Source of the DNA: a virus
Reading direction: 5' to 3' (one strand)
Length of the DNA stretch: 31,828 bases
IMG/VR virus record: IMGVR_UViG_3300009703_000067
Span: 1-31,828 of that record
Part shown: one piece after another, positions 1 to 31,828 of the stretch
How the letters are laid out: every line of letters starts with the position of its first letter
How positions within the stretch are numbered: the first letter of the stretch is position 1
The notes under the pieces: model-generated
Databases searched by the model: none
The model's input: the letters and a program-made list of their open reading frames with translations, nothing else
What the model was told of the DNA's origin: nothing
Program-made: the position numbers and the translations under genes

Positions 1-1
1 A

Positions 2-226
2 GAGAGTCTGGAATGCGATGAACACTTAACAGATTTATATTGTTTGTTATCTTTTGTGGTGGGTAAAGATTGTACATGGGAGGATGTTCATGATGCGTGG
101 GCTATTTGGGAGAATAGACAGAACCCTGACCATAAATCACTAATCCCATTCGAAGAATTAAGTGATGATATTCAAAAATTAGATGCAGATTATGCGAGAG
201 CAATTCAAAACACTACAAATACCTAA
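2..226 (+). CDS. Hypothetical phage protein, C-terminal part
   Basis: The reading frame is open to the left edge of the window, so the true start lies outside it. A TTG at 44 could serve as a start, but the codons before it read as ordinary acidic protein sequence, and I treat the gene as truncated by the window. The visible 74 residues are acidic and contain a W-E-D-V-H-D-A-W stretch and a helical C-terminus. No family is recognised. The gene ends just before a good ribosome binding site (AAAGGAG, 225-231) for the next gene and appears to belong to the same + strand run of small early or middle genes. Confidence 0.7.
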   Translation, partial: ESLECDEHLTDLYCLLSFVVGKDCTWEDVHDAWAIWENRQNPDHKSLIPFEELSDDIQKLDADYARAIQNTTNT

Positions 227-238
227 AGGAGAAATAAA

Positions 239-358
239 ATGATAGGATATTACATAGCAATAATGGTAGGATTCATAGCAGGTTATTTTGTTGCCTGTTT
301 GATGATGATTGCTAAAGGAAATGATAGGATAGATATAGATATGGATGATTGGGAATAA
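239..358 (+). CDS. Small single-span membrane protein (39 aa)
   Basis: An ATG at 239 follows AAAGGAG at 225-231 with normal spacing, and a 39-residue frame ends at TAA 356-358. Residues 2-25 form one continuous hydrophobic stretch rich in Ile, Met, Gly and Ala. It is followed by a short tail containing D-R-I-D-I-D-M-D-D. The topology is probably an N-terminal membrane span with an acidic tail. The stop overlaps the next start in a TAATG arrangement, which indicates translational coupling. Function is unknown; small membrane peptides like this are common in phage early regions. Confidence 0.65.
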   Translation: MIGYYIAIMVGFIAGYFVACLMMIAKGNDRIDIDMDDWE

Positions 359-528
359 TGATGGATAACCATGAATGGAAAGAGTATTATTTAAATATAT
401 TAAAAAATTTAGGTATATATTCAACCTTAGACGAAAAACAATTCAATATCATATATAAACGATATAGAAAAATTGGTGAGAGAAAGACTTTATTCTTCCA
501 CCAAATAAAAAAGGAGACAAAGAAATGA
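358..528 (+). CDS. Small basic hypothetical protein (56 aa)
   Basis: The ATG at 358 overlaps the preceding TAA (TAATG), and the TGA at 526-528 overlaps the next ATG (ATGA). This fits a coupled cistron inside the + strand operon. The protein is highly charged and aromatic: a W-K-E-Y-Y helix near residues 7-11, then a basic region Y-K-R-Y-R-K near 33-38, and a Lys-rich C-terminus. The last codons double as the ribosome binding site (AAGGAG) of the next gene. No family is recognised. The basic, helical character would suit nucleic-acid or protein binding, but that is only a guess. Confidence 0.6.
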   Translation: MMDNHEWKEYYLNILKNLGIYSTLDEKQFNIIYKRYRKIGERKTLFFHQIKKETKK

Positions 529-773
529 AACATGTGCATTGGGCAGTACAAACATATCATATTAAGCAACAAAAGTACGAGAGAACTCATAACAAAGGAT
601 TTGCTGTGAAGTTATGCCCTACATGTAATAATGTATGGGAGAAGCATTTTAAAGAAATAATGGTACATACTGATTTTCCAAGAAGAGGATTAAGGAAAAA
701 GGAATGTAAATACTGCAAGGAGAAGAATGAAAAACAAGCATTGGACAGGCAAACCCTTAGACAGTCATGCTGA
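525..773 (+). CDS. Small zinc-ribbon-like protein (82 aa)
   Basis: The start overlaps the previous stop (ATGA) and has AAGGAG upstream at about 511-516. The protein contains C-P-T-C near residues 32-35 and C-K-Y-C near residues 65-68, the classic pair of CxxC knuckles of a small zinc ribbon, with a basic R-R-G-L-R-K-K segment between them. Such proteins in phages usually bind nucleic acid or host proteins, but the target cannot be read from the sequence. The last 47 bases overlap the next gene out of frame, a long overlap. The C-terminal Q-A-L-D-R-Q-T-L-R-Q-S-C tail is unlike the rest and may simply be the price of that overlap. Confidence 0.65.
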   Translation: MKHVHWAVQTYHIKQQKYERTHNKGFAVKLCPTCNNVWEKHFKEIMVHTDFPRRGLRKKECKYCKEKNEKQALDRQTLRQSC

Positions 774-891
774 ATGTTTAAATCAAGCATGTAACAGATA
801 CTTTAATATATATCACAAAGACACAAATCAATTGTGTAAACCATGTAATAAAAAGTACAAGGAAAAAATAAAGAAAGAGAAGAAAAAATAA
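727..891 (+). CDS. Second small zinc-finger-like protein (54 aa)
   Basis: The ATG at 727 follows AAGGAG at 718-723 with good spacing. The frame runs 54 codons to TAA 889-891, and the next gene starts inside that stop (TAATG). The protein has Cys17 and Cys22 (C-L-N-Q-A-C) followed by C-K-P-C at residues 37-40, a treble-clef or ribbon-like four-cysteine arrangement, and a very Lys-rich C-terminus from residue 42 onward. Together with the preceding gene it gives two adjacent small CxxC-type proteins in different frames. It probably binds zinc and possibly nucleic acid; the exact role is unknown. Confidence 0.65.
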   Translation: MKNKHWTGKPLDSHAECLNQACNRYFNIYHKDTNQLCKPCNKKYKEKIKKEKKK

Positions 892-1007
892 TGACACACG
901 AAAAAATAATAGAATTATTAATAATATCAATCAATGCATTATTAATTGGTATAACCTATTTGTTGTTTTATATATGCAACAAATTAATGGAAGGAAAAAA
1001 TGAGTAA
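891..1007 (+). CDS. Small single-span membrane protein (38 aa)
   Basis: The ATG at 891 overlaps the preceding TAA, and the frame ends at TAA 1005-1007, after the start of the next gene at 1000. Residues 6-29 are almost entirely Ile, Leu, Ala, Tyr and Phe and should form one membrane helix. A short polar N-terminus (M-T-H-E-K) and a C-terminal C-N-K-L-M-E-G-K-N-E tail flank it. It is the second tiny membrane protein in this operon after the one at 239-358. Function is unknown. The coupled overlaps on both sides are the main support for it being real. Confidence 0.6.
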   Translation: MTHEKIIELLIISINALLIGITYLLFYICNKLMEGKNE

Positions 1008-1272
1008 GAAAAAATATCATGTAATTGGAAATGGAGCTATCTGGAAGAACAAGTATAAGAAAGCAGAGAATGAACCGTTCTTTAAAGGTAAAGCTACAAT
1101 AATGGGTAATGAAGTAGAAGTAGCTGGTTGGTTTAAGAACAGCAAAGATGGTAAAGATATGATCTCTTTATCCTTCTCAGAGCTTGAAGAATACGATGAA
1201 CCTAAAAGAACTATAAAGCAAAGAGAAGAGAGCTTACAAGACATATTTGGAGTGAATAATGGCAAGCGTTAA
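1000..1272 (+). CDS. Conserved-type phage hypothetical protein (90 aa)
   Basis: The ATG at 1000 follows AAGGA at 991-995, and the gene overlaps the nuclease gene downstream by 14 bases. The pattern G-N-G-A-I-W-K-N-K near residues 10-18, a middle V-A-G-W-F-K segment near 41-46, and M-I-S-L-S-F near 54-59 look like a common small phage protein that I associate with DNA-replication neighbourhoods. I recall no assigned activity for it. The fold is probably a small beta-barrel or sheet, and the C-terminal 25 residues are charged and helical. A single-strand-binding role is conceivable given the neighbouring recombination nuclease, but nothing in the sequence proves it. Confidence 0.65.
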   Translation: MSKKKYHVIGNGAIWKNKYKKAENEPFFKGKATIMGNEVEVAGWFKNSKDGKDMISLSFSELEEYDEPKRTIKQREESLQDIFGVNNGKR

Positions 1273-1609
1273 GGGAGCAAAAGCTAAAGGAAGAAATTTA
1301 CAGAACCTTTTAAGAGATAAGTTGAGAGTAGCATTTCCGTCTCTTGAAGAGGATGATGTAAAGAGCCAAACTATGGGCATGACAGGGGAGGATATTGTAT
1401 TATCCCCTGCTGCTCGTAGGAAAATACCTTATAGTTTTGAATGTAAGAATGTAGAGAGGTTACAATTCTGGAAGGCAGTAGAACAATGCGAAGATAACTG
1501 CAAAGAAGGAATCACACCTGTAATAGTAGTTAAGAAGAACAGAAAGAAACCAATGGCTGCATTACCATTAGATATATTGATTGAATTAATAGGAGATAAA
1601 AATGTTTAG
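1259..1609 (+). CDS. PD-(D/E)XK nuclease, probable phage Holliday-junction resolvase type
   Basis: The 116-aa protein opens with a basic helix (K-G-A-K-A-K-G-R-N-L-Q) and has G-E-D-I near residues 43-46, then F-E-C-K-N near residues 60-64. This is the D...ExK metal-binding core of PD-(D/E)XK nucleases. A Q-C motif (V-E-Q-C-E) near residues 73-77 and a P-V-I-V-V-K-K strand follow, as in small VSR/resolvase-type enzymes. The expected role is cutting branched DNA during phage recombination or before packaging. It overlaps the genes on both sides (14 and 8 bases). Family assignment is by motif and size only; other small restriction-like endonucleases share this core. Confidence 0.7.
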   Translation: MASVKGAKAKGRNLQNLLRDKLRVAFPSLEEDDVKSQTMGMTGEDIVLSPAARRKIPYSFECKNVERLQFWKAVEQCEDNCKEGITPVIVVKKNRKKPMAALPLDILIELIGDKNV

Positions 1610-1820
1610 TTATCGAGATTATCATAATAAAAAAGAATCTTTTATGGAAATTACATTTTTAATATTTTCTTTATTAATATATTATAAAACAAAATATGGT
1701 TTTACATTTGCAATTACAATCCATAATCTATTATTTGAAATTACTATTACTAATTGGAAAAACAGTCCAATTAATAAATTAATAGATAAGTTAAATGCGA
1801 GGGGGGAATCAGCTAAATAG
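1602..1820 (+). CDS. Hypothetical protein at the end of the rightward operon (72 aa)
   Basis: The ATG at 1602 lies within the end of the nuclease gene and follows GGAG at 1591-1594. The protein has a hydrophobic Ile/Leu/Phe segment around residues 16-27 and a second one around 37-50, so it is probably membrane-associated. An internal Met at residue 15 is an alternative start. The stop (TAG 1818-1820) overlaps the 3' end of the convergent giant gene by 12 bases, and a strong terminator follows directly. Function is unknown. Confidence 0.55.
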   Translation: MFSYRDYHNKKESFMEITFLIFSLLIYYKTKYGFTFAITIHNLLFEITITNWKNSPINKLIDKLNARGESAK

Positions 1821-4800
1821 AGTAGCTGGTATAACTGGGGGAGAGTCATCACTTTCTCCCAGTTTTTTTACTTCTTGCGCTGCTTTTATATAAGGTAATC
1901 CTGTCATTTTTTCTATTGAATACATAGGATTTTCTAAAACTCCTTTAGAATCTTTTACAATTCTCCCAAACGGAAACATTGTATAAATATAATAATCACT
2001 CACTCTTGAGTAATCATCTTCTAACATCCCTTTAAATACAGCTGCTGGCATTCTCATAGCTGGAGGCATAACCATCTGCAAAGGAGCAATAGGGGTTGGT
2101 AAAGATCCAAAGAATGCTCTATCTCTTTCAGTTTCATCTCCAAACATCCAATCAGCAGTATCTTGCATCCAATTATAAGGAGCAGGTAAAGAAGACTCAA
2201 ATAAAGAATAGGTAAATAAACTTGCTAATCCTAAAGAGAACATATCAAGAACAGCCATTCTTTTAAATCTTTCAAATTCATGTGTTCCTTCTTGAAATCC
2301 TTTCACTTTAGCTTCTCTAAGGACTTCATTTCTAAATGCGACAGAGTTCCAACCCCACAACTGGAATCTTGACATTACCTTCCCAAGTGCAGTATCAGCA
2401 AAAGCAGGTCTGAAAGGTGAAGAATATAAAAATTGAGTAGATTTAACCCCTTTCTTTGCTAAATTAATCAAGAAAGGATGTTCATAATCTTCAATAGCTC
2501 CTCTAAAATTCTTATGAGCTTGAACATAATGAGCCATAAAAGAATCTACCCTTAACATTCTTTCAGATATTTTCATGAAATAAGCTGCTTTTTGGAATAA
2601 GCTTTCATTAATCTGATGTTTTTCTGCAATACTCATTAGAGAAGAATCTTTTAAATTAGGATTTTGTAATATCTTCTCGACAGCTTCTTCAAAGAATCTT
2701 TTAAAATTAGTACCCTTAAAATGAGGATTTAAAGATGCTTCATGTTGTAAAAAATCTTCTAATACACCATGTTTAATAGCAAATTTATTTAAAGAATCAC
2801 GACTATCTAAAGAATGATCTACATTATTTTTTAAATAATTATAATTCCTACCATCTTTCCAATTAGTTAATCCAGCAGATTGAATAGTTAAAGTAGTACC
2901 ACCCCAAATATTACCTAATCCAGATTTAGGATGAGCTAACAAGGAGGCTGTTTCGTATCTTGCTTCAATATTAGACCAATGCCTAAGCTGATTATGAGTT
3001 ATACCTCTAAGACTTTCAGGTAAATTTTTATCTTGTATATTTAAAGCTTTAGAAATAGAGTTAATTCTATTTTTCACCCTATTATCTGCCCACCAAGCAT
3101 AAGGAGTTCCTTTTAAATTCATACCCTTATCATTATAGATATATTCAGGAATAACATTAGGAAAACCCATAGATCTTTGAACATACAATTGGAAGAATTT
3201 CTCCCATTTGTCTATAACTTCAGGACTCCACTTATTTCTTACATCAAGTTTAAATTTAGATATTTGTGACCTACCAAGCATTGAAGCTACCTGTCTAAAA
3301 TACTGCTCTGTAATTCCCTTCATATATTTATGAAAAGATTGAGAAGATGTATCCCAGCCAGACAAATGTGTTTCTCTTGAATACATAGAACCTACAGTAG
3401 CATTAATACTTTGAAAATCTATAAATTCTTTTTCATTTCGCTTAACCTTCTGTAATTCACTTTCCCACAATTCATTTTCTTCAATATCTCTTAAATGATA
3501 ATCTCCTGTAAGACTATAATGTTTTAATATCATCTTTCTAATCTGTTCAGCTTTTTCTTTCTTAGGCAATCCAGATTCTTGTAATTGCTTTACAGCCTTA
3601 TTTAAAGATTTAAGTGCAAGAGCTTTATCACTTGTTATATGAGGAAAATATCCATCAACAATCTCTCCCATAATGTGATCATTAAAGTTCTTACGCATAT
3701 TCATACGAGTTTCCCATTTAACAGTATGATCATCTATTCTTTGCTCTTTAGCAAGCACTCTAATACCTTCAATACCAAAAGTCATAGGAATAGGCTTACC
3801 TGTAGCAATAGCATGTCTAACATCGTTTAAATAACGATTATAGTCAAATTTAGCATCTACCCCCTCATAATCATCCCTATGGAGACGATATTTCTCCATT
3901 TCTAATCTATCACCCTTTAAGACCTTATACATTTTTTTACCCCATCGAGTATAATGTTGGTCTATCTTTTCAACTAATTCTTCACCTGTAAGACTTTTTC
4001 GAACACTCTTGCCTTCTTCATTCTTAACAAGAATATTAAATTCTCTATTTTTTATATTATATTTACCACCTGTATAGTATTTTTTTACTTCATTCCAATG
4101 ATTTTGATACGCTAATGCCTTATTTTTATCTGTTAAAGTATTAGCATATCTTAGTTCCATTTTCCTGATACCTATCTTTTCAATCATCTCTCCAATAGGA
4201 ATACCACCAACCCTTTCTTCCTGTAAGGAATTTAAAAAAGAAAGTTCTTCATTAAATTTATTCTTTTTATCTTCAAATGCTGCCATAGCATTCTCCATAG
4301 ATCCATGCATAGAAGATGTTAATCCATGCATAGCAGAAGCAGGTCTATATATTTTACCACTATAGACTTCAAGCTTTCGAGGATCTAAGACAGCATCAGC
4401 TAAGAAAAATCCACCTTCTTCATAAAGATCTATATGCCTTCTCATTAAATCTCTATTTATAGCTTCAGGAAACATCATCCAATGCCACTTTCTAATTAAA
4501 GGTCCTTTGTCACCCTTTTTTATAGAATCTGTTAATGCTTGCCACCATGTACCAGTCTTTATAGATTTTAATGACTTATTAAATACTCCTATATCATACA
4601 TATTCGCAGAAGCCATATCCTTATTTGTTAAAAATCTAAATAATCCATTTATATTTCCTGAATTAATTGTAGTAAAATGAGACACATTATCTAACAATTC
4701 GTCAACCATTTTATGTTCTTTTTCTGACAGTTTTCTTGGTCCTCTATCAGTTATTAGATCCTTAACCTTATTTCTCAAATGTTCTGACTCAAACATTTGC

Positions 4801-7800
4801 ACTTCAGTTTTCACACCATCAATATTTATATTTTCTTTAAAACTAACAGCTTCTTGTATTTCCTCACCTAATTCTGCAACAGAATCTCTTAAATCAGCCT
4901 TCTTAAATTGTTTTTTATATTCATTTAAATATTCAGCGATAACTTTATCAGAAACTTCAGGAGAATTAAATCCAACCTTTAAAGAATATGTTCTACTTGC
5001 TTTATCAATCAATCTACTTGAGATTAAATCTAACAATCTTTCTTTTTTACCAGAAGCAATATCTGCAAGATTAATTACTTCCTTAATTCTTTCAAGATCG
5101 CCTCTTCCAAAACCTGTAACCATCATTGAATCAAATAAATCTTTTTGATTTTGACTTAATTCACTCTTAGCTTCATTAATTAACCTATCAGCTTCATTCT
5201 GATTTAATGTATTACTTAATTTTTCACCCTCTTGTATAGCCTTTCCGTCTCTCTTCTCTAATTTTTCAGACATATCAATAAGCTCTTTATACTCTTGTTG
5301 ATTTAATTCTAATTCTTTACTACTATTTAAAGCTTTTATTACATCGCCTAAAGAAGCATCCTTTAATTCAGTTTTACCATCAGCAATCTCTTGCATTTCT
5401 TTATTTGCAATCGACCATAATCTTTTTATCTCTTCAGTCTTTTCATGTATCTCTTTAATCTTCTCAGGACTTTCATTTTTAGCATATTTAGATATAAGCT
5501 TTATACCTATAATATCAGACATATCGTTTATTATAAAATCTCTTGTTTGATTTACAATATTTTCTATCATCCTAATTTTAGTTTCAGGAGTCAATTTTTT
5601 TTTCTTGAACTTACTACTTTTTAATTCTTTAGGAAAAAACTTATCTATTAAATTCCATTTGCCTTCATTATGGATAAATGCTCTCATATTCTCAGGTTTA
5701 TACAATTGTTCCTTTAATACTACATTAATTAAACCTCTCTCCCCTTGCCATTTTACAGGGAAATACCTTTGCATTGGACCTTCTAAATACTCATAGTTTT
5801 CTTTAATATATAAATAATCCTCATACATCTTCTTTAATCCTGCTACATCAACCCTTTCTAATATATCTTCATGCCATTTGATTTTTTCTACAAGTTCAGC
5901 AATACGAGGTAATATTGTATCTCTTGCACCTTCAGATTTATTCTTTACTACCTTTAATTTTTCAAGTATCTCATAATAAGTCCACTTTCTACCTTCTTTA
6001 AAATTCTTACCAAATAAAGCAGAGTTCATTTCATGGTAATCTTGGAATATAGCCTGTTTCTTTTCAAAAGCAGACGCTTCTTTTTTAGCCTTACCATTCT
6101 TTTTCTTAACACCCTTAAATTCATACTTAAAATGAGCATCTAATATCTGTTCTTGATAATGACCAGCTGTTTTTAATCCTGCAAAGTCCATAGGATCTAA
6201 TGGAAATGCAACTGCTGCTCTTGATATTTTCTTTGCATTAGCTAATTCTTCTGGAGTAACTCTTGCTGTAGCCCTTATAGAGCCTGTTTTATTACCATTA
6301 CTATCAAAAGTATCAATCCAATCAGTAGTCCCCTTTACACCATCCTTATTAACCATGTTTGCTATTTCTGAATGAGCTGCAACAGCAACTTGTTTAGCAA
6401 CTACTGCTGGTCCTAAAACTTTACGACCTGTAGCCTGATTATCTGATATTTCTTTTCTTCTTACTGGTGAATATGTAGCAGCCTTATGTTTAAACCTTTT
6501 TTCAACCTCTTCTGGAGTTCCTTCAGTAAACAAATCAACCATTTCTTTATCATCTTTACCCTCTTGAAAGATTAAATTCCCAGAAGAATCCTTAGTATAA
6601 TGTTCTTCTCTTTGAGCATTGTAAACCTCTTTCCATTCTTTAGGCATATTAAAGAATACAAAAGCCTTATCACCATCTAAATCTGCACCACCTAATGCTC
6701 TCATCTTTTCAGGATGTAATACAATCCCATACCCCAATCTGTCAGTAAACCCATGAAATGTACCTAATTGAGCGCCTGAAACAGAATCCATAGGTATTCT
6801 TGCATTTACAGCTTCTAATATCTCTTTATATTTTGTTTCTTCTTTTTCTGATAAATCACCAGACTTATATTTTTCCCATATTTTATCTAATCTTAATTTT
6901 CCATTAGGTAAAAAATCATCATATATTACTTTCTTCTTCCAACCCTTATCTAAAAGAAATAACTTACTATTTGTATTTAATTCAGGATACATCTTCTTTA
7001 TATAAGGATCATAAGGTCGAAGATACGCTGTTCCTGAATTTGGCATCTTAGGTCTTGTAGCTCTTTTTACTACATAATTCCGTAATGCTTTTTGAACATA
7101 ATGTCTAACATTTTTATGATTTATTACAGATATATCACCACCACCAAGACTTAGCATTCTATCAATAGATGAATCAAAAGTAACATTTTCATTCATTATT
7201 TTAGCACCTTCGCTTGAATTTATTTCACCACTTTCAATTAATCCCTCAATATATTCAGTATTTAATTCTAAGATTTTAGAATATGCTTTAGCTGTAAAAT
7301 CTGCATACTTAGGGTCTCTAAACATTTTAAACATTGTTTCAACATTTATATTATCCAAATTCTCAAGTAATTTTTCTTGAATTACAAGAGAATCACCATC
7401 TAATTTTTGAAACTCTGCAATAGCTTTATTCATATCTTCCGTTCCCTTGAAAGATTTTAAAATTAGGGTTGCATGCATATCTCTTACTACTTTAGGAACA
7501 AGTTTTAACATTGCAGGATCACCTGTATATCCAGTCAAAGATGTAAGCATTTGTTTAGGAGTCATTGCATTATCTATCATGTGGTTGTTTGATAAAACTC
7601 CCATCATTACTTTAACATCCTTTAAAGGAACCTGATACATTACATCTTCAATACCCTTTGCAGGAGATATAAGTTTTACATCCCTTTTATATGAAAACAA
7701 TCCTGAATTTTCATTATAAAGATAATCTTTAAATGTAACAAAATCAAGAGCTGCTGAGTCAGCATTATACTCATCAACAAATTGAATACCTTGCTTTATT

Positions 7801-10800
7801 TCTGCTTCAGTAGGATTTCTAATAAAGAAATTATCTTTTCTTATTATCTCTCTATTTAATTTTTTTGACCATTGTGGAGTCGTTACCCAATGTTCAAATT
7901 CAGCTTTAATATCTTCGTGTTCTCTTAATAATTGTTCACTATCAATATTTTCTCTCGCCCAAACTTCATTTTTTGTTTCATATCCTTTTAAACCATTTTC
8001 ATCAAGTTCGTAAATCTTCCTGCCACCACGCTGTTTAGCAGAAGAATCATATATCATATAATGTATATTATTCGCATCCATATATCTTGATAATTCAGGA
8101 CCAGCATCATGCATTGCATACTTACCTAACAATGCTCCTAATTCTTCATGAGGAGACACAATAAATGATTTTTGAAAACCACCATTAACATCATGTCCAC
8201 TTTCTTTATTTTGAGCTTGTAATAATTTAGTGTTTACTAAGATACCACCATCAGTTGCTTCTTCAAATTTATCAGCACCTACAGCCTTACCACGAAAATC
8301 TTTTATTACCTTACTACCAGCTGCATCCTTTACAAATACAACATTGACTCCCGCACCTTTGTCACCCATATCTACAAGATTATCTAACTTATATTTATTT
8401 CTTAAAGTTTCTCTTACAAAATTTCCATCAATAGAATAACCATTAGTAAACCATATCTGCTGTCTTTTATTAAAATCTATAACACCCTTTTTATTACCAA
8501 CATAGTGTCCTCCCATAATAGCATTTAAGCCCTTTTCAAAGACTGTATGTTCAAACCGAGGAATGGTTTTTAAACTAAAGCCATTCAAACTAACATCCCA
8601 TAATGCGTTGGATAAGTACTGTTTTTTCAGCCAACTTTCAACATCAGCTTCTTCCATCCATTTATGTTTCTCTTTATATTCTTCAAGGTCTTCTCTGAAT
8701 GTTTTTTCAACACCTTTAACATTATTTTTCAATGTGTGCCATAACGATTTAGTATTACTCTCGTTTAATATTGGATGATATTTAACATAATAATTTCTTT
8801 CATTATCACCACTACCACCAAAATAATGCATATCTTTCTTATCCATAGCTCGTTCAACTTTAGCCATAGCTTCAATATATTCTTCCTTAGCTTCTATGCC
8901 AGCATCACTTCTCTCAACAGGATTAGTTGCTTGATCTCGTATAATAGATGTTTTTTCTTTTATATATTCTGAAAAAGTAACTTCTTTTGTCCTACCAGTA
9001 GCATCTCTCATGATAATATGGTCTAATATCTGAACAGGTTTTTCATTATAGTCTTCAAATGTCCTTGATAACCCATGCTCTTCAATTATATTATCATAAA
9101 TTTTTTCCATAACAAATCGTGGAGCTAACTGTGTCTTAGAATTACTATTTCGTGTAACAGGATTTTTAGTATCTAATGTTTCTACTGTTCCATCGGTATC
9201 TATAAAAGAAACATGCTGTATTTGAAAATCTTCAATTCTTCTTTTAAATATCTGTCTAAATCCATCATAAACATCTTCAGAAAATTGTTTATTATATTTT
9301 TCAGACAATTCATCTACAAATATCTTAGATGAATTATTTAAATTTTCTGGCTCAATAAGCTCATCCATTCGAATTTCAAGCTCTTTCGTAATATCGATAA
9401 CTTTTCTATTTATCTCACCAGCTGTCTCACCTTCCAAAGTATCTTTTATGTGTTCTCTTACAAATCGTTCAGTTCTTCTTGTTGGTAATATTTTGACAGT
9501 TTCACCAGGATCTATTGATTGTTCTGCTCCAATTTCAGGCTCTACAGGCTTTATTTCTTCTATCGGGACATCAAACCCACTTCTAATCATAAGGTTCTTT
9601 AAAGCACCCTTCCCAGCCTTTGACGGCTTTACTATGCCTGAAATAGAAAAGGAAGACTCTAATGTAGGTTTCTCAACCTTCTTAAACCCACCTCCACCTT
9701 CAGATTTATACCATGTATAACCACCTTTTTTATTATTAGCATCATTAAACACATATACATCTTTACCCATATTTTGAGCTAATTTCATCGTCAAACCATC
9801 AATACTATTTGGCGGTTTATAACCAGAACCTAAAGGAGCAACAACAATAACCTGATCAACATCTCTTACTCTAAAATATTCTTTTCTATATAAGTTATGT
9901 CTTCTAATTTTTTTTTCTAAAGTTCCCTTTGTAGGTACTCTAATACCTATTTCATTCATTGCTTTTTCTACAAAGGTATCTGCAACAGGGAGTTCTGAAT
10001 TACGAAGTTTTACAACTTCACCTATTCCTGTTTCTTTTAATCCTTCTTCTTGTGGAGTTCTAAAGTGTGTCATTCTAAGTCCAACACTATCTGCTATCTT
10101 CCCAAACCATCTTTCCATAGCATTACCACCTGAAACACCTATAAAATCAGGATTATATTTAGCTTGAATTTTAGCTTCTGCTAACTTATTTATATTACCT
10201 ACAGGATCACTACTGTTTAAAAGAGCTTCATATTCTTCTACGCTTACATCCTCACCAAGCAAATCTTTTTGTCTTCTAAAAAATTCATTAAGAGTCTCAA
10301 CGGCTCTATGCTGACTTAATAGTGTATCAGACATCTCCTTAATAACTTCCTTTTCTCTTGGATGTAATCTTTCCCATTCAGGTAATAATTCAGGATCATT
10401 TACATTCTCTTTTAGCATCTTACCAGTGTATTTATCAGCAAGTCTCTTTTCCCAAGGAGTTTCATTAAATCCAAAATAAGCACCAAGAACATAAGAATAT
10501 ATTTGTTCAGGAGTAGTATCTCCTCTTACAGTAGAAGGAATACCTTCATAAAGAGATGCAACTAAAGACTTTAAAGCCTTGTCTCCCATTTCATTGCCTG
10601 AATTAATAGAATTACCAATACCTCTAAATACACCACCAGTAACCCCACCATGCATAAAAGCAGTCATCATATCATCTACACCACCTCTCCATGAAGAAAT
10701 AGCAGATGCAGTACCTAAATGAAATCCACCTTGAACAATATCTTTTACTAACGGCTGAGTTAAGAAGTCAAGGACATCCTTACTTGCTTCTCCACGATAC

Positions 10801-11294
10801 TTATATGCTTTTTCGGTAAGAACTTGGGCAACACTATTCACCTTCTTCTGAACAGCAGATGCACCCAACATTGGAACAGACATTCCCTTTAGTTTTGGGA
10901 TAGCTTGAGATAAAGCTTCAGCACCTTTGATACCTTTAAATACATTTGGTACAAACCCAACAAAACCTGCAAGATGCCCTAAGCTTCTTGCTATACCTTC
11001 ATATTCGTTTTGTGGAGCCTTACCTACTTCAAGGGTAGTAAATCCTTCTACAAACCCCGACCCTGCCTGCTTAACCATACTTGCAAGTCCAAAATCATCT
11101 GCATTAGGGTCTGTATTAAAGTCCATTTTAAAATGATCAGCATGAGTCTTTATATCGTCTAAAAAATCAGGTTTAAACGAATCAGGACTCTGTTTATAAG
11201 ATTCAATTGCATTCCTAATAAATTCTGGTGAATAATTAGGAGTAAATTGATGATTTACTTCAGGTTCAGGCTGTGTTAATAAAGTGTTTGCCAT
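1809..11294 (-). CDS. Giant virion protein with multisubunit-type RNA polymerase active site (3161 aa)
   Basis: A single 3161-codon frame without interruption. Residues 1497-1545 carry the beta-prime double-psi-barrel signature: R1499-I-P1501, L-H1527-P, then A-D-L-D-G-D with aspartates 1538, 1540 and 1542. The R-to-first-D spacing is 39, against 35 in E. coli beta-prime, and the HP-to-D spacing is 11 against 10. Upstream, L-G-K1058-Y-A and S-S-A-K1087 are candidates for the paired lysines of a beta-type barrel. Residues about 475-565 resemble a Rossmann/SLOG-like module (V-I-V-V-A-P, D-V-Y-V-F, S-G-I). The N-terminal 250 residues include Gly-rich hydrophobic helices. Residues 1750-2200 are coiled-coil-like, and a hydrophobic helix lies near 3013-3032. 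The C-terminus resembles large phage polyvalent or ejection proteins. Gene order makes it the last internal virion protein, probably ejected with the DNA to transcribe early genes. No Shine-Dalgarno precedes its ATG. The polymerase call rests on motifs, not on activity. Confidence 0.72.
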   Translation of the reverse strand: MANTLLTQPEPEVNHQFTPNYSPEFIRNAIESYKQSPDSFKPDFLDDIKTHADHFKMDFNTDPNADDFGLASMVKQAGSGFVEGFTTLEVGKAPQNEYEGIARSLGHLAGFVGFVPNVFKGIKGAEALSQAIPKLKGMSVPMLGASAVQKKVNSVAQVLTEKAYKYRGEASKDVLDFLTQPLVKDIVQGGFHLGTASAISSWRGGVDDMMTAFMHGGVTGGVFRGIGNSINSGNEMGDKALKSLVASLYEGIPSTVRGDTTPEQIYSYVLGAYFGFNETPWEKRLADKYTGKMLKENVNDPELLPEWERLHPREKEVIKEMSDTLLSQHRAVETLNEFFRRQKDLLGEDVSVEEYEALLNSSDPVGNINKLAEAKIQAKYNPDFIGVSGGNAMERWFGKIADSVGLRMTHFRTPQEEGLKETGIGEVVKLRNSELPVADTFVEKAMNEIGIRVPTKGTLEKKIRRHNLYRKEYFRVRDVDQVIVVAPLGSGYKPPNSIDGLTMKLAQNMGKDVYVFNDANNKKGGYTWYKSEGGGGFKKVEKPTLESSFSISGIVKPSKAGKGALKNLMIRSGFDVPIEEIKPVEPEIGAEQSIDPGETVKILPTRRTERFVREHIKDTLEGETAGEINRKVIDITKELEIRMDELIEPENLNNSSKIFVDELSEKYNKQFSEDVYDGFRQIFKRRIEDFQIQHVSFIDTDGTVETLDTKNPVTRNSNSKTQLAPRFVMEKIYDNIIEEHGLSRTFEDYNEKPVQILDHIIMRDATGRTKEVTFSEYIKEKTSIIRDQATNPVERSDAGIEAKEEYIEAMAKVERAMDKKDMHYFGGSGDNERNYYVKYHPILNESNTKSLWHTLKNNVKGVEKTFREDLEEYKEKHKWMEEADVESWLKKQYLSNALWDVSLNGFSLKTIPRFEHTVFEKGLNAIMGGHYVGNKKGVIDFNKRQQIWFTNGYSIDGNFVRETLRNKYKLDNLVDMGDKGAGVNVVFVKDAAGSKVIKDFRGKAVGADKFEEATDGGILVNTKLLQAQNKESGHDVNGGFQKSFIVSPHEELGALLGKYAMHDAGPELSRYMDANNIHYMIYDSSAKQRGGRKIYELDENGLKGYETKNEVWARENIDSEQLLREHEDIKAEFEHWVTTPQWSKKLNREIIRKDNFFIRNPTEAEIKQGIQFVDEYNADSAALDFVTFKDYLYNENSGLFSYKRDVKLISPAKGIEDVMYQVPLKDVKVMMGVLSNNHMIDNAMTPKQMLTSLTGYTGDPAMLKLVPKVVRDMHATLILKSFKGTEDMNKAIAEFQKLDGDSLVIQEKLLENLDNINVETMFKMFRDPKYADFTAKAYSKILELNTEYIEGLIESGEINSSEGAKIMNENVTFDSSIDRMLSLGGGDISVINHKNVRHYVQKALRNYVVKRATRPKMPNSGTAYLRPYDPYIKKMYPELNTNSKLFLLDKGWKKKVIYDDFLPNGKLRLDKIWEKYKSGDLSEKEETKYKEILEAVNARIPMDSVSGAQLGTFHGFTDRLGYGIVLHPEKMRALGGADLDGDKAFVFFNMPKEWKEVYNAQREEHYTKDSSGNLIFQEGKDDKEMVDLFTEGTPEEVEKRFKHKAATYSPVRRKEISDNQATGRKVLGPAVVAKQVAVAAHSEIANMVNKDGVKGTTDWIDTFDSNGNKTGSIRATARVTPEELANAKKISRAAVAFPLDPMDFAGLKTAGHYQEQILDAHFKYEFKGVKKKNGKAKKEASAFEKKQAIFQDYHEMNSALFGKNFKEGRKWTYYEILEKLKVVKNKSEGARDTILPRIAELVEKIKWHEDILERVDVAGLKKMYEDYLYIKENYEYLEGPMQRYFPVKWQGERGLINVVLKEQLYKPENMRAFIHNEGKWNLIDKFFPKELKSSKFKKKKLTPETKIRMIENIVNQTRDFIINDMSDIIGIKLISKYAKNESPEKIKEIHEKTEEIKRLWSIANKEMQEIADGKTELKDASLGDVIKALNSSKELELNQQEYKELIDMSEKLEKRDGKAIQEGEKLSNTLNQNEADRLINEAKSELSQNQKDLFDSMMVTGFGRGDLERIKEVINLADIASGKKERLLDLISSRLIDKASRTYSLKVGFNSPEVSDKVIAEYLNEYKKQFKKADLRDSVAELGEEIQEAVSFKENINIDGVKTEVQMFESEHLRNKVKDLITDRGPRKLSEKEHKMVDELLDNVSHFTTINSGNINGLFRFLTNKDMASANMYDIGVFNKSLKSIKTGTWWQALTDSIKKGDKGPLIRKWHWMMFPEAINRDLMRRHIDLYEEGGFFLADAVLDPRKLEVYSGKIYRPASAMHGLTSSMHGSMENAMAAFEDKKNKFNEELSFLNSLQEERVGGIPIGEMIEKIGIRKMELRYANTLTDKNKALAYQNHWNEVKKYYTGGKYNIKNREFNILVKNEEGKSVRKSLTGEELVEKIDQHYTRWGKKMYKVLKGDRLEMEKYRLHRDDYEGVDAKFDYNRYLNDVRHAIATGKPIPMTFGIEGIRVLAKEQRIDDHTVKWETRMNMRKNFNDHIMGEIVDGYFPHITSDKALALKSLNKAVKQLQESGLPKKEKAEQIRKMILKHYSLTGDYHLRDIEENELWESELQKVKRNEKEFIDFQSINATVGSMYSRETHLSGWDTSSQSFHKYMKGITEQYFRQVASMLGRSQISKFKLDVRNKWSPEVIDKWEKFFQLYVQRSMGFPNVIPEYIYNDKGMNLKGTPYAWWADNRVKNRINSISKALNIQDKNLPESLRGITHNQLRHWSNIEARYETASLLAHPKSGLGNIWGGTTLTIQSAGLTNWKDGRNYNYLKNNVDHSLDSRDSLNKFAIKHGVLEDFLQHEASLNPHFKGTNFKRFFEEAVEKILQNPNLKDSSLMSIAEKHQINESLFQKAAYFMKISERMLRVDSFMAHYVQAHKNFRGAIEDYEHPFLINLAKKGVKSTQFLYSSPFRPAFADTALGKVMSRFQLWGWNSVAFRNEVLREAKVKGFQEGTHEFERFKRMAVLDMFSLGLASLFTYSLFESSLPAPYNWMQDTADWMFGDETERDRAFFGSLPTPIAPLQMVMPPAMRMPAAVFKGMLEDDYSRVSDYYIYTMFPFGRIVKDSKGVLENPMYSIEKMTGLPYIKAAQEVKKLGESDDSPPVIPATLFS
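1833..1869 (+). terminator. Rho-independent terminator of the + strand operon
   Basis: A 13-bp stem (1833-1845 with 1852-1864; 11 Watson-Crick pairs and two G-T pairs) closes a six-base loop TCATCA. Seven T residues at 1863-1869 follow at once. Read on the - strand the hairpin has no T run after it, so it should stop only rightward transcription. It sits 13 bases after the last + strand gene and wholly inside the last codons of the convergent 3161-aa gene, and so does double duty as protein-coding sequence. Confidence 0.85.
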
Positions 11295-11299
11295 TCATT

Positions 11300-12484
11300 C
11301 TAAATTGCCGGAGGCATTATATTACCAACGGGCATACCTGGGAATCTTGAAACTTCAGGACCTATATTTCTCCTAACTTCAGAACTCATTGCACTTAATA
11401 AAGGATTAGATCCTTTCAGATTTAAAAAGTTCATACCATTTTCTTGTAACCCTATCGTCATACTATCTATTTGGTTTGTTAGGACGCTTAAAGACTTCTC
11501 ATCTAATGTGTTCCATGCTTCAGTTGCATTTTTACCACCCTTACCTGCCCACACTTTTTGCATTTGAATGTTTTTAACTAATGCTTTTATCGTTTTTGTG
11601 TCGTTCTCAGCTATAGCCTTTATAAGTTTTTGTTTAAGTTCAGGTGAAGCACCTACAGCATACTCCATTAAAGTGCCCACTTTTCCATCTTTCAGACCAC
11701 TTATCCCTTTTCTAAAAGTATCATTATAAGCAACAAAAGCATTCTCTTTAGTGGGGTCAAATCTTAATTTAGATAAATTAGCACCTTTACCCTTTTGATA
11801 TTTAAATCTTTTATCTTTACTCAAAAATTCAACAAACTTAGTTCTAAAACTATTAAACTTAGTTGAAGTAGCTTCATCAACATTATCTTTTAAAAATGTC
11901 CTTATAAATTCTCTTTCTTTTCCTGAAGCTCCAGTAAATTTTTTAGGATCAATCCCTGATTTTGTTAATGCATCATGAAACTTGTCAATACTTTTCTTCA
12001 TAGCACTACCTGCCTTTGTCTTATCAACTACTTTTTTAGCTTTAAAAACGCTCTGCATAGATTTAGGTAATACTTTAGCTAATCCAGGTGCTACTTTTCC
12101 AGCAGCATATCCTATTCCTTTAGCTATACCTAATCCAGTCCAAGGAGTTGGAATCATACCTACTGCTCCACCTATACCAGCAGCTGTTTTCTCAGTTTCA
12201 CTCAAATAGTCTCTATTGGGTAATAATCCAAATAAGGCTGTATCAGCTGCTTCATAAGCACCAACACCCAACGGATTTTTTTCTAAAGTTTGAGGTAATG
12301 CCATAGGTAACCCTTCTTGCATTGCCATTGCTTTTAATTGCTTGTAATAACTTCTCGGATCATCCGAAACAGAATACGGATTTACTTGAAATTGAGCTAT
12401 TAATTTCTTTAAATCATTTCTTCTTTTAGCTTCAGGATTTGTTACAGGTCCCTGTAATGCACCTCTTACATTATATAATGGCAT
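11300..12484 (-). CDS. Probable internal (ejected) virion protein (394 aa)
   Basis: The start follows AGGAGG with short spacing, and the gene ends five bases before the giant gene. The protein has a polar N-terminus and then a Gly/Ala-rich hydrophobic stretch about residues 90-140 (A-G-I-G-G-A-V-G, T-G-L-G-I-A-K-G-I-G-Y-A-A-G-K). Stretches like this occur in phage proteins that insert into the host envelope during DNA delivery. The rest is Lys-rich and helical. The giant protein has a similar Gly-rich segment near its own N-terminus. No enzyme motif is seen. The assignment as an ejection protein is inferred from composition and from position between the transglycosylase-like protein and the putative virion polymerase. 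Confidence 0.6.
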   Translation of the reverse strand: MPLYNVRGALQGPVTNPEAKRRNDLKKLIAQFQVNPYSVSDDPRSYYKQLKAMAMQEGLPMALPQTLEKNPLGVGAYEAADTALFGLLPNRDYLSETEKTAAGIGGAVGMIPTPWTGLGIAKGIGYAAGKVAPGLAKVLPKSMQSVFKAKKVVDKTKAGSAMKKSIDKFHDALTKSGIDPKKFTGASGKEREFIRTFLKDNVDEATSTKFNSFRTKFVEFLSKDKRFKYQKGKGANLSKLRFDPTKENAFVAYNDTFRKGISGLKDGKVGTLMEYAVGASPELKQKLIKAIAENDTKTIKALVKNIQMQKVWAGKGGKNATEAWNTLDEKSLSVLTNQIDSMTIGLQENGMNFLNLKGSNPLLSAMSSEVRRNIGPEVSRFPGMPVGNIMPPAI

Positions 12485-12496
12485 AAAGCCTCCTAT

Positions 12497-13501
12497 TTAT
12501 TTTTTAAATCCATAATGATCTAATGGGTCTCTTAATTTTGCCCCCATATATCTTATAATATCACTATAGGTCTGAGTTCCCCACTGATCACTGGTCCATG
12601 ATAAATTATCAGGGTCATACCTTAAAACCAAATCAATAGCGTCAGGATGGTTTAATATAAGATTATTTCCTTTTTTAGTAAATTTCCAACCCTTTTTCTC
12701 AGCAGAAGCAATAATTGTATCTAATTGCTTCATTGCATCATCGGCTCTACCACCTTGATCCATCCCTGGTAATTGAGTAACATACTTCTTAGCATGCCCC
12801 TTAGTCATGTGCATAACCTTATCTTCTTTAGTTGCACCTGCACCAACTGCACCACCCATTTTATTTTTAATTCTTTTAGCTATTTCAGGAATACTTTCTT
12901 CATCCATATATGGTTCAATATAATTAGACCACCATTGTTTTGCTTTTGGATCATTTTGGATTTTCTTTGAAAGTTCTTCTTCCCAATCGTCACCAGGGTT
13001 ATTCCACATCTTTTGAGCATCTCTCTGCATTCTTTCAAGCATATCATAAGAATCAATTCTTTGTTGATCCTGCATTGCTGTAGGTAGCTTGTCAGCAATC
13101 ATAGATGTAAGTTCTCTTCTAATTGCACTTGAATGTAAAGGATTTGAAGTAACCCTATTTAACATATTAGCTTGCATTTCAGGTTTATTACTCTTAGTAT
13201 CAAACTCATCAAATGCTTTCCCATAAAAGCCTGTATTTGAAGTATTAAGTGCTCCAGGTCCTGTAGCTGCCCATAATGGAGAATTTTGAATAGTTTCAGG
13301 CTGTTTACCCTGCATCATTCTACTTAAAAAACTCTGTTTTTGAGGTATTCCTGCAATACTATTATTAAATATATCTTCTGCTCTTCTTTTTGTATATGCC
13401 TGCCCTTGCCTTCTTCCTTCTTCAGCAGCTGAAGCTCCATTTACAGTATTTTGTGTGATAGGATAAACACTCCCACCATAATTTAATTGTCCTAAACCCA
13501 T
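12497..13501 (-). CDS. Probable internal virion protein (334 aa)
   Basis: The ATG follows AGGAG with a six-base spacer. The protein starts M-G-L-G-Q-L-N-Y-G, nearly the same as the start of the next upstream product (M-G-L-G-M-L-N-F-G), while the remainder differs. The middle is helical and charged, with P-E-T-I-Q and D-D-W-E-E-E segments. The C-terminal 80 residues form a mixed alpha/beta region including A-S-A-E-K-K-G-W-K-F and L-V-L-R-Y-D-P-D. No enzymatic family is recognised. Its place in the ejection block and the shared N-terminus suggest a virion component packaged together with its neighbour. Confidence 0.55.
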   Translation of the reverse strand: MGLGQLNYGGSVYPITQNTVNGASAAEEGRRQGQAYTKRRAEDIFNNSIAGIPQKQSFLSRMMQGKQPETIQNSPLWAATGPGALNTSNTGFYGKAFDEFDTKSNKPEMQANMLNRVTSNPLHSSAIRRELTSMIADKLPTAMQDQQRIDSYDMLERMQRDAQKMWNNPGDDWEEELSKKIQNDPKAKQWWSNYIEPYMDEESIPEIAKRIKNKMGGAVGAGATKEDKVMHMTKGHAKKYVTQLPGMDQGGRADDAMKQLDTIIASAEKKGWKFTKKGNNLILNHPDAIDLVLRYDPDNLSWTSDQWGTQTYSDIIRYMGAKLRDPLDHYGFKK

Positions 13502-13510
13502 ATATTACTC

Positions 13511-15529
13511 CTATGGAAAATTATATCCACGAGGAGTTGATTGAAATGTTTCTCCTGCATAGACATCGTTATGTTTATTAAAAGAAGCCAACCTATCATC
13601 TCTATCAGAATAATCCCCTTGCCAATGATAATCTGCCCATAAATTGTCAAGACCACCATTACCACCAAAGTAATTATTTAAATCTTTAGTACTTCCTTCT
13701 TGTGTCAATAAATTCCCTAAAGCTAAAGCAGATTGCATTTCAGGTGCTAAATTAGTTGCATCTGAAAACCCACCTTCTTGTAAATCAGTAAGCCATTGAG
13801 GTATGTCTTGACCTTGATTCTTATAAGCATTCATGCTTCTTTGTATAGCAGTAGCCATAGAATCACCTTCTATTTGATATAATCCTTTTCCTGGACCACC
13901 ACCATCCTGTAATTGATTCGGATCCATACTTTGCCCAGTTTCATGGAAAGCAATTCTATTCATCATATCTCGTATTTGAGCAGGATCTCCATTTGTCATT
14001 TGAGTAGCTAAATCTAACATTCCTTGATATGAATTAGTACCATTTTGTAATGCGTAACCTTCTTCTCTTCTTGTAGGTAGATTTGTTTTAGTACCTTCAG
14101 GCTCATCAAATATTTGATTTACTGAGTCACCTTTCGCCCATTCATTTGAAAGTAGCTCTTTAAATTTGTCATTCATAACATCAAGATTATTAACATCAGG
14201 ATTACTTGCATTTATAGTAGCATTATTCAGCCTATCATCCAAAGTAGGAAGTTGATTCATTACCGAATTAGGATTTTTAGCTGCATCTGTTTGAGCTTTG
14301 TATGTTTCATATTCATCAGAATAATCCATTGGAGACGGACTATAAGGCTCTTTAAAGCCACCTTCAGGAGTTAAAGCATTAGGATTGCCTGGATCTAACC
14401 CTTCTTGCCCTTGCATATACTCACGATACCCTTCTAAATTCTGAACAGATGATGGGTTTGATGGAGCTACTCCTTGCGGAAGATTAGTTGGAAAAGCTGG
14501 ACCATTTAACTTCTGAACAGCTGTTGGATTCTGAGGAACTACTCCACGAGGAAGAGTCAAATTACCATCCGTATCAAAAGTTTCAGTAAAATTAAAATTG
14601 TTCGGTGTATTATTCTGTGCATTTTGAACAAAATTACTTGCATCTAAAAAAGAAGGATCTTTTCTGAAATTCATTTCGGAAAATGGAGATTCAGTTGGAG
14701 GTGCAGATGTTACTTCATTTACTAATGGTTTATTTGGATTTTCAAATCCTATTGATTGTTTAACATCTGTTTTAAAATTATCCCAACTTGAAGTACCTCT
14801 TCTTCCACCATAAAGATGGTTATCCGTTGTTACATCGCCTTGATCAAATGCTCCACCACCTAACATTAAATCAGCAGCATTAGAATTAGTAGTTCCAGCA
14901 GCAATTTCTGGAATTTCTGGGGGAGGATTGGCTGGAGCATTAGGTCTATTAGCAGCTGCCGTAACACCTCTTTGCTTCATTACTGCCTGTAATCCTTCAG
15001 GGTTATTAATCTTTAACCAATTTAATTTTTCCATTTCTTCTGGAGAGATATTTCCTGCATCAAGACGATCGAACATTCCACTTACATCCCAATTACCCAT
15101 ATCCTGCCTATTAAATATATCTGTTTTGCTACCTAAAGAACCTTTGCCTTGGAACATCATTTGATTATATAAACCTTCTGTAATTGGCTCTCCTGTATTT
15201 GGATCAAAGTAACTTCTTCCAACCGCTGGAGGATTTGGAGGAGAAGGAATATTTACATAAGGACTACTATTAAATGTTTCTATAGGAGCAGGATTTACAT
15301 AAGGAACTCCTTGCTTTGGTTGATGAAGAGGAGAATATATATCCACATTAGTAGGAGTATTCACATTAGTAGGAGTTTCTACAGCTGGTTGGTTCGTATT
15401 TGGAGGAGCTTGATAGGGCTGAACATTTACTCCATTAAGAGTCGGATTGTTTTGACTTCCACCAGACTTATTATTAAACATCCCTAAAAACCCATTCTTA
15501 TTACCAAAATTTAACATTCCTAATCCCAT
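13511..15529 (-). CDS. Internal virion protein with lytic-transglycosylase-like domain (672 aa)
   Basis: The first 480 residues are low-complexity, rich in Asn, Pro, Gly and Gln. They include a near-repeat G-V-V-P-Q-N-P-T-A-V-Q / G-V-A-P-S-N-P-S-S-V-Q. Residues about 505-650 look like a soluble-lytic-transglycosylase fold: A-F-H-E530-T-G with the likely catalytic glutamate, then G-G-P-G-K-G-L-Y-Q-I-E (544-554), the counterpart of the G-L-M-Q-I motif. The expected role is local opening of peptidoglycan so the ejection apparatus can cross the wall, as T7 gp16 does. The product shares its first nine residues with the 334-aa neighbour. The start lies three bases after the preceding stop, with only weak ribosome-binding similarity. 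Confidence 0.7.
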   Translation of the reverse strand: MGLGMLNFGNKNGFLGMFNNKSGGSQNNPTLNGVNVQPYQAPPNTNQPAVETPTNVNTPTNVDIYSPLHQPKQGVPYVNPAPIETFNSSPYVNIPSPPNPPAVGRSYFDPNTGEPITEGLYNQMMFQGKGSLGSKTDIFNRQDMGNWDVSGMFDRLDAGNISPEEMEKLNWLKINNPEGLQAVMKQRGVTAAANRPNAPANPPPEIPEIAAGTTNSNAADLMLGGGAFDQGDVTTDNHLYGGRRGTSSWDNFKTDVKQSIGFENPNKPLVNEVTSAPPTESPFSEMNFRKDPSFLDASNFVQNAQNNTPNNFNFTETFDTDGNLTLPRGVVPQNPTAVQKLNGPAFPTNLPQGVAPSNPSSVQNLEGYREYMQGQEGLDPGNPNALTPEGGFKEPYSPSPMDYSDEYETYKAQTDAAKNPNSVMNQLPTLDDRLNNATINASNPDVNNLDVMNDKFKELLSNEWAKGDSVNQIFDEPEGTKTNLPTRREEGYALQNGTNSYQGMLDLATQMTNGDPAQIRDMMNRIAFHETGQSMDPNQLQDGGGPGKGLYQIEGDSMATAIQRSMNAYKNQGQDIPQWLTDLQEGGFSDATNLAPEMQSALALGNLLTQEGSTKDLNNYFGGNGGLDNLWADYHWQGDYSDRDDRLASFNKHNDVYAGETFQSTPRGYNFP

Positions 15530-15532
15530 AGC

Positions 15533-16075
15533 CTAATTCCCTGGTACAAAGCTGTTAATTCCTTGAATTGCATAAGGACTTAACATGCTTAATTGTTTTT
15601 GATTCCAAGCATTATTAATATCTGTATTAGATAATTGAGCTTGAGAAATATTCTGTAAATAAGAACCAACATTATCAGTTCCTTGTTGGTACATTGATGC
15701 GCCCTGTTGCTGTAACTGTGGCATCATTGTAGCCATTGTAGAAGCAGTATTTTGATTAGCATCTTGATACATAGATTGATTAAGCTTATTAGACATTGCA
15801 GGATTACCATATTGACCAGCCGATCTTTGGTTCATTAAAGCTCCAGCAAGCATATTATTCCTATTTTGCAATCCAACAGCATTACCCATATTTCTTTGGT
15901 AAGCACCATTGACATTCATCATGTCTTTTCCATAATTTTGTTGGAACTGACCTGCTTGCAATTGAGGGGCAAGAGTGTTTTTCAACTGTCCAACATCATA
16001 TCCCTTTGGCTTGAACATTTGGTTCATGCCATACTGCATACCCATACTAAGCATTGAAGCTGTAAAAGGATCCAT
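15533..16075 (-). CDS. Gln/Asn/Met-rich internal virion protein (180 aa)
   Basis: The start follows AAGGAG (16081-16086), itself preceded by a 9-bp hairpin. The protein begins M-D-P-F-T-A-S-M-L-S-M-G-M-Q-Y-G and is unusually rich in Gln, Asn, Met, Ala and Gly with almost no Cys or Trp. It is predicted to be nearly all helical. Small, Gln/Ala-rich helical proteins at this position, just after the tail nozzle gene and before a transglycosylase protein, are typical of podovirus ejection proteins (compare T7 gp14 in role). No sequence family can be named with certainty; the role is inferred from composition and order. Confidence 0.55.
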   Translation of the reverse strand: MDPFTASMLSMGMQYGMNQMFKPKGYDVGQLKNTLAPQLQAGQFQQNYGKDMMNVNGAYQRNMGNAVGLQNRNNMLAGALMNQRSAGQYGNPAMSNKLNQSMYQDANQNTASTMATMMPQLQQQGASMYQQGTDNVGSYLQNISQAQLSNTDINNAWNQKQLSMLSPYAIQGINSFVPGN

Positions 16076-16086
16076 ATTTACTCCTT

Positions 16087-16119
16087 ACTATCCGTCATAA
16101 TATATGCATTACGGATGGT
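16087..16119 (-). promoter_or_regulatory. RNA hairpin just upstream of the 180-aa gene
   Basis: Positions 16087-16095 pair with 16111-16119 (nine pairs, one G-T), enclosing a 15-base AT-rich loop. The stem overlaps the end of the 68-aa coiled-coil gene and is followed immediately, in the direction of transcription, by the AAGGAG site of the 180-aa gene. No T run follows, so it is not a classical terminator. It could be an mRNA processing or stabilising element at the 5' edge of the ejection-protein block. Confidence 0.4.
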
Positions 16120-16315
16120 TACTTGCTATATTTGATTTATTTTTTTCTATATCTGACTTCATAGATTCAATTTCAGATTTTAAATCATTAATTTCACTTG
16201 TTAATTTACTTGATAATAAACTTACTTCATCAAATACTTTTTTAAATATTCTGTCATTTGTAGGATCATTAGATCTTACTGGTGAAGTTATTGCAGAAGC
16301 TCCTTTTAAGATCAT
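16109..16315 (-). CDS. Small coiled-coil protein (68 aa)
   Basis: The ATG overlaps the stop of the tail nozzle-like gene (ATGA, 16312-16315). After a short N-terminus (M-I-L-K-G-A-S-A-I-T-S-P-V-R), residues 25-62 show regular heptads (V-S-L-L-S-S-K-L, I-N-D-L-K-S-E-I, M-K-S-D-I), a clear coiled coil. It may be a small virion or assembly factor that trimerises or dimerises. No family is recognised. Confidence 0.55.
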   Translation of the reverse strand: MILKGASAITSPVRSNDPTNDRIFKKVFDEVSLLSSKLTSEINDLKSEIESMKSDIEKNKSNIASNHP

Positions 16316-19300
16316 TTAACAGTCTTTCTTCTATATACTATACCAAAACTATCTATGCTTCTAACTTGGTTTTTAACCCATATTTCTGCTGTCTTAGCTG
16401 TTCTTCCAGTTAATAATTTATAAGTATTATCATCCTTTTTTTCTATAGTTTGATATACTCCATCAGTAACTAAAAATATATTATTATTAGTTGTATCAAC
16501 AGGATTACTTACAGTTCCATTAACAGCACCTGTCACTTTCAACTTATAAATCTTTTTCTTCTGAGTATCAGCACCCATTGTAAATAATTTTGATCTCCAC
16601 TCAAAAGCTTTACTAATTTTATCATTCTCTAAATATTTATATATTTGTGAGCCATCAGAAATTAGAATAGAACCAGATATATCTTGAAAAGCAGTCTTTA
16701 CATAAGGACTACTCCATCTATCCCATCTCTGTCTTGAAATATTCCATGCCCAAGCTTTCCCAACTGTTCCTTCTTGCCATATAACATCTGCTAAAAATAC
16801 TACAACAGATTGCATTTTAGAATCAAACAATAATCGAGGAGTATAACCTTCATTTAAAGTAGTTTTTATCCCTTTATGATAAGAATGTGACCAATCAGGG
16901 AATCGTGAAGACTTTAATATTGCATCACCAATAGGTGTTAAGTTTGCTCCATCATGTTTATATATATTTGTTTTAGAAGCGAAAAACATACCAAATTCTG
17001 TTACAACTATTGAATCATTATTAATACATCCAGCACCATCATAAATATCTTCAATTGCAAACGAATTAGGGTCAATCCTATAAGTTGTATTGTCACTAAA
17101 TGCGTATAATCTGCCTGCAAAACCCTTGATACAGTTTACTTTCTGTGGTAATAATGTATAATCTACAGTATAATCAAATTTAGCTGATTGTCCTGGTTTT
17201 GAAAAGAAAATATAATTAGGTAGATATTCTTCAATTTCAGGAACATAACAGTCTGTAACAGCCAATATATTATTAACCATAGTTGCTATCTCAAATTGAA
17301 CAAAAGGTCGTAAGATAGTCTCTGACATATCATTAATCACTTCATAATCAGCTATAGAAGTATTATTATCTGTAAAGAATGTAGTTTGGGAATCACTACT
17401 TGAATCATAAGACCATTCTTCTGATATTTTAATAGACTTGACTAATGTATATTTGCTATTTTTAATTGATCTATATACATTAAGATGAGTTATCCTTGAA
17501 GATATGTCTTTAGGTATAGTAATAGTCACTTTTGCTGAATTTGCAATGGTATTTGACCATGTAGATTTTGTAAGTGAACTTTCTAAGTAATTATCATAAG
17601 TATAGGTAAGTTTATAATCTAATTCTTGACTTTCAAAAAGACCATTAGAACCAGTATCCTCAATAAGGACTCCTGTATCATTCTCTGCCAATACATCTTC
17701 AACACTTTCAGTATTTGAAAGAGGTATTGTTTTAGTCCCTATATTCATATTTCCTTCAGTAGAAATACATGAAAATGTTGCTTCTGTAGTATCTATTGAT
17801 AATAAAGAAGACATCGGATTAGAAAATGATGTAAAATTAAATGATTGATCATCAAATAATATTGGATTACCACTTAAATCTGCAACAGGAGGAATAGTAA
17901 ACTTTGTAATCTTATCATCAGATAATGAAAATATAAAATTATCAGCATTCCCTGTAGTAATGGCTTTAGACAAGATTTTATCTGTATCGGCAATGGCTAA
18001 TAAACTTCCATTGCTCACTCCTTTCATTTGAAATGACCCATGCATTCCTAATAATCCTGCATGATTAGGACTTACAAAATATACTCCAGATTTTGCAACT
18101 TCAAGCGAATATGCTGCATTGAAGGAATCATACCCTGAAGTTTCGCCTAATATACTTAAATTATCATATAGCGAAACATAATTATGAAGCTCTCCATTTA
18201 TTTTTTTACTGAAATTAACAGGGACACAAAGACCTGTACCTCCGTTATGAAAGCTTAATGAATGTCTTTTAGGGATAATATACATGATATCTGAAGCATT
18301 ATATCTGACAAACCCTGCCCATTTATTATTTATATCTAAATCTCCAATATATCCATCATCAATTGGATCGTAAGAACCAGAATGTGTAGTAACTGCTGAC
18401 CCATTAGTATTCCTATATGAATACCGACCTCTCCAGTTAGTACCAAGTAAATTAACATAGGAATAATAATATAAAAAATGGTCTCCATACTGTCCTGGAA
18501 GGTGACTCATAAATGCAGTTCCAAATGAAACAGGAGTTGCATCAGTTAATGTTAAATCATTAATTTGCGTTGTAGAAACATCTACTGTTCCTTTAAATAA
18601 ATATCTACCATCCTTTTGAGTTGTAGTATTCCCAAATGAATGCAAGATTAAAGGAGCATAATCTTCTATATTTGTATAATCTATAGGAGTCATTAATACC
18701 CATAATGTATTTCCTGTAGGCTCATAAGCTAATCCTCCAACTTCAACTCTTAAATCATTATGCAAATTATCAAAATCAAGGTTAAAAGATCTATCAAAAC
18801 TACTTAATGCTTCAAATGCAGTGTCATTTATACCTGATTCATCACTAAGTACAAGATCTAATACATTTATACTTGACGCTGTTTCATCATATAAGAGTAA
18901 TCCCTTTTCACCTGACGAACCATTATGTTCATCATAAAGACACATTGTCCCTACTGCAATACCTAAATCAGCTGTTTCTTTTATTAATGGAGTTGCTAAA
19001 GTATGATTATATCTATATAACTTTGAATTTCCTCTTTTCATACAATAAACATAATCACCTATTACTACAGTATGATCAAATGATTTAGAAAAAGAATTTA
19101 TAGAAGGAGCTAATAATTCTAAATTATGAACCTCAAGATCCCCATCTTTTTCTTTTAATAACTGAGGAGGAGAATCTTTTGAACTATAAAAAATATTAGT
19201 TTTCCCATCTTTTATAGTCTTCGATGCATCTGTTGTTACAATAGTAGTTGTTTTATCTTCTTGATAAAATCCATCTTCTTCTTTTAAGGTAGTTATTGTT

Positions 19301-20001
19301 TTTTCACCAGCTGTACCTGATAATATCCCTATCTGTCTATTGTTTTCAGTTTCATGCTCAAATAATCTTAAAGTATCTGGAATTTCCATATATTCATAAT
19401 AATCAATACTATAAAAATAAATCCCTACCCCCCAATAACCAACAGCAGTAGTAACAGTTTGAAATATTTTAAATCTTACAGTTGCTATAGAAACAGGAGT
19501 ATCAGAATCAAGTGGTATTCTTATACTAAATTGAACATTTTTAGGTATTTGATTTTTTAAAAAAGGATAAGAAGTCCCTATTACATTACTATTTGAATCA
19601 AAAAAAGTAAACTCAAATGCTGTATCTTCAAGCACTGCATAGTTGGCTGAATCAACCTTTAAAATTAATTCATATATTCCGTTCTGTCCTTCTATTGGAG
19701 TACTCAATGTAATATTTATATGGCTGGTATTATTTGCCATAGAAAGGAGCTTAGAACCATCATCTTGATCCGCAAGAGTATCCGTAGCATCTGTATCTAT
19801 TACATCCTCTAAACCCAAATCATATTCTGTCTTACTTTCAGCTAATACAGTATCTTCAGGAACTCCTTTCAAAACACCATATTCAGCAGTAGGATCTATA
19901 TTATGACTCATAGAAGCAGCATCATCAGGTATATCTGTAGTAGATACAGAAGATACTGTTCCAGATGTAAATCCTTTTATCTCTAAAAGCTCTTTAGGCA
20001 A
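16312..20001 (-). CDS. Tail nozzle / tail tubular B-like stabilisation protein (1229 aa)
   Basis: A very large, Ser/Thr/Asp-rich, almost all-beta protein. The N-terminus (K-E-L-L-E-I-K-G-F, D-I-P-D-D-A-A-S-M-S-H-N-I-D) has the form common to podovirus nozzle proteins of the T7 gp12 / P22 gp10 role. The C-terminal third has I-F-F-S-K-P-G, G-F-A-G-R-L-Y-A-F, Y-D-G-A-G-C and G-M-F-F-A-S-K-T-N-I-Y-K-H-D-G, the recurring beta-propeller blades of those proteins. The family is usually 600-1000 residues, so this one is long, with extra sheet-rich material around residues 80-420. The start is a TTG directly after the preceding stop and has only weak purine-rich sequence upstream. It probably forms the distal tail tube in the virion. 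Confidence 0.7.
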   Translation of the reverse strand: MPKELLEIKGFTSGTVSSVSTTDIPDDAASMSHNIDPTAEYGVLKGVPEDTVLAESKTEYDLGLEDVIDTDATDTLADQDDGSKLLSMANNTSHINITLSTPIEGQNGIYELILKVDSANYAVLEDTAFEFTFFDSNSNVIGTSYPFLKNQIPKNVQFSIRIPLDSDTPVSIATVRFKIFQTVTTAVGYWGVGIYFYSIDYYEYMEIPDTLRLFEHETENNRQIGILSGTAGEKTITTLKEEDGFYQEDKTTTIVTTDASKTIKDGKTNIFYSSKDSPPQLLKEKDGDLEVHNLELLAPSINSFSKSFDHTVVIGDYVYCMKRGNSKLYRYNHTLATPLIKETADLGIAVGTMCLYDEHNGSSGEKGLLLYDETASSINVLDLVLSDESGINDTAFEALSSFDRSFNLDFDNLHNDLRVEVGGLAYEPTGNTLWVLMTPIDYTNIEDYAPLILHSFGNTTTQKDGRYLFKGTVDVSTTQINDLTLTDATPVSFGTAFMSHLPGQYGDHFLYYYSYVNLLGTNWRGRYSYRNTNGSAVTTHSGSYDPIDDGYIGDLDINNKWAGFVRYNASDIMYIIPKRHSLSFHNGGTGLCVPVNFSKKINGELHNYVSLYDNLSILGETSGYDSFNAAYSLEVAKSGVYFVSPNHAGLLGMHGSFQMKGVSNGSLLAIADTDKILSKAITTGNADNFIFSLSDDKITKFTIPPVADLSGNPILFDDQSFNFTSFSNPMSSLLSIDTTEATFSCISTEGNMNIGTKTIPLSNTESVEDVLAENDTGVLIEDTGSNGLFESQELDYKLTYTYDNYLESSLTKSTWSNTIANSAKVTITIPKDISSRITHLNVYRSIKNSKYTLVKSIKISEEWSYDSSSDSQTTFFTDNNTSIADYEVINDMSETILRPFVQFEIATMVNNILAVTDCYVPEIEEYLPNYIFFSKPGQSAKFDYTVDYTLLPQKVNCIKGFAGRLYAFSDNTTYRIDPNSFAIEDIYDGAGCINNDSIVVTEFGMFFASKTNIYKHDGANLTPIGDAILKSSRFPDWSHSYHKGIKTTLNEGYTPRLLFDSKMQSVVVFLADVIWQEGTVGKAWAWNISRQRWDRWSSPYVKTAFQDISGSILISDGSQIYKYLENDKISKAFEWRSKLFTMGADTQKKKIYKLKVTGAVNGTVSNPVDTTNNNIFLVTDGVYQTIEKKDDNTYKLLTGRTAKTAEIWVKNQVRSIDSFGIVYRRKTVK

Positions 20002-20199
20002 TTACTTCTCTATTATTGCTTCTGTTAAAGCTTCTTGCATAGCTTCGTATAAGGCATCTAATAATTCAGCTTCAGTCTCTTCTGAAATCATAGGTAAATT
20101 CATCTTCTTATTCAAATGAATGATAACTTTTTCCTTCGTAGATTCATTCATAATCATTTCTATTACCATTTTTTTCAAAGCTTTTATTAACTTGTTCAT
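20002..20199 (-). CDS. Small helical hypothetical protein (65 aa)
   Basis: The ATG overlaps the previous TGA (20196-20199), and the gene ends one codon before the nozzle-like gene. The protein has a basic amphipathic N-terminal helix (K-L-I-K-A-L-K-K-M) and an acidic C-terminal helix (E-T-E-A-E-L-L-D-A-L-Y-E-A). It lacks a membrane span. No family is recognised. A role in assembly of the neighbouring tail protein is possible on position alone. Confidence 0.5.
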   Translation of the reverse strand: MNKLIKALKKMVIEMIMNESTKEKVIIHLNKKMNLPMISEETEAELLDALYEAMQEALTEAIIEK

Positions 20200-20366
20200 T
20201 TTTTTGCCTTTAATTGCTTTTCAATTTTAGCAATCTTTCTTTCTATCTTTTTAAATCTTTTTTCTTGTTCTTGAAATACATCTGTAATTTCATCTACAAT
20301 GGGATATTTCTTCCCTAATGTTTCATCAAGTACTTTCATCACTATATTACTTATATATGCTTTCAT
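20196..20366 (-). CDS. Small helical hypothetical protein (56 aa)
   Basis: An ATG at 20366 follows AAGGATG with normal spacing, and the 56-codon frame ends at TGA 20196-20198, overlapping the next ATG. The N-terminal half (I-V-M-K-V-L-D-E-T-L) is amphipathic. The C-terminal half is a strongly basic coiled-coil-like helix (K-R-F-K-K-I-E-R-K-I-A-K-I-E-K-Q-L). It fills the gap between the membrane coiled-coil gene and the 65-aa gene. Function is unknown. Confidence 0.55.
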   Translation of the reverse strand: MKAYISNIVMKVLDETLGKKYPIVDEITDVFQEQEKRFKKIERKIAKIEKQLKAKK

Positions 20367-20374
20367 AATCATCC

Positions 20375-20677
20375 TTATTTGTCTGTTTTAATAAATTTTA
20401 ACAATGTGTTTAAGCTGCTTTCTATCGCATTAACATCCTCACCTATAAGCCTTTGGTTAGCTATTAACTTTTCCACAATACTATACAGTTTTTTATTGCT
20501 CTCTATAACCTCTTCTTTTATTTCAGATACCTCTCTATTGCATTCACTAAAATTGTTATCCATTCTATTAGTATAATTAATAAAAAACCACTTAGCAAAC
20601 CAAGAGATAGCACCAAATAAGCAGAAGATAATAACGACTGCAAGTCCATTTTCACTTAATAGTTTACTTATGTCCAT
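20375..20677 (-). CDS. One-span membrane protein with coiled coil, lysis-associated (100 aa)
   Basis: Residues 11-34 are a hydrophobic span (L-A-V-V-I-I-F-C-L-F-G-A-I-S-W-F) followed by N-Y-T-N-R-M and then a long acidic/basic heptad region to the C-terminus. A single N-terminal span plus cytoplasmic or periplasmic coiled coil resembles XhlA/BhlA-type holin-associated proteins. The start overlaps the preceding gene by 14 bases. Its place two genes after the endolysin suggests a holin or holin partner. No spanin lipobox is seen here. Confidence 0.55.
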   Translation of the reverse strand: MDISKLLSENGLAVVIIFCLFGAISWFAKWFFINYTNRMDNNFSECNREVSEIKEEVIESNKKLYSIVEKLIANQRLIGEDVNAIESSLNTLLKFIKTDK

Positions 20678-20921
20678 CGTGTATCATATCTAAAATCTTT
20701 TCTAAATCACCCTTAATGTCATCAAGCTTATGATTCATCCCAATAATCATCACTTCTTGAACTGCAATATTAGTCTTTAATTCACTAATTGCATCTGCAT
20801 TTTCTTTTACTTCATCTGTCAATGGGATAACAAACCAACCTAATATTATCGTTACTACAAATGTTATTGCACTCACAATAGGTCGTAAACTTTCTATTGC
20901 ATTATTCACATTCTTATTCAT
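20664..20921 (-). CDS. One-span membrane protein with coiled coil, holin candidate (85 aa)
   Basis: The ATG overlaps the endolysin stop (ATGA, 20918-20921) and is preceded by AAGGAG. Residues 15-34 form a hydrophobic span (I-V-S-A-I-T-F-V-V-T-I-I-L-G-W-F-V-I-P-L). The remainder is a charged helix with heptads (I-S-E-L-K-T-N-I, L-D-D-I-K-G-D-L-E-K-I-L). The layout matches that of the next gene, so the phage has two proteins of the same design in tandem. Direct coupling to the endolysin makes it the better holin candidate. Holin families are too diverse to name one. Confidence 0.55.
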   Translation of the reverse strand: MNKNVNNAIESLRPIVSAITFVVTIILGWFVIPLTDEVKENADAISELKTNIAVQEVMIIGMNHKLDDIKGDLEKILDMIHDGHK

Positions 20922-21397
20922 ACTTCACAACTCCTTTTAAACCAACCAACCCAGTATTTTTCCATCTTAGGTTTCTTCATTACTAATTCAGCATAATACA
21001 TAACTCTATATGCTCTCAATCTAAAATCTTCTAAACTTGATGCAGCTCCTATAGTCATTGTACCTATACGACCATCCATCGCTATTTTATTCGAGTTCTT
21101 GCTATTACAAGCTTCTTGAAGTATCTTAATGGCTCTATAACCACCCATATTAACACACATATCAAAATAAATATGCCTGATATGATTAGAGAGATCCCCA
21201 ACCCTATACTTGTCCCAATAGTCTCGCTTGTATAATTCCTTAGCCCTCTCAACAGTCAAACCCTTTATATCTTCATCAGGATAAGCTTTCTTACTTATCC
21301 CATATTTCGTTTCTCCACCAGGATCTACAGGATCGTTAGTATAACCTCCCTCGTGCATTAAAACCTTCTCTATGATGTCATTAAACTCACTTAACAA
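20918..21397 (-). CDS. Endolysin, GH108-type muramidase (159 aa)
   Basis: The N-terminal motif H-E16-G-G-Y-T-N-D-P-V-D-P-G-G-E-T-K-Y-G-I-S is diagnostic for glycoside hydrolase family 108, with E16 as the expected catalytic acid. The C-terminal part (D-G-R-I-G near residues 109-113, then the L-R-A-Y-R-V-M-Y-Y helix) matches the peptidoglycan-binding module usually joined to it. It would cleave the peptidoglycan glycan backbone at lysis. No signal peptide is visible, so it needs a holin for export. The start is a TTG with AGGAG upstream; no in-frame ATG precedes the catalytic motif by a sensible distance. It is 159 aa, close to the family's usual 160-180. Confidence 0.88.
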   Translation of the reverse strand: MLSEFNDIIEKVLMHEGGYTNDPVDPGGETKYGISKKAYPDEDIKGLTVERAKELYKRDYWDKYRVGDLSNHIRHIYFDMCVNMGGYRAIKILQEACNSKNSNKIAMDGRIGTMTIGAASSLEDFRLRAYRVMYYAELVMKKPKMEKYWVGWFKRSCEV

Positions 21398-21479
21398 TGT
21401 ATATAACTCCTTTAGGAATGTAATACTCCATTATATTTGAATAACTAACAGTATAAGTTAAAACTATTATATCATTCAT
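21387..21479 (-). CDS. Possible small hydrophobic peptide (30 aa)
   Basis: The 105-base space between the jelly-roll-like gene and the endolysin holds a 30-codon frame starting at ATG 21479 and ending at TGA 21387-21389, overlapping the endolysin start. The peptide is Ile/Val/Tyr-rich. No ribosome binding site precedes it, which weakens the call. It may equally be untranslated leader for the endolysin, whose AGGAG lies inside it. Confidence 0.25.
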   Translation of the reverse strand: MNDIIVLTYTVSYSNIMEYYIPKGVIYIVK

Positions 21480-21502
21480 TTTTAAATCTATTGTATTATT
21501 TA

Positions 21503-22174
21503 TCAAAAATTCATCCCCATAAATACTGCGTTGTCTGTAGGTGCTAAAGTATAGTCAATATATGGGTCATTACTTGTACCTATATTATCACTATAATATA
21601 ATCCATTTCTATGTTCTGAATATCCTGTAGGGGCAATATCTTTTAAATCGTAATCATAATTAAGCAAACATATATAAATATTATCATTATCTTCCATATC
21701 AGTTAATGCTTGAGAATTTAAAGTAATGTTATTATATCCTGTTGTACTCCATGTAGATACTGTATCTGAATATTTAGTAACATTGCTTTCATTATCTCCA
21801 CCACCACTTCCATCTGTTGTTGTATCCCATCCTGCTATTGCACTAAAATCTGAATCACTTAAAGTTGCTATGCCCGAAGTTGCTTTTACTGCTATGATAT
21901 CACCTCCACCATTAGTATATCCTCTTACTTTTAATGTTACACTACTCAAAGTAGATGAAATCTCTGATGTATCAAAATATAAGAACGACCTAAAAATAGT
22001 ATAAACATTTCCACCCCCTCTCGCAGAAGTCCTTTCTGCTGCAATCCCATAAAGATGATTACTGCCTGATGAGATAGTAGAAGTACCAGAAGAATTATCT
22101 CTTGCATTACTCCAACTTGACTGCTGATATCTTGAGCTATATCCATCATTTGTATTAGAGGATATAATTGCCAC
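21503..22174 (-). CDS. Jelly-roll (DNRLRE-like) tail surface protein (223 aa)
   Basis: A Ser/Thr/Gly-rich, beta-only protein. The central F-R-S-F-L-Y-F-D-T-S-E-I and L-S-S-V-T-L-K-V-R-G-Y segments (about residues 61-86) follow the pattern of DNRLRE/carbohydrate-binding jelly-roll modules, where a phenylalanine-rich strand precedes a variable-loop strand. W-S-T-T-G-Y-N-N-I-T-L-N supplies the matching later strand. Its position among fibre genes suggests a receptor-binding or fibre-tip component. The start lies one base into the stop region of the methyltransferase gene. The exact family is not certain. Confidence 0.5.
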   Translation of the reverse strand: MAIISSNTNDGYSSRYQQSSWSNARDNSSGTSTISSGSNHLYGIAAERTSARGGGNVYTIFRSFLYFDTSEISSTLSSVTLKVRGYTNGGGDIIAVKATSGIATLSDSDFSAIAGWDTTTDGSGGGDNESNVTKYSDTVSTWSTTGYNNITLNSQALTDMEDNDNIYICLLNYDYDLKDIAPTGYSEHRNGLYYSDNIGTSNDPYIDYTLAPTDNAVFMGMNF

Positions 22175-22722
22175 TATAAGCTCACCTTCGGCATACTATA
22201 AGTATTTTCATTAAAATATTTATTAGCATCAGGGGTTATTGGAATGCTTTCAAATTCTATTGAATTAAATCTATGTTCATTCCTTCTGTCTGTAAAATTA
22301 TTCCAATAAGTTATCTTTGCACCTGGATTAGCGGTTAAAGTTGCAAAATCCTTAAAATCTAACCAATTTTCATCTCCATAAGTATCAATAAATATTCCAT
22401 CATAAGTAGATAAGCCTTCTACACTATTCCAATCTCCTTCTACAATAGTAACATTAGATTTTCCCTCTGCCCATGTTTTTAACTTTTCAATAATCTGAGG
22501 ATGTATTTCAATTATCGTATGAGAATTTACTCCTTGTGCTTGTATATAGTCTGAACAAATACCCATACCAAATCCTATCTCTAAAATATCTCCCTTAGAA
22601 CTACAAATATATTCAGCACTTTTTTCCATTATTTGAATTTCCCAGTCCATCATTACTTCAACACCTGATTCATGTACTATCTTTGTATCTTCGAAAATTA
22701 ATACTTCATCCTTAAAAGCCAT
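22174..22722 (-). CDS. GAMT/RMT2-like class I methyltransferase (182 aa)
   Basis: The SAM-binding motif I is I-L-E-I-G-F-G-M-G (residues 46-54). It is preceded by V-M-M-D-W-E (23-28) and followed by I-I-E-I-H-P (70-75), E-G-D-W (95-98), D-G-I-F-I-D-T-Y-G-D (108-117) and I-T-Y-W-N-N. These match, in order, the distinctive motifs of the guanidinoacetate N-methyltransferase / protein arginine methyltransferase RMT2 group, including V-M-x-x-W-E and D-T-Y. The product probably methylates a guanidino or amide nitrogen, on a small molecule or a protein. It lies directly between a fibre gene and a jelly-roll-like gene with coupled overlaps, so a virion fibre or a host surface component are candidate targets. 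The substrate cannot be read from sequence. Confidence 0.75.
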   Translation of the reverse strand: MAFKDEVLIFEDTKIVHESGVEVMMDWEIQIMEKSAEYICSSKGDILEIGFGMGICSDYIQAQGVNSHTIIEIHPQIIEKLKTWAEGKSNVTIVEGDWNSVEGLSTYDGIFIDTYGDENWLDFKDFATLTANPGAKITYWNNFTDRRNEHRFNSIEFESIPITPDANKYFNENTYSMPKVSL

Positions 22723-24698
22723 TATGCAAAGTCCAAACTTGCAGCACCATAATAGTTACTACCATCAAAATAAAATGAAATTATATCTACTGCATTTGCA
22801 TCTGTTGATAGAGTAGGAGCTGTACCACCTCCAGACCATTTAATAGTTGTATTCCAAGTTATTGTACGACTTCCTGTGCCATCTTGTACTAATTTTAATA
22901 ATAAATTACAAGGATTAGTTGGAGCAGTAAAACTCAAAGTTCCGTTACCTGATCCAAAAGTAAATTCATATTTATTTCCATTTTTCCAATCAATAGTAGT
23001 AACACCACCACTACCAGTAGAACCCTGTTGAGTAAATCCTATAGAATTAGTACCGCAATCTAATTCCCCTCCAAGTGAAGGAGTGGTGTCAGTAGAAAGC
23101 TCAGTTGTATCAGTATAGTTAGCAGAGTCTATGGTGTACGAACTGCTTTGGTCAGTAGTCCAGTCAATATGTTCTTTCGCTACTACATTGTCTAAATTAG
23201 AATGAGACGGTAATGTCCATTCAGGTATCCCAGATGTATTATGTGATAAAAATTTATAATCAACAGATGTCGAAGCTTCAGGGACAGTGTATTCAGTTTT
23301 ACCAAGATTATTTATCGAAGTTTTATCATCTGATGTTTCTAATTTAATAAATCCATTTTTTAGAATCCCAGTCGTACTTATACTTAATGTACCAGTAATT
23401 AAAATATTCCCACCTATAGTAGGTGAATTTGTCCATGATGCAGTAGTACCATTTGTCCAAAGTATAGAATTAGCAGCTCCTAATTCTAATCGAGTAGGAG
23501 TACCAGAAGTACCACCAGCAATTAAATCACCAGTTCCAGTCATAGGATTCGATAATACACTTGAAAATGATAATGTACCACTTCCGTCTGTTATTAAAGC
23601 ATTACCACTTACTCCGTCTGATGAAGGTAAAGTAAAACTAACATTAGCTCCCATATTTGGATCAACAATTAAAGAAACTGTATAAGAATTAGCATTTTCC
23701 ATTAGAAAATTATTTTTAACTTTCAAATTATTAGAAATCGTCACCAATCCTGTATCAGCACCACCATCCCCATCCAACCCAGTACCTATAGTTAAGTTAT
23801 TTGCTGATGATTGTTTTAAATACGACTGCTGCCATTCAGTACCAGAATACTTACCCAAGTTTATCTGACTACCTGAATTTATAGAAAGAGACCCAAAATT
23901 AACATCAGCACTCGTATCAATATCTTGAACAGTTGAAAGTGTTATCTGAGGTCCACTAATACTCCCATCTAATGTATCTAAGATAGTATTACTTAAAGTA
24001 CTTGTTATTTGATTAGCTGTACCTTCAATTTGTAATAAATGAAGATTTTCTAAAAAAGCTAAATCCGTAAAATAATTACCATAATCTACATTAGTATTTA
24101 CAGTATTTTGTGAAGTAGCAACTCCATCAGAATCAAAATTCCACCCCTTTATATTAGCACTATCATCTATAGGTTCACCATCATCATCATAATCAGTAGG
24201 TTCTTCGTTTAATGAGCTAACATCGTTAGTTTGCCATCGCAAAACATAAAAATTATTATCTAATGCTTCTGCTATAAATAATCCATTAAATTTAATTTCA
24301 GACATATTATAATGATATATAGGGAAAAGTTCTCCATCAGAATATCCGTGATTTAAAACATAGTGGTTTGAGGTAACCTTGCAAAAAACAGCATCATATC
24401 TATAGATACTTGTATCTGATTCAACCCAGTCAGGAGCCGTACTTACATTATATAATCCTGTGATATCATCGTTTGTATTCTGCCTGTCACATATATAAGC
24501 AGTCGGATTTATGTTGCCAGATGGAGGAGTATCTCCAATCATTCCTAATCGTGAAAATGGAACATCTCCGCTCAATGAAGGTGATGCCCATGATAATACA
24601 CCTGTTGATGTTGTTTTAAGAAAAGTATTTGACCTTGGACTGATCGCTAAATCAACACCTGTAACTTTTCCTTCAAGTAATACCTTATTCCAAGCCAC
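22722..24698 (-). CDS. Tail fibre protein (658 aa)
   Basis: GTG start; the N-terminus M-A-W-N-K-V-L-L resembles that of the 623-aa fibre (M-A-G-W-K-K-V-L-L), a likely shared virion-attachment end. The body is Ser/Thr/Gly/Asn-rich beta sequence, with stretches such as T-P-S-L-G-G-E-L-D-C and G-T-L-S-I-S-T-T-G. The C-terminus has the familiar fibre-tip pattern L-L-L-K-L-V-Q-D-G-T-G-S-R-T-I-T-W, W-S-G-G-G-T-A-P-T-L-S, and F-Y-F-D-G-S-N-Y-Y-G. It likely forms a homotrimer that recognises the host surface. Upstream AAGG is rather distant, so initiation may be weak. Confidence 0.75.
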   Translation of the reverse strand: MAWNKVLLEGKVTGVDLAISPRSNTFLKTTSTGVLSWASPSLSGDVPFSRLGMIGDTPPSGNINPTAYICDRQNTNDDITGLYNVSTAPDWVESDTSIYRYDAVFCKVTSNHYVLNHGYSDGELFPIYHYNMSEIKFNGLFIAEALDNNFYVLRWQTNDVSSLNEEPTDYDDDGEPIDDSANIKGWNFDSDGVATSQNTVNTNVDYGNYFTDLAFLENLHLLQIEGTANQITSTLSNTILDTLDGSISGPQITLSTVQDIDTSADVNFGSLSINSGSQINLGKYSGTEWQQSYLKQSSANNLTIGTGLDGDGGADTGLVTISNNLKVKNNFLMENANSYTVSLIVDPNMGANVSFTLPSSDGVSGNALITDGSGTLSFSSVLSNPMTGTGDLIAGGTSGTPTRLELGAANSILWTNGTTASWTNSPTIGGNILITGTLSISTTGILKNGFIKLETSDDKTSINNLGKTEYTVPEASTSVDYKFLSHNTSGIPEWTLPSHSNLDNVVAKEHIDWTTDQSSSYTIDSANYTDTTELSTDTTPSLGGELDCGTNSIGFTQQGSTGSGGVTTIDWKNGNKYEFTFGSGNGTLSFTAPTNPCNLLLKLVQDGTGSRTITWNTTIKWSGGGTAPTLSTDANAVDIISFYFDGSNYYGAASLDFA

Positions 24699-24732
24699 AG
24701 TTAGATAGCAACCTTATTTTTTGTTGCTGTTT

Positions 24733-24888
24733 TTAGTCTTTTTTTTTTAAGGGAGGAGCCTCTTCAATAGGCTCAACAAGTCCATTTAATTTTTGAATTA
24801 ATGTAGCAACTGTTATAACTTCAGTTCCTTCAAACTTAGCTCTACCTATAATTTGTAATAAAGCTTGAGCTTCTTCTTTCGTAATCAT
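24733..24888 (-). CDS. Small hypothetical protein between fibre genes (51 aa)
   Basis: The ATG overlaps the preceding TAA (24888-24890). A 51-codon frame ends at TAA 24733-24735. The protein is M-I-T-K-E-E-A-Q-A-L-L at the N-terminus, then a helix, then a P-I-E-E-A-P-P tail ending in K-K-K-D. It could be a small fibre-assembly or capping factor by position. No family is recognised. Confidence 0.55.
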   Translation of the reverse strand: MITKEEAQALLQIIGRAKFEGTEVITVATLIQKLNGLVEPIEEAPPLKKKD

Positions 24889-25082
24889 TATACCCCTTGT
24901 ATTAGTTGGTTTTTTTCAGATAAATGTATATGCAAAGCTTCAAACTTACTAAGTGTAGCTGTTGCTTGTTTAAATTCACTCCCCATTATTTGAGTTCTAT
25001 TAAATAATGCAAGGATGAATCCTGTATCTTTTATATTTAACACGATCTTTGATGGATCCTGTTTATTAGATTTCTCTATCAT
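24888..25082 (-). CDS. Small hypothetical protein between fibre genes (64 aa)
   Basis: The start follows AAGAAAG, and the stop overlaps the next ATG (TAATG). The product is a mixed alpha/beta protein with I-V-L-N-I-K-D-T-G-F-I-L-A-L-F and a helix from residue 36 (S-E-F-K-Q-A-T-A-T-L-S-K-F). Its pairing with the 51-aa gene between two large fibres suggests that the two act together, perhaps in fibre assembly. Nothing more can be said from sequence. Confidence 0.55.
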   Translation of the reverse strand: MIEKSNKQDPSKIVLNIKDTGFILALFNRTQIMGSEFKQATATLSKFEALHIHLSEKNQLIQGV

Positions 25083-25100
25083 ATTCTTTCTTATTTATTA

Positions 25101-26972
25101 TTATACATAAAAGTAAAGGTTACTATTATGAGCGGCTATTGCTGTGCCACCTCCCAATGGGGAACCAGGTAAAGTAGCTATTGTATCCATAGAGAAATAT
25201 TCAGCTCCTACAGGTCTCTTATCACCAGAAGCATTTTCTTGATAAGCAACTGTAGATGTAGCATTAGCCTCATCTGTTAGTAGTCCTGTAAACTCAAAGT
25301 ATCCTCCTTCATGACTTATAATCTTACCACCCTTAGATTCACTCCCAGAAGTTCCACCTTGATCGTAACCAAACACAATTGCACCAGTCCCTGATTGAGA
25401 GAAGTTTGCATTATTTGAGGAAGAAGCATTTAGATTAATAAAGCTATCATCTGTAGAAAAGTTAGTTGTTGCTACTATAGTTGCACCACCATCAATAAAG
25501 CATGAATCAGAAAAAACTACCTGGTCCTTTTCAGGTTCACTTTCATAAATTACTTCAGGATCGGCAACAGTAGCTGTAAATGATTGTCTGTTATCATCAT
25601 CATCTAAATCCCAACTTGCATTAGTTGTTGTGATATATATATTATCAGTAGCATCAGCAGCAATAACAAGATCTGAAGTACTTGCAGTATTATTATTAGA
25701 ATCAGAAAAATAAAACGCTGCTACACCACCATCATCTAACGCTAAATACATTAACCCATCATTATTATTTAATGTGATAGATGAACCAGAACTATTAGTA
25801 ACAGTAATGTAATCTGTACCATCAAACGCTACACTTGTACTCATTGAAGACCCAGTTACTGTTAATCCATTATTATCCGTACCAGCAGCATTTATACTTA
25901 ATGCTCCATTACCAAATGTAGCTGAATTACCTGTATGACTTAAATCACCACTTATAACTAAATTTGCTGCATCTAAGTTAGTAAAAGCACCCATATCAAT
26001 AGGTGTTTGAGTATTAGATGTCCAATCATCATTTGTCGTATAACCAATATTTGTCCCAACTATATAACCAGTATTAACACCAGAAGCACCAGAAGCACCA
26101 GTAATATTTGTAGTAGCTAAAGTTGAAACTCCAGTAACACCTAAAGTTCCACCTACAGTAGCATTAGTACCTATAGCAACTGTTCCAGCAGTCATTGTTG
26201 TTGTGTTAGTTCCTGAACTAATAGTAAGTGCATTATCACCAGAAGTATCTATTGTACATGCAGCATTATCAATAGCATTAAAAGATAATATTGTAGCACC
26301 AACACCTAATGGTTGTTCACTATCACCAATACTGTCCGTATATACATTTGCAAATCTACCAGATGATGAACCAAGATTATGCGTAGAATCTGTACCAGGA
26401 ATTATATTACCACCAGTTTTAATACCACCATCATGTACACTTTGCGCTGTAAAAGTAGCAATACCAGTAACACCTAAAGTTCCACCAACACTTGCTACAG
26501 TAGTTACAGATAAACTCTCTAAAGTAGCAAGACCAGAAGTATTAAATGTTCCAGTAACTGTAGCTGAATTTGAAGCAGCTGAAATAGGTGAGTCCATTAC
26601 AGAATAACTGAAACCATCGCTACCAGAAAGGGTTGTAGCCATCGGTACTACACCATCTGTTAATTCAGTAGCTGTTCCATTGGCTATCTCACCAACAATT
26701 ACATTACTTGGTGCGCCTTTACCCCAACCTACAGTACCCGAAGTATCAACTCTAAGAACTGCTGGTTCTGTCGTACCATTTACTCCTAAAGCAGTCAATA
26801 AATCATCTATATTTGCTTGTACAGTACGCTTTGAATTAGCCGCTGCTTCATGATCTATTGCTACTGGGGATAAATCCTCCCAAGTATGCTGCGTACCTAA
26901 TATTCCATCATTAGCACTTTGATCTGCTGTTACTCCACTATTCGTTAATAATACTTTTTTCCAACCTGCCAT
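25101..26972 (-). CDS. Tail fibre / surface protein with repeats (623 aa)
   Basis: The ATG follows AGGAG with normal spacing. The N-terminus is M-A-G-W-K-K-V-L-L-T-N-S-G-V. The body is a long Thr/Ser/Gly/Ala/Asn-rich beta-helix-like sequence with repeated V-G-G-T-L-G-V-T-G blocks about 111 residues apart and an L-G-S-S-S-G-R-F-A-N-V-Y motif often seen before fibre shafts. A short acidic run (D-L-D-D-D-D-N) and a C-terminal N-S-N-L-Y-F-Y-V end follow. It probably trimerises and reads host surface features. No enzymatic signature such as a depolymerase is seen. Confidence 0.7.
   Translation of the reverse strand: MAGWKKVLLTNSGVTADQSANDGILGTQHTWEDLSPVAIDHEAAANSKRTVQANIDDLLTALGVNGTTEPAVLRVDTSGTVGWGKGAPSNVIVGEIANGTATELTDGVVPMATTLSGSDGFSYSVMDSPISAASNSATVTGTFNTSGLATLESLSVTTVASVGGTLGVTGIATFTAQSVHDGGIKTGGNIIPGTDSTHNLGSSSGRFANVYTDSIGDSEQPLGVGATILSFNAIDNAACTIDTSGDNALTISSGTNTTTMTAGTVAIGTNATVGGTLGVTGVSTLATTNITGASGASGVNTGYIVGTNIGYTTNDDWTSNTQTPIDMGAFTNLDAANLVISGDLSHTGNSATFGNGALSINAAGTDNNGLTVTGSSMSTSVAFDGTDYITVTNSSGSSITLNNNDGLMYLALDDGGVAAFYFSDSNNNTASTSDLVIAADATDNIYITTTNASWDLDDDDNRQSFTATVADPEVIYESEPEKDQVVFSDSCFIDGGATIVATTNFSTDDSFINLNASSSNNANFSQSGTGAIVFGYDQGGTSGSESKGGKIISHEGGYFEFTGLLTDEANATSTVAYQENASGDKRPVGAEYFSMDTIATLPGSPLGGGTAIAAHNSNLYFYV
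26131..26153 (-). repeat. In-frame direct repeat in fibre gene, copy 1
   Basis: This 23-base segment is identical to 26464-26486 and encodes the same G-G-T-L-G-V-T-G block. The offset is 333 bases (111 codons), so both copies are in the same reading frame. It marks an internal duplication in the fibre shaft. Confidence 0.75.
26464..26486 (-). repeat. In-frame direct repeat in fibre gene, copy 2
   Basis: This is the second copy of the 23-base segment at 26131-26153. The flanking codons diverge on both sides, so the identity is local. Such repeats allow shaft lengthening or shortening by recombination. Confidence 0.75.
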
Positions 26973-26981
26973 AAATTACTC

Positions 26982-27842
26982 CTATGATATTCCTGATATT
27001 TTTTCCGATGAAATTGTAGATAAATCTGTTGCTCTGTCAGCTAAGGCATTTGCAGTATCGGAACCTGCTAAATAATTTAACTTTTTTATCTTGCATAACT
27101 TTTCTGCAAGCTTTATTGTCGATGCTTCTTCTACGCTTTCAGCGTCTCCTGAAGTAGCAAAGGTATATACATGCCCACCCATAACTACATGAGGTACAGT
27201 AGTCCCAATTCCATTTACAAACCAATTCTTTTTAGTCTTCATCTGTGTTAACCACTTAGTAGGATATACATTTAATCCATAAGTAGAAGCACTACCAGCA
27301 GCTATTAAAATAGCAGTCTTGGTAACATCTGAAGCTGAAGATAAATCATTATTCAATATATCATTCCATGCTGATCTAACTAAAGAATGAGCATCCATTT
27401 TTAAATCATCGTCATGTAAAGATATATCAGGCATATTACCATCAGTACTTTTAATAAGTTCTTCTATTTGATATTTAATATTTGATTGTAAACTATTAGA
27501 AACCTTCTTTAAATGCATATTTAAATTCAGAACTTCTGGAGTAGCTGCTGCAACAACATTATCTGTAGAATCGTAAGTCTTTAACCTAATATATTTAGTA
27601 TTTTTATATAATTCAACTACATCTTTTAAGGTACCTTGCGCACTTGTAGTTGTATAAGAAGACACATCTACCCATGTAGAGTTATCTTTTGACTTTTGAA
27701 GCTTAATAACTTCTCCACCTGAAGAATCAAATTCTGAAAAATCTGCCTGTAAATAAATTTTTGAAGTCTGTAAATCTGCTGCTTGAGTTCCATCAGGAGC
27801 TGTATAAGCTTTTGGGAGTCTATATTGTATATTATAAGCCAT
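26982..27842 (-). CDS. Tail-associated structural protein (286 aa)
   Basis: The start overlaps the preceding TAA (TAATG). Residues 1-105 look like an Ig-like or fibronectin-like beta domain (I-Y-L-Q-A-D-F-S, S-T-W-V-D-V-S-S-Y, K-Y-I-R-L-K-T-Y). Residues 115-190 are helical (L-H-D-D-D-L-K-M-D-A-H-S-L-V-R-S-A-W). The rest is mixed. It sits between a small fibre-like protein and the 623-aa fibre, so it is likely a virion surface or baseplate-like part. The family is not recognised. Confidence 0.55.
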   Translation of the reverse strand: MAYNIQYRLPKAYTAPDGTQAADLQTSKIYLQADFSEFDSSGGEVIKLQKSKDNSTWVDVSSYTTTSAQGTLKDVVELYKNTKYIRLKTYDSTDNVVAAATPEVLNLNMHLKKVSNSLQSNIKYQIEELIKSTDGNMPDISLHDDDLKMDAHSLVRSAWNDILNNDLSSASDVTKTAILIAAGSASTYGLNVYPTKWLTQMKTKKNWFVNGIGTTVPHVVMGGHVYTFATSGDAESVEEASTIKLAEKLCKIKKLNYLAGSDTANALADRATDLSTISSEKISGIS

Positions 27843-28279
27843 TAAACACTCGCATATAAATCATCATTATAAAAAATAAGACCATTTGCACTCATTGTAG
27901 GTAGTTCAGTTGCTTCATTCATTCCAATTGCTCCATTACTATATACTGTAAAATAATCTTGACCATTGATGTCTTTAACTGTAAAAACAGAAGAATCCGT
28001 TACATCCAATGATGTAAAAGTTACTGCACCCATACTATCAAAAGAAAGTAAATTATTTTCATTAAATGTAAAATCTAATGTATTCTGTATTTGATTATTA
28101 CTAATACCATAATCTAATGCATCACCAAAGTATAATGAATTACCATCATTAATCACTCCTGCTGCACCAGTTACTACAAAGTTATTTGAAACATCCTCTG
28201 TGAAAGTACCTGTTAAATTAGGTGTTATATTATCATAATTAAAATTTTGCGTATTCGTTTGATCGTTTGTAAATCCCAT
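27842..28279 (-). CDS. Short fibre-like protein (145 aa)
   Basis: Asn/Asp/Thr-rich beta sequence with no cysteine, coupled to both neighbours by TAATG overlaps. Segments such as G-A-V-T-F-T-S-L-D-V-T, F-T-V-Y-S-N-G-A-I-G-M and the C-terminal L-I-F-Y-N-D-D-L-Y-A-S-V resemble parts of trimeric tail fibres; the ending parallels the C-termini of the two large fibres here. It could be a fibre adaptor or short tail spike. Confidence 0.55.
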   Translation of the reverse strand: MGFTNDQTNTQNFNYDNITPNLTGTFTEDVSNNFVVTGAAGVINDGNSLYFGDALDYGISNNQIQNTLDFTFNENNLLSFDSMGAVTFTSLDVTDSSVFTVKDINGQDYFTVYSNGAIGMNEATELPTMSANGLIFYNDDLYASV

Positions 28280-28626
28280 TACATATCCACCTGTTTTATT
28301 TGAGTAGCCATCTTATTATTGCTTCTTGCATACTTCTTTCCCTCTCTAACGACCTTTTCGTATTCCATGTCAAAATATGAAGCTAATTCAATATTTAGGT
28401 TCCTGGGATCCTTATAACCCATAGAAATAACCTTATAAGCTAATGCTTCATGGAATTGTAAAGGCATAGTATTTTGATAATCTAAGTTATCTCCATAATG
28501 ATCTGCAAGTCCAATACCAAAAATACGAATTAAAAGACCATCAGTAGTCGGTGAAACCCACTTACCATTATCTTTCTTTAGTATTCCTACTTGTCCTCGT
28601 TCTAACTTATATCCGTAATCAGTCAA
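28279..28626 (-). CDS. Adaptor-like protein, C-terminal half (115 aa)
   Basis: It starts at TTG 28626 with AGAGGAG seven bases upstream and overlaps the preceding gene by eight bases in another frame. The pattern Y-G-Y-K-L-E-R-G-Q-V-G-I, then I-R-I-F-G-I-G-L, then M-P-L-Q-F-H-E-A-L-A-Y-K-V followed by a helix with E-L-A-S-Y-F, resembles the second half of podovirus and siphovirus head-tail adaptor proteins. There the P-x-x-F-H-E-A-L helix follows a central sheet. Together with the 87-aa gene before it, this would make one roughly 200-residue adaptor. Confidence 0.55.
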   Translation of the reverse strand: MTDYGYKLERGQVGILKKDNGKWVSPTTDGLLIRIFGIGLADHYGDNLDYQNTMPLQFHEALAYKVISMGYKDPRNLNIELASYFDMEYEKVVREGKKYARSNNKMATQIKQVDM

Positions 28627-28882
28627 TGTCAGTCTCCTCTATAGGTCCAATTATAGCTGGAATCATCTTACCATTCAAATCAACCCTCTTTACTCTCAAG
28701 ACTTCAAATCCTAAATTATAATATCTTTGACCTGAAACAGTAGAATCTGTCCATGAAGTATCTATTATATCTGTTTTTGAACAAAAGTCATCTGAAGCTC
28801 TATTCAAAAGTTTTCGAGCTTCTACATCTCTTAAATGAGGATGATGTTGTTGGATAAGTTCTATAAGTTCTCTTTGCTTCAA
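28619..28882 (-). CDS. Adaptor-like protein, N-terminal half (87 aa)
   Basis: A helical N-terminus (E-L-I-E-L-I-Q-Q-H-H-P, A-R-K-L-L-N-R-A-S-D-D-F) is followed by a strand pattern G-Q-R-Y-Y-N-L-G-F-E-V-L-R-V-K-R-V-D-L-N-G. This is the usual first half of head-tail adaptors, where helices are followed by a Y-x-L-P-x-D-type strand. The frame stops at TGA right where the 115-aa gene begins. Start is TTG or ATG-equivalent close to the end of the 335-aa gene, with no intergenic space. The role is probably in the connector between portal and tail; the two-gene arrangement is unusual. Confidence 0.55.
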   Translation of the reverse strand: MKQRELIELIQQHHPHLRDVEARKLLNRASDDFCSKTDIIDTSWTDSTVSGQRYYNLGFEVLRVKRVDLNGKMIPAIIGPIEETDID

Positions 28883-29890
28883 TTAACCAAACCTTGCCAT
28901 ATATTTTTCTTTTAAAAATGTAAGTTGACCTATTAACCATTGATAGACTGTATTATCCTTTGCTGTCTTTTGATTAATCTTTGCGATTATAGGCTGAATA
29001 GTTTGTATATAATTACTTGCCATACCAACCTTAGAAGTTACATCTGATAAATACGCACCTGCTATTGCTAAATTAGATTGAACACCTGAAAGGACTGTAC
29101 TTGCCATTTCAACTTCGTCTTCTTCAACTAATTTTTCAAATCCAAATTCATCTGAATCACCCTGCCAATCGTCAAGATACTGTTTAGCTTTATTTAACGC
29201 TGAAAATGCTTCATTTATAGATAAAGTATCAGTATCAGCTAATTCATCAGAAAACTTATCAACAAATGAAGTTATATAATCCTGTATTGATTCTATATCA
29301 GTATCAATACTATTACCATCAGCCGTATATGCAGTATTCATTGCTAACATCTTAGCATAGATTAAATTTATAGCAACATAATAAGTTAAATAAGGATAAT
29401 TAAACTCTGGAAAATTAGTTACTGACACCGAAGAACCACTAACATCTCCAAATACAACAGCATTAACTTCAAGAGTATTAGTAGAAGTATTAGATTCAGG
29501 AATAGTTTTTATAACACCAGTCTCTTTATAATAAACAGGAGAAGTATCTGTAGCATTATATATGCTATTTGTATTACCAGCCTTATGCTTCAAAGTTAAA
29601 GGTATCTCCTTAACTTCATGCATATCTGTTCCATCACTTCTAAACATAGATACAATTAAAGGAATTTTATAAATAGAAAAAACTCCATTTACACTAAAAT
29701 ACCCATCTATTATATCATCAGGAACATTACTTCTAAAAGTCCTTGTAAAAGTATTGATAGTTTCAGGATATTTAACTATTGATTTAGTTACAATATCCCT
29801 CACACCATCATCTAACCATCCAGAAATTTCATCAGAATAACCTACAGCAGACCCTGCATACTTCTCTATTTCAGTCGTAAAAGTAGCCAT
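28883..29890 (-). CDS. Virion structural protein with C-terminal coiled coil (335 aa)
   Basis: The ATG follows AGGAG with a normal spacer. Residues 1-60 are helical (I-S-G-W-L-D-D-G-V-R-D-I-V). Residues 60-165 are beta-rich (F-S-I-Y-K-I-P-L-I-V-S-M-F, P-V-Y-Y-K-E-T-G). Residues about 170-335 are long helices (Y-P-Y-L-T-Y-Y-V-A-I-N-L-I-Y-A-K) ending in a coiled coil. Position directly after the capsid genes and before the adaptor-like pair suggests a neck, connector or tail-hub protein. It is not recognisable as a specific family. Confidence 0.55.
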   Translation of the reverse strand: MATFTTEIEKYAGSAVGYSDEISGWLDDGVRDIVTKSIVKYPETINTFTRTFRSNVPDDIIDGYFSVNGVFSIYKIPLIVSMFRSDGTDMHEVKEIPLTLKHKAGNTNSIYNATDTSPVYYKETGVIKTIPESNTSTNTLEVNAVVFGDVSGSSVSVTNFPEFNYPYLTYYVAINLIYAKMLAMNTAYTADGNSIDTDIESIQDYITSFVDKFSDELADTDTLSINEAFSALNKAKQYLDDWQGDSDEFGFEKLVEEDEVEMASTVLSGVQSNLAIAGAYLSDVTSKVGMASNYIQTIQPIIAKINQKTAKDNTVYQWLIGQLTFLKEKYMARFG

Positions 29891-29906
29891 TTAACTCCTA
29901 TGTTGT

Positions 29907-29936
29907 AACAGGGGAATTGTAAACAACCCCCCTATT
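29907..29936. repeat. Intergenic inverted repeat after the capsid-side genes
   Basis: In the 62-base space between the 108-aa and 335-aa genes, AACAGGGG (29907-29914) pairs with CCCCTATT (29929-29936) with one mismatch, and an inner TTG/CAA can extend it. No T run follows on either strand. It may attenuate or process the late transcript between the abundant capsid proteins and the tail genes. Confidence 0.4.
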
Positions 29937-29952
29937 AACCACGGTTACACGA

Positions 29953-30279
29953 TTACGAAGGATCAGCACCAATACCTGAAATACTAAGGTCTCCTTGCCC
30001 TCCTGAATTATTCTCGACATAAACAGTAACAACACCGCCACCACCATCATCTGTCAATTGTAATCCATGAGCGCCTTTAGGAATACTCACAACTCCACCT
30101 ACAGCTGTTTCAAATAACTGAGCATAAGAACCACCCATACCCTTAGTTGAAACAAGAACATCTTGAGCAGTGCTAATTAAAGCACCTGCACCTGCTAAAG
30201 TTATTTCATCAACAGCATCAGAAAGTAAGGTTTGAGTATATTTAGTGTATCCACCTGATTTTGATTTAGTCCAAGCCAT
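29953..30279 (-). CDS. Small Gly-rich virion protein, possible decoration (108 aa)
   Basis: The ATG follows AAGGGGG. The protein begins M-A-W-T-K-S-K-S-G-G-Y and is rich in Gly, Val, Thr and Ser with beta-strand patterns (V-V-T-V-Y-V-E-N-N-S). A small beta protein encoded directly after the major capsid gene is typically a head decoration or stabilising protein, but no family is recognised. It could equally be a small adaptor. Confidence 0.5.
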   Translation of the reverse strand: MAWTKSKSGGYTKYTQTLLSDAVDEITLAGAGALISTAQDVLVSTKGMGGSYAQLFETAVGGVVSIPKGAHGLQLTDDGGGGVVTVYVENNSGGQGDLSISGIGADPS

Positions 30280-30289
30280 AACGACCCCC

Positions 30290-31639
30290 TTAACTAAATT
30301 TTAATAATGCGTGAGTCTCAGGCAAACTAATCTCTAAACCTGCTTCAGTTGTAATCATATCTTTTCTTCCATCAACATCATTATCTTGAACATTTGTTTT
30401 GATAAATGTGTCTCTGTTTAATCCATTACCAACTAAAGGTCTATATGCTAAGTTCTTCATATCAAGAGCAATGCAATAATCTTCATACATTCCTCTAAAT
30501 AAAGGCTCTGCAACAAAATGTAAGTTACCAAAGATAGTATCTACTTTAGTCACATTATGCCCAAACTTACCAGGAATATTAGCCACATCAAGTTTATATT
30601 GAGATGAACCAACAGTATTATTTATAAATCCACTATTACCTAATTTATTCAAGAATGAAATTACTTTTCGTGAAGCCAATACTAATTTATTACCACTATT
30701 AGCTGATTCATGAGAAAAGAAATCTTCCATTGCTTCTAAGAAAGCATCATAACCTGAACTTGCATAAGTAAAGTTATATATTTTACCATTCTTTTCAGTA
30801 TAAGGAACAATACCATGAGTGTATCGTAATGGAGCACCAGAAGCCGTTTCATCAGCACTACCTATTCCGAATAAGAAGTTTTGCTCCATATCCATCTTAT
30901 GTTCCATTAACTTTTCAGTCCAGTTACGATTAAACTCATTTTTAATACCTCTATACTCTGTAGCAATAGATGTATTTGAAAATGTTTTAATAGCTGTTTT
31001 AAAGATTTGACAATAACCTTCTCTGTCATATAAAGCATCTTCCCAACCATCAGGAGCTTTACTTCCTTCAGCCCATGCACTACCAATAACTTGACCTTCT
31101 GCACCTGACGCAAAATCAGTATCAGTATTTGTATCTGAAAGAACTGTTGTACCAGCAGCTGTAATAGTTGTATATCCTGCGGTTGTTTCAGTTACTGCTG
31201 TATGGTCTATTGATGCATTTGAAGCAAGTTTTATAGTTGCAACATTACCATCGGTCCCTCTTATAGATATAATTTGACCAGGAAGTATAAAAGTACAAGG
31301 TTCATCTAAAGTAGTTGTTTTACCGAACTTATCATAAGCACAATCAAGAACTAAATCAGCTGGAACTGCACTACCTTTTGTATAAGTTGCATCTGTAACA
31401 GCTGTAGAAACTTTAAAATTTCGTCTTTGCCATTGATGTCTTTGTTCCATGAACTTAAATACTGGATCTGGAGTGGACTTTTTTGCCACTTTATTTAAAT
31501 ATACAAAGAAGGGTGATTGTTGAGGAGCTAATTCTGCAATTCTGCTCCCAAAATCTAAGGTTCTTCTTGTATCATTAATTGAAACACCTGTTGGGGTATT
31601 CCCTGTATCATTTGAATAAGCTGTTGTGTAATCAGCCAT
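30290..31639 (-). CDS. Major capsid protein (449 aa)
   Basis: The ATG follows AGGAG with a seven-base spacer. The N-terminus has R-T-L-D-F-G-S-R-I-A-E-L, then Q-Q-S-P-F-F-V-Y-L-N-K-V and H-Q-W-Q-R-R-N-F. This is the pattern of HK97-fold capsid proteins of the DUF5309/SU10 type, in which an N-terminal arm carrying a T/S-P-h-h motif leads to a W-bearing strand. A helical spine-like section (Y-D-A-F-L-E-A-M-E-D-F-F) and a C-terminal sheet with V-D-T-I-F-G-N-L-H-F-V follow. Size and position after a probable scaffold or portal end agree. The exact family needs a profile comparison. Confidence 0.7.
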   Translation of the reverse strand: MADYTTAYSNDTGNTPTGVSINDTRRTLDFGSRIAELAPQQSPFFVYLNKVAKKSTPDPVFKFMEQRHQWQRRNFKVSTAVTDATYTKGSAVPADLVLDCAYDKFGKTTTLDEPCTFILPGQIISIRGTDGNVATIKLASNASIDHTAVTETTAGYTTITAAGTTVLSDTNTDTDFASGAEGQVIGSAWAEGSKAPDGWEDALYDREGYCQIFKTAIKTFSNTSIATEYRGIKNEFNRNWTEKLMEHKMDMEQNFLFGIGSADETASGAPLRYTHGIVPYTEKNGKIYNFTYASSGYDAFLEAMEDFFSHESANSGNKLVLASRKVISFLNKLGNSGFINNTVGSSQYKLDVANIPGKFGHNVTKVDTIFGNLHFVAEPLFRGMYEDYCIALDMKNLAYRPLVGNGLNRDTFIKTNVQDNDVDGRKDMITTEAGLEISLPETHALLKFS

Positions 31640-31653
31640 AATAATCTCCTACC

Positions 31654-31828
31654 CTAAAAAGGGTTATTTCTATTCTGCTCTGCTATCATGGAATCCATAA
31701 TTTGATCAACCTCACTTCGATTTGTCTGTCCTTGAGCTGGCATTACACCCATTGGTGAAGGTATCTGTTGCGCTTGCTGCACCTGATTAAATACAGGTGA
31801 AGGTTGCGCCATAGCTTCAGTAGGGGTA
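31654..31828 (-). CDS. C-terminus of an upstream virion or assembly protein (partial)
   Basis: The frame is open from the right edge of the window to TAG at 31654-31656. The visible 57 residues are Pro/Gln/Met-rich (Q-V-Q-Q-A-Q-Q-I-P-S-P-M-G-V-M) and end in a helix, V-D-Q-I-M-D-S-M-I-A-E-Q-N-R, then N-N-P-F. A Gln/Pro-rich linker with a short amphipathic C-terminal helix directly before a capsid gene is common at the ends of scaffolding or portal proteins. Either fits. Confidence 0.55.
   Translation of the reverse strand, partial: TPTEAMAQPSPVFNQVQQAQQIPSPMGVMPAQGQTNRSEVDQIMDSMIAEQNRNNPF

Follow-up and report, generated by a model that had tools for sequence, protein, structure and literature searches.

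The N4 virion RNA polymerase (gp50 of the Schitoviridae) is a giant, single-chain podovirus enzyme, which is packaged and injected for early transcription and which is a T7-type, right-hand polymerase. Among two-barrel enzymes, gp66 of the crAss phage phi14:2 owes its annotation as a virion protein to proteomics, and its structure, that of a DNA-dependent RNA polymerase, has been solved (PDB 6VR4). In phage P23-45, gp96 is a two-barrel RNA polymerase fused to a giant virion protein and is likely injected (PMC10770324), and P23-45 gp64 and YonO are non-virion enzymes of the same broad kind (PMC5467207, PMC10770324); further viral two-barrel RNA polymerases appear in part of the supplementary data of the P23-45 study (PMC10770324). 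Few single-chain two-barrel RNA polymerases are known from phages; they diverge extremely and are missed by ordinary homology searches.

The window considered here, namely the whole 31,828 bases analysed from an IMG/VR record, carries a gene for a 3161-aa protein, very probably a two-barrel RNA polymerase on a single chain that is packaged in the virion as part of a giant protein of the ejection type. Judged from sequence and predicted structure, the protein belongs by every testable feature to the single-chain two-barrel RNA polymerases, in which it would form a new, widespread lineage with a new genome context and an internal core, its length being not unusual for the class. The sequence-only reading had proposed a new branch of virion-packaged single-chain polymerase, which stands as the best reading, the term virion-packaged being drawn from gene position and the analogy with phi14:2, N4 and P23-45.

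The giant gene and its family

The ORF was confirmed at its full length with an ATG start (Table 1), and its complete homologues are roughly 2.8-3.6 kaa long. A first family search with only 70 residues round the catalytic motif returned 26 loci, successive alignment-based scans of IMG/VR brought 154 and then 197 relatives, and one IMG/VR scan with the C-terminal module alone as query gave 267; overall identity of the relatives to the window protein in the polymerase core is about 30%. The window protein matched no family in Pfam or PHROGs, PDB sequence searches with single sequences and with profiles returned nothing relevant, and tblastn with the core and the C-terminal module against INPHARED (50,697 phage records) gave no match, whereas gp66 matches 145 of these records. 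Besides, the Pfam scan revealed no T7-type RNA polymerase domain in the window protein, nor among the families listed for 43 members. A search of genome contigs found no relative of the giant protein, and hence no host or prophage clue.

Regarding the parts outside the polymerase core, the N-terminal region exhibits family invariants (G80, G84, G110, F111, G194, G216, G220 and G271) and had no match of note in PHROG and the PDB. The C-terminal module is the best conserved non-catalytic part and surpasses the polymerase core overall; it weakly matches phrog_11358, of unknown function, in 13 of 17 members and is possibly a shared ejection-protein domain, its structure model being poor (pLDDT 55, too low for a fold search). 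Within the core, the insertion has a pLDDT of 31-46 across most of its length, with a column occupancy of 0.12-0.24 over residues 1101-1200 in the family alignment. In several relatives (alignments A2 and A3), the giant protein contains extra domains inserted in one or two members, namely a SLOG-type cpYpsA (PF12694, 3.6e-17), a DUF7831 (4.6e-29) and a GNAT-like domain, which indicates that the polymerase core tolerates large insertions. In another relative (L076, near-identical to L072 and L079), the giant ORF stops at 2374 aa, not 3059 aa, through a stop or frameshift that is possibly a sequencing or assembly error.

Table 1. Features of the giant protein and of the virion module in the window (residue numbers refer to the giant protein)
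Feature	Position	Strand	Basis
Whole proposed virion RNA polymerase protein, 3161 aa	1809..11294	-	ORF call and homologues
N-terminal glycine-rich, mildly hydrophobic conserved region preceding the core, residues 80-275	10470..11057	-	Family invariants
Predicted two-barrel RNA polymerase core, residues 780-1808	5871..8957	-	AlphaFold model; matches to QDE-1, RDR2, P74 gp62, P23-45 gp64/gp96 and crAss gp66 span the range
N942-K943-R944	8463..8471	-	Invariant in 109 non-redundant sequences; alignment to crAss
Beta-type barrel (DPBB-B): D1015-G1016, catalytic-type lysines K1042 and K1058, then SxxK1087xxG1090	8019..8252	-	Invariance, crAss collinearity, model
Poorly ordered insertion missing in most relatives, residues 1095-1240	7575..8012	-	Occupancy and pLDDT
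K1247-Q1248, near-invariant, just ahead of helices leading to DPBB-A	7551..7556	-	Family alignments
Beta-prime-type barrel (DPBB-A), catalytic segment: R1499-x-P1501-x-D-S-x-S-G...H1527...G-A-D1538-L-D1540-G-D1542-K	6651..6800	-	Motif, family conservation, weak PF05183 match
Long helices after DPBB-A, residues 1610-1646; R1613, G1623 and R1624 invariant (alignment A3)	6357..6467	-	Model helices 831-845 and 848-867
C-terminal module, predicted all-helical, residues 2600-3161	1812..3497	-	42-48% identity across relatives
Four virion-module ORFs directly upstream of the giant gene (394, 334, 672 and 180 aa)	11300..16075	-	Similar layout in relatives
1229-aa virion structural protein	16312..20001	-	phrog_511 internal virion protein, 2e-07; phrog_3287 virion structural protein, 1.5e-07
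Major capsid protein	30290..31639	-	phrog_1328, 2.9e-21

Both halves of the active site and the predicted fold

Residues 1494-1548 (EAVNARIPMDSVSGAQLGTFHGFTDRLGYGIVLHPEKMRALGGADLDGDKAFVFF) contain R1499-I-P1501, L-H1527-P and A-D1538-L-D1540-G-D1542, with an R-to-D spacing of 39 and an H-to-D spacing of 11, exactly as the sequence-only reading had reported for a signature it deemed hard to obtain by chance. DxDGD by itself is weak evidence, since it is found in 924 of 20,000 shuffles of the 3161-aa protein (4.6%); the full three-part pattern with its spacing came up in 1 of 20,000. Among 133 distinct motif segments from relatives, gathered largely with patterns that contain the motif, R-x-P and the three aspartates are present in every one, all 131 that keep R-x-P-x-D-S have an R-to-D spacing of 39, and the position of H1527 is occupied by H (130), N (2) or R (1). 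An unbiased test of conservation was provided by the loci found through the C-terminal domain alone, 64 of which were evaluable: RxP..DxDxD is kept in 63, and the remaining one, cut by a contig end, still has DLDGD. The aspartates, on whose conservation in homologues the sequence-only reading had staked its case, are thus retained. Its wording of the motif can be narrowed: the aspartates hold and H1527 does so in nearly all segments, the proline of LHP does not (G, S, A or other in relatives), and the middle glycine of D-x-D-G-D is not essential, with DLDID in three relatives of the 64-locus test and DLDAD in others. In the divergent members (DLDID, DLDAD, DKDGD), the residues between the aspartates vary, but the aspartates do not.

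The second half of the active site, missed at first reading, is a beta-type barrel lying upstream on the same chain, which reads TDGAI...(N/G)KSFIVSP...GALLGKY...M...SAAKQxG in the family. In the core alignment of 109 non-redundant sequences, N942, K943, R944, D1015, G1016, K1042, G1053, K1058, K1087, G1090, K1247, P1415, L1469, R1499, P1501, S1506, G1515, F1516, G1536, D1538, D1540, D1542 and E1564 are kept without exception. This set was chosen by a regular expression demanding R-x-P, GF[TS] and GxDxDxD, so that only residues outside the expression, such as the lysines, provide an independent test. The divergent members shown retain both lysines, even where GALLGKY has become GALLNKG.

An AlphaFold2 model of residues 780-1940, built with 43 sequences, reached a pLDDT of 80.5 and a pTM of 0.78; pLDDT exceeds 90 over most of both barrels, and values under 50 occur mainly in this protein's own insertion. 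K1042 and K1058 map to predicted strands (model positions 261-268 and 276-284), the DxDxD loop sits before strand 764-769, and the long helices that follow would mark the place of the bridge helix. In Foldseek against the PDB, the top match is the virion RNA polymerase of crAss phi14:2 (6VR4, E 3.6e-07, prob 1.00), followed by QDE-1 (2.3e-05) and then cellular beta-prime chains (E. coli). With VIA-align 2, Z reaches 19.3 for QDE-1 (505 aligned, 5.2 A), 18.3 for RDR2, 13.4 for P74 gp62, 13.3 for P23-45 gp64, 11.9 for crAss gp66 (6VR4; 678 aligned, 4.6 A), 10.9 for P23-45 gp96 and about 9 for cellular and viral largest subunits; as Z depends on length, the higher value for QDE-1 than for gp66 does not mean closer kinship. 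TM-scores to solved RNA polymerases are low, at 0.24-0.35 for the query, as large insertions and domain shifts would lead one to expect. In overall fold, the top structural matches are all two-barrel RNA polymerases, and the structure prediction round residue 1540, proposed earlier as a check, does recover that fold. A search of BFVD gave matches to two unnamed viral models (E 7e-52 and 2e-38), with crAss proteins further down, so that UniProt already holds relatives without a function.

At the level of sequence profiles, PF05183 (RdRP, QDE-1) weakly matches the window at 6522-6698 (E 9.7e-4), below its curated cut-off (11.8 bits vs. 23.8), and of the 14 genomes used as controls, B. subtilis alone is matched too, presumably through YonO. 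PF00623, for the cellular multisubunit beta-prime, has no match in 16 records and matches 14 of 14 controls. In hhalign, the best match to the crAss RNA polymerase aligns motif on motif with a score of 38.5, as against a mean of 17.4 and a maximum of 24.0 in 60 column-shuffled controls; the match is significant only locally, its absolute probability being low (8%) because only about 70-80 columns align. Besides, 18 ordered invariants are shared in sequence with crAss, a number reached in 0 of 20,000 shuffles (shuffle maximum 17). Against P23-45 gp64 and gp96, hhalign aligned the DxDGD strand only, as it did against YonO with a score not above shuffled controls, and no crAss, P23-45, CRP-810, Mel-JY34 or Kuura protein was matched by hmmsearch with any section of the giant protein.

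Genome context, proposed mechanism and rival explanations

In the window, the capsid gene and that of the 1229-aa virion protein are followed downstream by the cluster of internal proteins, after which comes the giant gene. In each of 22 loci, this gene lies at the 3' end of the co-directional virion-module genes, or close to it, and faces genes of the opposite strand. Of the ORFs directly upstream, the 672-aa one displays by eye a transglycosylase-like HET...GLYQ motif. By tblastn, the capsid protein matches those of Mel-JY34, CRP-810, Kuura and VS-ABTNL-3; RxP..DxDGD is absent from the giant proteins of the capsid-related cultured phages CRP-810, Mel-JY34 and Kuura. Fifteen larger records of relatives, sequenced over 28-56 kb, contain one copy of the giant gene each, and no second two-barrel RNA polymerase was detectable in them with the family profile. 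One relative of 54 kb (G001) encodes a P22-like portal, a Terminase_6C protein, DnaB/primase, AAA proteins and a JAB and ThiF pair. No tape measure gene was recognised, and these phages are probably short-tailed, as the P22-like portal suggests.

Several other features of these genomes were observed. In the early region of G001, a Prok-JAB domain (PF14464, 5.7e-4, below cut-off) is encoded near a ThiF/E1-like one (PF00899, 4e-12) at L120:1167-1907 and L120:2695-3477, and similar-looking ORFs occur in L124 and L127. Upstream of its first early gene, L122:10940-11220 is hairpin-rich (CTATGCC-TTTA-GGCATAG), folds better than shuffles (z -3.5) and is a possible place for hairpin promoters in this one relative; when three relatives were searched for short motifs that might mark early promoters, no repeated 10-mer of note emerged. 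Another relative (G012, L126:3683-10891) has, at the position of the 1229-aa virion protein, a 2403-aa ORF with no Pfam match. In the window itself, a 182-aa ORF (22174-22722, minus strand), by eye SAM-dependent methyltransferase-like, is located between fibre-like genes, and an endolysin (20918-21397, minus strand; phrog_315, 2.6e-47) adjoins two small ORFs, holin-like by eye.

The gene itself, the conservation of both active-site halves throughout the family, the match in fold and the place of the gene at the end of the virion module are shown computationally; by analogy with the described enzymes, we infer catalysis, a DNA template, presence in the virion, injection and a role in early-gene expression. 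Residues ~780-1810 would be the polymerase: K1042 and K1058 would lie in a beta-like double-psi barrel, which is followed by a beta-prime-like barrel, in which D1538, D1540 and D1542 would hold the catalytic magnesium, with the bridge-helix region behind. The N-terminal glycine-rich and C-terminal helical flanks most likely serve packaging and ejection, for which the crAss001 ejection model (PMC10172136) is the analogy used: the protein would be packaged, ejected with its helical flanking parts and then refolded. The polymerase would arrive in the cell together with the DNA or earlier and would transcribe from this incoming DNA the early genes, which are on the opposite strand adjoining the giant gene, before host RNA polymerase is used.

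That the same enzyme is unpackaged, serving in the infected cell for middle or late genes and lying at the end of the virion module by happenstance, is unlikely, even though YonO and gp64 provide precedents as non-virion members of the same broad kind. These two are single-purpose proteins of only 839 and 616 aa, whereas the protein here is of giant size with large conserved N- and C-terminal fusions, as in the N4, crAss and P23-45 virion RNA polymerases, is the sole such polymerase in each record examined and ends a co-directional structural operon at all 22 loci. More unlikely still is that the two-barrel enzyme uses a different template or makes a different product, being either RNA-templated like QDE-1/RDR or a DNA polymerase like PolD: the highest VIA-align 2 Z values are to the RNAi polymerases QDE-1 and RDR2, but the DNA-dependent crAss enzyme comes first in Foldseek and has the most residues aligned with VIA-align 2, the phage is a dsDNA virus, and QDE-1 too takes DNA templates according to structure entry titles. 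The fold match as such does not decide the template. Slightly less probable again is a former RNA polymerase, catalytically dead and now only a structural or ejection protein, which would suit a giant protein located where ejection proteins sit and of which large parts are not polymerase; the aspartates, both lysines and R-x-P are nevertheless among the most conserved residues of a region of ~30% identity, where selection would not be expected to keep them for a scaffold. Finally, a chance likeness of three short motifs, conceivable for DxDGD alone, is refuted by the rarity of the full pattern in shuffles, the family-wide invariance and the fold match, and its probability is negligible.

Meaning and comparison with known systems

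With the packaged two-barrel polymerase as the preferred reading, small genomes that have a P22-type portal would be added to those with probably injected enzymes of this kind. A very large protein family of uncultured viromes, nameless until now, also gains an annotation. Each new lineage reveals the true minimum of residues in the active site of cell-type RNA polymerase, and this family gives more than 100 non-redundant sequences with the constellation KR, DG, K, K, K-G, KQ, R-x-P, S-G, GF, DxDxD and E, in a core of ~1,000 residues tractable for biochemistry. A bolder idea, rather doubtful at this stage, is that wholly uncultured, widespread, compact podovirus-like phages independently took the N4 strategy with a two-barrel enzyme as sole phage RNA polymerase, which would be a separate deep branch between the crAss RNA polymerase and the eukaryotic RNAi polymerases; if true, such a branch would bear on the origin of the QDE-1/RDR enzymes.

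Like phi14:2 gp66 and the Crassvirales enzymes, the top Foldseek match, the window protein has both predicted barrels on a single chain within a giant multidomain protein. In an alignment with seven crAss-type RNA polymerases and gp66, the invariants come in the same order, i.e. KR, D, K, K, M, K-x-G, Q/K, R-x-P, S, G and DxDxD, which in gp66 are K893-R894 (K943-R944 here), D962, K1012, K1027, M1050, K1065-x-G1067, Q1116/K1119, R1322-x-P1324, S1330, G1345, G1359 and D1361-D1363-D1365; K1012, K1027 and K1065-x-G1067 are in the order of K1042, K1058 and the K1087 region, where ESAVKQRG here can be compared by eye with ESAVKVG in crAss. Unlike gp66, the protein displays no BLAST-level similarity to it, and most members have DLDGD where crAss has DFDID. 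With a length of 28-56 kb, a P22-type portal and a capsid akin to CRP-810 and Mel-JY34, the records also appear to differ from the crAss genomes of ~90-105 kb, as the sequence-only reading had sensed in speaking of a different kind of genome, and one two-barrel protein is found here vs. several giant transcription-related proteins in crAss phages (PMC7886860, PMC10172136). Its remark that the protein is longer does not hold against all known examples, one crAss RNA polymerase ORF being about 4,550 aa and P23-45 gp96 5,002 aa (PMC10770324). Because the genome type appears different and direct homology lies below ordinary sequence detection, the giant protein is not shown to be a Crassvirales RNA polymerase proper.

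The likeness to QDE-1/RDR2 (PF05183) consists of the fold over ~500 residues and the weak profile match at the DxDGD segment, whereas the window protein is viral, has its core embedded in a 3-kaa protein and falls below the PF05183 cut-off. P23-45 gp96 and gp64 and P74 gp62 are likewise phage two-barrel enzymes, gp96 being also fused to a giant virion protein; its polymerase is at the N terminus of the tape measure protein of a long-tailed phage, whereas the core is internal here and the virus probably short-tailed. YonO of SPbeta is likewise a single-chain two-barrel RNA polymerase, with DNDGDKA vs. DLDGDKA here, but is an 839-aa non-virion protein of a prophage. As for the N4 virion RNA polymerase, the two-barrel enzyme proposed here would share its strategy by convergence, the enzymes themselves being unrelated.

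Follow-up and report, generated by a model that had tools for sequence, protein, structure and literature searches.

A guanidinoacetate methyltransferase-like enzyme is encoded between tail fiber and predicted adhesin genes in an overlapping cassette of marine phages

Introduction

What does a methyltransferase that resembles an enzyme of creatine synthesis do among the tail fiber genes of a virus? The question is raised by a gene at positions 22174–22722, on the minus strand, of the window, i.e. the whole stretch of DNA analyzed here, a virus record of 31.8 kb. The initial annotation, made from the letters of the DNA, related the product of this gene by its motifs to guanidinoacetate methyltransferase (GAMT) and the arginine δ-N-methyltransferase RMT2 and could name no precedent for such an enzyme. 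The latter claim does not hold, because a viral GAMT, read as creatine metabolism, already features both in a survey of auxiliary metabolic genes (AMGs) and in the name of one viral protein record (“putative guanidinoacetate methyltransferase”). In that 2024 ocean survey, GAMT had the highest enrichment of any step in viruses relative to cells (85.4-fold), was assigned to nine virus populations, all of them from the Arctic, and was proposed to serve creatine synthesis (PMC11360552). The GAMT of the survey and the named record likely belong to the family studied here.

Results

The open reading frame proved to be complete, with an ATG start and 182 codons for amino acids, and we add the minus-strand orientation, which had not been given before. 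All of the motifs that had been named are present, namely VMMDWE (residues 23–28), ILEIGFGMG (residues 46–54), IIEIHP (residues 70–75), DTY (residues 113–115), and ITYWN (residues 137–141). Neither the frame nor its motifs are attributable to chance, because at least 521 viral stretches in IMG/VR encode relatives of this methyltransferase (MTase) and the gene is under purifying selection (ω of 0.03–0.28 in the closest pairs, with a median of 0.23 over 426 pairs).

A sequence search of the PDB with the single MTase protein returned GAMT at the top (E = 5.6e-13; next family, 0.01), as did a profile built from 14 MTase relatives (GAMT, 2.8e-20; KsgA next, 2.8e-5). The AlphaFold2 model of the MTase (pLDDT 89.6, pTM 0.88) was matched to GAMT over the whole chain by Foldseek (5.4e-15), and a VIA comparison gave a Z score of 22.9 and an rmsd of 2.1 over 181 residues at 29% identity, the next fold having a Z score of 15.9. 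Thus, the comparison of a predicted structure with GAMT that had been suggested as a check identified GAMT as the best fold match, and the window MTase has the class I SAM fold with GAMT as its closest similarity. We also considered a DNA or rRNA methyltransferase and rejected this identity, as KsgA and Erm models cover the SAM core alone, weakly, and far behind GAMT; the rRNA methyltransferase matches of the window protein are to Pfam RrnaAD (6.2e-6) and NCBIfam ksgA (27 bits; cut-off, 171). No PHROGs family matched the window MTase.

The residues expected to bind SAM and substrate are intact. SAM-binding motif I, LEIGFGMG (residues 47–54; 22561–22584, minus strand), has Glu-48, Gly-50, Gly-52, and Gly-54 in 97 of 97 family sequences, and no variation was seen at the ribose acid Glu-72 or at the SAM-loop glycines. 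Glu-28 (22639–22641, minus strand) and Asp-113 (22384–22386, minus strand) align with Glu-46 and Asp-135 of human GAMT, the two acids by which the guanidino group is bound in the GAMT structures. Glu-28 is found in all viral members and Asp-113 in all complete viral members; both are kept wherever the position is present in viral relatives, and the sequences that deviate comprise a pair of distant bacterial proteins and a single fragment at a contig end. Among all complete viral relatives examined, therefore, no mutated SAM or guanidino-binding site was seen.

The MTase-bearing contigs are mostly fragments. Beyond IMG/VR, INPHARED yielded one MTase relative, in a 634-kb megaphage (L041), and no relative of the adhesin described below. 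In cellular genome contigs, a single-protein search found no close MTase relatives, and a profile search found seven relatives, all distant; two of these (L093 and L096) do not have the catalytic acids and branch at a great distance in the tree, and one of the distant cellular relatives was clearly identified as GAMT when searched against the PDB. GAMT-like genes occurred in 3 of 299 bacterial genomes, a sample from one phylum. In a tree of the MTases, human GAMT and three bacterial GAMT-like sequences group together (support 93/96) and the phage sequences fall outside them, a placement that is tentative given several long branches and a poorly resolved phage backbone. Overall, the PDB searches, the fold match, and the tree strongly bear out the suggested affinity to GAMT, and the phage proteins do not fall among ordinary small SAM enzymes that lack it.

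The MTase is the middle gene of a conserved, overlapping three-gene cassette in the order tail fiber, MTase, and small adhesin. The initial annotation had described translational coupling of the MTase to a fiber on one side and to a jelly-roll-like protein on the other, and this coupling is real and far more general than could be seen from one stretch of DNA. In the window, the upstream gene encodes a tail fiber of 658 amino acids (22722–24698, minus strand; phrog_9017 tail fiber, 3.9e-12, residues 523–652), and its stop shares position 22722 with the start of the MTase gene, the stop of which in turn shares position 22174 with the GTG start of the adhesin gene (223 amino acids; 21503–22174, minus strand). 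The next gene downstream, which lies outside the cassette, encodes an endolysin (glycosyl hydrolase 108; 20918–21397, minus strand; PF05838, 2.8e-25). In 80 of 95 loci, the gene directly after the MTase belongs to a single adhesin family; in 77 of 95, the gene before it belongs to one fiber cluster, joined by single linkage; and one-base overlaps recur 70 times at each of the two junctions. The cassette stands in different phage backbones with varying flanking genes: for example, it follows terminase and portal genes in L084 and lies after a tail fiber gene and before ribonucleotide reductase in L075. Further, scans driven by the adhesin recruited 11 extra contigs with the MTase directly upstream that were outside the MTase-driven set (L105, L106, L108, L112, L114, L117, L118, L124/L125, L132, L134, and L157), together with several contigs without the MTase.

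Comparison by blastp of the fibers upstream of the MTase, and clustering, identified the C-terminal domain of the window fiber (residues 548–658; 22725–23057, minus strand) as the fiber part common to most cassettes of the window's group. The last 130 residues of the fibers form two main, non-homologous clusters with 52 and 28 members, plus a few other types. Because the fiber C termini are non-homologous while the MTase and adhesin families stay the same, the adhesin is the constant partner of the MTase in most phages. It cannot be the sole partner, because in L034–L036, L039, L037/L038, and the megaphage L041 the MTase lies beside a fiber-like gene without such an adhesin; since these members still adjoin a fiber-like gene, the fiber stays a candidate target. 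These arrangements bear on the idea that the MTase modifies a non-guanidino group of the fiber or is an assembly factor for the fiber or adhesin, with methylation secondary. The MTase gene directly follows the fiber C-terminal domain, where other phages keep a fiber chaperone, and where the adhesin is missing, the preceding gene is still fiber-like by its tail sequence (L035, L036, L037, and L041). However, invariance of the catalytic residues would be unnecessary for a pure chaperone, and the fiber ends that precede the MTase are of unrelated types, so that we consider such a role unlikely.

In L034 (9866–10918), L035 (9128–10159), L036 (9842–10918), and L039 (1759–2811), we noted that the MTase is fused to a C-terminal stretch with weak similarity to pretoxin-HINT (in L034, 0.0057, which does not reach the cut-off), and that these fused MTases stand between two Ser/Thr-rich repeat proteins. 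The C termini of the proteins that precede the MTase in L035 and L036 read GGGGCFRGCI and GGGGGGCSRGCQ. Elsewhere in the window, a second fiber (25101–26972, minus strand) starts much like the first (MAGWKKVLL and MAWNKVLL, respectively), which perhaps reflects a common mode of virion attachment. The major capsid protein (30290–31639, minus strand; phrog_1328) has 24–30% identity with its counterparts in Microcystis, Roseobacter, Caulobacter, and Vibrio phages, and a protein of 3161 amino acids (1809–11294, minus strand) was matched by neither Pfam nor PHROGs at E = 0.01.

The downstream neighbor, which had been called jelly-roll-like, is a β-sandwich in its predicted model (pLDDT 89.2), and its type can now be given more closely as that of carbohydrate-binding modules. 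With this model, Foldseek matched the alginate-binding module 7vbo (6.0e-6), and VIA gave Z scores of 15.9 for the chondroitin-binding 8wab and 13.6 for 7vbo. At the level of sequence, Pfam CBM96 matches were weak and found in 5 of 15 adhesin members (best E = 7.6e-4), the window member being unmatched and the adhesin of L110 scoring 14.3, which is below the curated cut-off of 26; a profile search of PDB chains by sequence gave no match, and no pattern suitable for scanning could be derived from a profile of 15 divergent adhesins. The predicted model has the CBM96-type β-sandwich fold, and the fold matches to alginate- and chondroitin-binding modules therefore suggest that the neighbor is most likely a glycan-binding adhesin.

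The C-terminal tail of the window adhesin (21506–21541, minus strand), NAVFMGMNF, is missing from other proteins of these loci. We considered a C-terminal tag common to other virion proteins and rejected it, as the additional matches amounted to the adhesin of L032 itself and one that is due to chance. The adhesin tail tracks the fiber type, with GxNF accompanying the first fiber cluster and ANIxKV the second, without exception among full-length pairs. This correspondence may reflect docking to the cognate fiber or shared descent alone.

A candidate methylation site in the adhesin is the arginine of R52-G-G-G (22010–22021, minus strand), which is placed in a predicted hairpin turn between strands 39–50 and 56–68. 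R52-G is nearly invariant, and about 80 of the 82 adhesins linked to the MTase have Arg-Gly in this loop. The two exceptions, L157 and L032, have the MTase without Arg-Gly and count against the adhesin loop as the target. Adhesins without the MTase have GRSG (L110 and L111), SRGA (L122), GRGS (L123), or SKGG (L136) at the loop, and the distant adhesins L137 and L138, also without the MTase, have no loop motif. Because the related L122 and L123 keep Arg-Gly without the MTase, this comparison, which covers few lineages and is confounded by descent, is suggestive in its fit to Arg-52 as the target, and Arg-52 may serve another role.

L110 and L111, the clearest case in this comparison, show the junction without the enzyme. 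In both, the fiber gene directly abuts the adhesin gene, with stop and start in a one-base overlap, and the fiber end is of the L084 kind; an alignment search of the adhesin loci found no MTase in these two contigs, and the same alignment matched other virus records. We note that, between fiber and adhesin, the MTase is thus cleanly absent (L111, 2730–4729; L110, 82–2081) or present (L084, 8538–11277), and the one-base overlap is kept in both states, as if the gene were an exchangeable cassette.

Discussion

Many marine phages carry a GAMT-like enzyme between the genes for a tail fiber and a putative sugar-binding adhesin. If the enzyme were a true GAMT, it would be an AMG for creatine production during infection, which is what the published AMG proposal with its strong virus enrichment suggests (PMC11360552) and what the nearest solved relative would lead one to expect. 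We consider this very doubtful. In nearly all phages seen, the gene lies inside an overlapping cassette of virion genes; GAMT-like genes were rare in the bacterial sample; and the phage clade stands apart from bacterial and human GAMT. Further, a search for the amidinotransferase partner (PF02274, the ADI/amidinotransferase family) was negative in all 50 records of these phages and positive in 3 controls, with the limits that many records are fragments and that a host could supply the amidinotransferase. (A phosphagen kinase search was empty, but no control gave a match either.) The cassette location, together with the absence of the ADI/amidinotransferase family from the 50 records, favors a role other than creatine synthesis, and the location itself suggests the phage's own receptor-binding proteins as the target.

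A protein substrate outside the virion also has to be weighed. RMT2 is a eukaryotic type IV protein arginine methyltransferase with a ribosomal protein as its substrate, and its core motifs (MM.WE and IE.HP or HP) look closer to the window MTase than those of GAMT do, which gives a lead. The phage enzyme could by analogy modify a host surface or translation protein and merely be carried with the fiber genes. This appears quite unlikely, because its linkage to virion genes is tight and repeated across backbones, for which a host-directed enzyme would have no need. The arginine product of RMT2 is methylated at δ-N (PMC4860837).

The evidence is most economically explained by an enzyme that acts on a protein of its own cassette, and we put the chance that its substrate is an arginine in the adhesin or the fiber tip at about even. 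A small-molecule substrate is conceivable, because the closest solved enzyme methylates a small molecule. More specifically, and more tentatively, we propose a dedicated phage arginine methyltransferase, related to GAMT and RMT2, that would mark a loop of its own glycan-binding adhesin and so modify the receptor-binding tip; this is a possibility to which we give somewhat less than even weight. The MTase, the tail fiber, and the small carbohydrate-binding adhesin would be made together through translational coupling, and the enzyme, as a SAM-dependent N-methyltransferase of the guanidino type, would methylate an arginine of the receptor-binding proteins as the virion is assembled. The arginine most likely to be modified is the one in the adhesin's conserved Arg-Gly hairpin loop (Arg-52 in the window). 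By altering polarity and hydrogen bonding in a loop of a glycan-binding fold, the methyl mark would tune receptor binding or assembly of the adhesin. Marks of the proposed type do exist in virions, because arginine and lysine methylation was detected by mass spectrometry on structural proteins, including a putative tail fiber, of marine Cellulophaga phages; these phages encode no known methyltransferase, and the report, of 2026, was the first of its kind (PMC13288928). If our proposal is correct, the cassette would supply a phage-encoded enzyme for the methylation of structural proteins and tie that methylation to host recognition.

The window MTase shares with GAMT (human 3ORH; rat 1XCJ and 1KHH) its fold along the whole chain, its SAM motif, and the pair of acids that bind the guanidino group in GAMT; it differs in length (182 amino acids versus about 236 in GAMT), in its place within a cassette of virion genes, and in the lack of a detected ADI/amidinotransferase-family partner. 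The adhesin resembles CBM96-type modules (7VBO for alginate and 8WAB for chondroitin) in predicted fold and in weak Pfam matches but, unlike them, is a single-domain phage protein with a C-terminal tail of its own. The viral GAMT of the ocean survey shares with the family described here its viral and marine origin and its annotation as K00542, whereas it was taken to serve creatine synthesis, without the cassette context described here (PMC11360552). If the two are the same family, the viral GAMT would be a gene for virion modification instead of creatine metabolism.
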